This document shows positions 1-64,000 of a DNA stretch of 64,000 nucleotides, one piece after another (within the stretch, counting starts at the first letter, position 1; each line of letters starts with the position of its first letter). Both the position numbers and the translations under genes were made by a program. Source of the DNA: Rusavskia elegans (taxonomy: Eukaryota > Ascomycota > Lecanoromycetes > Teloschistales > Teloschistaceae); the NCBI GenBank assembly GCA_011316305.1, contig SAUG01000086.1, forward strand, positions 248,001 to 312,000, written 5' to 3'. The notes under the pieces are model-generated. The model did no database searches and was not told where the DNA came from. It saw nothing but the letters and a program-made list of their open reading frames with translations.

Positions 1-2040
1 GCAGCAGAACCTTTTTGGAGTTATGAGGGACAACACGTTCCCCACTGATGTTTATATCGTCTTCCACATGGATAAACGGCGTATACAAGATGTTATCGTA
101 AAAACATTCGAGGATCTCGTCCGCCACTCCCGTGCCTCGTGCGTTCTTGGTATAGTCAGTTTTCTGCATTTTATGCTTGTTGTTCTTGTTGAAGACGTCG
201 GTATGCAGAATCAAGAGGGAGAACGCGATGAAATAAGCCTCATCTGAGATCGTCAGCGATCATAATCTATGGAGCCCAGCCTCCTGGCGACTCACCTGGC
301 GAGGCGTAGATGCCTGGATTGCACTCATGGTATCTGTTGGCAAAGGCCTGAAGGACTCGGTCGATCTGTTGGGTTTCTTTAGGCAACTCAGCTTCCATCA
401 GCAATTTCCTAATCGACATGTCCAGAGGGTCTCCAAAGAACTTGAACCCTCGCATGTAACTTCTCAGGACGTTCTTGGAAAACTCATCGTCTGCTTTTGA
501 AAGGATGGCAGCGACTGCACCCCGGCTCACAGCCTCTTCCAAGCGCACAAGATACTTGGCGGGCGTATCTCCCTCTTCACGTAGCGGCACGACGACCGGT
601 TCTCGCGCAAGGCTCAGAGAGTGAGAATTTGAACCGCCGGAGATGGGGCTACCGGGCAAGCCCATGGGAAACGACCCGTGCCGTGGGTTGTGAGGTTCGG
701 AGTTTTGGCGCAAACGGGAGAGGTTGAAGAACCCACCAAGACTCGTTCTACCAGTCGAGGATGAAGTTCTACCAGATTGAGGTAACGGCGGAGTTGGCAA
801 AGGCTCATTATCCATGTTGTCATGTAGAGAGCCTTTGGTTGAAGACCTACCTCGCTTGCTAAGCTTAGAAGCGCCAAGTCGAGTGGGTGATGATCGGCCA
901 GATCGAGTTGACGCCGTCGAATCCCGTCGTAGGCTTGGGAACCCCGGTGCTGCGAAGGAGACTCCTGTTGGGATTCGAGAAGGAGATGGAAGAGGAGAAG
1001 ACCTATTGCTACCAGCATTGCTAGTGAAGAATGGACGATGCATTGCAGTGAGAGGTGATCTCTGTGAGGGAGAACGACGCTGAGGCGACTCCGATGGTCG
1101 CCGACTATCGGAACGGCGAGGTGTTAAAACCTGCCCCTGAATATGGTCGGTTGGAGGTATTTTGACAGGAAGCGGGAAGAGCGGCCCTTTATTCTTCTTG
1201 CGTCGAGGGAGGCGGAAGAAGGTTGTGGTTGTTGATACAGTATGGGTAGTTGTCGTTGTTGCGAATACGCCATGATGGTCCCCCAAGCTACCATCAGATC
1301 GAGAAGATTCGGATAACCGAGACACGGGCAATGCCAATGTCGAATTAGCGTCGTCTCCATAAGCCGGAGGTGCAACGGAGGCCCTTTGCCTTTCCGGCTC
1401 GTCGAAAGTGATGCGAGATGCTCGTGCACTTGGGTTGCTCGACGAACAAGCTGGACCATCATGAGCGGCGCCGAGATTGTTGTCCATGAGCGACAATTTC
1501 GAGGGCTTGGACGATAGAGAAGGACTTCCATCTGACGGCTTCTGGCGACGTGGTAGTAGGAATGCAGATCTTCTCTTTTGTAATGGCTCAGGTGTGTCCA
1601 TGGTTGGCGCGGTAGTGATGATAGCTGGAGCTGTCGCGCGATACCGATGAGCGTTGCTTGTCATTGTCAGACTCTCGTCGGGGGAGTAACTCACCAGCTG
1701 GCATTGGTTGGGCCCGCATCATTGCCTGTTCCCTGGCCGTCCTTGACAGCTGAGAATCGGACGCGTGTCGGAATTTGAGAAGACTGAATCGTTGAGATTT
1801 AATCTGAGGTGAATCCTGTCGGTTCGGTGAAGGGTCCTGCCCTTGAGAGACGGATGTTTGCAAAAGATGTCCTTGATCCATAAGATTCGAGACGGATGGC
1901 GATGCTGCGGGCAGGAAGTCCGGCTCCCTCCTTCTATCACTTGTTGGTTCATGGCCGGGGTACTGATCTGGATTGAGGTGGAGGGCGCTCTGCCGGCGGC
2001 GATCGTCGGATTGAAGTGTACGAAGACGGTTCCAAGGCAT
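1..2040 (-). CDS. Sec7-domain ARF guanine-nucleotide exchange factor, 5' part (gene continues past base 1)
   Basis: The gene begins at ATG 2040 (protein starts MPWNRLRTLQ). Exons read 2040-1695, 1630-296 and 243 to beyond the left edge, with introns of 64 and 52 nt whose phases fit. The first ~460 residues are low-complexity, rich in Ser, Pro and Arg. The Sec7 domain follows, with LPKETQQIDRVLQAFANRYH; the Glu in KETQ is the glutamic finger that drives GDP off ARF in this family. It continues NPGIYASP, then across the second intron to DEAYFIAFSLLILHTDVFNK, a hallmark Sec7 helix. Family knowledge: such proteins activate ARF GTPases in vesicle traffic; fungal Syt1-like members carry a PH domain after Sec7, which would lie outside the window. 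Sure of Sec7, unsure of the subfamily. Confidence 0.88.
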
Positions 2041-2596
2041 GACGCGGTGTCCGGGTCCGAGGTGTCATTTGAGTAACGATGGACATGGATCTATGGATCT
2101 ATCTGGAAAACCTTGTCGGGCGTGGGAGTACCGGAGACAAGGATTGGGTCTGACGTCGGCCCAGTGCAGCGGGCATTAATATAGAACGAGCGTTATTCCA
2201 AGTATCAACGGGTGACGAGTGCAGCACCAGTACAAAGAGGAAATATTGCTGGATGTCTGGATGTTTGCCGGAGGATGGCAGGTGTCTAGGGGGACGTTGG
2301 TTGTTGACACTCCTCGTCTTTCCACCTGTGGTACGTAAGGCAGGACTGTCAGGGGTGATTCAGGGCGTGGCGTTTTCTTACCTACCTTACTTAGTACGTT
2401 GCACTATCCTTTTAGATCCCGTCGATGGCCTGCTGCAAGTTAGCCGAGGCGCTAGGCGCCCCGCACTTTGAGTTCGACTTACCAGACTTGAGTCCCAGGC
2501 ACCGACCAGTTTCTTTACGCTGCTCTACTCTACGCTCTCCGTTATCACGGAGCGTTGTACTATGCGAGCCCGTTCTTCTCAACAGCACCAGGAACA
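2041..2596. promoter_or_regulatory. Divergent intergenic region between the Sec7 gene and ECM14
   Basis: The two genes start at its ends and point outward, so it should hold both promoters. I see no clear TATA box or repeat; open frames across it are short and lack conserved features. Confidence 0.4.
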
Positions 2597-3790
2597 ATGC
2601 GCCATCTGAGCAGTTTTTGTGTTCTTACCGTCATACTTTCCATCGCTGCTGCCGCGTACACACCCGGTCACCCGTCGCTTGCCACATTCCACCAACAATT
2701 TCGTACGAGATCGGTCTTTTCCCGACTGCGGGATGGCTTGATTCGCAGTGTATGGTCGATCCCTTCTTGTACTGGAGAGGGGGGCGCCTCGAACGATGTC
2801 AAATCCGAGTCCACCCCTCCCTCCACCCTGCTGGCCAGGTATGGAGGGGATGTCGTTCTTCGCTTCACGATAAACTCACCGGAAGAGGCTGCCGCGCTCA
2901 CTGAAGCCGTACATGTCCTTTTCCTGGATGTTTGGGAGTTCAATGCGGACTGGGTTGACATCCGCCTAGCTAAGGATGTGGTACGTCTTGACCCAAGCCC
3001 TGCAGGCGCAACCGATACTTTTGTCAATCGCGGTCTCTGTTGCCCTACTTGCCAATTGAAATCGTTGTTGGATGTGGACTTGGTTGACCGATCTGTTGAT
3101 AGGTGCCATCTTTACTTGGACTACTGCCTCAGTCCTTACAGCATGCCCACACCCCCCTGATGCACGATCTGGCCCAAGCCATCTTCGAGTCGTATCCATC
3201 GTTGGCCTTCGAAGATCCGTCACCTCCAGCGCAAGATGAACATCGTCCCTTCAGTCCTGTGCTGCAGGCTTCGCCCAACACAGATCAGACCAACATATTC
3301 TTCCGCAACTACCAACCCCTGTCTGTCATCATCCCCTGGATGCGCCTCCTCCGCTCCCTCTTTCCCACACACGTCCGTATGATCAACGTGGGTGTATCCT
3401 ATGAAGGACGCGACATCCCCGCCCTCCGCGTCGGCGTCCACCCCACAAACGCCGACAAGCCATCCAGTCCCCGCAAGACAATCCTTATAACCGGCGGCTC
3501 CCACGCCCGCGAATGGATCAGCACAAGCACCGTCAACTACGTCGCCTACTCCTTCATCACCGCCTACGGCAAATCCAAAGAAATGACCCGCCTACTCGAA
3601 GAGTTCGATTGGGTCTTCGTCCCCACCATGAACCCGGACGGCTACATCTACACCTGGGAGAACGACCGCCTTTGGCGCAAAAACCGGCAGCAGACATCCC
3701 TCCGCTTCTGCAAAGGTGTCGACCTCGACCATTCCTATTCCTTCAAATGGGACCACGACAGCAACGTAGCTAACAACCCTTGCTCCGAGA
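2597..3790 (+). pseudogene. ECM14: ECM14, inactive metallocarboxypeptidase-like protein: 5' half, cut by the 30-kb insertion
   Basis: Exon 1 (2597-2980) starts with a hydrophobic signal peptide and a propeptide-like region; the intron is 2981-3102; exon 2 runs 3103-3790. Exon 2 carries the M14-family zinc motif [11 protein letters not shown] and the substrate-pocket stretch [20 protein letters not shown]. It reaches NPCSE, then the frame enters AT-rich foreign DNA and stops after a few residues. The missing half lies at 33837-34456. 688 nt of exon 2 plus 620 nt there make 436 whole codons, so a break between base 3790 and base 33837 restores the frame exactly. Family knowledge: ECM14 is a secreted or vacuolar carboxypeptidase relative without catalytic activity, linked to the cell wall. 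As it stands this allele cannot make a full protein. Confidence 0.9.
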
Positions 3791-3798
3791 TAGTTTTA
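3791..3798 (+). repeat. Direct repeat TAGTTTTA at left edge of the RIP block
   Basis: This 8-mer begins at the first foreign base after ECM14. The identical 8-mer is found at 14613-14620, where the RIP block ends. It could be a target-site duplication of the element that was RIPed. In AT-rich sequence a chance match cannot be excluded. Confidence 0.35.
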
Positions 3799-4645
3799 AC
3801 GGTATCGTATATATCGTATAGTTAACTAAAATTATAAGATACTTTTTACTAGAAAATTTTATTAATATTACTATTACTTTTATTACTATTTTTTTAAATC
3901 GTTAACGTCGTCTATAATATCTTTACGTTAATATTTTTACTTTTTATCGAAATTTTTATTTAGATAAATTCTAATAGTTTCTTTCCGATATTAATTTAAA
4001 TAAAAAAAACTAATCTATTATTCTATTTTAATAAAAAATTTCGGAATATTTATATTTTAATAGTATTAAAAATATTTTAAATTCGATATTAAAATTATAT
4101 TTAATATTATTATAATCGCTATCGTTTTTTTAAATAGCTAGAATATAATTAATAAATATATCGACTAGTTTGAATTTTATAATATATAGAAATTTTAGAT
4201 AAAAATAACTTTTTTTATAGATTTTAATATTATTATATATATTAGTAAAAGTACAATCCGTTTATAGTATTTAGAAATAAAAAAAACGTTTAAAATCTAT
4301 TAAACCGGTTTAAATCGGTTTGAATAGAATTATTTTATTTAGAAAATAGAAAAATTTAAATAGATTTTAAAAATTTCTAATTTAATTATATTTAGATTTT
4401 ATAAATTGAATTTTTTAAAATTTAATATCTATTAGTTTCCATTTAATAACGGAAAGTTTCTAGTTTAGAAACTAGCAACGCTAGCGTTCTATAAATGGAA
4501 TTTTTAAAATCTACGTTAAAAGTTTACTAGAATAAATATATTATAGAATACTACTAGCTCTACTAGATAGAAGATTTTAGAATTTTTTAAAAAAAAATTT
4601 TAAAAATTTTAAAATTTATTTAAAGCGTTCAAGGCGCTTATAAAC

Positions 4646-4703
4646 GTTTATAAACCAAAATTTTACTCGTAGACGTTTATAAACAAAAGGTTTGTTTATA
4701 AAC
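4646..4703. repeat. Three perfect GTTTATAAAC palindromes
   Basis: The 10-bp palindrome GTTTATAAAC occurs at 4646-4655, 4675-4684 and 4694-4703, with a half copy just before. All lie in the ~1-kb RIPed segment left of the Gypsy LTR. Surviving symmetric sites inside RIPed DNA may mark former sub-terminal or regulatory repeats; the function is unknown. Confidence 0.5.
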
Positions 4704-4793
4704 GTTTTTATAACGCGTTAAATAGAATATAGAATCAGATCCGTTTACCAATTCAAATTTATTTAATTAATTTTAAACGAAATCGACACTTTT

Positions 4794-5034
4794 TATTATA
4801 GATCGATTTATGATAATAATAATAGCTTGATATTTCTATATAGATAGAAAGTTCTTCTATAAATAAGCGAACAAGGCTGAACGTTAGACCTAATTAAATA
4901 ACGAATCCCGCAAAGCTAATAAACCGCGGTTAACGAGATTTAGTCAGCGTATTAGTTAGCCGGTACTTTTAACTAGTATTTCTATATCTACTAAATTTTA
5001 TATAAATTCTAGATAATTTAAATAGCTTATAATA
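4794..5034 (-). repeat. LTR of the Gypsy element (3' LTR in element sense)
   Basis: It matches 13231-13471 along its whole length, including AATAATAATAGCTTGATATT and the later GGTTAACG and AGATAATTTAAATA stretches. Differences are nearly all transitions of the RIP type. Confidence 0.88.
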
Positions 5035-8000
5035 AATACTATAAAAACGAATAAATAGTATCGTCTTCGATACGTTCGTATTAAACGTTTAAAAACTTTA
5101 AAAACGTTAAAAATAAAGGCGTTAAAAGATTAAAAAGAAAATAGTACTATTAGAAATCGAACACGAACTATACTAAAACCTTTAAATAATAAAAAGCGGC
5201 TAATAGAACAGCCGAGCTAATTTTTTTATTATTTAAATAGAGACGGTATATACTGTTACTATACTATAGCGCCTAGTAATAGAATTTTCGAATTAGAATC
5301 TAATAAATAGTAGTAGTATCTTGCCGAATATAAAAAGAAATATAATTATATTAAATCGAATATATAAAACGCCGACGAAATATAATAATTTATAAATATT
5401 TTAATTTTAGTCCGAAACGATATAAAAGATCTATTAGTAACGTAGATATTCAAAGTTCTAGTTATTATATTACCGTTAAAATATAATTAGATTATTACTA
5501 ATAACGATATTCAAATAGAAAAAGAAAACGTTTATTATATTTATTAATAAAATCTATATAATATATTAAATTTTATAATCTATACTAGCTATTATATTAC
5601 GATCTATAACTTTTCTATTTAATTAGATACTAGAAATACTAGCGTACTTTTCGCCGATCTATAATTCGTTCTATTTCGAATTAATTAGAATTTTCCTCCG
5701 GAAATTTTATTTCGACGGTAGAAAACTTATTATTAACCGGAAGCCGGTTAAAAAATTTATTACCGGTAGACGTTGATTCTAATTAGATTATAGAAATAAT
5801 AGAATAGATTTTTATAGTAATAGAAAATTCTAATTCGTATATAAAGTATTCGATTTTACGAATTACTTTAAACGGACCAGCTTATTAATATAAAAACTTT
5901 CGATTAATAACGTCTAGTAGCGTATATCTATAATAGAGTTTTAGAAAAACTTTATTACTTAGTTTAAAAAATCTAGCTTTATATAGATTATTATAACGGA
6001 CTTTAGAAAAAACGGTATTAAAAGTTATTATATTTTCTATTTCTATATATTGAATAGATTTTAAACGTTTTATATTTTCTAGTAATAGATTTAATAAAGT
6101 ACTAACTATATTTTTAAATCGAAAATCTAGTACTAGTTCGTTGAAACCTATACTAGTAGCGAAATAGATTATATTATTAAATATAAATTATAGAAAAAAA
6201 ATAATTTTAATTTAATTTTTATCCGAATATTCTATAAAATAAGAATAGAAATTAATTTCTACTATTTAATTAGTACGTTCCGATTATCTATCGGTTTATA
6301 GATAATATATTATAGATATTAAAATTTTCGTTTCTAATTTTTAGAAAATCTAATATTAGAAAGATAATATAAATTTATAATTTCTATTATTAATAATAGC
6401 TAATAGAATTTTCTAATTATATTCGAATAAAATAGTAATAATAAAATTCGCCTAATTAACTACGGAATAAATAATCTATTTAAAAATTAGTAAAATCTTT
6501 TTAATATATTTATATATAATTATTAGTATATAATCTTTAGTAGAAAACTTCGTAGATAATACGAATACGAAATCTATCGTAATTATATAAAACGATATCT
6601 TCGAAGAAATTAGATTAAAGAAACTATAGAATCTATATCGTTTTATTTAATTTAATTAGTATTACTAGCAGTATTTTATATATTTTTTAATTTTCTTATA
6701 TATAATATAAATAAAGATCGATAAAAAGAATTCTTCGTATATATAATAATATTTTTAATAATACCGGTTATAAACTTTGCCGATAATTTCCTCTACGAAT
6801 TTATCCGGAATATAGAATCGATTTCGGCTATTTCTAGAAATATAGTAAAAAAATTCGTTATATATTCGAAAATTAATATCTAGTATACGATATTTATTAT
6901 CTTTATTATTAGAATTTAATTTTTAGATTCGTAGTATTATAATAATTTTAGTCTATTATTTATTATTAAAATAACCTATATTAATACGTTATTTAAAATT
7001 ATCTATTATTTTAATAAATATTATATAATATATCGGTAGAATAATATCCGAAACGTATTAAAAGATATTTTTTTTATTATTAATTTTAGTATTTCCGTAT
7101 AATACGTCTAGAATATCTTTTTTATTTTTAACCGGTATATAACGGACCTTCGTTTTAAATTATAATAAAATATTAGAAACGATATTAATTTTATCTATTT
7201 TATAATATAATTTAATATTAAAAGCTAAAAGATATTATAATATACGAATAAGTTTTAGATTTAATTTATCGATATTTATTATTTTAAATAAAATCTATTT
7301 TAAAATCGGAACCGCTGCCGAGTAATTAGTATATATAATTACTATTAGTTTTAAAAAGAAATTAATAAAATAGCGAGCTTTTTTTATTATTTAAATAACT
7401 CCGGCGATTTCTAATTCGGTAGATTAATAATTCTATTTCGCGCTATTAAAGTATTTATTTAGAAATATTATTAGCTATATTTTCGTAGATAGAAATTTTT
7501 TTTCAGAATTTTCTTTAATATAATAGATAATTACTACGAAGCCGAATTACTTTAATATATTTAGATTAACGTAAAGTTTCTTTATAGAATCGAAATAATA
7601 GAAGAAGATTAACAGTTTAAACGCTATTTATAGTATCCGAAATAAGTTTTTTTCTTCTAAAATAGGATTATATTTTAACTTCGTTAATTAAAATTTACGT
7701 TTAAATCCTTTAAAACCTCGCTTGAATTTTTTTATTAATAAAGTCTTCTTTTTCTATAGAGGTTCGGCAAGCTATATATATTTTATAATTATATAATATA
7801 GCCAGCTAGTTATTCTAAAATAGATTTCCAAATTTTATAGATATTTAAAAAAAGTCTTTTCTAAAATAGCTTTAATTTTATTCTTTAAAATAGTTATTTC
7901 TAGTATATTAACGCGTTATCTAAATAAACGAACTAAAAAATACTCTATAAATAATTTAAAAGGCGTAAAACTAATTCGTTTTTTTCGGAATAGAACGAAA

Positions 8001-8041
8001 ATTTAATCTAAATACTTTAAATATTCTTTTAAACTATATAA

Positions 8042-8069
8042 AAAGATAATAATATTATCTATATAGATT
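8042..8069 (-). pseudogene. Reverse-transcriptase active-site remnant
   Basis: The minus-strand frame gives IYIDNIIIF; the second Asp of the catalytic DD pair reads Asn (GAC or GAT to AAT), which is one G-to-A RIP step. It fixes the element's orientation and superfamily. Confidence 0.75.
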
Positions 8070-8356
8070 TTAACGAAATCTTTAAATAAAAGAAATAGTT
8101 TATCGATCTAGCGTTATATATATAGTAGTAAACTTTTATATTTTATAAATATTACCGAAGTTTATTTCTATCCGCGATAAAAAACTACTATAAATTTATA
8201 ATAATTATTATATTTAATTTTAAACTAATAGTATTATTCTATAATATTAATAATCGAAATATAGAAATATTCTAATATTAATATAATAATATCCGTTTAT
8301 AATAAAAGAAAATAACTATCAGATTCCGTAATAGCGTTAAAATCTCGAATATTAAC

Positions 8357-8995
8357 TATATCAGCATTTTCTAAAACCGGCTTGAAACCGGTTTCAGCCG
8401 TCTTAGCCGTCTTAGCCAGTTCTTAGCCGGTACGGCTGAAAGCGGTTTATAAGCGGCTTGTCAGCCGGTTTCGGGTATACCCGAAGCTGCGTAGCTGCGC
8501 GGCTAAGACGGCTAAGACGGCTAAGCGGCTAAGACGGCTAAAAAGATTTAGAGATTCGATTTTAAACTCGTTTAAATTCTTATTAGTAGTTAGTAGGCCT
8601 ATATAAGTACGCCTATATATAATATTAGGCTAGATTCGTCTAGATCGAAAATATTAGGTTTCTTTTCTAGAATCTAACTAGATTAGGTCTAGCGTGGTTT
8701 ATTAAATAGATATTCGATTTCCGTTGTTCCCGCTTTTAACGGCGGCCGCTAAATTTTATTTTCGAGTTAAATTATATAGGTTTATTTTTAGCTTATATAT
8801 AGATTCTATTTTAGGCTGTTTATTAAGCAGATATTCGTACTATAGATACTATTAGAGTTCCAATCTATCGAAAATTCACTTTTTAGATTTTTGGATTATT
8901 TGGATTTTTGGATTATTTGGATTTTTGGATTATTTAGATTGAAATGGCTGTCAGCCGGTCTAATCTGAAAATCCATTTTAGGATTCGCTGATATA
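8357..8995. mobile_element. Short inverted-repeat transposon, copy 1 (nested in Gypsy)
   Basis: The unit begins TATATCAGC and ends GCTGATATA, a 9-bp terminal inverted repeat. A diverged copy is at 9703-10240. It contains a run of GGCTAAGACGGCT motifs near the left end and no coding capacity, so it is a MITE-like non-autonomous element. The ends are compatible with a TA target duplication and a TATCAGC terminus (Tc1/mariner-like), but the exact end is ambiguous. Confidence 0.8.
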
Positions 8996-9702
8996 CTATT
9001 TATTTTTTCTTCGTACTATTTAGAAAAGTCTTTTATACTACGAAAATAGAATATATAAAAGGCGTTAGCTATTCGGAATATTTTATTTTACTTTATTTAT
9101 AGAATTTATTAAATGTTTTATTTAATTTAATACGATTCGTATAATTTAGATTATAAATTTTTAAAAACGTAAATTTTATTTCTTTATTTAAAAATATTAA
9201 TATCTATTTTTTTTTAGAAATATTTATTATAATTTTCTAATCGGTAAATATATCCTTGTATTTTTCGATAACGGCGGCTAATTATTACGCTACTAATAAT
9301 TTACCGTAAACCGTAATACTATTAGGCAGACGGTATTCTAGTTCAAGATTAATAGATATAATAGAAAAAGTTAATTTAACGAATTCGATATTTTTAACTA
9401 AATTCGCGTTGAATTTTACTAAATTTTCGTTAAAAATTACTTTATTAGTCGAGTAAAAGGCGTTTTAATTCGTTAGAATATTCCGCGGCCTAATTATATT
9501 AGATAATTCTAGACGATATATAATTCTATTTTATATAATTATAGCGACAGCGAATATTATAATAGTTCTAATAACTGTTTTTTTCGCTAATTTCTTAATA
9601 GTATATTTAATAGTATTCCATATTAATTTTACTATAAACGGAATTATATTAGAAATAGCGGTATAGTATTTTTTATACCGATTTTCGATAATTTTTCTAA
9701 AC

Positions 9703-10240
9703 TATATCAGTATTTCCCAAAACCGGTTTAAAGCCGGTCTCGGGTATACCCGAAACTGCGTGGCTACGCGGTTAAAACGGCTAAGACGGCTGAACGGCTA
9801 AAACGGCTGAAAAGATTTAAAGATTCGATTTTAAATTCGTTTAAGTCTTTATTAGTTAGTAGGCCTATATACGCCTATATATACCGCTAGGCTAGCTTCG
9901 TCTAGATCGAAAATATTAGGTTTTTTTACTAGAATCTAACTAGATTAGGTCTAGCGTGGTTTATTAAATAGATATTCGACTTTCGTTATTCTCGCTTTTA
10001 GCGGCGGCCGCTAAACTTTATTTTCGAATTAGGTTATATAGATTTATTTTTAGTTTAAATATAGATTCTATTTTAGACTATTTACTAAATAGATATTCGT
10101 ACTATAGATACTATTAGAATTCTAATCTATCGAAAATCTATTTTTTAGATTTTTAGATTATTTAGATTAATTAGATTATTTGGATTATTTGGCTGTCAGC
10201 CGGTCTAATTTGAAAATCTATTTCAGAATCCGCTGATATA
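9703..10240. mobile_element. Short inverted-repeat transposon, copy 2 (nested in Gypsy)
   Basis: This is the same element and orientation as 8357-8995, with ends TATATCAG and CTGATATA. It shares the internal blocks AGGCCTATATA, CTAGATTAGGTCTAGCGTGG and GCGGCGGCCGCTAAA. It is ~100 bp shorter because it lacks part of the GGCTAAGACGGCT run near the left end. Confidence 0.8.
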
Positions 10241-13230
10241 GATTCGTTTAAATAAAACTACCGGCGAATAGCTTATATTATAGATATTTACGAAACTAAA
10301 AAAAGTAGTAACTATATAAATAAAAGCGCTATCGTTAAAGTTAAAAATTATTTTTAATATTAATTTTAATTTAAATTCGAAAAAGAAATTACGGTTTTCG
10401 GAAATATTACTTCGATATTATATTAGAATTCGTATAATTCTATTAGATTTTAAAATAATATTATTTAAAATTTTAATAATATATTTAAAATTAAGTTTAT
10501 TATATATATAGAAATTAAAATTAACTTAAAAGTTTTTATAACTACCGATAATAATTTACTATTTTTAATAATCTAAAATTATTCCTTTCGAAATTAAAAT
10601 ATTTACTTCTAATAGTAAATTAATTTATAGATTTTTAATAATATAGATTTTTCTAGAAAATTCTATTATAGCTGAATTACTTTTTAAATAGAAAATAAAA
10701 ATAGCGAATTTATTAATCCGATAGATTTATTCGTCTATACTATAAATAGAAATCTTTTTCGGTAGTTTTTTATTTTCGATATCTTTTAAAATAAATTTTC
10801 TATCGGCTATTAATATAATATATTCTAAATTAATATATATATTTTTAACGTCGAATATATCCGGACGGAAAACTAATAGAAAAACAGCGTAATAGAAATA
10901 TTTAAAGGCTAGACCAATTTCTATAATCTATTCGCTATTCGAAACGATTACGCGAAATATAAAAGTATTTTTTTTACTAGAAAAAAATTTATCGGCGATA
11001 AATATTTATATTTCGGTATTATTATCTTTTGTATTCTAGTAAATAATTTTAAAATATTTAAATAATTTATTATATAATTCGAATAAAACGTTATATTTCT
11101 AATATAAATATAAAATCTTTAATTTAATATTAATAAAATTCTGGCTAATATCTTTATATTTTAATTTTTTATAAACTTTATTATAGTATTCGACTTTATC
11201 GTTATAAAATTCGGCGGATCCGTTATTATAATATCTATAGATAGGATTCTATTCGGCGTATTAGACGTAGACCTTTTTAATAATAGAATAATCTTCGCTA
11301 TATACGTTTTTATAAATTTCTATTTAATAGATTCGTTAAAACGGAACTAGCGGAATAAAATATTAGAAATTTAGATTAAAGTAAAATTTTTTTTAAAACT
11401 AATTATTATAAAATCTCTAAAACCTATTACTTTATACTAGTATAGAATTCTATTATATTAGAAAAGAATTCTTTTATAGATTTTCTAATCTATTTATAAA
11501 TATAGAACGAAAAAAATTTACGCCGTTTTAAATAAAAGACGTTCCTAGTAGATTCCTTTTAATAAACGGAGGTTAATATTTTTAAAAAAGCTAAAAAGTT
11601 TATTAATCTATAGAATACTAATATTCGTATTCGAAAAAGCCGAAACTAAATATTAATTAGCGTATTATATTTTCTAGTATCTATTAAAATCGGAATAGAA
11701 ACGGATTTTCTATTTATTAATAGCTAGAATTATTAGAAGGCGTTTTCCGGAATTACTAGAAATAGTCTTTTTCTATAGTTTAGATTTCGAGTTTATAATT
11801 ATCTATCAAACGAAAGAATATATTAATAGTTATCTTTTTTATAGATTTAGAAATAAATATAATATAAAAAGAAATAGTAAAATCTATTTATATCTATATA
11901 ATAATTTACCGACTATTAATAGTTTCGGCGATCTTTAAAGCTCGAAATTTAGTTTAGTTATATTCGCGAGATTCGTAATAGCGGTTTATATCTTCGATAG
12001 TATATTTTTTTTGATTTAGAATATATATTACTTCTTCTATTAATAGTTTAAAATAAATAATTAAAATATTAATCTATATATTAAAATTTTTCGTTAGATA
12101 TTTTTTTTCTATATCCGAAAGTTTATTAAAATACTATTATAAAGTTTTACTATAAAGATATATCTATAAATTCTTATTAACTTTTCTATTAAATCTAGTA
12201 ATATCTTTAAATTATTTCATAAAAATATAAATATCGCGGAAATAGATATCTTTATTTATATATTTAATATAAGGTCCGGTTTCGGCAGATTTATTATTAT
12301 AAAAAGGATAGAAGTAACTAATATCGCCTATAATAAACTTTTTATATTTATCGGTTCTAATAAAGAATATAAAAAGTTTAGATAATAGTAAAAACGTCTT
12401 TTTCTTCTATTAATTCTATTAACGAAATTCTATAAATTCTATTTAAATTATAATATTCTATTTTTCTAATTTTTTAAAAAATCGTATTACTACTAGATTT
12501 AAATTATAATTTTGCGCTATATTAGATTTTCTATTTATATCTATTTTAGATAAAATAGAAAGATTTACTAGAATTTTATCGATCGTATCTTTTTTTTCTT
12601 TATTTTTAGAAAAGGTTCGATAGTTTATAATAGTTCGTATATATACGAGGTCGTTCCGAAACTCCGTTATATTCTTTCTAAAACGTTTTATAGCAATTTA
12701 TATTATAGCTCCGCTATTTAACTATTTATCGAGTTATCTAAATAATCGGAGTAACCGAAAAGATAATTTTATTTTAATATTTATAATATTATCTACTTCG
12801 ATTCTAAAAGATCTAGAATCGTTATAATTATTATATACGAAATTTAATATATCTAATATATTTTAATACTAGTTAATAATATATCTAGAGTCGATTCTAT
12901 CTATAAATTCGATAAACTAATATCCGAAAAAAATAGTACTATTATCGAAAGATAAAAATAGCTCGTCTATCGTTATCGTAACTAATTAAAATTTAATTAA
13001 TAAACCGTTTTATTTCTATTATATCTAAATATATAAAATATAATTTATAATAAATAGTAGTTAATTAGTAAATATTGTTAATAAAATATATTTAATTAAA
13101 ATAATTAATATTTCCGAAAATACGGATAACGTTATTAGTATTATTAATATTTATAAATAGGATTTAGTATTTATAAACGCTATATATATATTATATAATC
13201 TATATAAATAAATTTTTTATTATTACTAAT

Positions 13231-13471
13231 TATTATAAATCGATTTATAATAATAATAATAGCTTGATATTTCTATATAGGTAGAAAATTCCTCTATAAA
13301 TAAACGAATAAAATTAAACGCTAGGCCTAATTAGATAACGAATCTCGCAGAGCTAATAGATCGCGGTTAACGGAATTTAATCAATATATTAATTAACCGG
13401 TACTATCGGCCAGTATTTCTATATCTATTGAATTTTATATAAATTCCAGATAATTTAAATAATTTATAATA
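13231..13471 (-). repeat. LTR of the Gypsy element (5' LTR in element sense)
   Basis: This is the partner of 4794-5034. Its right flank TTTTT against the left flank CTTTT supports a 5-bp target duplication. Confidence 0.88.
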
Positions 13472-14039
13472 TTTTTGATAATATATTAATATACGAATTC
13501 GCGTATATCGATAAAATTATTTTAAATCTATTACGAATTTATAATCGATCTATAATATAATTATATAGAAATTATAATTTTAGTAATAATTTCCCGCGGC
13601 TACGAATATCTTTTTTTTAATCTATTTAATATTATTAGTAAAACGTTATTTTTTATCGATTTTTTTATTTTTAGCGTTAACATCGATATATTTAAATTAT
13701 ATAATTATTAAATCACGTTTTATTTTCTTTTAATTTTAAATTTAATTAATTATACGATTCAAATATTTTTCGTTAATTTTGAAAAAAGTTAAATTAAATA
13801 GAAAAAAAATTTAGAAATTAAAACGAAAATTTTGATAAAAAAAACTAAAAACTATTTCTATAAAATCGATATAAAAAAGAAACGATTATTAAAAAAATAT
13901 AAAATTATATTTATCGTTAAATAAAAAATTGAAAAAAATTATATTCTATTAAGAAATTATATAATTATAACGAATCGAAAATATTTTAAATCGATAGATT
14001 AAAATTAGTTTATCTAATAGCTTTTATAATTAATAACTA

Positions 14040-14711
14040 ACGATATCTAATTTTACGATACGTTTAAAAATTATTATATTTAATTTACTATTCGATTCGC
14101 TAGTTATATAACGAATAAATAAATTTATTTTTTTAATAAAAATCAGATAGAATATAATTTAAATAATAATTAATAATAAACTTTTTTAATATATTTCCGA
14201 TTTTAATAATTATATTTAATCGATATATATTAAATCGTATTTAAATCGAATTTCGAGCTTTTTAATTAATTTATATATATTAAACGTAAATATTTTTAAC
14301 GAAATAAATTTATTTATTGATATTATATATAGTAAATATAATATTTATAACGAACTAATTATATAAACCGATAATATAACTAGATATTTCGAAATCGCCG
14401 CGGCGATTTTTAAAATATAGACGGCGGATAATATTTAGATAATCTAAAATTCCGGCTAGAATACGCTAGAAAAAAAAGAAAAAAATATATTATATATAAA
14501 ATACTATTAGATTATAGCTATAGTAGACCGAATAGATATTTTTTATATAATTTATTTTAACGCGACGGTTTTAGATTTTAACGAAAGTAAAATTATCGTA
14601 GGTATAGCCCTCTAGTTTTAGGCTTCGATAATCCCGGTGTACGGCGATACTTCAGAAGCGGATCTCGTCAAGGCCATGGACTTGGATACCTTCTATCCGG
14701 GAAACTCGTAG
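14040..14711 (+). pseudogene. Possible RIP-decayed coding remnant crossing the RIP boundary
   Basis: Reading plus-strand codons back from the TAG at 14709-14711, the only internal stops are TAG or TAA, which RIP makes from CAG or CAA. The non-RIPed last ~30 codons read sensibly (VYGDTSEADLVKAMDLDTFY). Upstream the frame gives stretches such as DNITRYFEIAAAIFK. If real, this would be the 3' end of a gene pointing inward from the left end of the insert, where giant fungal transposons keep their recombinase gene. However, a minus-strand frame through the same RIPed DNA also looks protein-like, and I recognise no family. Confidence 0.25.
14613..14620 (+). repeat. Direct repeat TAGTTTTA at right edge of the RIP block
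   Basis: It is identical to 3791-3798 and sits where base composition returns to normal. Confidence 0.35.
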
Positions 14712-14795
14712 AAGAAGGGAGATCTCCGGCTTTGATGGGGGGAAATTCGCTAGACTATATTAGGACTAAGGAAGCGAAAACAAACGAGCGCTTGT

Positions 14796-15158
14796 CTATT
14801 CCTTCCGGCTTTTCTTCTTTATCTGCTCATCGGCGTTCAGCCTCGCCAAATCCCTATACAACGCAGTCTTTCTGTCAGAGGTAGTATTCTTCCGCGCCTC
14901 CGCATCGTTCTTCTTCGCCTCTGCTTCTTTCTTCTGCGCCTTCGCTACCTTCTTCTGTTTCTTCGCTTCTTGGTACACCTTATCCGCCTCTTCGTACGCC
15001 TTTCCCGCCTCGCTGAACGCCTGACTCTCTTGGTCTTCTGCGGCTTCGAGTTCCTCGATGTCCGCCAGTATAGCTTCAATTGGCTCCTCCATCTCGTTGT
15101 ATTTTCGCTTCGATCCAATGATCGTAGGCAGTGTAATTGTGGGAGGAACTGCGAGCAT
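14796..15158 (-). CDS. Small coiled-coil protein (or 3' exon of a neighbour), unknown function
   Basis: The first in-frame ATG is at 15158; the open frame extends further upstream without ATG to about 15330, so an upstream exon is possible. The product is ~120 residues: a Pro/Thr-rich start, a KRKYNEMEEP basic-acidic patch, then a strongly heptad-like, highly charged helix with repeated EA(K/E) and KKEAEAKK runs to the stop at 14796. It lies ~180 bp downstream of the 360-residue gene on the same strand and could be its last exon if the stop at 15339 is spliced out. No family recognised. Confidence 0.45.
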   Translation of the reverse strand: MLAVPPTITLPTIIGSKRKYNEMEEPIEAILADIEELEAAEDQESQAFSEAGKAYEEADKVYQEAKKQKKVAKAQKKEAEAKKNDAEARKNTTSDRKTALYRDLARLNADEQIKKKSRKE

Positions 15159-15338
15159 AGATGGACGAGGAGTAGGGACTGTAAAGGTGGGAGGGTCGGA
15201 GACTGTGGACGTGGAGGGACCCGGAACTATGACCAGCTCCCTCGATGGCAAACGCAGAGCAGTTCCGGCTGGTATGGGTGGTAGGGTCGGCCGAGGCGGG
15301 TCCCGTACGAGATTCCTAGCGAACGATCAGCGGATTCT

Positions 15339-16612
15339 CTACTTAAGGAGAGAGACGAACTCCAAAGCCCATTCGCTGTTCTCCAATCCATTCTCTGGCG
15401 TCGGAGGGATTTCTACTAGCCTGACCGTTCTGAGGAAGTCCCCGTTCCTTCTCGCCCAAAGATCCAACGGCTCCTTAAAGTCTTCTCTGATATTGTGTGA
15501 AAACTCCAAATCAGCGAGAAAACGCACCACACCAGGCCAGACCCATCCATAGCGATTTAAGCGACCTGGCGTAAAATCCCGGTTGGTTCTTACAACCGCA
15601 ATCCGGAATTCCTTACCCTCAAAATCTGAGGACAGCGTTGCCAGAGGGAATTTGGAGGGGACGGGTGGCTTATCGTCTTCGGTCCCATCGCCTTCCTCGG
15701 TATCCTCTTCCATACCAGTGATCCCGTCGTCGTCGTTGACCTCACCACTATCCTTGCTACCCTCTACTATATTGTCCGTAGGCTCGTCGTCCTCAGGGTC
15801 TTCTGGAAGGCGGTTGTCCTCAATACCGTAAACAGTAGAGCATTTGAACCGGATAACGCAGATAACCAGCGGCTTCTTGCCTCCCGCAATTACCCCCAGT
15901 TTCCTTTCGCTTACGAAAACGTCCCGTAATCCTCCGAACGTGACCTTCCATCGGTACAGCTCGGGGGCGTCCACGAAGAGCTTTGGATCCTTGCCGCTGT
16001 ACTGTTCGTTGAACTGGGATACCTCGATATCTACCATCGCCGAAATCGATTAGCAGATGTCACTAAACCGTGCCAATTGTTTTTGCTGGTCGAACATTGG
16101 GTGCAGATGAAACTGATGCTAAACAGAATCCGAAATTTCGTATACTCACTGCCCTGCCGGAAGAAGATTTGCTCGACATTCCAAGGCTGATCACAATCAG
16201 TCAAAGTACCGTCGAAGAGATTCCTCTGTTATAGATAAAGGTGGGTCTTACTTCCGGCATCTCCTCCTTCGGTTGTATGGACTCGTAAGAATCCTCTACA
16301 TGAGTCCAAGCCTGGGTTGCATCCCCTCGATACTGCAAGCGCCCAAACTTGACTCGGACTGTACATCCTACAATCAGTATATCTTCTGAATGTGGAATAA
16401 CAGAATCCTGAAAACATGTTTCATAAGATTGAAGGGAATAAAATGTGCCTTACTGTGTCGTCTCTCTTGTGGGTTCGCCGAATGGTAGGTAGAAGCTGGA
16501 CCATTAGTCCATATTCCTGTAGCACTAAATGTACTTTACCTGAAGGAGGTACCAGGGACGGTCGAGGGGGCAGGGGGTGGCGGAGAATAACGGGAGGGTT
16601 CTCGTCAGCCAT
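15339..16612 (-). CDS. Acidic 360-residue protein of unknown family, partner of the helicase gene
   Basis: Four exons: 16612-16454, 16407-16252, 16225-16150 and 16030-15339. All introns have GT..AG ends and matching phases, and the coding length is exactly 361 codons. The protein starts MADENPPVILRHP. It has a globular-looking N-terminal part (YGLMVQLLPTIRR, ILIVGCTVRVKFGRLQYRG). In the middle is a very acidic linker (EDPEDDEPTDN, GMEEDTEEGDGTEDD). A conserved-looking C-terminal part follows (FRIAVVRTNRDFTPGRLNRY, WPGVVRFLADLEF). It has no signal peptide or membrane segment. It is divergently paired with the helicase gene across a symmetric promoter that contains four copies of the 25-bp dyad on its side. 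This implies joint regulation. I do not recognise the family. Confidence 0.7.
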
Positions 16613-16653
16613 CAGGACGACACTGCTCGTCAAGGGGGGGTTATATGGGTTTG

Positions 16654-16826
16654 CGAGAGTGATATAGATCACTTCTCGTCAAGGGAGGGGGACGGGTGTG
16701 TGTGTTTGCGAGAGTGATATGAATCAATTCTCGTTAGGAGGAGGGTGTATAGGTTTGCGAGAAAGATATAGATCGGTTCTCGTTCGGGGAATAGGAAGGC
16801 CCGAGAATGATATAGATCAGTCCTCG
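16654..16826 (-). promoter_or_regulatory. Left array: four 25-bp dyad repeats upstream of the 360-residue gene
   Basis: Copies lie at 16654-16678, 16709-16733, 16758-16782 and 16802-16826, 44-55 bp apart, all oriented toward the minus-strand gene; the nearest is 42 bp from its ATG. In the gene's sense each copy reads CGAGA, two bases, TGATCTATATCA, one base, TCTCG, with small variations. Both the outer CGAGA/TCTCG and the inner TGAT/ATCA arms are symmetric, as in a protein-binding operator or a short hairpin. Confidence 0.85.
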
Positions 16827-16995
16827 TAAGGGTGAAGATAAAAGAAGAAGAAGAAGAAGGAGAAGAAGAAAAGACAAGGTAGTCTCCAGAATTTTCCTTC
16901 ACTCGACTATGTTGAATCTTAATTTTAGCCGATATTTGACGCACAAATACCCAAAATTCAAATCGGAGTCTTTTCCTTCTTCTCCTCCACCCTTA

Positions 16996-17166
16996 CGAGA
17001 ACTGATCTATATCACTTTCGCAAAGCATACACTATCCCCTTAACGAGAACCGATCTATATCTTTCTCGCAAACCTATACACCCTCCTCCTAACGAGAATT
17101 GATTCATATCACTCTCGCAAACCCACACACCCTCCTCTTGACGAGAACTGATCTATATCACTCTCG
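16996..17166 (+). promoter_or_regulatory. Right array: four 25-bp dyad repeats upstream of the helicase gene
   Basis: Copies lie at 16996-17020, 17044-17068, 17093-17117 and 17142-17166, 48-49 bp apart, ending 44 bp before ATG 17211. Same dyad and spacer family as the other two arrays. Confidence 0.87.
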
Positions 17167-17210
17167 CATAAACCACACACCCCCTCTCTTCTCTCCCCTC
17201 AGACGCAATC

Positions 17211-20200
17211 ATGCCGCCCAAAGCCACCAAAGCCGCCAAAGCCACCACAGCCACCAAAGCCGTCCCAGACAAGTATACGGCGAAGCTTGCCGGGCTGTCT
17301 TACATGGACAATTCTGGAAAAGACCCAAGAGACGAAGCGAGCTGGAAAAAGCTCGAGCAGCAGGTAGGCATCGTCGAGTTCAAGCACTCGATCCATATCA
17401 CCCAAAAGTCTGCAGCTGCGATGGTCACTCTAGACTTCGCAACTGACCAGTTTTCGGGTGGGATGGTGCGGGAGGGGAAGAGACCAAGTGATCCGATCAC
17501 GGTAGGTGACACCCAACTGCCTGCCACCCCACCATTGCATAGAATAGTCGCTGACTACTGGTAGGTGGAGTTCCGGACTGGAGTGCCTACAGTCCGCTAT
17601 GAACCGGACACCGAAGAGGCTCACAATCTGCCACTCGCTCTGGTGTACAAGAGCTTCCAGTGTATCCGGCTCGCCATGATGTTGAAGGACCTGACTTCGA
17701 CTGGTGGTTCCAAAGCCACCAATGCCAAGGAGATGGTCGGGCATTTGAGGGTTCTTCTGACTGGTCATGAGCGGCTTGACGTGAGTCACTACCCGTATAC
17801 TCTACAGACGAGGCTAATACACAAGTCTTCGATAGCCGAACAACCGGTGGCACAATGTCTTCCGTGTATGTTCACCCCATATTCCCACCCTCGTCGTGTC
17901 AGAAATCAACAGTCGGTACCTCAATTTGGTATCCATGCTATCGACTGCTTTGATGTCACTGAAGAGTTACTAAAATAATCGGGAGCTCGTCTGGCGGCTG
18001 CCTGAGTGGCTCACGTTGCGATTGACATCTGACACGACGAGACACTCTTGCAGAAGACCGAGGCTAACATTACTTGACCTGTAGACAGATTATACGGCCC
18101 TGAACCTCGAGAGTAAAGCTCAAGAGGCGCAGCTGGGGAGATTCAAGAGGTAAGGCAATTATTGGGGCTCTTATACCCGAATTATGCCCAGTCAACATAT
18201 GAGATATGGTTCCAATGCTCGAGCGTGGTTCCCAAACCCTTTAAGCTCCTTAGTCGTGTTCTCAGAACTCAAAACTCTACAATAGCTCCTTACGAAGACT
18301 TGCTGACTCTGAATGTACTATAGCTGCCGTATCGTCACCAGCCCCAACAAAACAGGCAAAGCTCTGATTGGCCATGTCTACTTCGCCAAGGCTGGGAGCG
18401 TCAAGGACAAAGACGATGACGAAGACGACGTTGAAGATGTTCTCGCGTCTAGGATTGGGCAAAGCTTCTTCGTGAACTCGTCCAAGTTGCTCCCTACCGA
18501 CGACGAGACGTTAAAGAAGCACAGCATCTTGGGCACGGCGCAGACCGAGGGATGGGAGCTTTCGGTTTCGAAAAATCCCGATGATTCCGATGCTGATGTC
18601 GTTGGGACTTTCGCCAACAGTAAGTCAATTTCAGGAGCTGTTATTACCCAACCCTCCCCAACTCAAGCGTGGTTCCAAAACCATCTGAGCTCTTGAGACA
18701 TGTTCTGAGAACTCTACAATATCTCTTCAAGCAGACTTGCTGACTTCGAAATTTACTATAGCCTTCCCCAAGGGCGACATCAAAAACTTCGTTGGTGAAG
18801 ACCGCGGAGTCACACTGGATCCTATCTTTCAAGATGTTCAAGGACAACGTCAACGGTTTTCGATCTCGAAGTTTGGTCAGAACCTCGACAACGAAAGCAA
18901 GAAGCTGAGAGGCTTCTTCGTCGACCCGAACAAGGAGGGGCAGCCAAAGTCGAAGCTTCCGGTCGACATGCTCTTCAGTGGCCCGGAATGCGAAACCGAC
19001 AAGAACGAACTCCCCGCCGGTGATATAGGAGCCTTGGCGGATATCGTCGACCAGCTGGATCCGACCCAGACAGAGGCCTTTGTGAACGCCTTGAACCACG
19101 CAATCTCGGTTGCACAAGGGCCCCCCGGCACAGGTAAAAGCAGGCTGATCGGAGCCATCATACGGGCCTTGATTGTGAAAGGGGAGAAGATCGCCGCAAC
19201 AGCTTCATCGAGTAAGTATTTAATCCTTGTATGACTCCGTCGATGGTTGCAAGCTAATGGAAATGCGACCAGATGTTGCTGTAAATAATCTACTCGACGC
19301 CGCTGTCTCGTTTTGGAAGCTGGTCCTGCCAGATATCCCGCCTCCGTTCACCCGGATCTTTAGTGAGGCGCAAATTCTTAGCCAATGGGCAATGGGCGAG
19401 TTGGACGTCCTGAACTCTCCATACCATCTAGACCAGCTCAGATATCGACGGGCTATCCAGGAACCTGAGAGATGGACTGGATATCTCAATGGACGCCAGG
19501 AACTCGCTGCCAATGGGATCATAGACAGTAAGGATCTCTACAAAGCCTACAAGAAGGCCGCCAAGGACTTGAGTAGCAAAGTCCTAGAGGCTGACATCAT
19601 GGCGGTCTTTTGCACCGTCACCGGCGCTCAGGCATCTGCGCTTTACCAGGAGGACCCCATCGATGGCAACCTGAAATGGTTCTATCCGGCAACGACGATA
19701 ATCGTCGACGAGGCGGGTACGATCTGGCGGCCGGCTTTGATGATGCTCGTCATGACGTTCCGTGATGCAGCCCGCCTTATCCTCGCTGGCGATCCTATGC
19801 AGTTGACTGGTCTGCTCCTCGACCCTAAGACCCGCTCGCTTTGGCCCAAGGCGTATCTCCAAGACGTACGTTTTACATGTCTGCCAGGTATTCTTCTAAT
19901 ATCTATACATTGCTAATCTCATGACCTAGATCATGGACCGCAAGTTTCCCAAGGTCATCCTGGGAAAGCAGTATCGGATGCATGACCGTCTATATAGTCA
20001 TACGGCCGCTATTATCTACAAGATGGTCATCGGCGCGCAAAAATTGACAAATAGCCCCTCGCCTTTCCTCCAACGCCTCCTTGCCAGCCCAATCACCGTC
20101 AATACGCCACAAGCCACTTACCAGCTTGGGTCATACACCCATTTCTTGGATGTGCCTTACGGTGTTCAGGAGACCGGCGACGGCTCAAGCAGCTTCAATG

Positions 20201-21431
20201 AAGCTGAAGTCGAAGTTGTGAACAGTCTCGTCTTGAGCCTGCTGGAACGTGGGGTCTCCAAGGGCGATGTAAGTCAACTTTCGGAGCGATTATTGCACAA
20301 TCCTTCTCAAATCAGCACTTGAGATATGGCCTCGAGACTCAAACGCGGGGCGTGAACCCGTTGAGATCTGTCCTCAGAAGTCTACCAACGTACCCTAACA
20401 CGTGCTGACTCTTTGGGTTATCATAGATCTGTGTCATGACTGGATACTCAGCACAGAAGAAGAAAATAGAAGCCGCCGCGAAAGCAAACGGTTGGGCCGG
20501 CGTCAAGATCTTGACTGTTGATTGTAAGTCAATTATCGGAGCTGTCATTACCCAAGCCTTTTTAAATCAGCATTTGAGACTTGATCTTAAGGCCCAAACG
20601 CATGTTATGAATCCTTTGGACTCTGTTTCCAGAGGTCTATTGTTTCGATCCCGGAAGAAATGCTGACTCGGATCTATATTATAGCCTCACAAGGGACCGA
20701 GCATCTTGTTGTGATCTTGAGTCTCGTCAACAGCAAGGGCCTTCCCGGTTTCATTGGCAAGAAACAGCGGGCAAACGTGGCCACGTCAAGGCAAAAAGAG
20801 GCCTTATATTTCGGTATACCTTGTAGATACTGCATGAATGAGTATCCGCTAATCACTTGATAGTTGGCAAGGAAGCTTTCTGGTTCGCAAGGATAGCGAC
20901 CAGCAAGAAATGGATGCATGAAATCCTAAAATTCATGAATACGGCGAGGTTCGGGTTTATCGCCCGTGATCAGGGACCAGCCGCTGTGTAAGTCTTATCT
21001 ATGCCGTGTAAATAAGTACCCACTAATCAATGGATAGTCAACAAACGCCGGTGCAGCAGATCAACGCTCCGCTTCAAACTCTGGCGATTGCCGACAAGCC
21101 TGCGGAGCCGAATAATAAGCAGGCAGCTATTGCAGCAATCCGCCATCAGTATGATGAAGCGATGAATCGGCTGTTAGATGAACAGCTAAAAGTTCAGGAG
21201 CCTTTGGACAATCGCATCATGGATATGGATGCAAAGAGAATGCGTGCGGAGTCTCAAGCCGACCGTGATAAGGTCGACGAGGAAATCGTCAGGCTGGATG
21301 AGGTATTGAGGGCTCGTCGGGGCGAGTGTGACCGGGCTGTGAAGGCCCTTGAGGCAGAATACGAGAGAAAAGTTCGGGAATTGGAAGGGGTGGAGGAAGA
21401 CAAGGATGATAATTTGTACAGTGCAGATTGA
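17211..21431 (+). CDS. UPF1-like superfamily 1 helicase, many exons
   Basis: The start is MPPKATKAAKATTATK at 17211, directly after the dyad array. Exons I can place: 17211-17501, 17565-17780, about 17836-17865, one or two small ones to 18149, 18324-18619, 18762-19211, 19273-19865, 19930-20268, 20427-20523, 20685-20813, 20864-20987 and 21038-21431. The helicase motifs appear in order: QGPPGTGKS (Walker A), SSNVAVNNLL across an intron (Ia), VDEAG (Walker B), GDPMQL (III), KQYRMH (IV), VMTGYSAQ, TVDSSQGTEH (V) and ANVATSRQKEALYFVG (VI). These are the UPF1/SMUBP2-type SF1B signatures. The C-terminus is a charged coiled coil. There is no UPF1 zinc-binding CH domain, so this is a relative and not the mRNA-decay factor itself. 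Its role in the element is unknown. Confidence 0.88.
18150..18323 (+). repeat. Introner-like intron A of the helicase gene (174 nt)
   Basis: It begins GTAAGGCAATTATTGGGGCT and ends TGCTGACTCTG..GTACTATAG. It shares internal blocks (ATGAGATATGG, GTGTTCTCAGAA, CTCTACAATA) with introns B, C and D, and is two to three times longer than other introns in the window. Confidence 0.85.
18620..18761 (+). repeat. Introner-like intron B of the helicase gene (142 nt)
   Basis: It begins GTAAGTCAATTTCAGGAGCT, then GTTATTACCCAA, CAAGCGTGGTTCC, TGTTCTGAGAACTCTACAAT, and ends TTGCTGACTTCG..TTACTATAG. It is clearly homologous along its length to intron A and, at both ends, to introns C and D. Confidence 0.88.
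20269..20426 (+). repeat. Introner-like intron C of the helicase gene (158 nt)
   Basis: It begins GTAAGTCAACTTTCGGAGCG, then ATTATTGCACAA, AATCAGCACTTGAGATATGG, GTCCTCAGAAGTCTAC, and ends GTGCTGACTCTT..TATCATAG. Confidence 0.86.
20524..20684 (+). repeat. Introner-like intron D of the helicase gene (161 nt)
   Basis: It begins GTAAGTCAATTATCGGAGCT, then GTCATTACCCAA, AATCAGCATTTGAGACTTG, and ends ATGCTGACTCGG..TATTATAG. It splits the helicase motif V codon run TVD-S-SQGTE. Confidence 0.88.
20814..20863 (+). repeat. Second intron family, copy 1 (50 nt)
   Basis: This intron and 20988-21037 are both exactly 50 nt. They align along most of their length (CTAATCACTTGATAG against CTAATCAATGGATAG, GAGTATCCG against AAGTACCCA). 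This suggests duplication of a short intron. Confidence 0.6.
20988..21037 (+). repeat. Second intron family, copy 2 (50 nt)
   Basis: Partner of the intron at 20814-20863; same length, similar sequence and the same branch-point-like CTAATCA 15 nt from the 3' end. Confidence 0.6.
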
Positions 21432-21960
21432 TTTTCTATTAGTAAAATGCTCCTTTTTCCACAGAATGTTAGACTTCCATTAAGGTTTGATGAAGAAAAT
21501 GTAAGCAATGTACAGGTCGTAGACAGGTTCGGCGTTCCGGACTGCATTCATGATTTTTCCTGCAAAATCACTTGGATGGAGAATGATCTAAGGTGAGCTT
21601 GATTTCATTTTCTTTAAAAAATACGGACTGCTCCACCCGCTTTCACCAGGCCCATTAGTTTGGCCCTTCAAGGCTGTATGGAATTAAGGATTGAGAGTTG
21701 ACGCTGCCTTTATCTTCCTTGTCGTTGACGCCGTCCTTCAACAATGGTTCAACCTATAGAGTGTCGAGACCTCCATCTTCTTTCTCTGGAATCCTGTTTG
21801 GCAGTCATTTCTTCTACCATTGCGACTGGCTCCTCCTCGTCGTTTTTTTTTCGTGGCCTTCCCTTATTCGGATGGAGACCAAACGGCTCCTATTTTGGTG
21901 TGGCTAAGTGGAGGTAGTGGTTGGCTGCTGGCTATAAGAGAAGAAGGAGTCGTCGCCTTT
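21432..21960. other. Helicase 3' flank with no gene seen
   Basis: Normal base composition and only short frames without conserved features. It probably contains the helicase transcript end. Confidence 0.4.
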
Positions 21961-21971
21961 GGGGCCATTGC

Positions 21972-23083
21972 TTACGCGATAGAAAGAGAGGGGAGGACGT
22001 GGTCGGGTCTTGCTTTGACCCTGTTCAGTCCTTCTTCGCCCGCTAGCTTCTTGATAAGTTTCTGTTGGCCACTGGCATCGTGGCCGTTTGCATCCGACGA
22101 GGCGAGCAAGTCCCAGCCAATTCTGAAAACACTGTGATGTTCGGTGCTTGATAGTTGTTCCTGGGGATCAGGAAAAGCTATTTCCGGGAGCGGGCTTCGT
22201 ATTCTGAATCGGCCGTGGAGGGAGTCAGACGGGTTTTTGGGGACGGTGGTAGCGGCTGATTGGAGCTGGTGGGTGGCTGCTGGGGGTGTGAATAATAGCA
22301 AGCAGTTCTCGTATTTAAGGCACATTTTGCGTGACGCAAAGAGCGAACAGGCGGTAGTTGTAACCGCCAGGGCATGTACAATTCATCAGTGTACCACATG
22401 TTCACGATCTGCGACCACGACACCACCCACAGTCACAGCGAGGCGAGTGAGCCGGCTATATCTGAAGAATACTGTATATACGGGTTATGTGAGTATCGCA
22501 CTCTGAAACCTAAAGCAACATGAGTACTGATGTAAACACCCAGACCACCGACTCATCGCTCGTACATGGTACTTCTCCTACATGGGGCGCAAGCAGAGGA
22601 AAGCTAAGATGATATTGGAAGATTGGCAGAATTCAAACAACATTGCGCGCGGAGACAGGTAATACGGGAATCCTGAAATCAAATGTGCTCTCCATCCAAC
22701 CTCACCTTCCACACTTACTATCCTCGCCCACGTCCCTCCATGCTGCTATTTGTAGGGAGAAGCAAGCCTCAAACCGACGACGATTGAACTGAGGATTCGG
22801 CGTCAGAATTCTTAGCCTCGTTCCTTCACGAGAACCAGCTTTTCAGTACGAGGAGACCGAGACCATATATTCGCCAACCCTTGGTAGACTCCACAGCGCT
22901 TGGCTGAGTATGAGAACTTCGATCCAAATCTTCATGCAGGGAATGGTCCAGTCTTGGTTTTGTGGGCTTCCCTGGATTCCCCAACAAGTGAATTTGTGAA
23001 GACACAGGAGCTGTCTTTGAGGACCTTGCGTGACACTCAGAAGCTTTGAGATCGGCGCCAGTGTATGAAGTCCGAAACAGCAA
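21972..23083 (-). pseudogene. Decayed gene-family fragment, copy 1
   Basis: Minus-strand pieces here resemble pieces at 25.9-26.3 kb and 25.0-25.2 kb. SDANGHDASGQQKLIKKLAG resembles SDARSQQRFVKKLTIEEA; LTPSTADSEYEARSRK resembles LAPSTDLEHEARFRK. The frame near 23060-22980 contains SF-VSRKVLKDSS, with an internal stop, against SFWVLRKTLTDSS. Frames are broken and the two blocks stand in opposite order relative to the other copy. I read them as remnants of a duplicated gene of unknown function. Confidence 0.45.
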
Positions 23084-24183
23084 CGGGACAAGTTTGGGTT
23101 TGTTCTTTTGCCTTTCGACCTCTTTTGCGGGACAAGAGATAATGTCGGCGAACGAGCTGCCCGAGAGTCTTGCAATCTCCTTGGTACTCGGAGCGTGGCC
23201 CCTTGAATATGGAGCGTGGCCTCTTGAATACGGATCGTAGCCTTATGAATACGGAGCGTGGTCTGGTGAATGCGGAGCGTGGCCTCTTGGATGCGGACCG
23301 TGGCGTTGCCCAAGAACAGCGATGTATGATATCCCTTGCTACCGGGCCCGAGTTGATCACCACTGGCTGGTAATATACGATTCTTTTTCTCGTATCCTCT
23401 TACAACTACCTAATATTACTACGGAATACTGTCCAGCGCACGCTCTGGATGCCAGCGGGAAAATGAAAGGATGGTAGAAAATTGGAAACGCTACTTCGAA
23501 TTCCGACCAGTGGAAATACAGTAATCTAAAGGAGCCTGAATCTGTGTAAGGCTACCACACAGGGAAGCCTATACAATATGGGCGAGGGAAGGTTCGCTGG
23601 CAATTCAGCCCAGTATTCGATCGGTCGGATGTGATAAGCGTGGGTTATGATGGGAAGGATTTGGGTATGAATTGCGGTACCGAGTCGGACTGACTTATCA
23701 CAATACGAAGGGAACGGGTGAAGCGGAATCTCTGGATCTACTCTACCAATCATAGACATTAGGTAGGCGATTGGCAAGGTCTGGCATGTGGACTTTGTCA
23801 GCCATAACCTGTGGCATCCTTGAGAAAGGGCGGTGGTGGTGGTTGCCAAGTCTGGCTTGTTCATCTCAGGTATATTAACCACTCCAGCGTGACTGAGCAT
23901 GCTTCGCGGGGAGCGGACTGGTTTCCTTTGACGTTGCTCCTGATACATAGCCCATGACAATGGATTGGAGACTGGCTGACTTCCAGAGGTAGCAGGGCCG
24001 AACACCGGGGGACTTGCCTCTTCGTGAAAGTACTATTGGCGGCTTTCGAAAGAAGACTGGACAGTAAACACGTCGGCTGAATATTCCAAATTCAATAACC
24101 AACTTTTCGCTGCTGTCCAGACTTACAGCGAATTGTTATCTGGCTCATACAGTCCACCATGTAGGATAGTGCGTGAACGACCT

Positions 24184-24765
24184 TTAGCTGCGTTCAGTTG
24201 CTCTATGCCACCTCATTATTAGCTGGAGGTCGATTGGATGTTGGGAGGATGGAAATCTTACGAATAACTTGTGGATGAAGATAAAGATCAGGTGATTGGG
24301 TGAGATTGAATTCCAGTGCATGATAAGTAAAGCGGTAGGCGCAGATGGATGTGGTCCTCGGGATGGCATATGTACAGGAGCGTTTTTAGATTGGGCAGCC
24401 CTGAATTGTCCAGTAGTCCGTACCCTCGTCATCCGTCTTGGATATATCCATGTAGTCGAGCCATAGTCCGGCAAAGCAGCTTTGAGTCTGGAGTCTTCCG
24501 AATTCGACGGTCTTATCGTATCTACATTCTAGAAGGGAGATTGTACAGAGGATGTTACACATCGCCGTTCTTGGGGTAACCCGTTCAAGAGAAGAGGCCA
24601 TGCTCCACATACTGTCAGAGCTTTCTCGTAACCCTACAGCGTCTTGTCTTTGCACGCGCATCTGGCTTGCAGTAGATTGTCGTTCGGTTCGTCCGGGTCG
24701 CGGTTAAGGATGGTTCCGGGGAAGCCTTTTGCTGCGTTCAATTGTTCTATACTAATATAAGCTCA
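24184..24765 (-). pseudogene. Duplicated exon-like segment (QLNAAKG motif, two copies)
   Basis: On the minus strand, EQLNAAKGFPGTILNRDPDE (just below 24765) and QLNAAKGRSRTILHGGLYEP (just below 24215) are clearly related and lie ~545 bp apart. Each follows an AG-type acceptor. They look like exons of one gene or of two tandem copies. No family recognised. Confidence 0.45.
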
Positions 24766-24964
24766 AGACTGGTGGGGCAATCATGAATCTGAAGGCTTAC
24801 CTATGACTCGTAGTGGTATGCAAAGACCCTCAAATCTGGTCGGATTGGACTCGTGTGACCATAGGCGCAGAATCTTGTAGCCCTCATAGAGCCTTTATAG
24901 TGGTCAAGAGTGTGGCAAGGATACGGGAGTCATTGAGGAATGGGCAACTCATCATCTGAGCGAA

Positions 24965-25261
24965 TCAATCTTTTAGTATCCGTCTATCGAGCGAGCTTTG
25001 GGAGGTGCCAGCTGGCCGAACTTGGAACAGGTTGTAACACAGGTTGTTGTCCAGCCAAGGAATGGGACTGTTATTTGGATAGGCTCCCTTCCACATATCA
25101 TCGAGTAGCGACTTAGTGGCACCAGAACTGTCAGTGAGAGTCTTGCGTAACACCCAGAAGCTCTGTGTATGGCGGATGGTGGGCTGCCAATGCTTCTTGT
25201 GGTCGTATTCGGTGACTTCAATCAGAAGTTCAACACCTGGCGCAATGATGAAGCTTGACAT
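24965..25261 (-). CDS. Open exon of the same unknown gene family
   Basis: A 98-residue open frame reads MSSFIIAPGVELLIEVTEYD, then HWQPTIRHTQSFWVLRKTL and WKGAYPNNSPIPWLDNNL. The composition is protein-like and the region has a degenerate relative at 23.0 kb. It may be an internal exon of a minus-strand gene spanning roughly 26.4 to 24.2 kb; I could not join the exons with confidence. Function unknown. Confidence 0.45.
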   Translation of the reverse strand: MSSFIIAPGVELLIEVTEYDHKKHWQPTIRHTQSFWVLRKTLTDSSGATKSLLDDMWKGAYPNNSPIPWLDNNLCYNLFQVRPAGTSQSSLDRRILKD

Positions 25262-25922
25262 CCTTGGGCGTGGATCGAGGCAGTCAAAAGATGATTAAGT
25301 GGAGGTAACAATAGCCAAGCGTCCAATTCATGCTGGTGCAGCAGACCTGCGTCCGACAAAGCAAACCGGGCTGGTGGTCCATCTCCTTTTCCTCCATTTG
25401 TATCACCACATCCTCTCTACCACGCCTTTGCTTCTCTGTCGAACCTGATTCCGACGCCCGGTCAACAGGCTGTTCCTGTTGTTGCTGTAAGAGGCGTGAA
25501 GATGTCTTCAATCTGGCAATCGGCCGGTTGTTCATAGTCGCTCCATGCACGCACCGAGGAAACATTCGAAGCCACGCAATCGTACTGTCGCTTGCAGCTG
25601 CTCAATCTCAGAAGCAATGCTTCTCGTCGAGCCTCCGCGAAGCTGCTAATTTCTCCTAAACTAATTCAAAGGTTGAAATTGTGCTCCGGCATTAATTTTG
25701 GATGTCAGCGGTGTCGTTACCATAAACGAGACCCATGCTTCATAGAGAGGCTTTGCTGTCATATTGAGTTTTGCAGCCGATGAATTCAGTGAGCCTAGAC
25801 CATCTTACGGCCTGGTGTTATCCAAGCAGCATCGAGATGTCCACATGCCAGACATGGCTTCCAAATCGAATTGAGATTCCAGCACAACAACGGCTTTCTG
25901 GGTGACCCTGAGTGATATGGCT

Positions 25923-26460
25923 CTAGAGAGAAATGGAAGGCATGGGCACCTCGGCGACTGCCAAGCTCATAGTAGAAAATATCATCCCCAGTGGTCGAGC
26001 TTCTTCGATAGTAAGCTTCTTAACGAACCTTTGTTGACTTCTGGCGTCCGATAAGGGGAGCAAAGCTTGAAGAGGAGTTTGGTAATAGCCATCTTCATTC
26101 CCAAGGATAGAATGGATCCATTTTCGAAAGCGGGCTTCGTGCTCCAGATCGGTAGAGGGAGCCAATCGGTTCTTTGTGGAGTGGAGCTGGGGCATTTTTA
26201 TTTCTGTCGGGTTCGAAGAAGGGATCATATAGCGAAACGGTCAGGGCCTTTTCCACAAGACTTTCCCTGGTAGGACACCTTTTGTGGTGTTTCGTTAAAG
26301 AGCGTGTCTGTTCTATCAAAAGTCTTTGGCATTAGCAGCAAAATCTGAATTGAAACTTGGCGGAACAGTGTACATACTGGCCTCTGAAGTGTTTTGTCGG
26401 CAGCTTGTTCGAGGACCTTGAGGCTATCGAGGAGCTTTGTAATATCAGACCCCACACTCG
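25923..26460 (-). pseudogene. Upstream fragment of the unknown minus-strand gene
   Basis: Minus-strand reading gives SDITKLLDSLKVLEQAADKT, a GTATGT-type donor, and then three competing frames. One carries LAPSTDLEHEARFRKWIHSI and LSDARSQQRFVKKLTIEEA. This last segment recurs at ~22.2 kb, and a weak echo is near 27.9 kb. A frameshift or decay is likely. Confidence 0.4.
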
Positions 26461-29190
26461 GAGATCCGACCTGGAAGTGATTGGGATTGGCGAGAGGGTG
26501 GTTCTGGAAGTTTCTTTGCAGAGTGCAGATAATGTTCTCGAGGGGTTTCAGAGAGGATGTGGTGAAGAGTAAATTTGGTTGCTTGGTAGATGGACCAGGT
26601 GGACGTGGATGTGAGGTGGATAAACGGAATGTTGAAGCGTGGAAGAAGTTGGTTGGAAGACGGCGGGTTTTAAGGAGTGGTTGTCAGAGGAGCCAACTTT
26701 GCCTTGATCTATTGACCTCCATCCTTCTAGCGGGTTGTACAGGCCTCGGGATTAGGTGGGACGAAATTTGACTTCTGATTGCTCGTCAGTATTGTTACTT
26801 GACCGGTGTTATATAACTTTACCTCGTTGAGCTCCCCACGTACTTATGGTTCTTGGTCCTCTCACAGGACTTTGTAAAACGAGGTAAAGTGACTGATGAT
26901 GCGTAAAGGAGCAACGGCTAAGCGTCTGAACAACGACGGAACTGCTGGTGCAGGAGACATGAATCTGATAATATGGAGATAACTGATAGACAGTGCACAA
27001 AGATTGCACGCGTTGTCGCAATGAGGTTTGGAAAGAAAGTTCAGGTACCGAAGCGAACCATAGTTGAAGTTGTAGATAAGGTTCAATAGAGATTTCCAGA
27101 AAGAGAAGAAGCGACCTCAAGTCGACGGGAATACGAAAGCAAGGGAAACTTCCGATCTTGAAAGTCGACGGTACTTGGTGATCTGTCTGGTGATTTATTC
27201 CCAACGAATGCTCCAAGGTGAAGAGGATGCGACGACGGAGCGAACGAGAATTTCGAAGAGAGGGATAGCCTAGCTGGCTGGAACTGTATATCTTGTCCCA
27301 ATTACCAAAAACTCCCTCCTCGACTGACGGCTTGTAGATCAGCCTGGGAGAATCTACAGAACGATAACGCTGTAGAGCAAGGCCTCGAAGACTTAAATGC
27401 AGGCCAAAGCTATCGGGCACGCCTGTCGACTGTCCTTCCTCAGATCCAAGAGCGGTCCTCCAGAGAGAACGAGATTCAATACCGAGGAAGAAGAGGATTC
27501 TATCCTCGCGGTACCGGCCGTAGAGGTAGTATTACTGGAAGTCAGCCTGTACGAACGGCGCTTCGGAGGTTGGTTTTTATCGGGTCATTTCGCCGGCCCC
27601 GATCGCTGATAGAGGACCAAAGTGTTAATCGACAATGAAAATAATCACACTGCTCGACGTATAGTAGCACCCAAACATCCTCGACCATCTGCTTCAAAGC
27701 CGTCCACTCCCCCGCCTTCGAACGGATACTCTAAGACAAGTTCTGCCCCCGTCTGGATTATACCAAAATCCTTCGTAGCTGGCAAGCTTCTTGAACGAAC
27801 CTCTTTAACTACTGATGTCCCACGAGGCGGGTGATTCGCTGGGAATCTTGAAGAAGAGGAAGACTGTAATCTCAGGTACTTGGCGATTTTTCCAGGGGAT
27901 AAGATAGGTCTGGTTTCGGGAGCGGTCCTTGTAGTTTGAATCGGTAGAGGAAGTCAATAAGTCCTTTTGTTATTAGCTAGGTGTTGGCCATGCGAGGAGT
28001 AGCAATCGTCGCCTTTTAGACGATTTCTTACATGCCAGAAAGAGAGAGCAGGTGGTGGAAGGATCGTAACTGAGTGGGATTGGTAGGTGGCGCCTTTGAC
28101 GTCTTTCTTCGGTGATAATAGGTTCGAGGCTGGATTTGAATTTGCGACCGAATCACCGTTAAGGTTGTAGCATGATCCTCTGCGCGCTCGATGTCAGTCA
28201 CGAATGGTAGAGAGACGTAAGAAGAGGATTAGGCTGCATCCGATAGGTACCTTTTGGGGCTTCGTTTTATTGCCTTACAGGGACGTGCACGCATCGCGCT
28301 AGAGAAATATCAACCAGGGATTTATGCGCATTAGTTTATAGTATATTCAAACGTACAACAGAGTATTCTTCGATGTCCCTACTCTTGTCGCTATGGAGTT
28401 CGGTAGAATCTAACCAGTGCGAGGTTGGATTCAGTGGAGGATCCAGATCATCTGCAATTTATTAACTGCGGTCTCATGTTTCGACGAGAAGGGATTGTCG
28501 CATCCACATCACTAGGAGGTCCAACGACTATCCTGATAACAGTACTCAACTCACACGATACACCATGTACTCATGTCGGAAGTGGAAGAGCATGTACTGG
28601 GTTGACTGTCGAAGAATGATCCAGCCCACCGGTCTCCACGCAATTGCAGCTGATGCTGCCAGAGGAGATGACACAAGGTCAGTGAACTCGTGTGCTTGCT
28701 TCCTACGGCTTGGGAGGTACTACAACACAACTGACAGAAGATCAGATAAGCACTGCTTATCACTAGACCCGTTGCCGTCGAGAACGCCAGGGATCAGGAA
28801 GACTCACGTCGTAATACCACTCCGCAGAGTCCTACAATATCCACAGCAGCGACACTCCTCCGTCGCGATAGATGAACCTGCTCGGGTATTGAGCCAAGTG
28901 GCAGATTGTCTCATCAAAGCAGCAAAAGAGGTACCTAGAAGACAGACGGTTAGCAGAGGTCGTTGATCAAGCTGACCGCAGATGAAGGTCTGTGACGAGC
29001 CCTGGCTCTCAGGTCTGTGTACCTTTCCCCACGTACACATGCGCTCTCGTCAATTCAAAAGCGCAAAGAAGATCTCGCTAGAGATGATGAATGTTTGATA
29101 GAGTCAAAGAGTGAAGACAGATCGGAGATGCGCACTCTGTGAGAGGCTATAGCCATTGAAAGCGTCGAAGGGTCTGTGAGGATGGCCTTA
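26461..29190. other. 2.7 kb without a supportable gene
   Basis: The longest frame (27420-26809, minus, 203 codons) has an unconvincing composition. A competing shorter frame (27086-26862) is equally plausible. Near 27900-27960 there is a third, diverged copy of the minus-strand segment found at 22.2 and 26.1 kb. I see nothing else I can name. Confidence 0.4.
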
Positions 29191-29220
29191 CTTGGCAAGT
29201 AAAACTCCTGACATGGTACG

Positions 29221-29706
29221 CCCGGATTCGTCGGAGTTGATCGCAAAGCCTCGAGACTGCCCTGAGGAAGCTCTGAGCCCGGATTCGTCGGAGTTGTTCC
29301 TAAAGCGTCGAGACTACCATGAGGAAGCTCTGAGCCCGGATTCGTCGGAGTTGTTCCTAAAGCGTCGAGACTGCCCCGAGGAAGCTCTGGCTAAGATGAT
29401 CGTTGTCGAATTCCAAAGCGTCGAGACTACCATGAGGAAGCTCTGGCTAGGATAATCGTTGTCGAGTTCCAAAGCGTCGAGGCTGCCCTGAGGAAGCTCT
29501 GGCTAAGATGGTCATTCCAAGGCGTCGAGACTACCATGAGGAAGCTCTGGCTGGGATGGCTGCTATCGGGTTTGTTTTCCAAAGCGTCGAGGCTGCCCTG
29601 AGAAAGCTCTGGCTAAGATGGTTATTCCAAAGCGTCGAGACTACCCTGAGGAAGCTCTGGCTAAGATGGTTATTCCAAAGCGTCGAGACTACCCTGAGGA
29701 AGCTCT
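29221..29706. repeat. Minisatellite, about nine units of 48-60 bp
   Basis: Units share GCGTCGAGACTACC(A/C)TGAGGAAGCTCTG. The first three are ~57 bp and would encode SPDSSELFLKRRDYHEEAL; later ones replace the first half with GGCTAAGATGGTTATTCCAAA. Unit boundaries drift, so a single coding frame is not kept throughout. It lies ~240 bp upstream of the third dyad array. Confidence 0.85.
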
Positions 29707-29944
29707 AGCTGGAAGTGTCGTAAAATCGAGAGATAAAAGGTACTGATCAATGGATGGCCAATGTACTCGGTAAGTAGCACTCTCGGTTGTATTGTAGGTT
29801 GGGAAAGGACGGCGTGACGTAAAACACGCTAACGAATTACCTTTATCTAAACGAATGCCTCGCACTTTCATATTCTCTCTTCGTACGATGTTTATGAAGC
29901 CAGAGATCTCGTATTGAAAGCTGAAGCGTTGTACCATCCCCTTA

Positions 29945-30109
29945 CGAGACGTGCTCTATACCAATCTCGCAAACCCTTCCCATCTCCCTACGAGGACTGA
30001 TCTATATCACTCTCGCAAACCCTTCCCCATCCCCCTACGAGGACTGATCTATATCACTCTCGCAAACCCTTCCCCATCCCCCTACGAGGTCTGATCTATA
30101 TCACTCTCG
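29945..30109 (+). promoter_or_regulatory. Third array: four 25-bp dyad repeats upstream of the Ulp1-like gene
   Basis: Copies lie at 29945-29969, 29991-30015, 30038-30062 and 30085-30109, 46-47 bp apart, with the common spacer CAAACCCTTCCCCATCCCCC. The last ends 75 bp before ATG 30185. The dyad is the same as in the arrays 13 kb away, in the same orientation relative to the gene. Confidence 0.88.
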
Positions 30110-30184
30110 TAATCTATCCCCCTCTCTACAATCCTTCAATCCTCAACATCTCATCTCCCTCGTCATCTACTCTTTACAGCCAAT

Positions 30185-33100
30185 ATGCCACCACGACCAA
30201 AAAGTTTCAAAGCTCTAGCGGATCGATTAAAGGAACTGCAGGATGTCGTTGCTGCAAACCCTAGTAACGTAGACGCCAGCCAAAGACTTACCGCTGTCAA
30301 GGCACAATTCGACCAGGCGAAGGCGGAGATGAAGGCTAAAAACAAGGCAGCCAAGGTACTAAAACCCAAGGCTCCTCCTAGCCAAGGTACTACGACTACC
30401 AACAGAGAACAAGTTGCCCTCAAGCTTCAGGAGCAGTTGGTCCAGCAAGCCCGGGTCACTTTGAAAAGGCTCGAAGAGCGAAAGTCAAACCTGGAGACGG
30501 ATATCGAATTGGCCTCCGGACAGCTCAGAGCCGAAGAAGCCAAGTTAAAGCAGCTCGAGTCGAGGCTCAACAAGGCAAACAAGTCCGTCGAAGCAGCTCA
30601 GATCAAGCGTCGTCAGCTGCATAAAGAACAGGCTGTCTCAAACTTCGACAAGGCACCAGACGCTATCGGAAGTGTTCAAGATGAGGCCCAACGAAATCAA
30701 CCCGACGAACAAACATCCACGGCCGAACACGAGCAAGGCGACGAGCCCACCCCTCAAGTCGAGCCCACCCATCAAGTCGAGTCCGTCCAGCAAGTCGAGT
30801 CCAACCAGCAACTCGACGATTCCAATCAGCTTATCGATAATAGCCTTGAGCTGGACGATAATAATGGTGACAACGAGCCCGGCTGGGACTACGCTTTCGC
30901 CCCTATTACTGCAGAGAAACCGGCTACAGTGATTCCAAAGGTTGCCGACAAGACGGGATTGGTCTCCCCCGAAGATCTGGAAGAAAAGGACCTCGTGGAC
31001 CTGGAAGGTGACGCTATCAGCTTCTCAATCGCTGCCCTCGTCGTCGGCATCTCCTACCAAGGCGTGAATATCGGTATTATACCCGACATCTTGCAGATGT
31101 CAGCTCGGTTCGGCATTACCAACGAGGTTGCTTGCCTGACCGGACCCGACAAGATATTGATCCCAATCTTGTTGAATACCAGCGGTCAACTTTTAGATTG
31201 TGGGCAGGAGGACCGCCAGGGTCGAGTCGTTGAGCCCGTAGAAAAGGCCGCTGTAGAGCTCTCCGCGGAGGAGATCGCACTCCATATCGACCAGAATAAA
31301 TGGATAGGCAAGACCGGCCACTGGTTACTTGTAATCGCAACAAGAGCCGCTGGTATTGTCGATATAAAGTTCCTCAGCAGCATCATGTTTGGACCTGGCG
31401 ATGGCTACGACGGCTCGGAGCCCGTTGTCCGGAGAATCGCCCGCAACATCGTACGATATTCGGGTTGGATGGGCTCCACTATACCTGTATGGGGAGAAGA
31501 GGACTGGGACGTGCCCCATTTTCAAGCCTTTGGTAATACCTGTGGTATTCACGTGGTTATAAATGCCTGGGCCGAAATCCTCCAGTTGAAGTTGGATAAA
31601 GACGCCCCCTGGCACCAAGACGAGAGCTTCTACAGAGAAGCAAGGTACCTGATAAACAGGGCATCATCCGGCGACGCCAGTGCCCGTGATATTGAAGCCT
31701 GGCTGGTTGGACGGCAGACAGTCTTTGCACGAGAGCACGAGCCAGCCGCTGGTAGTGAGCTCGCCGCTATTATGGAAGCGCAAACCGTCCCTATAGATGG
31801 ACCGCGCCTTGCCAGTTATATTGACCAGGCCAACCTCGATGCAGTTATTGCGGCCTCTCGCGTCAATACTTCCGGTGCCAATACCTCGACCGCCGGTATT
31901 ACAGCCCCCAATGTCTCCACCGCTCTGTCTACGACTAAGCCGTCCACCACCAATGTCTCTACTTCTTCGGCTCCCATATGGAAGTCTCGCGGCTATGTTA
32001 CCGATACAGAGGACGAGGAGATGTCGAGCACCAGCAGTGAAAGCCAGGATGCCTCCGCTGTCAATATCTCCGCCACCAGACCCGCCACCAAACCCACCCC
32101 CAAAACCGCCACCAAATCCACCGCCAAACCTGCCGCCGCCAAAGCCTCTGCCCCTAAAGCATCCGCCCCTAAAGCCTCCGCCCCCAAGGCCTCCCTGTCG
32201 ACCGCGTCCGGTCAACCTGGACACCGCCGGTCAGGACGAGCTAGGCGGACTCCGCCTATGGCGCCCGGTTTCGTTAGTACTTTGGTTATCCAAGAAGCGG
32301 AGGAACTGGCCAAGAGGAAATTCGCCGAGTCGGATAACGAGTCTTTCACCGACAGGAATCAAAACGGTGAAAGCGACGACAGTGAAGGAAGCAACGACGA
32401 GAGTCGTGCGGATAACGGCGAAGGCAGTAAAGATGACGACGACGACGCCGACAACGATAACAACCGTGGTGCAAAGTCTGCCGTTGCGGAGTCAGCAGTT
32501 GCTGATGAATGGACTACTGAACATCGATTCCAAGCTTTTGGACTGCTTGATCCAGACAGAGCGGCGGATCTGGCGAAGGACATTGGCTTTCATATGTCTA
32601 AAGATGTCGCTTCAGGCCACATTACAACGTGCAAGCATCTTGCATGTAGTGATGTGGCTATACCCTCAGACGTGGCTAATTTGGAGACGGTTAAAAAGAT
32701 GAGGTATAAAGTCAAGAATCTCATGAAAATAAATGTATTTTCTTTACAAAGAGAAGTTCAGCGACTTCGTATCAGTTGTCCAAGAAAATACACCAAAGAG
32801 CTAATGGTCAAGCGGCTCGAATCCTATACTCAAGGTACCGCCCCAATAATTCGGCGCCGAATAATTCTCTCCGAGAAACGTGGCCCAAAGAGAACCAAGG
32901 CGGAACTCGCAGAATTGGAGGGACTTGAGGAGAAAGCGCGCCAGCTACTACTGTCGCGTTCCAGAATAGAAGGCGGGATATCCAGAAAACTGACACTAGA
33001 GGAGTTCCGCTCGAGGGTTGGGGAAGCGGAGGAGCGAGAACGACAACGTCTAACATTCGGGGTCGACAAACGGCTACCTCAGATCTATGTAACTGGAGCC

Positions 33101-33733
33101 TCGAAACTGGTTCTTCTCGTTTTACGTTACAGCGCAGCTCCTCCGGAAACTCGAATCGAGAAAGATAAAGGCTATTTACAGAAGATCGAAGAAGCTCTAC
33201 GCCAAGGACGACTTCTCGCCAATCTCGAAGATGCGAGTTACCAACGGATTCTCTGGCGAGCGCGCGCAGGCGATCGTGAGATGCCTCTAACACCCGAAGG
33301 CTTCGAAGGTGATATTATCACAAGTGTTCGTGACCTACAACGGAAGGCTGGGAAGGATAACGTGGAGGTCGTCTTCGTTCTGTGTGGAGTCGACGGGCTT
33401 TCTGTCAACTTTCAATCATACGGGCCATTTGTGGACCAGTTCAGAGAGGTCAAGTTTACCCTCCTTATTGGAGAGTCTTTGCAACAATGGACGCATGCTG
33501 GTGTTCTATGGGCTTCCTCAGATTGGAGTCAGGAGGAGCTGGGGAGACGTTGGGCGAAGATAGATATACAGCATATCGTGGAAAACCCAAGGGCTTGTCG
33601 ACTGTATATAGATCTGATTATACAGTGGGAATTCTGCGCGGGGGCTCGTACTGGATATAAAGAGGCGAAGGCATCTGACCCGCGACGGGGTAGCGGAAGG
33701 GGGGCCCCTCGTGTAAAACGGCAAAAGAAATAG
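30185..33733 (+). CDS. 1182-residue protein: coiled coil plus Ulp1/C48-like cysteine protease domain
   Basis: A single uninterrupted frame, unlike its neighbours in the insert. Residues ~60-150 form a coiled coil (LQEQLVQQARVTLKRLEER and following). Then comes a Gln/Val/Glu repeat region, and a peptidase-like domain at ~280-480. That domain has GHWLLVIAT (His ~379) and FQAFGNTCGIHVVINAW (Gln ~447, Cys ~453), matching the His, Gln and CG elements of Ulp1-type peptidases. An Asp at the usual place is not obvious, so activity is uncertain. Next are Ala/Pro/Lys repeats (APKASAPKAS), a GRARR basic patch, an acidic stretch, and a basic C-terminus (GSGRGAPRVKRQKK) suggesting nuclear location. Family knowledge: C48 enzymes cleave SUMO-type modifiers; related domains occur in several eukaryotic transposons. 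Here it shares its promoter repeat with the helicase gene. Confidence 0.8.
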   Translation: MPPRPKSFKALADRLKELQDVVAANPSNVDASQRLTAVKAQFDQAKAEMKAKNKAAKVLKPKAPPSQGTTTTNREQVALKLQEQLVQQARVTLKRLEERKSNLETDIELASGQLRAEEAKLKQLESRLNKANKSVEAAQIKRRQLHKEQAVSNFDKAPDAIGSVQDEAQRNQPDEQTSTAEHEQGDEPTPQVEPTHQVESVQQVESNQQLDDSNQLIDNSLELDDNNGDNEPGWDYAFAPITAEKPATVIPKVADKTGLVSPEDLEEKDLVDLEGDAISFSIAALVVGISYQGVNIGIIPDILQMSARFGITNEVACLTGPDKILIPILLNTSGQLLDCGQEDRQGRVVEPVEKAAVELSAEEIALHIDQNKWIGKTGHWLLVIATRAAGIVDIKFLSSIMFGPGDGYDGSEPVVRRIARNIVRYSGWMGSTIPVWGEEDWDVPHFQAFGNTCGIHVVINAWAEILQLKLDKDAPWHQDESFYREARYLINRASSGDASARDIEAWLVGRQTVFAREHEPAAGSELAAIMEAQTVPIDGPRLASYIDQANLDAVIAASRVNTSGANTSTAGITAPNVSTALSTTKPSTTNVSTSSAPIWKSRGYVTDTEDEEMSSTSSESQDASAVNISATRPATKPTPKTATKSTAKPAAAKASAPKASAPKASAPKASLSTASGQPGHRRSGRARRTPPMAPGFVSTLVIQEAEELAKRKFAESDNESFTDRNQNGESDDSEGSNDESRADNGEGSKDDDDDADNDNNRGAKSAVAESAVADEWTTEHRFQAFGLLDPDRAADLAKDIGFHMSKDVASGHITTCKHLACSDVAIPSDVANLETVKKMRYKVKNLMKINVFSLQREVQRLRISCPRKYTKELMVKRLESYTQGTAPIIRRRIILSEKRGPKRTKAELAELEGLEEKARQLLLSRSRIEGGISRKLTLEEFRSRVGEAEERERQRLTFGVDKRLPQIYVTGASKLVLLVLRYSAAPPETRIEKDKGYLQKIEEALRQGRLLANLEDASYQRILWRARAGDREMPLTPEGFEGDIITSVRDLQRKAGKDNVEVVFVLCGVDGLSVNFQSYGPFVDQFREVKFTLLIGESLQQWTHAGVLWASSDWSQEELGRRWAKIDIQHIVENPRACRLYIDLIIQWEFCAGARTGYKEAKASDPRRGSGRGAPRVKRQKK

Positions 33734-33836
33734 AATAACTTTATTAAATTCCTGAATTATTACGAACGGTGATATTTCTCTTCCTCGATATCCTGGCCGG
33801 CGGGTCCCTTGTCGTCCTTGTCGCCTCCATTCGCGG
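33734..33836. other. Right end of the insertion
   Basis: After the protease stop, ~100 bp lead to the ECM14 3' half. The last ~55 bp are GC-rich and contain no AG acceptor, so they are not an ECM14 intron. I see no inverted match to the left end at 3791. TTCGCGGG is doubled at the junction (33830-33837 and 33839-33846). Confidence 0.5.
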
Positions 33837-34456
33837 GTTTCGCGGGCGAAGGTCCCTTCCAAGGCGTCGAGGCGCGCCGCTTCGCCAACTGGGCGCTGAA
33901 CGAAACTGCAAAAAACAACGTCAGCATCGTAGCGTTCGTCGACCTCCACAGCTATTCACAACAGATCCTCTACCCTTATTCCTATACCTGCTCCACCGCA
34001 CCACCCGCGCTCGAAAACCTCGAGGAGCTGGGGCTTGGTCTCGCGAAAGCAATTCGCACGAATAATGGCGAAGAGTACCGTGTCACTGCTGCCTGCGAAG
34101 GTACCGTGGAATCAGACAACCAGGAGAAAAAGAAGCTCTGGCCACGGATTGAATCGGGGGGCGGAAGCGCACTGGATTGGTTCTACCAAGAACTCAACGT
34201 CAAGTATTCTTATCAGATCAAACTGAGGGATACGGGTAGCTATGGTTTCTTGTTGCCGAGCAAGAACATCGTGCCGACCGGTTTGGAAGCGTTCAATGCC
34301 ATTAAGTATATGGGGCAGTTTCTGCTCGGCAATAAAGGAATTGAGGTAGAAGAGGAGTCAAGGAAGGGTTCAACGGCAGTGGCAGCTGAAAAGCATGAGG
34401 TGGAAATTGAGGATGAAGAGGCGGACATTGAATTACGAAGGCGCTGGAGAAGATGA
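33837..34456 (+). pseudogene. ECM14: ECM14: 3' half
   Basis: The frame resumes with [20 protein letters not shown] and continues through [20 protein letters not shown] (the second zinc His) to [20 protein letters not shown], then a charged tail and stop at 34456. Where active carboxypeptidases have the catalytic Glu (FELRDTG), this protein has Lys (IKLRDTG). That is the diagnostic change of the ECM14 pseudo-enzymes. Together with 2597-3790 the intact gene would encode about 563 residues, normal for ECM14. No new stop codons have accumulated in either half, so the insertion is recent or the pieces are under no visible decay. Confidence 0.9.
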
Positions 34457-35132
34457 AGTAGATGTCACTGGAACGATTTTCCCCGCTCTGGCTCAGGAGA
34501 CCCGATGTGGTGCACAATCGAGGGAGCAATTGCAGTCAAGGCGATCTAACGAAACGTTGGGATACCATGTTTAATAGGATGGGAGGCTCATTGATGTATA
34601 GTGGCTACGGAGGCTAATCTTGTGGGATTCGGGTAGTCTTATTCGATGTTCAGTATCTTGAAACCAGTGTTTACACAGCCGGAAGACCCATCATATAACA
34701 GTCATTCGAGTCTGATATTGATACTACTCATATAAATACACTCTGTGACGAATGACCTCTTCCGCAGGAGCCGAAGAAGACGCAAGCCTCCCTACGTACA
34801 TCTATCTACCTAGCTTAAGCAAAATCACCATGTCCACCTGCTACAAATTGGCCCCTTGTATGATCAACCCATTGTCCTGCCCAGAATGGTCCTCCCATTT
34901 TTGCCCTCATATCACACATCTGGCTACTCCAATCGATTCTTTTTGAGACATCTCAATCCATCCAACGCCTCCCACAGGATCATGCCACGCCACAAAAGTG
35001 CAGAACCAGCCTGCGAGAAGCATGCCGGCATCTTCCGCCAGGAGATAATGTATGAATGGATAATATACATATGAAAGCCAAGAAGTTAATGGAAGGGCAA
35101 CAGTGGCGCAGTAGGACGCAGCAGGTATCTGC
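34457..35132. other. Convergent intergenic region, no gene seen
   Basis: It lies between the 3' ends of ECM14 and the PUF gene; it should hold both transcript ends. Only short frames. Confidence 0.4.
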
Positions 35133-38100
35133 TTACCTCTATTTCCACAGTCAGTATACATGGTGTATACAATAGCAAGTGCTTGTCATAGGCGACTTAC
35201 TCTGCCTCTTCGTCCACCGTTCTGTTGCTGCATCATTGGTTGCTGCTGCTGTGGTATGTACTGCATTGGGTACTGATACGCGCCAGCCATACCATTAGCG
35301 CCCATTAACGGGTTGTAATTCTGCGGCGCTCCAAAGGGAGACTGTTGCAGCATTGGACTTGTAGTCATCGGCATTGGGCGAGGGTACTGTTGTCCCTGTA
35401 TGGCTCGGAGTGTATTCGGATCCATAGTAGGCGAATTGTAGCTACCGACCCCTGAAGCAGCTAGCCCTGGGTAGAAGTCTGGCTGGGACATGCTGCGGGC
35501 TTGTGCAGCCAGAAAAGCCTGCTGAAGCTGGGGGTTTGGGGCTAGGCCGGGACCAAATTGCTCATATGCAGAAAGACCATTCGGGTCCATACCTGCCGAT
35601 GTTCCAGGGTATACACCTTGGACAGGGAACTGTTGTGGCGGATAATACTGTCCGTTAAATTGCCTCTCCGTTTCTTGTATATGCTTACGATTGGCGCTGG
35701 GCCTTTGTTGAGAACCAGATCGACTATTGTTCTGGCTGCGGCCGCGTTCTCTCGAATGGTTATCCCGGTCAGTCTTCCCACCTCGATTGGATAATCCAAC
35801 TTCGTCCATAAGTCGTTTGTAGGCCTGAGGCGATGTGATATTCAGTCGGTTGAGTACGTTCCGTACGTTTTGGACGATGTCAGCACGAAGGTTGTCCTCG
35901 AGGAATGGAGTAGTCAGAACTTTGAAGATCAGGGTTGCACCGCAAGTTTGGTCGCTCAGGATATCCTCCAGGGTCCGATCGTTCTCGGAGAAGAAGAGAG
36001 CCTTGAGAACGATGTCTCGAGCTTCTGGCTCATTGCGTTGGTTGATGACTTTCAGGACCGTCAAGTATGCCACTTTATGAGTACATAGATGGACCAGATG
36101 CGGTACAAGGCGGGGTGCTAGAACAAGACGGCGATGTGGAAATGTACACGTGTCGAGGAACCATGTTAGCAGCAGCGCTCCGTTGGTGTTCGTGGCAAGC
36201 TGTACACCATGCAACGCAATTGCAGCTGCCAGCATTCGCTGCTGGTCCTTGGTAGCATGGTGACTCTCGAGGCATGCTCGCATCGCTCTCGCACCGAAGC
36301 GACCTTGCGCAACGTCCCACATACGGCTGAGCATGGTCTCAAAGATGAAGTCGTTCCACGGATGGCCGAACCGTAAGCAGCACTGGAGTACGTAGTTGCC
36401 ATACTGATCCAAGAACAGACCCACCGTATATGGGCGAAGGCTGTCAACGATGGCCTTTTTCTGGGTAGGAACTATGGCCACGTCAATGATCTTCTGCGCA
36501 GCCCATGTCCCATTTTTATGAACCCCTATCTCCGCAAGATGGGAATCAATCTCCGCGAGCATCTTATCCTTAATTGCTTCTGAGCAGAACTCGAAAAGCT
36601 TCTGCACGACCGTATTTCCTAAGTAATCAGACGCTAGCTCGGAAATTTCTGGCAGCATGCCAACGGCAATCTCTTCGATTTCGGCCTTGGAGATAGCGTT
36701 GTTGTCGATCCGCTTCCGAATATCACGCAGTTTTGGAGCGTCATGAATCCGAGCATGGCTTGGTTCTGGCACAGGCGCAATCTCTGCCTCAAACTCGTTG
36801 AAGGAAATTGCGGCATCTATGCTATTGGAAATCTGCGCTTCATCATGGTCCGTGGCTCCAAAATCGCCGACGATCTGCAGCATCTGTTCCTTCAGAGCTG
36901 ATAGTTCAGGGACCTCAAGAGCGGCTGCTGTACTTTGGGCATGCACTCCACTGGGATCCTGGTTCATGGTAGCATCCCGACTTTGAGGCTCACGTGTGTC
37001 TGTTTGACTGTTGGTGAATGGATCTGGGCTCCGTGACTGCAAAGTACCATTATTTCCTGACGCATCAGCAACGGACGCGGACGGTGCCTTTGCATAACCA
37101 ATCCTAACCGGACCCGCTCCAGGGAAAATCTCTGTGCCATTTCTTTGAGTCTTTGCAACGATGGCACTTTCCACATTTTCGAAATTGACGAAGCCGCAGT
37201 TCTTGTGAATGAGGACCCTTGTGGATTCAATTTTCCCATATGGCTGGAATATCGCTTGCAATGAAGTGACTGTGGTGGAAGCTGGAATATTCCCGAGCCA
37301 CAATGCTCTTGTAGGAGCGTCTTGATTGTTGTCATCCGCGATTTCTGCATTGGCTCGGCCCCCTACATTATTAAGCTGTAGGGCTCGGACCGCCTCTGGA
37401 AGGCTAGCGTATTCAAGGCTGTTTTGGATTCCGAAATCTGCGGCAGTCACACTTCTATCCAGTCGAGATGGCGTTGCGAGGTAGCCGTTTCTGCCAAAGG
37501 ATCTTAATGGAGATTCCAGAACACCAGCTGTGCGGGCCCGAGGCCTTGTGCCCGTTGCTTGATTTGCGAACGCCTGAACGGCCAGATTATGCTGGTGTAT
37601 CTGAGCCTGGGTTGCCGCCAATGCAGCAGCAGTTGTTGCGTCCAAAGGGGTCATAGCACCACTTTGCTGGCCAGAGTATTGTCCATTCGGGTAATATTCG
37701 TCGTCTTCATCTTCTGCATACTTTTCCTTTGCATTGACGGAGTAGGATCGGTATCGGCTGGCATTCTTATACCCTGCAAGTTCGCTGATGAAAGGCTGGA
37801 TAGCAAGTCTTTGCATCCCCGGCTGTACAAGGTTAGCCTGTGACTGCCGAGGTGTCTCGGCCAGGCCAAGGTAGTCAAGAGTCTTAACGTCGGTATCGGC
37901 AAGGCTATCCCTGGAGAAAGAAGAGTGGGCGGGTGAGTCAGGAGCATCAGCCGAGCGAATACTTGTCAAAGTCGATGATCGTTCTCGGCCATTACCCCAG
38001 CCAGTAGAGAACAGTGAGTTGCCAAACGGAGTGGTAGTTTCAGTATAGTGTTTCTGTTGAGGCATCGAACCAGCACGTAGCCGCGAAAGTAGTGCCGACG

Positions 38101-38750
38101 TAGAGCGGCCTGGGGTGGAACTGCCAGAACCAGCATCCCGTGCTGCCAGCGAAGGTGATCTGAATGGGCTCGTCGAAGGGGTTGGCCTCGAGGTCTTGGG
38201 CAACAAGGACGCGCCACTACTCGCACCAGGGGCGGAGCTGGCAGGGGAGAACCTCGAGGGGACAGTTCCGGCCCGGGACCTCCTGAAAGTGGTCTGCGTG
38301 TTGCTTTCTGCGGGCGGCATGAAATCGGGAAAACCATCCTGACTTGGGGATTCCGGAATTACTTCTCGAAGCGGCGTTGAACCGCCACTAGCCGGCGGGC
38401 CCCACATGCTAGGAGTTAGCCCTTCTTGTGCCTGAATCTCACGGGCACTACGTTTGTCGAGTTGTATTAGCATCAGCGTGGTATGTACATCGTATGCTCG
38501 CCTACCGTTTGGAATATAACCGACTGCCGAGCTCATGCGAGGGTGAACCAGCCCCAAGGCGCATGTTGCCCGCTGATGCCATTCCGTTGGCCGTAGGCGG
38601 GTTCCCGAATGGAGATCGAACGGCGGTCCCAGTGGGTGCTTCTATGGGCGATGTATTTGCTGTAGAGGAACCAGAAAGCGGCTGGGAAGCGGAGAATTGT
38701 GGGAGATAATTGAGGTTGAGGTGATGGTCTGGTTTGGGCGAGGGAGCCAT
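35133..38750 (-). CDS. Jsn1/Puf2-type RNA-binding protein (RRM plus Pumilio repeats)
   Basis: I place exon 1 at 38750-38506 (MAPSPKPDHH to GSRLYSKR), intron 38505-38448, a long exon 38447-35201, intron 35200-35139 and a six-base last exon 35138-35133. The last step replaces a read-through tail (VSRL) with GRRGRR, using a GTAAGT donor after GRRGR. N-terminal ~400 residues are Ser-rich low complexity. An RRM follows (ALWLGNIPASTTVTSLQAIF ... CGFVNFENVESAIVAK), then Pumilio repeats (GNTVVQKLFEFC, NGTWAAQKIIDVA, YGNYVLQCCLRFG). The C-terminus is Gln/Pro/Tyr-rich. Family knowledge: Puf1/Puf2-class proteins bind mRNAs of membrane and mitochondrial proteins and control their stability. Confidence 0.88.
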
Positions 38751-39979
38751 TAGGAATTACAGATGCTGATGATCGGCTCGAAACCGTCGGTGAGCGGGAG
38801 TTTGATGGCTGCAAGAGCCTGTGGGCGAGTGCCGACAAGAGAAGGTAAGGATACTAAGTCGAAAGAAGCGTGAGGAGGGATGCTCCAAGTGAGGAGTGAA
38901 GTCTCGATGTCAGGCTCCAAAACGACGAATAGTCGTCGAACAATATCCGCTGCGCTTCTGTTGCTCTAAACCTCGATCATACTCAGACGGAATTTGTTTG
39001 GCCGGACAATCTGTTAGATCCAAGAGCAAACAGAATGTCTTTCTTGGCCGCCTCGGCAAGGATGTCCGAATTGTTCCGTGGGTCCACAGACGGGTGCGTG
39101 GTTAGGATATGTGGAAGCGGCCCAGATAGTACTTTGATGCTCAAGAAGAATGGCAGAGGAAGTGATACCGAACGGTGGTAAACAGATGGGTAATGAATGT
39201 GTGATCCTCCGTAGAGATGGGGTCATCAACCGACTCCGGGAGGCGTATTGCGGTTGGCTCCACACCAACGCACGACGAAGCGAGAATTGAGGGGAGGGGG
39301 TTGACGAGATGGTGATAGAGAGAAGAGAAGAAGAATTAAGTAGGCGATTAGGAAGTGATGGCAAATAATGCCAAAGGATCGCAAGGAGTGTGGAGGTGGA
39401 TGTCGATGGGCGGCGACGGCTGGAGAGTTCTTGCTACTAGTGCCCTCGGTCGCTTGTTTCAGGTGAGTGAAGCGCACAAAATAACTATACAATCCACTTA
39501 TTATAGCCGACTAAATCAATCGACACGATACTATGGAAGTATGGATCCCGGTGACCGCTCATCACCTTATGTCACGGGGCCGGAAGTCTTCTACGGCCAG
39601 TGAACGCTTCCTTCTTCTCGCTCCCCGAGCAGCCAGCACTTGAAACACGCGCCAAGAGCTTCCGAGTTCCGCCTTGCAACAGCCCACTGAGCCCAGCCTT
39701 GCATGACTTACCTCCGTACCTTTTATTTGCTACTACTTTAGCTTCTCTGACAATGTGCATTTCCTCTCATCCGGCGCGTTCGCAATGCCAAAATCCATCT
39801 GCTCAAACCGAGTGAGTAGCCAGTCAATCGGTATACACGGGAATCCTCGCCAATCTTAGTAATGTGAATGTTACTGTTCCGCCGACTCAGTCCCCTACCC
39901 TTTGGCAGCAGTACACCTTGAAAGGATACTCTATGCTCTCAATCCAGTGCTGAGGTCGACTAGCTACAAATCTGCAGAG
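38751..39979. promoter_or_regulatory. Divergent intergenic region, PUF gene and swc2
   Basis: 1.2 kb between two outward-pointing gene starts, presumably promoters and 5' leaders of both. No repeat or recognisable gene. Confidence 0.4.
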
Positions 39980-41707
39980 ATGTCTAGTCAACGCCACAAA
40001 TCCTCACCAGTCGAGTCGGAGCACAACACTGCTACAGAGGATGACAGCAGCGACGGGGATGAACCTGTCGAGTCTTTGGTCACCGGCCGAGCAAAGCGAG
40101 CAACTGCCGGAACTCGCATGTCGACATTGCTGGAGAAAGAAGGCGATGATGATTTGGAACTGCTCTTTGCCGAGGACGAACAGGATGAGGATAATGAGTT
40201 CCAGGCCGACGATCAAGAAGATGCTTCTGATCTGCAGCTCGATTCCGCTTCGAGTGACGACGAACAAGGCCCTGCAAAGAATGACGACGATTTCGAAGGC
40301 GAGAAGGAGCTGCAGCGCCAGACCAGGGTCGAAAAGCAAAAGAAACGCAAAGCTCAGGACGCCTTCATGAAACCGGGTGCAATGAAGAAGAGGATCAAAT
40401 TGCCCTCTCGACCGGACGCTCCGTCACCAACGTCGCTTCCCTCCACGCCTGCACCGAGACCCAAGAAGAAGTCGGAACGGGTTTCCTGGCTGCCCACACC
40501 GGAAGAAGGTCCAGTACGCGCTTCGTCACGAAAACAGACGGTCCAGAACAAAGAGATCACCAACATTCGCCTGGTTGCTTCCGAGAAGCGCCGAAGGCAT
40601 CAATTGCGGGTCATGGAGGAGGCCGCAAAACGCAAAGAAGCGGCCAAGCCCAAAGCAATGAATCAGGCGCAGCGGATGGAGGAAGCAGCTCGTATCGAAC
40701 GCGTGAACGCCAAGAGTCTCAACCGATGGGAAACGGCCGAGAAGAAGAGAGTAGCGGAGCAGAAGGCGAAACTTGAGGCACTGCACAACCGGCAGCTCAC
40801 TGGGCCTGTCATCAGCTGGTGGAGCGGAGTGGCCCGATGGGTGAACGGCAAGATGAAACAGGTCGGCTGGAAGAGCGTCAAGGAAGCCGAAGCCAAAAGC
40901 AACCTTCAAGCGTCCCAGGCAGACGACCATGTGGAGGTCCAGTCAGTCTCAGAGAGCTTGCGGAACCCAGTCGATGGAGACACCATCTTGCAAGACACCA
41001 ACGGTGGTCGACCTGGGCATCCCTTCTCTGAACCAGCCAAAGAAGTTGAAGTGGGGAATGGGGCGAGCACTCTACAAGCTCTACTTGCTCCTCCTACCGA
41101 GCCGGAAGGTTTCTTAGACGGAATCCACTACTACGCATCCCTACCCGAGCACTCTAGTGGCAACACTGCCCATGAAAACACAAGTATTTTCTCGCATGAT
41201 AAGGATATCCCAGAGACCCCAGCACTAGAGATGCCGTCAGTGGTTGCACCCGATCCTACGTTCGCTCCGGCAGCTTCCAAGGTGCCTCCTTCTGGACCCC
41301 CTACAGTTGAGTTCTCGGGACGAAATATGGTCATTCTGGAGGATATCGATGCGAACACACAACGGCTACCAGATCTCCAGAACCATGTGCTGCTGAAGAA
41401 ACGGAACGGCAAATTGCCGAGTAGGTCATCCGTGTATTATCAGGAAGCATGTCTCCGCTAACGTCCGATGGCAGAACCCGGTCGCGAGCTGTGTGCGATC
41501 ACGGATCAACCAGCCAAGTACCGCGACCCTCGAACGGGGCTGTCGTACGCGGATTCATACGCATACAAGGAGATACAGAAGCTGGCCAATGGCGGATCTT
41601 GCTGGAGCAGCCTACTGGGATGTTATGTTGGACCGACATCGAGCGTTGCGCGTGGCGTCCCTGAACGATTTGCTATCAACAGGCAAGCATCGGAGGCAAC
41701 CAAGTGA
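39980..41707 (+). CDS. swc2: Swc2/YL1 (Vps72), histone H2A.Z-binding subunit of the SWR1 complex
   Basis: Start ATG 39980 (MSSQRHKSSP). Exon 1 is 39980-41420, the intron is 41421-41474 and exon 2 is 41475-41707, giving 557 residues. The N-terminal part has the YL1 signature: SLVTGRAKRATAGTRMSTLL followed by a long acidic stretch (LELLFAEDEQDEDNEFQ), which in the family binds H2A.Z-H2B. A basic, Lys/Arg-rich middle follows (RVEKQKKRKAQ, EEAAKRKEAAKPK). Exon 2 encodes the YL1 C-terminal domain (RELCAITDQPAKYRDPRTGL, YADSYAYKEIQKL). This domain is only complete when the 54-nt intron is removed, which supports the splice. Nuclear chromatin remodelling role from family knowledge. Confidence 0.92.
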
Positions 41708-42898
41708 GGTTACGACTGCACTGATGACGACGACTGCGATCAAGGGGCGATGGCATTACAGAAGGCTAAGAGGGAAGATCTGGCGGGAGCAGCAGGCACG
41801 CTACTATGATGTTTGCGAGCGACCGCCAGCAAGCACGTCCGGACCCAAGGACCTGTTTTGCGCAGCTATGTATGCAGGGCAGCGGCTGCTGGTGGTACAG
41901 GATCATGGCAGCCGTTACAGTGGAGACACGGGGCTCTGTCAACTTCTTTCTCAACAATACGATCTGGAGGACTTCGCTTGATGCTTCTTTTGTGGGGAAA
42001 TGGCAGGGGATGGAGCCCAGCCACATGCGTTGCAGCGGAGGAAACTGCCACGGTTATTGGATCGTGCCATGCGTGCCTCCATGTACCTCAAGTAATGGGT
42101 GACGAGTCGATTACATGGCGATGTGCGGTGTGCCGGGGTGAAATGACAGTAAGCAGCAGATGAAAGCCAGCCGAGCCAACTGCTACTGAGCATGAGGGGA
42201 TGTGTTGGGACTGCTACTGACCGTGTAGCTCCGCAGAGGTTCGTCGTCAGCAAGGTATAAATGACAATACACTACCAGTCTTCCATTTCTGCCAATACAT
42301 CCAGTGTCACGACGGTGATTGGTCAATTAAACCCACGCGGCGTCTATTAATAAAATTAGCGGCTTCCGTTAATCAAAGGCTTACCTAATACGTACCATAT
42401 GCGCTAACCATGTTGAGTCCTTATCATCGTCCACGTTGTTTCTTTATCAATTGACCTCGTAGACCACTCAGCAAGCACCGACATATCTCTCGCCATTCTT
42501 CATTGTTGTGCGGTCTGCTGCATATCAATCGAGCAGTGGAGCAACCACCTCGTACTTCTGCTCTGTCTTACACAGCAGCCGAGAAGCCCTCTCTTCTTTT
42601 CAACCACCACGTCCTCCACCACGTCCTACCTTCCTGAGGTCAGTCACTCTTTTCTTATCCTCCATTTCCCCATCCTTTTGAATGCCGCAAGCCGTTGCTC
42701 CACATTTCTCCTACATCCGCCCTTGCATACCCGCCCATCCTGCCAATCTTATTCCATACCTGTGCCATTGTCCAGCTCCTATTGGGTCTTGCAGCTCAAC
42801 TTTGTTACCTGTCAAGTCTGCTAATTGTCCGCTCTTTCGTCATAGGTGTCACTGAAGTCTGACCACATAAAGTTCCGGGGCCTCGCCCTCACCGCCCA
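41708..42898. other. Intergenic region, 5' leader of ecl1
   Basis: No conserved coding frame. CT-rich stretches at 42590-42880 are typical of fungal promoters and long 5' leaders. Confidence 0.4.
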
Positions 42899-44045
42899 AT
42901 GTCAACCATTCACCATGCCCATCTCCGTACCTCTCCACCTCAGGCTCGCAAGACCGCCGTGAGGGCTGCACGTCCCGCTGCATTGGGTGCGCCAAAATCT
43001 TTCCTCAAGGGCAACGGCAAGGTCAAGCAGAGTAAAGACAACCCCAAGGAAAAGGAGGAAACCTCTATCGACTGTGACGGCGACGACGACGACGATATGG
43101 CCACGAGCTTCCTTCAGTTCTGGTAGGGTCCCTTCAACACCCCTAGTTACCATGAAGGGGCTGACCCTGGACAGTGTCACCTGTGATCGGCAGATCCTTG
43201 TGCCCAACAACTCCCTCCTCTACTGCTCGGAGCGGTATGTGATCAGGAGTTCACAAAACTCTCAACATAGTCCTGCTGACCCACGTTGCAGCTGCAAACG
43301 TATGGACGCCCAGCACGTTTCAGACTACAGCTCCTATGTCCCTATGACTGGTTCCACGTCAAGCGAGAACGACGATAGCGATCCCCTGGGTTCAAGGAAG
43401 CCCGCCCTTGTACCACGCTCGGTGCCCACTCCTCGACCTGCTCCCTCCGCAAGGATACCCCCTGAAGCCCATGAAGGAAAATCAGATCTTGACCCCACGG
43501 AATGGAAGCCGAAGCTAGCCCACCGTCCCACCTCGGACGCTTCGAAGTATCTGAGTCAATTCCACCATACTCCGCCTGCCTACGGGAGCCCTCGCCGTGG
43601 TAGCCCCAATCGCCCAGCAGCCTTCCATACTCAGTCCATCGATTCCGCCCCAATACATGCTCCTTCCCTGTCCGCTACTCCCTCTGCGAGCAGCGCATCC
43701 TCCTCGAGTGACAGCATTGCCGGCACTCCCTACGATTTCAGCAACCGCTCGTCCATGCCCAACCGTCCTAACCCAGTGCACTCGAGATCGGTGAACCTCG
43801 TAACTCCCAACCCCAACGTGCCTACGGCTTACAGCGTCCCCGTCAAGCCCACAGCTCACGGCCACAAAAAAGTCTCCGTTAAAGTCGAAGACTTTTCCGG
43901 CGCCACTGTCTCGGTGGAGAATGCAGCAGATCTGAGCTATGCAAAGAAGTGGAACTTGACTCCTGGTTACCATAGTGCTGGGTCCGGGAGCCTGCTGACG
44001 ACCTCGCTGGGTGCTGCGAACTTTGATGATAAGGCCACCCTTTAG
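42899..44045 (+). CDS. Ecl1-like zinc-binding lifespan/stress regulator
   Basis: Three exons: 42899-43122, 43175-43234 and 43292-44045. Exon 1 starts MSTIHHAHLRTSPPQARK and ends DDDDDMATSFLQF. Exon 2 gives CVTCDRQILVPNNSLLYCSE; exon 3 begins RCKRMDAQHVSDYSS. Joined, the C-x2-C ... C-x4-C arrangement of the Ecl1 family appears exactly at the two splice junctions; both introns are 52-57 nt. The rest is Ser/Pro-rich, with VSVKVEDFSGATVSVENAAD near the end. Family knowledge: fission-yeast Ecl1-3 extend chronological lifespan and respond to nutrient and metal status. The open frame starting at 42987 is an unspliced artefact. Confidence 0.85.
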
Positions 44046-45024
44046 ACATCAGGACTCTGGAAAGAGGGAAATCGAGGAATGAGTTGGAGATGCGCGGTAC
44101 TTGAGCACGGACACATGGGAATGATGTACCCCTCTATCTCGTTGCTCAGAGGACTATGTTTGATAGGATAGTACCAGGAGATGCAATGCAAATGTCATGG
44201 CCATTGATCACCTCGATAATCTGACTACTTGCTGTGGATGTCAATGAGAGCGAAACAAGACGGTAGTCGTAATAGTCATGCTAAGCAGGTTCCTTTTTTC
44301 GTAGGAAAGGGAAGGGGTTGAAAGAGAAAAATGCAGATACCGTCATACGCTTTCTAAATGATATTCTCGTTCGGAACGTAGAGCATGAAACTGCATACCA
44401 GACCATCCCCGACTTTGCCCACCGAATGGTAGACGACTGTATAGATTGCTTCCTTGGCGGTAGTACCCATAGGTCTCCCATCGAGAGTAATCAAGTGTCA
44501 ACATTTTTTGCACCACGATCGATAAAGATGATTTCAAAACAACTTCAGTATACTGTTTTCCAATGTTTGGCATCCTACTCTCTCTCTCTCTCTCTGCATT
44601 GCCTCCTAATCTACATACACTGCCGCTAACCACAGACCTCCAATCTTGGTTGCGGCTGATATGGTACATTGTTCTGGCGTACCCAAGACTCCCCCTTTTT
44701 TCCTCGCTATCCTATCTCTATTCTCCCTCGCTATCAGGGTTTGCACCTCACCCTTCCTCGGACCAGGCACCAATTGCTTCCCCAGATTAAGATTAAACAG
44801 CATAATTCTCTCGGTACACTGATACACGGATAGTAAAACAACGGAAGAAACGAAGAACACTAACATACTGGGGTATTAGGTGCGAATACAAGAAAAGGAC
44901 AGATCGAACAGACAACGCCTGTGGTGTCCTCGGTCTTGCCGAGTCCTGTACAATGACAGACAGCCTGGTGTTGGTCACCAGCCTGGAAACACAATATGAA
45001 TACAATCGAAAATTTGCACGATGA
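44046..45024. other. Convergent intergenic region, no gene seen
   Basis: It lies between the 3' ends of ecl1 and the RRM gene. It contains a short (TC)n run at about 44578-44596. Confidence 0.4.
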
Positions 45025-47493
45025 TTAATTCCCATTGGGAATCTCTTCCTCGGCCCAACCGTTCAACCCCCAAGCGACGTTGCCGAAGCCGCCGAAGCCA
45101 CTCAAACCAGAAAAGCTACTCTGCTGGTGACGATGGCTTGGTGCTGGATTCGGCTGCTGCGTTTGCCCGTTCAGTTCGGAATACCCGGGCAAGCTCACAG
45201 TTCGCGCATGTTGAGCACGAGCATTGGCGGGGGCTAGCAATCCTCCGATGGTCGTTGCACCGGATGACAGACCGTTGATCTGCTGGTGCTGCGGTGTATC
45301 AATGACGGATCCCCTCATTGGGTCCTTGCCGTACAGGTTTGATTGCTGATTGGCCAGGAGGTGTTGCTGCTGCTGATGTGACTGAAACTGGGCAGCGGAG
45401 AAAGAATCAAAGGCCTGGTTCTCCTGCTCCGGCTGGGAATGCTGAGCTGAAGCATGGTTCAGGAACATCGTCAACGGGTTGTTCTGACCAGCGTTAAGAA
45501 TGGCAGCGGGCGATGGCGCGTGAAGTCCGTTTGGCTGAGAAGAATTGGTAGATCCAGGAGCCGGCGAGAAACCTTTGCGTGTCGGGCTAACAGAGGAGCC
45601 CCCGTGACTGATCGAGTGGTGAAGGCCATTCATGGGAGATTGCGAGGTCATATTGTCTTGCGCGTGCAGTCCGGCATGTTGCTGCTGTGAATGCTGGTTG
45701 CTGTGGTTGTTCTGACGGGGTGGATTTCCACATCGATCCTTGCCGAAATTGACCTTGAATCGTGAGTAGTCCTCTTTTCCTCGGATGGCTTCGATCGCCT
45801 TGATTGCGTTGGCAATGTTGGTGAAATTGACAAAAGCACAGCTCTTTTCTCGTAGCGCGTTCACAAGCTCGATTTCCCCATACTCCGAGAAATCCAGGCG
45901 GAGCCGTTCCTCAGTCCATGTCTCGTCGAGGTTGCCGATGTACACGTTTCTGGAAGCACCACCGCTCACTGCTAGAGCGATAGCGGGTGGCAAGGCACCG
46001 GAATGTTTACCCCAGCCGATTTTGAGTCGCCGATTGTGGATCATCAGACCTTGCATGTTGCTCAACGCATAGAACGAGGCAGCCGCGGTAGGATCAATGA
46101 ACGTCACAAAGCAAATGTGCTTGTCTGGAATGTATCGGATGTGATGCAGAAGGCCGCCTCGTACCACGTTGCAAATCTCCTCAATCGTCGTCTCAGGGTG
46201 GATATTTCCTAGATAAACGGTCCGATTGCCCAGATTGTCGAGGCCTCCGGCAGAAGTCGCTACAGCTGCGGCTTGCGCTGACTGCTGTGCAAGCGTGTTG
46301 GAGATAACGTCCCGATCATGGGCGTTCAGGGTATTCTGATATCCAGCCGGAATGCCTAGAAATTGAGCCGCATTCTGTTGCTGCGTCTTGGAAATATACG
46401 CACATCTGTCCTTTCCGTAATATACACGACGTGGTGGTTGCCATTTTGGCTCTTGAGGCAATTGTGCGACCGCCTTGATAGCGTTACCGATCGACAGGAA
46501 GTGAACAAAGCCAATAGCCTTTTCCCTCACGATTTTGACCGTATCGATGAGCCCAAATTTCCCCAAATCTTCACGTAACTCTGCTTCCGTAACAGAGTCA
46601 GGCAGATTTCCCAAATAGACATTCCGAGATGCGCCAGACTGTTGTACTGCAATAGAAACGGAAGTTGGCACCTGTGCGGGTTTTCCCCATCCAATTTTAA
46701 TGTCTTGACCCCGGATTGAGAGCTTCTTCAGGATAGCATCCGAATGAAAGTGAGTGGCACAATTGCTTTCGAGGAAAGATATGAATGCGCAGTTCTTGTC
46801 TGGTAGAAGTCTGACGGATTCAATGGCACCGCTGCGGACGTGGCCCAATATCTCTTCGGCGGATGTCTCAGGCGGAATATTCCCCAGGTAAACAGTCCTA
46901 CTGCTAGGATTCACCACATTCGGCGCCAGCTGCATGTGAGCACCAGCACCACCAAAGGCCTGGTTTCCCATACTGCCGAAGCTGCCAGTAGGCGACTGGG
47001 GCCCGCCTATGTAGGAAGGCAATCCGTAATTGGCCGGAGACATCATGTTTTGATACATGTGGGGAGACATGGTCGCGTGTTGATTCTGGATGGGACTATT
47101 CACCTGACTTTGATGGTTCTGTTGACGAGTGTTCTGTTGTTGGAAACCACCAAAGCTGCTGAACTGTGGAGAAGCAAAATTGGAAGGGCTTCCTGGTTGA
47201 AAGGGGCTTCCCACCAGGAGTTGGGAAGGTAGCAATGGAGTGAAGTTCATGTCGAAGCCGGTCGCGGGAGTCATGTCATTCAGACCTTGGGTGTTGTTCT
47301 GTGTGTATAAAGATGTGTTAATTGAGGAGATGTTTGCCGGTCGACGATTCCTATCAGCAAAACCACCGATTGACCTCTTGTTGGAATTATAGGCGCCATG
47401 AGAAAAGCCTGTATTGGCGCCGTTGAAAGAGCCAGAGACTGGATTATGCGAGCGACCGACCCCATCGAACGACAAGCTCATGGAGTCCTGCAT
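45025..47493 (-). CDS. Nrd1/Mrn1-type protein with four RNA-recognition motifs
   Basis: I start at ATG 47493 (MQDSMSLSFDGVGR), giving ~822 residues; the frame stays open upstream without another ATG, so an extra 5' exon is possible. After an Asn/Gln-rich start there are four RRMs in two related pairs: RTVYLGNIPPETSAEEIL, RNVYLGNLPDSVTEAELRED, RTVYLGNIHPETTIEEIC and RNVYIGNLDETWTEERL. Each pair contains an IGWGK element (KIGWGKPAQVP, KIGWGKHSGALP), and the pairs end in YYGKDRC or NFGKDRC. This duplicated layout is typical of Nrd1 in fission yeast and Mrn1 in budding yeast, which bind mRNA and affect differentiation and cytokinesis. The C-terminus is Gln/His-rich and ends WAEEEIPNGN. Confidence 0.88.
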   Translation of the reverse strand: MQDSMSLSFDGVGRSHNPVSGSFNGANTGFSHGAYNSNKRSIGGFADRNRRPANISSINTSLYTQNNTQGLNDMTPATGFDMNFTPLLPSQLLVGSPFQPGSPSNFASPQFSSFGGFQQQNTRQQNHQSQVNSPIQNQHATMSPHMYQNMMSPANYGLPSYIGGPQSPTGSFGSMGNQAFGGAGAHMQLAPNVVNPSSRTVYLGNIPPETSAEEILGHVRSGAIESVRLLPDKNCAFISFLESNCATHFHSDAILKKLSIRGQDIKIGWGKPAQVPTSVSIAVQQSGASRNVYLGNLPDSVTEAELREDLGKFGLIDTVKIVREKAIGFVHFLSIGNAIKAVAQLPQEPKWQPPRRVYYGKDRCAYISKTQQQNAAQFLGIPAGYQNTLNAHDRDVISNTLAQQSAQAAAVATSAGGLDNLGNRTVYLGNIHPETTIEEICNVVRGGLLHHIRYIPDKHICFVTFIDPTAAASFYALSNMQGLMIHNRRLKIGWGKHSGALPPAIALAVSGGASRNVYIGNLDETWTEERLRLDFSEYGEIELVNALREKSCAFVNFTNIANAIKAIEAIRGKEDYSRFKVNFGKDRCGNPPRQNNHSNQHSQQQHAGLHAQDNMTSQSPMNGLHHSISHGGSSVSPTRKGFSPAPGSTNSSQPNGLHAPSPAAILNAGQNNPLTMFLNHASAQHSQPEQENQAFDSFSAAQFQSHQQQQHLLANQQSNLYGKDPMRGSVIDTPQHQQINGLSSGATTIGGLLAPANARAQHARTVSLPGYSELNGQTQQPNPAPSHRHQQSSFSGLSGFGGFGNVAWGLNGWAEEEIPNGN

Positions 47494-49156
47494 TCCGAGC
47501 AGATGCGGCTGTAGGACGAAATTGTGATTGGGGCAGGATGTTACGGTAGCCGTGCTGGATGTTGATAATCGTCCGAAGTCAGAATTCCACGGACGACGAC
47601 TTAATATGGGTTTCCCGCTCAAGCAGGATAACGATGGCGTGCGAGGTCGAGAAGAGTATTCGTACAGCTCCGAACGGACAAGTAAATATAGAAGAAGTTC
47701 GAGCAGCTAAAGAGGTGGGTGTTAGCCCGAATCTTGAATCAAAATGGAGTACCCGAGGAACAGTAGCTGTGGTGATGATACCTGAATCACAAGTAACCCT
47801 TCAAGCGATGCTAAAGAACAGGAATGTTGGGAAGAAGCAAATATAGTGGCACGTACTTCCTTCTAGAAAGCACCTGAGCAAGGTAGATAAAGTGATTGAG
47901 TGTCGTCTGGTGATGATCAAAGGAAAGCCGGTTGCGGCGAATGACAGGTGGTGGATGGCCAAGTTGTTGACAAACAAAGGCTGTTGGTTAAGAAGATTAA
48001 AAAGCTACCTTACGGATATTAGGTTGAAGCGGATAATGCAGCGGTATGCTAGTAATTAGTTGGTAGTGCTCGAAGGAAGGAAGACCCTTTTAGGGAAAAA
48101 TGAATGTGGGTTGAGGAGAGAAAGTAGTGTCTGTTAGCAAGAGGCAGCAAAAGAGTGTAGTAGTAGTAAGATAGAAAAAAGCTTTGGAGCCGCCTTGTAG
48201 AAAACAGGAGATTTCAGAGAATGGAAGGAAACGGACAGCGGGAACTATCCTGGAAAAAGCTAGTGCCGCGATAAAACCCCTGTCGATCATCATCCGAATT
48301 TGGCAGAGCCCAAGCACGGCACCCTTTGGAAAAGGCTTCTGTGTCCTTTCATACCATGTCGGTAGGTGTGCGTCCTTGCTGAAGTCCGGCAGCAGCGTCT
48401 CACACACTCATTGGTAGAAAGTAGGTACCGCTGGTTCTCCGTCATCCTTGCTGCCACGCTCTTCGTGTGATTGCATCCGCTCCATGTGCTATTTTTAACC
48501 TTGAGCGGTACCGTACTGTACTCCTACCGCTGGCCTTGCAGGACCACTGACCACGAGTTGCTTGTCATGCACTAGTCATGCAGACATTGATATCATCGTC
48601 TACACTGCCATATCTTGCACTTCCAGCTTGACGACTTTGACGGTGTACCGGTATCTTCTCACTTACTGCTGGAAATCTTTTATCAAGCAGCGTGGGTCCT
48701 CTCAAGATATCCCCCGCAGAACGTCGTTGATACACGGCGGTACATGATGCTCGGTTATGATGCTGTATCACCTCCCCTGTTAACATCAATCGCAGGCCGC
48801 ACACCAACTCCAATTTGCTTTTTGGGCAACTGGATCGTTACATTTTGGTGTTCGATACAACGATAAGCTATATCGAGGTATCGACTGTTATACTTCCTTG
48901 TTGCGATCGACTGCTAATAAAACAGTCCTCTGAATCAAATGCCCTAGGGGAGGAGGTAATATAAGGAGTGTATCTTATTATCCGTTCCTCATAACTCACT
49001 GGCTATATCCATTGAGTACGCTGGAGACTAGAGCAACGGACATCATCTCATGGCAAGATGCCCATACCAGACATTTCCATCCCATTCTCGTTTCATTCTC
49101 GGTACAAAGCTGGTCTCCTGAAGGGTAGAGCCTAATTCGTCATCGGCTTGAATCCA
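47494..49156. other. 1.7-kb intergenic region, no gene seen
   Basis: Presumably the promoter and long 5' leader of the RRM gene and the 3' end of the GFA-type gene. Frames are short and unconvincing. Confidence 0.4.
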
Positions 49157-49762
49157 CTAGTCAGGTCTGTATGGAGGTTCCAATTTATTCTGCCCGTCAA
49201 AAGTCTTGATCTTCAATTTCTCCAAATCAACGTCCTGAAACATCCGCACCTAGCCAAAGTAAGAAGAGAAGAAGAAACTTCGATGATGGATAGAGAACGT
49301 ACATTGATAGAAACCCAATTCGTGCCGAATGCTCCATGGGGATCTATGGATATGCTCGAACCACTGTCCTCGTCACATGATCTTTAATTACCAATTGGGG
49401 CAGAACTTGTGCTCCGCTTGCTTGCCGCCGAAGTAGTAGCCTTTCATGGCATCCTCGCCCTTGAGCCATTTGACCTCTGCGGTTGGGACATAGACATGCA
49501 GATACCCATTGCGGGAACAGATGCTGCAATTACAGACCTGAACTTCGTGCTCGTCGAGTGATGGTATCAAGGTTTTGAACTTGATACGTGCGCAATGACA
49601 ATTGCCGTAGTACTGCCTTTGAAGGCCACATTTGGTGTTTAGCTCAGGTAGTCAAAAGAACATGTGGCCATGCTTGCTGCTGAGGAGGCGCACTCCAAAG
49701 CAACCAGGAAGTCTGCTTCTACGGTTCACTTACTTCTTCCCAGAGGTTGTATCAGATTCCAT
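49157..49762 (-). CDS. GFA/CENP-V-fold small zinc protein
   Basis: Four exons: 49762-49734, 49616-49392, 49354-49303 and 49249-49157. Phases add up to a 132-residue protein. It starts MESDTTSGKKQYYGNCHCAR. The zinc ligands are visible as GNCHCARIKF, VCNCSICSRNGYLHVY and KFCPNC; this last Cys is made only by splicing the TG of exon 2 to the C of exon 3. It continues ISIDPHGAFGTNWVSINVRM and ends RPD. The family (glutathione-dependent formaldehyde-activating enzyme-like, CENP-V fold) has many fungal members with unknown substrates. The fold is fairly certain, the reaction is not. The two middle exons alone look like meaningless short frames, so this gene is easy to miss. Confidence 0.8.
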
Positions 49763-50350
49763 TACAAAGCTGCCCACGCTACGAAAGAGTCAAAAGAGGG
49801 CGGTCAGCTGGAGACTACTTAGGTCCTGCTTCGATACAACGATACAATGTGAATGTTTGGCCTTCTTGATCATTAATAAATTTGTGCGGTGTAAGCTGAC
49901 TACCTTATGTATTGACCGCTAGTCGCGGGATCACGCGATTTCTTCCGACCCGAAATCACGAATTGGCTACCTTACGTGGCGCACGTAGTAATGCCAAGTA
50001 ATCGGCAATGACAGTACGCACCTGAGTGAGTTGACGAACCTCATCATGCCGAGATCGGCCACGCCTTTGGAGACGAAGGTCGAAAAGCGGATCAGATAAG
50101 GATCGGAAAGCGGAGAAAGACAAGCCAAAATGAGGTCTATCCCACGCCAAGGACCTGGAGCAAGCTTTGATTCGCCATAAATTCGGTCATAGCTTCCGAT
50201 GGCTTGATTAGTCGTTTATCTCTGTAGGGATCTGATCTAATCAATCAATCTGATAAAAAGTCTGCTCCTGGCTTCTCTATTAGAATAATTACCCCTTACA
50301 AGCTATTCAAAGAGCCTGAGCAAAGCTTTCAGGTGATTCTCGAGAGAACC
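49763..50350. promoter_or_regulatory. Divergent intergenic region, GFA-type gene and transporter
   Basis: Contains GATA-like sequences (TGATCTAATC, CTGATAAAAA) at about 50230-50262. In fungi GATA factors repress siderophore transporters when iron is ample, so these could be sites for an SreA-type regulator. This is inference from short motifs only. Confidence 0.35.
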
Positions 50351-52461
50351 ATGGATATCAAAGAATCGCCAATCTCATCTGGTCGAGAGGTCCACAAGCA
50401 AGGCTCCGGTCAGGATGACGACGATCGATCGTCTCGGAGCTCCGATAATGTACAACATGGAGTGAAGAACATTGAGGCCATTAGCCAGACATGGACAACA
50501 TGGGCATTAGTAGCAGCATACGCCGGGTATGTTTTCAGGTCTTTGGGGTGAATTTCTGTTCTGCGGACTGGGAGCCGGACTCGCACAATGTAGACGTTGG
50601 TCCACCCCATGGCTAATCAACGCGCCATTTAGTATCTTCCTACTGGCTTTCTTCACCAGCCTCGAAAGTCAGACGACGATAAATCTGACAGTGTACGCGA
50701 CGAGTGCGTTTTCGACTCATTCCCTGGTTGCCACGGTGCTTGTCGTCCAGAGTGTTGTCAATGGTGAGTGTCAATTGAAATCCGTTCGAGAAGCAACATC
50801 TAATGGATATAGCTGTCATCAAGCCACCTATGGCCAAGATTGCCAATGCTTTTGGCCGCCTTGAAGCTTTCTCAATCAGTGTCTTTTTGTACGTGATTGG
50901 TCTAATCCAGATGGCTGCATCAGACAGCGTCAAAACCTTTGCCGCCGCACAAATCTTCTACTCTGCAGGAGGCACGGGTATCCAGATCCTGCAGCAGATC
51001 TTCATCGCCGATACGAGTGATCTGTTGAACCGCGCTCTCTTGTCAAGTCTGCCTGACGTCCCTTTTCTGATCACAGTCTGGGTGGGTGCGCCCCTGGCCA
51101 GCGACCTCTTATCCCACACCACGTGGAGATGGGGTTACGGCATCTGGGCAATGGTGCTGCCGGTATCCTTGTTGCCCCTAGCTTTGGCGCTGATCCTGAA
51201 CATGAGGAAAGCAAAGAAGCTCGGTCGACTCCCGCCGTCTCCGTGGGCGGGACATAGTTTCTTCTCTGGCGCCAAGAACCTTTGGTATGAGCTTGATATT
51301 ATGGGATTGCTGCTTTTGTCGGCTGCTTTCGCGCTGATCCTCATTCCTTGCACCCTGGCGCAACGGGCAAAAGGCGGCTGGAATAACGGAAGTATGATCG
51401 CCATGGTGGTTGTTGGAGCTGTGTGCTTGGTAGTTTTCCCATTTTGGGAGTCGTCGAGCAGGTTGGCTCCGCGCCCTTTCATGCCACCGAGGCTGTTCAG
51501 AAACCGGACGGTTGCCGCTGGTTGTGCAATTGCCTTCTTCTATTTCGGTAAGCTCTTGACGACCATCTGAATGTCCTTATGCGTACTGAAGGAAACAAGC
51601 TGTATTCTATACCTCTGTCCAACCATACTTTTACTCGTACCTTCAAGTTGTACAGAACCACTCAATTACTGCCGCTGGTCATATCACCCAAACTTTCTCG
51701 TTTACCTCGACGGTTGCTTCGATCATCACAGGACTGGCAATCAAGTTTTCTCGCCATTACAAGTACTTCATCATTGTTGGTTGCGCGATCTACCTGCTTG
51801 GAGTCGGACTCATGATTCGATATCGCAGGGAAGACAGCTCCACTGGTTCGATCGTTGGGACCCAGATCGCCGTCGGGATCGGTGGAGGCATGCTGAATGT
51901 TCCTGCCCAACTTGGAGTCCAAGCCTCAGTAAATCACGGAGACGTTGCGGCTGCAACGGCCGTGTTCTTGACCATTCTGGAAATCGGTGGTGCGGTAGGC
52001 TCAGCAATATCCGGTTCTGTATGGACAGCAAATATCCCAAAGAAGCTGGCTTTGTATCTTCCACCCGAAGCTCAGGCTGACGCCATCTCGATATTCGGCA
52101 ATTTGACGCTGGCCCAGTCTTATCCCATGGGTGGGCCCGAGAGAACGGCCATCAACAGGTCGTATCAGGAGACGATGAACATACTTCTGATTATTGCCGT
52201 CTGCTTAGCCATCCCGCTCTTTCCGTTGAGTTTGATGATGAAGAATTACAAGCTCAATGAGGTAAGCTCCTTCGTCGTTCATTCTTGGCTGATAGCAATG
52301 ACTCATATGTGCTACAGTTGGACCAGAGGGTTAAGGGTGTTGTCGTTGGCGAAGCCAGTAGGAATGAGTATGTTGGTTCTGATGAGATGCTCGGATCAAA
52401 TGATGAGAATGTGCAACAGGGGAGGAAGAAGTCACTCCGTGATCGTTTGACTCGTCGATAG
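50351..52461 (+). CDS. Siderophore-type MFS transporter (Sit/Arn family)
   Basis: Five exons: 50351-50526, 50633-50763, 50813-51547, 51600-52260 and 52317-52461. They sum to 616 codons (615 residues). A polar N-terminus (MDIKESPISS) precedes TWTTWALVAAYAGIFLLAFF. The segments AVIKPPMAKIANAFGRLEAF and GIGGGMLNVPAQLGVQASVN with AVFLTILEIGGAVGSAISG are characteristic of siderophore-iron transporters. About 14 hydrophobic segments are visible, as in the 14-TM drug:H+ antiporter-2 group. Family knowledge: proton-coupled uptake of ferric siderophores at the plasma membrane. The C-terminal tail is charged (GRKKSLRDRLTRR). No siderophore biosynthesis gene is nearby, so it likely acts alone. The substrate is unknown. 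Confidence 0.85.
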
Positions 52462-53532
52462 AGGAGGCAGAGTGATAAAGAGAAGTCCGCTGCCAAGGAC
52501 TTCACTGGGAAACATGGATTCCGGATTGACTTGTACACTTTATGCTGAAGCCCTCGGGCAAATGCGGGTGAAGCGTTCGAAGTTTGATTGTGCTATCCAC
52601 CGTGCCATGATTACTTCTGGTAGTAGAGCGATTGGCCCGGTGCCCTTTCCGCCATTTGAATATTTCGGCGGGGAAGTCGATGCCACATCATTACCTGTTG
52701 TAAGTATAGGTATGAGCAATGCGTTTTCTCTTCATCCTGCGAGAATGCAGAAGGTGAAAGCGTGTTGATGATGACACAGTCCTCTCTCCTTTCGGAATGC
52801 ATTCATTGCGGGGTGAGTGGACCAAGCGGTACAAAGTACGACTAGACCATCGAGAGCGCCTGTGCCTAGCATTGCCGTGAAGTTATGGGTTGGCTGTTAT
52901 AGGCACCCACTGGTGCTTGGGGGAAGGCCGAGGACGTTGATACGTTGAAGTGGATGGAATTGGGGGGTCGTTGGATGTTCGGCGGTTGCCAGCGGCTTAG
53001 ATGCCACGACCTATTCAATGCAATGTGGCCGGTGGTCTTTCCTTTGCTCGCTCTCGACACTTCATCAAGTCCATTCTTCCCAATTGCAATACCAACTCTT
53101 CCACTTTACGACGGTCCAGTAACCGGCAGCACCATTTCGGTGCGAGCTGTGTCCACGTGGCCGACGTGAACGTCCCACGCAAAGCTCGAGCCCAATCCAC
53201 CTCGCTACGCTTCTTCCTCCCTTTCTCAGTGCGACTGCAGGAGACGAACATCTGCCAGTCTAGCTACTGCCCGAAATTATTGTTGATTCCGTTGTTTTTG
53301 GTGAAGCAAGGTTTTGGTGAGCTGCTGCTGCAGGCAAGGCATCGACGTGTGCGCAGCAGTTGCTCCTTGACCTCAGCCTCTCTTGTCCAGCTGCTGAGGC
53401 GTCAACTGGCTCCGTCGAATCGACTTGGTTTTGTGAGACTTAATCTCTCTGGCTTCAACCGGGAATTCTTCCTAGGGTCCGTTCCGATCGCTCTCTGCCT
53501 TCCACGATACAAAGCAGCAAGAACTCATCATC
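52462..53532. other. Intergenic region and cdc42 5' leader
   Basis: No conserved coding frame. The last ~500 bp are pyrimidine-rich and probably the promoter and leader of cdc42. Confidence 0.4.
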
Positions 53533-54399
<867 letters not shown>

Positions 54400-55135
54400 A
54401 GCCGGCTAAGAATCGACTCGAAAAATGTTCGGTACATCTTTTCTAGCGGCCACACGGCTTTGATTATGGCAGGGTCATTCGGACAAGGAGCCTGGTGTAG
54501 AGGGACCTTAGGATATTTAACGGCTGCTATCTATGCTCGGATCCGGAACTTTTGAGTTGTAGCAGGTTGCATTGAAACACTTTTTCGATGAATTTCCGTT
54601 TTTCCATGTTGGAGACGTCGTTATCCCTCTTCCCTTTTCACAAACTGACCACGAAACATCCAGTGCAAGGGAGCTGACAGTGCAGGCCAAAGAGGATATC
54701 CTTACAAGTGGAGGGAGTGGGTGTTGTTCCCAGTCATATGGGCATATTCGGCAGCCTACCAGCTGTAGCATCTACTAAATTTGACGTCCTCTGACATCAA
54801 GCATGTGTCCAGCGATTTGAAAAATATCAGTGCCTTGTTTGAGAGCCATCGAAGGTCTCTCATGTTCATCGGTCATGAACACATAGTCGGTAACCCTTCG
54901 CTTAGCATAACTGGGTACCTCTTTCCGTTGGGGGGAAAGGGGGGGGAGCTTCCATGCCAGGACTTGTGGTAGTACACATTTTTATTGCTCCGACTTCCAC
55001 ACCCGAATGGTGCTCGTTCTCCACTGCACAGGACCGAAAAGGTGCGGTCATCACAGCGTCCTATGCTCCAAACACTTCATATATACGGCGAACATCCAAT
55101 GTTCCTGCTACTATCTACGAACTCAATCTCTGAAC
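54400..55135. other. Convergent intergenic region, no gene seen
   Basis: 3' flanks of cdc42 and of the agmatinase-family gene; contains a short G-rich run (54932-54948). Confidence 0.4.
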
Positions 55136-56729
55136 TCACAACTCGTCCCTCTTCGATCCCAGGTTGCCTGCTTTGGTATTCGTCTCCGCTTTCGCTTCTT
55201 TGCTTCCGTCTCTCTGCTTCAGTCCTCTGCTCACCCAGCTTGTCAGGATCTCAAACCCCAACTGAGCGGCGGTAAGAGCGGTTTGCTCTCCAATACCATC
55301 GTAGGCCGGAGCGACCTCGACGATGTCGGCTCCTACCACATTCAAACTTTCTAGACCCCTTATGATTCTGATGAGCTCCCTGCTTGTCCATCCACCTGGT
55401 TCCGGTGTTCCTGTCCCAGGGCACTACAGGAAACGGGTGCTGGATCAGCAGAATTCGTACCAGCTACCAATGCTACTCACTAGGCCCGGATCAATGACAT
55501 CAATGTCAATGCTGAGGTATGTTGGTGTTTCCAAGCCAATCCTCTCAACAATTGCATCAATTATTCCTTTGGTCCTGTTTCATGGATTAGTTGGCAGGTC
55601 CGACATCGAGGACTCAAGAGGCAATTCACCCTAGATCATCGATATCGTCGGACGAAATGCGAAGAAACCCCTGTCTGTCATCGTCGACATAGTCATCCCA
55701 TCCGTCACCCGTGAGCCGGGTTCTCAGTCCCGCGTGCGCCGAAGAGCCATTAAGAATCAGCCCTTCGTTCGAAGCGATCCAGAACATACTACCGTGATTG
55801 AAGTCACTTTGCGGGGATTCCCATGCGTCGCCATATCTGGCAGGGTTCCATGTATCCAGATGAGCATCGAAATGAAGCACAGCTACCGGTCCACCGTAAA
55901 TCTTGTTCAACGCCCTTAGCGCAGGCAAAGCAACCGAGTGATCGCCACCCAAGGTCAGTAACTTGGGCTTTGGGTTATCGCCTTCTAAGAGCGCTGGAGA
56001 GCGAGAACCAAGCTCAAGGAAGGCTTCACTCATCTGGCGCAAAGCGAGGGCATTGTCCAAGGGCGTTACTGGTATGTCGCCGCAGTCAAGAATGGTATAT
56101 GGGGATGTATAGGGGTTTAAGCCGCCGCGATGGTTGAACCCCATGGATGCCGTTTGTCTCGCAGACGCTGCTCGGATAGACCTGGGACCGAAGCGGGCGC
56201 CTACATGAAGTACACCAGATTAGGAGCCATCCTTTATCCGATGTACTCGAGATTCTCATCACCCACTGCTGATACAACTCGCAGTCTACAGGATTAGGAG
56301 AGGACGGCAACAAAGCGGAAATGAAACTGATGGGACGTCTATAGTGACGAGGGTCTGACTAACCAGGCCTATAGGTCACAGCAGTATCAAAGGGCGCTCC
56401 AATGACCCCAATGTCGAAGGGTATATCCCGATGGCTGAGGCATTTGACATGCTCGAGATGTGCAAAAGTCGATATGCCATTGAACCCCAGCTACAGTAGA
56501 TATATTGGTCAACCTCTCGCGACGAAATTATGACCAGGTAGAGGACTCTCCCTACCTCGTGGTCCCATTTGCGATGCAGCTCCTCATCAGCATCTGGACC
56601 AGATGGTAAAGGGTCTTGCTCGGGATTATCATAGAATGAGCCATGACATTGTAACAACAAGCATAACACTAGGATGAACAAACATTGAGCCCGCGATACA
56701 AGGCAGCTCAGAGGCTCATTCACAATCAT
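55136..56729 (-). CDS. Agmatinase-family ureohydrolase with signal peptide and C-terminal RDEL
   Basis: Five exons: 56729-56556, 56490-56364, 56200-55630, 55574-55481 and 55423-55136, 417 residues. Metal-binding motifs of the arginase/agmatinase superfamily are all present: [25 protein letters not shown] and [18 protein letters not shown]-type ([14 protein letters not shown]) and FGPRSIR elements point to the agmatinase branch. The start [20 protein letters not shown] runs into LVLCLLLQC, a plausible signal peptide. The last residues are KRDEL, close to the KDEL/HDEL retrieval signal. So the enzyme is predicted to enter the secretory pathway and perhaps be held in the ER. Family knowledge: agmatine to putrescine and urea; the real substrate of these secreted fungal members is uncertain. 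Confidence 0.88.
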
Positions 56730-56797
56730 GATTGATCCTGCCACAAGACAAAGCGTCTCGCAGTCTACTACATGTACTTTGGGGGTGACCCTCGTGA

Positions 56798-56805
56798 GGG
56801 GAAAC
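56798..56805 (+). repeat. Target-site duplication GGGGAAAC, left copy
   Basis: It directly abuts the inverted-repeat end at 56806 and is identical to 57761-57768. Confidence 0.85.
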
Positions 56806-57760
56806 TTGCCTCAGCTCTCAGACTCCCTACATAATATCGTCATAGTCATGCCGGGTGATTAAAACGTACGCGCCAAGCCTACGAACGGCTGACTAAGACG
56901 AGATTAGTAGGGAGTCTGAGTTCACCGCTAAGGATTTCTGCCAGGTTAATATTCTAAACTTTATTTATATTCGTTTTTTCTCGACTTTTCTCTATTTCTT
57001 CTACGTAGTAGAACAGAAGAAACTATAAAGTTAAGTATATTAAGCGTTTATTACTGTAAATATTTTTTTATCTCGTAAAGTTTTCTCTTTAGTCTGCTTG
57101 TCGTAATCTTAGCTACGAAAGCTCTTTTTTTTCTCGACGTTAATAACGAGAATACGCACTCTTTCTCTAAAGAAAAAAAGCTTATCCGGGCCGAGGCCTA
57201 AACTCTAGCTAGCGACAGAGCTAGAAACGAAAGCGAAAGCTCGAGAAACAGTCGAGATCTTATAGTCTCTCGAGACCGACGATTTTCTCTTTTTCTCTCG
57301 ACGCGACGACGAGAATACGCACTCTTTCTCTAAAGAAACCTAAGCTCTAGAAGCTAGCGACGGAGCGAGAAATAGAGATAAAAGCTTAAGATTTCGTCGA
57401 GATTCTCGAAAAAACGTCGAAAAAATATCGAAAATCGAGTTTTTTCGACGTCAAAAGCTAAAAAAGCTAGAGAAGACGCGACAAGGGCCTCGATATTAGG
57501 AGACGGCCCTAGAGACGATAAAAATCTCGCGGCGGGGAGGGTTTAGTAGACTTAGATTCGTAGTTAAGTCTGTATTCAACCGTTGAACGAAGAAGGACTT
57601 TTCGGGAAATTACGAGTATAAACCTAACCGAAATTCGTAGTCCTGAATTCAGACCTGCGAGCGACAAAATTTTAATAGGCTACCTATATAGAGTTAGTAC
57701 GTAGCCTTTAGTAGGGTACGATCTAAAATTTTGGCGGAGCAGGTCTGAAGGCTGAGGCAA
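56806..57760. mobile_element. hAT-like non-autonomous transposon, 955 bp, partly RIPed
   Basis: The ends are TTGCCTCAGC and GCTGAGGCAA, a perfect 10-bp inverted repeat; similarity continues inward (CTCAGACTC against TTCAGACCT). Perfect 8-bp duplications GGGGAAAC flank it, the size made by hAT transposases. There is no long frame, and the interior is rich in TA and in TCTC/GAGA motifs. Sub-terminal hairpins occur at 56817-56830/56907-56920 and between about 57640 and 57746. A ~160-bp segment starting near 57147 is repeated near 57310 (CGAGAATACGCACTCTTTCT). It sits in the upstream region of pds5. Confidence 0.88.
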
Positions 57761-57768
57761 GGGGAAAC
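57761..57768 (+). repeat. Target-site duplication GGGGAAAC, right copy
   Basis: Identical to 56798-56805; it abuts the right inverted-repeat end. Confidence 0.85.
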
Positions 57769-58051
57769 ATCCCTTAGCCCTCGGTCTAAACACCGAGAGT
57801 ATCGATAAGAGATAAGAGCGTTCAGATAAGATTCTTTTTAAGATGTGCACTAAGGTTTTCTATCAACCCGCTAGTGCAACGACTTCAACGCGTCGCTCGA
57901 AGGGACGCGCTCGAATATCTCGACTAATAGGCCTAAGGCGTCCGAAATTTTTGAGCCCGTTGAGACCGCCAGATCGGTATGCTATACAGTTAACAGCATG
58001 TTGGATTCTCTCGATTGATCTGACTTCCTCCCGAACATCTGCTTCTCCACC

Positions 58052-61000
58052 ATGGCTCCAAGAACCGCCGCTGCGGCCACAGAAGTCGAAGAATCGCACA
58101 GCATGCCGGGTTTGCAGTTCAACCAACCCTTGTCATGGCGCGCCGGAAAGCCCATAGCTGTCGCCGATCTATTGCGAAGGCTTCAGGCTCTATCAAAGGA
58201 AATGCAGGGCATGGATCAAGAGCAGAACGAGCGGGAATCCTTCACCAAGGTCGCCAAGGAGCTCGTCAACCCGAACCTACTGACCCACAAGGATAAAGGC
58301 GTCAAGGCCCTGACGGCCTGCTGTTTGGTCGACATCCTGAGGATTTGCGCCCCTGACGCGCCCTTCACCGGCCAGCAATTGAGGGTTCGCAGCTCAACCG
58401 CGGGTATGAAAGCTACCTTGCTAATCCCTTCACAGGACATCTTCAACTTGATCATCACCCAGATATTGCCGGCATTGGCTGATCCTTCGCATGCGTATAA
58501 TCACCAACACATCTACGTTCTCAACTCCTTAGCCGTGGTGAAGAGTATAATACTACTGGCCGACCTTCCCACTGCCGATACTCTGATCACGAATGTGTTC
58601 AAGATATGCTTCGACGTACTCGCTAGTTCCGCCAAGATCTCCGACGGGGAGGGGCTGCAGAGGACTGTGGAGTCCGACATGACAGCCATGCTGGTCTGTC
58701 TAGTGGACGAGACACCAGCACTACCCTCAGACGCTGTCGATATAATCGTCGCGCAGTTCTTGCGAACTGATCCAAAGGCCGTGAGTGGAAGTGGCGGGAA
58801 GAACAAGAAGAACGGCATCGTCGATGAGAAGCAGTCCACTTTGGTGCTTAGGCAGCTACCACCGGCCTACAATATGGCGAAATATATCTGCGTCGCCTGT
58901 CCGGAGAATATGGCCAGGTATTTCAGTCAGTACTTTAACGACATTGTCGTTGATGCCTCGCAAACGTCAACTTATAAAGTTCCAAGCAAGTACAAGAAGC
59001 GACATAGCGATGGCGTTGACGACTCTGATGACGATCATACCGGAGGACCGAATGAAGAAGGTATCTCGGATTTGCGCAAGGTGCATGGACTACTCCGTGA
59101 ACTCTGGAGAGCTTGTCCAGGCGTGCTTCAAAATGTAATCCCTCAACTAGAAGCGGAGCTCTCTGCAGAGAACATACAATTACGGCTACTCGCTACGGAA
59201 ACTTTCGGAGACATCATTTCAGGTATAGGAGCAGCAGGGCCTCCAGCACCACCAAATATGGACCCGGCTGCCTATCCATCCAATGCTCTTGCAGATCCGT
59301 CAGAGAATACAACCTCCCTGAATCTAGTGACAAAGCCGTCGTCTCCTCAACCTTTTCCAAGCACACATCCTCAAGCATATGCCAACTATCTAGGAAGGAG
59401 GCTTGACAAATCTCCTCTTGTCAGAGCGGCCTGGACAACAGGGATTGGGCGAATCTTAACAACTTCTGCAGGGGGTGCTGGACTAAGTCAACAGGAGGAG
59501 GATCGATTGATCGCTGATCTTGGTCGTACATTAGGAGACTCTGACGATAGGGTTAGAATAGCGGCAGTGAGGGTGGTAAGCAACTTCAGCTTTCGTGATA
59601 TCATTCACAAGCTTGGCCGCTCGGGCGGAGTCGACGAATCTGGCAGCGTACTTGCCACACTTGCGGAGCGGGTCAAAGATCTAAAACAGCCAGTTCGAGC
59701 AGAAGCGATGCCAGTGTTGGCTCGGATATGGGGTGTAGCGGTTGGAGAGATCTCTGCAGGAAACGAGCAGGTTTGTGCTTTGCTGAAGGGAATACCATCC
59801 AAAATCCTCAATACGCACTACACCAACGACCTCGAGGTCATGGCGCTGCTCGATCACATTTTCTTCGAGCAGCTACTGCCCCTCAACTACCCTCCGATTA
59901 AGGCGAAAAATCCAAAGATGACCAACGGGAGTTCGCAAGGAGCCAAAGAGAGCCAGGGAGAAACGACAGACCCTGACAAGATCAGAACGGAGCGGATTCT
60001 ACTCCTGGTTAGAGACCTTGACGAACGCGCAAAGAAGGTATTTTACATTAATCAATCACGACCACCGAAGCTTGCCCCGTACGTTACGGCCTTCTTGGAA
60101 CGTTGCGAGGAGTACAACGTACGTAATGTTCGAATGCAGAAGTACGAATGGTACTGACAAACCGCAGGGAGGTGTCATGGACCAAAATGAAGCTCAAATT
60201 AAAGAACACTTGACAAAGCTCATTCAGACGTTTGCAGGTCGATTTGCGAATTCCCAGCAGGCCAGCGCAGACTTGTGGAAATTCGCAAAGATGCACGATC
60301 GCCGAAGCTACCAGCTCATTCGCTTTTGCATGAAACCTGACACTGATTACCGGACAGTCATAAAAGCTATTGTAGGTGCCAACCAATCCAAGGGTAGTTC
60401 AGGATTCAATGTTGACGATCAATAGAGGGAATTGACTAAGCGGATTGTCGAGATATCTCCGTCCACGACAGCCTCGAATAGTCTGGTGGAGACTTTGACT
60501 TCCCTGCTCTACCAAATAAGTCTGATCGTATACAACAAGAGCCATGTACCGGCCATTATGGAATATACGAGGACTGACGACAAATCCTTAGCCGCCACGG
60601 CTCATGAACTTCTTCGCCAAATCTCGTCCCAGACGCCGGAGGTACTCAAAGCCCATGTTCAAGCAATATGTAAAACACTTCAGGATGAAGCGCCGACGGC
60701 GAAGAAGGCAAACGATGCAGGGGCCGTCGATAACTTGAAGGCGTGCGCATCATTCGCGTCCAAGTATCCCAAGGAAATTCCACAGGACCCGAAATTCCGT
60801 CAAGCAATGAGAAGCTTTGCCCTGCATGGCTCCCCTGCAGAGGCGGCCAAGTATGCAGTCTCGGTCATTTGGGCGGCCTCGGAGAAAAAGGAGCTGCTGG
60901 TGAGAGATCTCGTGCAGCAATGCCTCAAAGGTTTCCAGTATGGAGGCGAAGGCTTTCTTTCAAGGCTCGCAACACTGTCTCAATTGATGCTGCTGGCGCC

Positions 61001-62777
61001 AAATGAGATCGGTCAAGACAGCACCGATGCCATCCTGGATGTCGCAATTGGGCAGATCCTGACACAAGTGCGTGAACCATCAAAGAAGGCGGCAGACGCG
61101 TACGAATGGTCGTCCTCAATCGACACAGAAGCGCTTGCGAAGATGTGGGCTCTGAAGATTTTGGTCAATCATATTAGATCCCACGATGATGCCGAGAGCC
61201 TCCCGGCTGTCGCTGCACCTCAATACCGCCTGCTCTCAAACTTGATCGAGCAACAGGGCGAGCTTTCGTCAGCCCGAGATACTCCCCCCAGCCACAAATC
61301 TCGCCTGAGACTCCTCGCTGCCCGGCTATACCTCAAATTATGTACTCACAAACCCCACGAGGCCCTGCTAACAGCGTCAGCCTTCAACGCTCTTGCCGTA
61401 GTCGCCCAAGACAGCATACGAGAGGTCCGAGCAGGCTTCCTACAACGTCTCAAAAAGTATCTCCATCACCAAAAACTATCTCAGCGCTTCTACACGATCC
61501 CCTTCCTCTTTGCCTTTGAGCCCAGTGATCAGGTCAGGTCTGATGTAACCACTTGGATCAAGAGCCGCGCCGCTGTCTTCTCGAATACCAGGTCTCAGCA
61601 AATGGGTTCATCTTCCAAGGTCAACACTGTCATGGAATCCGTCATCGCGCGTCTCATCTCGTTGCTCGCCCACCATCCGGATTACGCCAGTGACGCCGAG
61701 GATCTTGTTGACCTGAGTCGCTACATCATCTTTTACCTCCAGAACGTCGCCACGGAGGACAACCTATCACTGATTTACCACATCGCTCAACGCGTCAAAG
61801 CATGCCGTGATGCAGTCACCGCGACGCCCGCTCCGAACGCACCTCCAACGGAAGCAGACGACCGCTTATACCATCTCAGCGACCTTGCGCAAATCACCAT
61901 CCGGAAGTACGAAGACATACATAATTGGACGATCCAAACCCTCCCGGGCAAGGTTCGTCTGCCGTCCTCTCTGTTTTCGGAAATCAAGTCGCATTCGGAG
62001 GCGCAGCGCATTGCCGAGCACAATTATCTTCCCGAAGACGTGGACGCTGGGGTGGAGCATCTGCTCAAAGCTACGCTGAGAGCATCGCGGCCAGGTCATG
62101 GAAAGAAGAGGAAGAGTGAAGGGGACTCGGAGGGTAGGGACGCGAAGAAGGCGAGAGCGCTACCGGTGCGTAAAGCCGCTGGGACTGGAACCACGAAGGA
62201 GAAGAAAGCAACGCCCAAGAAAGCAGCGATGAAAACCAAGACTCCCACCAAGGCAAGAAAGACAACGGAACCCAAGGACCCGGATTCAGGGGAGAGGCGG
62301 AGAAGCGGAAGGGCAAAGCCTGTGGAGAAGAACTACGTGGAGAGAGATAGTGAAGAGGATGACGAAGAGATGTACATGGATGCCGCCGCCGAAGAACCAG
62401 AAACCAATTCGGAAGTGGATGCTCCAGCGGACGGCTCCGATCCGGAAATTGACAAAGATGAGGAAGTAACGACGAACCGAGGCCCGGACGAAGTAGAGGG
62501 AGAAGAGGAGTCAGACAAAGAAAAAGAGGCGGAAGTAGAAGAAGAAGAAGAAGAAGAACCAGAAGAAGGATCAGCGCCCAAGACAACACCTCTACCCGCA
62601 TCCAGAAGCAAGAGGAAAACGACCGCCTCGCCGCAATCGAAGACCAAAGCACGGCCGACCAAATCCAAACCGAAAGCGACGAGATCCAAAATGCCGATGC
62701 GAGGGAAAGCAAAACAGGTGCCGTCGGATGATGATAATGATGATGATGAACTGTCGGACCCGCCCGACTCTGAATAA
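58052..62777 (+). CDS. pds5: Pds5, cohesin-associated HEAT-repeat protein
   Basis: Three exons: 58052-60118, 60168-60371 and 60426-62777. They add up to 1540 residues. The N-terminus (MAPRTAAAATEVEESHSMPG, then LQFNQPLSWRAGKPI) leads into HEAT-like helices. VKALTACCLVDILRICAPDA with PFTG is the family's most conserved stretch. Exon junctions are supported by EEYN-GGVMDQ and VIKAI-RELTKRI continuity. The last ~230 residues are a disordered, alternating basic and acidic tail with a poly-Glu run, as in other fungal Pds5 proteins. Family knowledge: binds cohesin on chromosomes, regulating its loading, release and acetylation. The first intron-free ATG is at 58052, only 284 bp after the right duplication of the hAT-like element. 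Confidence 0.92.
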
Positions 62778-64000
62778 AACCCTTCGCTTGGGTGAAGAAG
62801 ACACTACCATCGTATCATGGACACGGTACGGTGTTGGGAGTCTCTGGCATACCATCCTCCTTCCTCCTTCCTCCATGTATATATACTCGATCTCCATCAA
62901 ATGTCACAAACACTGATATGGGAACCTTGCTCGAGACGTGGATATGTGTATACTTGTTGGGCTAGTAAGTGCGGATGGAACAAAACAGCGAGGATGAAGC
63001 AACCCTTACTATGGCAGTAGGTAGTGAGTGATTGAGACCTTATTCTTCATTGACGGCCCTACTGTCATGTATCAAATCAACCCTATTTGTTTGCTTCGCT
63101 TTATGGGGATCGACGGAGGCGAAAGCGAGGGTGTGTATGTATGGGTGTATGTAGGTATTATCGAGCTAGCTACATAAATTAGTCAGATCCGACCGCAAGG
63201 ATGATGGCTTGTATATTTTGCTGAATTGATATCTGGATACCTCAATTGCTGATACATACTTACATGCACCTGTGGCTCGAGAGCCTCGGTGCCAAAGGGT
63301 TCTCGGGAGAAAAGAGCGTGACTGTAGAGTATGCAACCAAAAGAAAGGGGAAATGCTTGTTGCTCCTTTGCTCTGAACAGTGTAGGGGTCAGGGAAGAAG
63401 GGGATACATGGTAGCAGATGCTTGGTACCGCGTTGGGTTAAGGACAAACAGAAGAATCAAGTATCAAAATAACATGAAGGATGAGGGCAACGACGTGGTA
63501 CAGAAAGGAGGTAGTGGAAGGTATATCTAGTGGTGGTAATAATCACGGCCAGAAAAGTAAGTAGATGGAAAAACCCATGAAGCTCGAAATAACCACCATA
63601 TGTGATTGATGCTATCCATCCATGTGTCTGTGTCTGTCTCTGTCTGCCGGACGATAAAATCTATCCGATTGCGTCTTCTTCTCTACCATTCTTTCTGTAA
63701 ATCAGCCAATCCACCCCCATCCATCTCCCGCTACTTTCTCGAATTGGGCATCACGAAAACGAATTCGTGCGTGTTTGATACTGCACTTGATCGCTTGTAT
63801 GACCAATCGGTCATTCGCATCAGAGGGACGCCTCGTCTCGAAGCTCCGGCACGACGTTTGTCCCGTTATTCTTGTAGAAACCAAGTGTAAAACAAATCTT
63901 CGGCTCATGGGCTTCTTTGCTGAGGACCAGACGCCCATCCCTGTCATAGGAAGACTCATTGTGTAGTGAGAAACGAAGTACGTATTGAATGGAGCATTGA
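62778..64000. other. Right-edge region, no gene seen
   Basis: It contains the 3' flank of pds5. Frames are short on both strands without conserved features; the transcript end of a neighbour beyond the window is possible. Confidence 0.4.

Follow-up and report, generated by a model that had tools for sequence, protein, structure and literature searches.

The SF1 helicase encoded by gene2 of Rusavskia elegans and its two partners, gene1 and the orphan gene3, form a narrowly distributed, multi-copy and little-known gene module; no such module is named in the titles and opening parts of abstracts in the literature searched. At the locus contained in the window (the whole stretch of 64,000 nt that was analysed, contig label C206), all three genes are preceded by arrays of the same dyad, and paralogous loci carry similar arrays made of other sequences. 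Judged from sequence comparisons, there is a little under an even chance that these arrays are stem-loop signatures in transcribed leaders, which are read by a product of the module that jointly controls its own genes. The relevant features are:

14796..16612, minus strand: gene1, spliced, approximately 519 aa with a beta-rich part and a C-terminal coiled coil
16654..16826, minus strand: gene1 leader array, dyads at 16802, 16758, 16709 and 16654 (towards the gene), 41 nt from the last dyad to the ATG
16694..17132: inverted leader copy between gene1 and gene2, arms 16694-16794 and 17032-17132, 96% complementary and 237 nt apart
16996..17166, plus strand: gene2 leader array, dyads at 16996, 17044, 17093 and 17142, 44 nt from the last dyad to the ATG
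17211..21431, plus strand: gene2, spliced SF1 helicase of the Upf1/SMUBP2 group, head-to-head with gene1
29220..29717, plus strand: tandem array of 48-57 bp units upstream of the gene3 promoter block
29788..29937, plus strand: conserved promoter-like block of gene3, with counterparts ahead of the gene3 fragment at C75 and the HNH_2 gene at C151
29945..30109, plus strand: gene3 leader array, dyads at 29945, 29991, 30038 and 30085, 75 nt to the ATG
30185..33733, plus strand: gene3, single-exon orphan of 1182 aa with predicted N-terminal helices and a separate C-terminal part

The preliminary description had placed four dyads before each of the three start codons (16612, 17211 and 30185), and with up to three mismatches allowed all 12 were found there (two exact, five with one and five with two mismatches), versus an expectation of zero from 100 shuffles. 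Their orientation relative to the gene is constant as described, with four minus-strand sites before 16612 and eight plus-strand sites before 17211 and 30185. The proposed spacing of approximately 48 bp fits gene2 (48, 49 and 49 nt from start to start in gene orientation) and gene3 (46, 47 and 47 nt), but fits gene1 less well (44, 49 and 55 nt). Conserved spacers, also proposed, are seen between the gene1 and gene2 arrays, parts of which are 96% complementary over 101 nt, but not between gene2 and gene3, whose units are identical to 0.88 in the dyad and to 0.45 and 0.55 in the 10-bp flanks (four and three units compared, omitting the degenerate first gene3 unit at 29945, which resembles unit 1 of C151). 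Since the leaders of gene1 and gene2 are near-identical inverted copies, part of the motif sharing at this locus reflects recent copying. Scanning the genome of 44.16 Mb, as had been suggested, with a slightly looser pattern and up to three mismatches yielded 17 matches versus three for the reversed control pattern, and confined the motif to the 12 window sites, one site in C151 (C151:18636, two mismatches) and four scattered matches with three mismatches.

A second complete trio of gene1, helicase and gene3 is located at C21. Its proteins are 36-50% identical to those of C206, so that all three have diverged to a similar degree, and the order of the genes differs between the two loci. The three C21 leaders have another dyad in common, the sites of which are identical in 21-22 of 25 positions (84-88%) across the leaders, compared to 3-11 of 20 positions (15-55%) in the 20-bp flanks. 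Genome-wide, this dyad has three exact matches, all at C21, plus one with three mismatches. C21 does not contain a tandem array proper: two site types occur once each in gene1 and gene2, and the gene3 leader has one clear site and a degenerate one. In the place matching the 29220..29717 array of C206, C21 contains a 55-bp array of approximately 17 copies. Because the three genes of C21 share a different, equally private dyad, the earlier proposal of one regulator for three genes has become more likely. The divergently oriented gene1 and helicase gene of C194 carry different motifs, and one motif per module is thus no universal rule.

Further paralogues with similar arrays of other sequence were found at C194, C191, C50, C151 (an HNH_2 nuclease) and C75, and the array layout thereby recurs at seven loci, including C206 and C21. 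In the 12 leaders that are readable outside RIP-like copies, one to five hairpin-like dyad units of 23-28 nt immediately precede the start codon at intervals of 38-55 nt. The genome also contains further helicase matches (C84, C97 and C167) and fragments of gene3 (C25, C182 and C16), which are not among these 12 leaders. The dyad sequence is private to its locus and common to all three genes in the two complete trios. Each of nine motif versions, scanned with up to five mismatches against the module loci other than C43 and C213, matched its own locus only, with the exception of the C206 version in unit 1 of C151. Copies at C43, C213 and C75 are RIP-like or rearranged, and a search for motif remnants in C43 and C213 with purine/pyrimidine letters gave scattered three-mismatch matches in C43, none in C213 and no array. 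The divergent ORF beside the C191 helicase lacks a preceding array as judged by eye, and neither this ORF nor the one at C50 has a match to gene1.

Based on the missing sense ATG and the position downstream of a promoter-like block, the arrays probably belong to the transcribed 5' leader instead of being upstream operators, and the initial designation as promoter arrays is, in the strict sense, probably wrong. The block at 29788-29937 is shared at 84% between gene3 and the C151 HNH_2 gene, while the dyad core is mostly not, and a weaker match to the block lies upstream of C21 gene3. As the dyad core is common to genes 1, 2 and 3 while the block of gene3 is shared with C151, block and array are separable. 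The arrays of the 12 leaders, which are not independent and whose start codons were mostly assigned by us, contain no ATG in sense orientation versus 11.4 expected, a count as low as this being reached in 0 of 500 shuffles; with one leader per motif family, 7.15 are expected. The first upstream ATG is located beyond the array in 11 of the 12 leaders. CAT was observed 18 times versus 24.4 expected, and the contrast of 0 ATG to 18 CAT is largely compositional.

When aligned, the dyads, which were chosen by eye ahead of the tests, folded better in sense orientation than column shuffles in eight of nine sets (0/400 to 0.0225; 0.06 for C191), one of the nine alignments being a pool of three others. 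Folding of single units was weak, with P<0.05 in sense orientation in six of 15 units, and one of 15 reached 0.05 with a crude Watson-Crick dyad score. Double changes that preserve pairing are few (A-T to G-C in unit 1 of C151 compared to C206, G-C to A-T in C194 gene2 and C-G to T-A in C194 gene1), and broken pairs occur too. We rejected the asymmetry of wobble pairs (nine G-U types versus one A-C type, or approximately nine versus five by our count with A-C positions at stem edges) as proof of an RNA function, since the tally is biased by picking the stems on the sense strand. Rfam searches around gene1 and gene2 gave only matches below the gathering threshold, the best of which (MIR5638, 99 bits versus 500) corresponds to the long inverted repeat, and gave no match around the gene3 array.

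According to the explanation that we tentatively prefer, the arrays would form stem-loops within the transcribed 5' leader, and a product of the same module, with gene1 or the Upf1-like helicase as candidate readers, would recognise its own version of the dyad and thereby jointly control the genes of its module. New versions would spread by tandem duplication and by being copied from leader to leader, and the reader would follow, so that each module would drift to a private code and could activate, or escape silencing of, itself alone. The nearest analogue by comparison with the literature is the VANDAL/VANC system of Arabidopsis. As described in parts of two reports, VANDAL is a multi-gene family in which noncoding tandem motifs of the same orientation differ between copies and are read by an element protein (PMC5735166, PMC10398659). 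Tandem noncoding motifs of the same orientation that are private to a copy are found here as well, less clearly at C21 with its few sites. In contrast to VANDAL, with its VANA, VANB and VANC, the fungal module consists of helicase, gene1 and gene3, its dyads of 23-28 nt are spaced by 38-55 nt just before the start codon, and its reader is putative. If our explanation is true, one genome contains several related modules in which cis signatures diverged while the architecture was kept, regulator-site co-evolution becomes directly testable through leader swaps between modules, and sequence-specific self-recognition by selfish elements, as found in plants, would extend to fungi and perhaps to the level of RNA. 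It is rather doubtful whether the module is a selfish one with a private RNA code per copy, in which the signature and a module-encoded RNA-binding or helicase reader co-evolve without cross-talk between modules of one genome; such a code would correspond, in fungi and at the level of RNA, to VANC.

Alternatively, the dyads may be DNA-level operators, bound as double-stranded DNA by a factor from the module that switches on the three genes or lifts their silencing, their position near the transcript start being incidental. We regard this as a serious, if somewhat improbable, alternative. The strong conservation, which includes the centre of the sites, would be expected for operators, as would a private motif per locus that is common to three genes in two modules, and tandem noncoding arrays of the same orientation that diverge between copies resemble the targets of VANC as far as these are described in the portions of the reports cited above (PMC5735166, PMC10398659). 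Furthermore, antisense folding was about as good as sense folding in C206 and C50, and the C21 antisense alignment passed as well (0.0425). However, C194 gene1 folds in sense but not in antisense orientation (0.005 versus 0.67), and C191 leans to sense without reaching 0.05 (0.06 versus 0.32 in antisense). The outer and inner arms of the C206 dyad, as read from the sequence, are centred differently (symmetry axes at positions 13 and 13.5), which is unusual for a homodimer site, the missing sense ATG suggests a transcript-based reason, and searches of the module proteins revealed no DNA-binding domain, nor any nucleic-acid-binding domain in gene1 or gene3.

The arrays might also lack any function in trans, with slippage making the units, copying spreading them, and hairpins or pyrimidine-rich spacers having at most a general role in the leader. 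The near-identical inverted leaders of C206, the different motifs of the two C194 genes and the sequence turnover among paralogues are in line with this proposal. It is nevertheless clearly unlikely, as the sites are far better conserved than their flanks both across the three C21 leaders and in C206, and as the layout was found again at seven loci. Even without reading in trans, the repeated turnover of dyad-bearing leader arrays, which keep their position ahead of the start codon at seven loci, would need explaining. It is very improbable that the arrays serve the recombination, transposition or replication of a mobile element, in the manner of the subterminal repeats of DNA transposons. The RIP-like or rearranged copies and the different gene order in C206 and C21 would accord with this proposal, but the arrays precede start codons with an orientation that follows the gene, and neither a transposase in the scanned ORFs nor a DUF3435 match on the contigs of the module was found; element ends were not found, which makes the case weak.

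The suggestion of an element-encoded regulon remains plausible, but Pfam detected no transposase family in the scanned ORFs, and neither a MuDR-type transposase nor a VANC protein as in VANDAL elements was found there; spliced or decayed genes could escape such scans. Starships are giant transposons of Pezizomycotina with multi-gene mobile cargo, and the module is likewise multi-gene, mobile-like and located in an ascomycete. Such cargo in ascomycetes is treated in the part of the literature considered here (PMC12134995); none of the 11 DUF3435 captain matches in the genome is on C206, C21, C194, C191, C50, C151 or C75, and we rejected Starship cargo as an explanation.

Gene2 resembles Upf1/SMUBP2-type SF1 helicases in AAA_11 and AAA_12 (29.9 and 34.7 bits, cut-off 27), which are on separate exons; a role in mRNA decay is not implied. 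It is 67% identical over residues 1-864 to P0011 of Flavoplaca citrina, which matches structures of SMUBP-2 and UPF1/NAM7 with E-values of 3e-9 to 2e-7 and likewise begins with MPPKA, supporting the start codon. A database search returned five close relatives, followed, by E-value, by a match of 28% identity over 51% of the query. The exons downstream of 20523, including the last one (21030-21431), were placed by eye. We rejected mobile introns (introners) in gene2, as the one intron tested genome-wide matched only itself, leaving just within-gene similarity.

Gene3 yielded no match in Pfam, no convincing match in a PDB sequence search (chance level), and thus no C48 family profile match; its structure prediction (pLDDT 41) was of no use, and scans of viral and prokaryote contigs revealed no relatives. 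By eye, motifs around H379 and C453 resemble those of a Ulp1/C48 cysteine protease, as known from transposons. In six of six aligned domains (P0002 being left out), His is invariant, as is Cys, which follows an invariant Gln, but the acidic residue of the triad, by eye, is Ser or Asn in the domains from lichen fungi and the window, so that Asp is replaced in four of six; the distant P0005 has Asp, and the aligner puts the residues at the acidic position in differing columns. The start codon is backed by the C75 paralogue, which aligns from residue 1. The genes between gene2 and gene3 (21.4-29.2 kb) had no match to module proteins and six partial matches elsewhere in the genome.

Gene1 was modelled with exons 16612-16454, 16407-16252, 16186-16150, 16030-15343 and 15315-14796, the last junction, which would leave an intron of 27 nt, being uncertain. 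The start codon of gene1 is backed solely by similarity to the C21 protein. Gene1 contains no known domain: Pfam gave none above the cut-off in its five database homologues, and the structure model of the homologue P0007 (pLDDT 50) was of no use, Foldseek finding nothing at E≤0.001 with it. A scan of viral contigs revealed no relatives; homologues were found at C21 and C194 and in the five database proteins. In Xanthocarpia lactea, the homologues of gene1 and gene3 have consecutive locus numbers.

The preliminary description placed 12 dyads, symmetric sites, in three sets of four immediately before the ATGs of gene1 (16612, minus), gene2 (17211) and gene3 (30185), each oriented like its gene. 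Both positions and layout held: measured against CGAGA-N2-TGATCTATATCA-N-TCTCG, two dyads are exact, five have one mismatch and five have two, while none is expected in shuffled sequence (100 shuffles). The genome scan that it had proposed (44.16 Mb, looser pattern, up to three mismatches) returned 17 matches, namely the window's 12, one at C151:18636 and four with three mismatches; a reversed control pattern matched three times genome-wide.

Judging by the Sec7, Puf/RRM, YL1, Ecl1, RRM, MFS and PDS5 domains of neighboring genes, the window is fungal DNA. Gene2, head-to-head with gene1, is a spliced SF1 helicase with AAA_11 and AAA_12 domains, and structures of SMUBP-2 and UPF1/NAM7 are among the matches of its Flavoplaca homologue. 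Domain searches found no recognized domain in gene1 or gene3. By eye, gene3 contains a Ulp1-like motif whose His, Gln and Cys residues are the same in all six aligned domains, a reading for which no profile support was found. Database homologues are few for gene1 and gene3 (five each); gene2 has 77, five of them with at least 44% identity over at least 53% of the query, and the next by E-value has 28% over 51%. The close named homologues come from Flavoplaca, Xanthoria, Xanthocarpia, Gyalolechia, Polycauliona, Haloplaca and Physcia, all lichen fungi; three of the species belong to Teloschistales (two) and Caliciales (one), and the fungus of the window presumably belongs among these relatives. 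In Xanthocarpia lactea, the homologues of gene1 and gene3 carry consecutive locus numbers and lie on contigs of equal length. Several introns of gene2 (18150-18185, 18620-18655, 20269-20304 and 20524-20559; 18218-18313 and 18662-18750) are alike in sequence, with 67-86% identity to one reference copy, and resemble duplicated introns; the single intron tested matched only itself genome-wide.

A second trio lies on contig C21 of the same genome, with 36-50% identity to the window trio in the matched pieces:

569699-573118, minus strand, gene3, one stop codon within the match
start 578466, minus strand, gene1
start 578905, plus strand, helicase

The gene order differs from that in the window, gene3 lying past the 3' end of gene1. 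All three C21 leaders share GCGGATT-N-AGTC-N2-GTAC-N2-AATCC, which has three exact matches genome-wide, all at C21, and one match with three mismatches. C21 has no tandem array proper, because a second site type, GCGAAG...CTTC, is present in the gene1 and gene2 leaders and only degenerate in that of gene3.

Other paralogous loci carry motifs of their own. The helicase paralogue at C194 has five tandem units with the dyad AGAGGACTACGGTGTAGATCCTCT, ending 120 nt before the ATG, and that at C191 four units with AGACTTCTCGCTTCGGTGTTTCGTCT, ending 6 nt before it. The divergent gene1-like gene at C194 (34% over 50 residues, E 4e-7) has a five-unit array with a dyad unlike that of the helicase, so that the two genes have no common motif. 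No array was seen by eye before the divergent frame at C191. At C50, a divergent stretch is flanked on either side by two units, all with a single motif; no gene1 match was found in the fetched piece of C191 or of C50. At C75, a rearranged remnant retains two units. At C151, an HNH_2 nuclease gene is joined to a promoter block of the gene3 type (84% over 299 nt) and to an array whose core mostly differs; the HNH_2 match of this gene (C151:17374-18687) was the only one found genome-wide. Nine motif versions were scanned at up to five mismatches against the window and all fetched loci except C43 and C213. Each matched its own locus only, apart from the window motif, which also matched C151 unit 1. 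A search for further tandem arrays with a period of at least 30, covering the window and 11 fetched loci of 10 kb each, added two (C151:15579 and C75:13099).

Alignment folding tested against column shuffles, in windows centered on dyads picked by eye, favored a sense hairpin in eight of nine sets (0/400 to 0.0225; C191, 0.06). One set was the pool of the three window sets, and the test did not extend to C151, C75 or the second site type of C21. Antisense folding was about equal to sense in the window locus and C50, passed in C21 (0.0425), narrowly missed in C194 gene2 (0.07) and failed in C194 gene1 (0.67) and C191 (0.32). Single units gave a weaker signal (6 of 15 below 0.05 in sense). A count of pair changes in fixed stems (9 G-U against 1 A-C types) was biased and was set aside.

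Within the arrays of 12 leaders from seven loci (1579 nt), no sense ATG occurs, against 11.4 expected from dinucleotide shuffles (0/500 as low) or 7.15 with one leader per motif family. These figures include tandem copies and related leaders that are not independent of one another, and they depend on start codons mostly assigned in this analysis. The raw contrast with 18 antisense CAT is largely compositional, since 24.4 CAT were expected. Whole leaders contain one ATG against 17.3 expected (0/300 shuffles as low), and random host stretches of matching lengths are ATG-free in 8.4% of cases. The first upstream ATG lies 5 to 301 nt past the array in 11 of the 12 leaders; the exception is the C194 helicase, with an ATG 8 nt before the chosen start. 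For gene3, it lies 291 nt before the start, inside the conserved promoter-like block. The 300 bp above the arrays contain 49 ATG and 30 CAT; this control is loose, as the array of the opposite gene falls within it where two genes diverge. The array stretch behaves like a transcribed leader, which would begin just upstream of the first unit.

The layout, the private motif of each locus, its sharing within two trios, the hairpin potential and the ATG-free arrays are established observations, and self-recognition in trans would be their simplest account: transcription would run through the array and a product of the module would read it, with RNA a little ahead of DNA as the target. The private tandem motif arrays resemble those of the VANDAL/VANC system of Arabidopsis, where such arrays can co-evolve with the element's own reader (PMC5735166, PMC10398659). 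The main alternative is that leaders were copied without any self-recognition, and such copying is seen in a 96% inverted leader copy at the window locus. At C21, the sharing of the motif goes beyond copied surroundings, because the sites are pairwise identical at 21-22 of 25 positions versus 3-11 of 20 in the 20-bp flanks. The window locus behaves likewise, gene2 and gene3 units having an identity of 0.88 in the dyad and 0.45/0.55 in the flanks. Under self-recognition, leader copying may have supplied the raw material for the arrays.

RIP-like and scattered copies suggest that the module multiplied in the past. RIP-type mutations mark the gene3 copy of C43 and the helicase leader piece of C213 (GC 0.24 and 0.28; TpA/ApT 1.32 and 1.56), and no arrays were found in either. 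Neither domain scans of open reading frames nor a DUF3435 search on the module contigs found a mobility gene. Adjoining gene1, window positions 4001-14500 form an AT-rich block (GC 0.21) with RIP-like dinucleotides, parts of which (8347-9008 and 9706-10244) match C43, there upstream of the degraded gene3 copy, and C16. The roughly 8 kb between gene2 and gene3 (21440-29200) contain no recognized gene, and pieces match C204 (82%), C9, C75, C15 and another part of the window's contig. Both modules also have another kind of tandem array, located upstream of the promoter block of gene3 (window 29220-29717, 48-57 bp; C21 573695-574627, 55 bp x 17). The best match genome-wide to DUF3435, the Starship captain type, is C177:30039-31399, with one stop inside its first piece; it possibly represents a Starship unrelated to the module.
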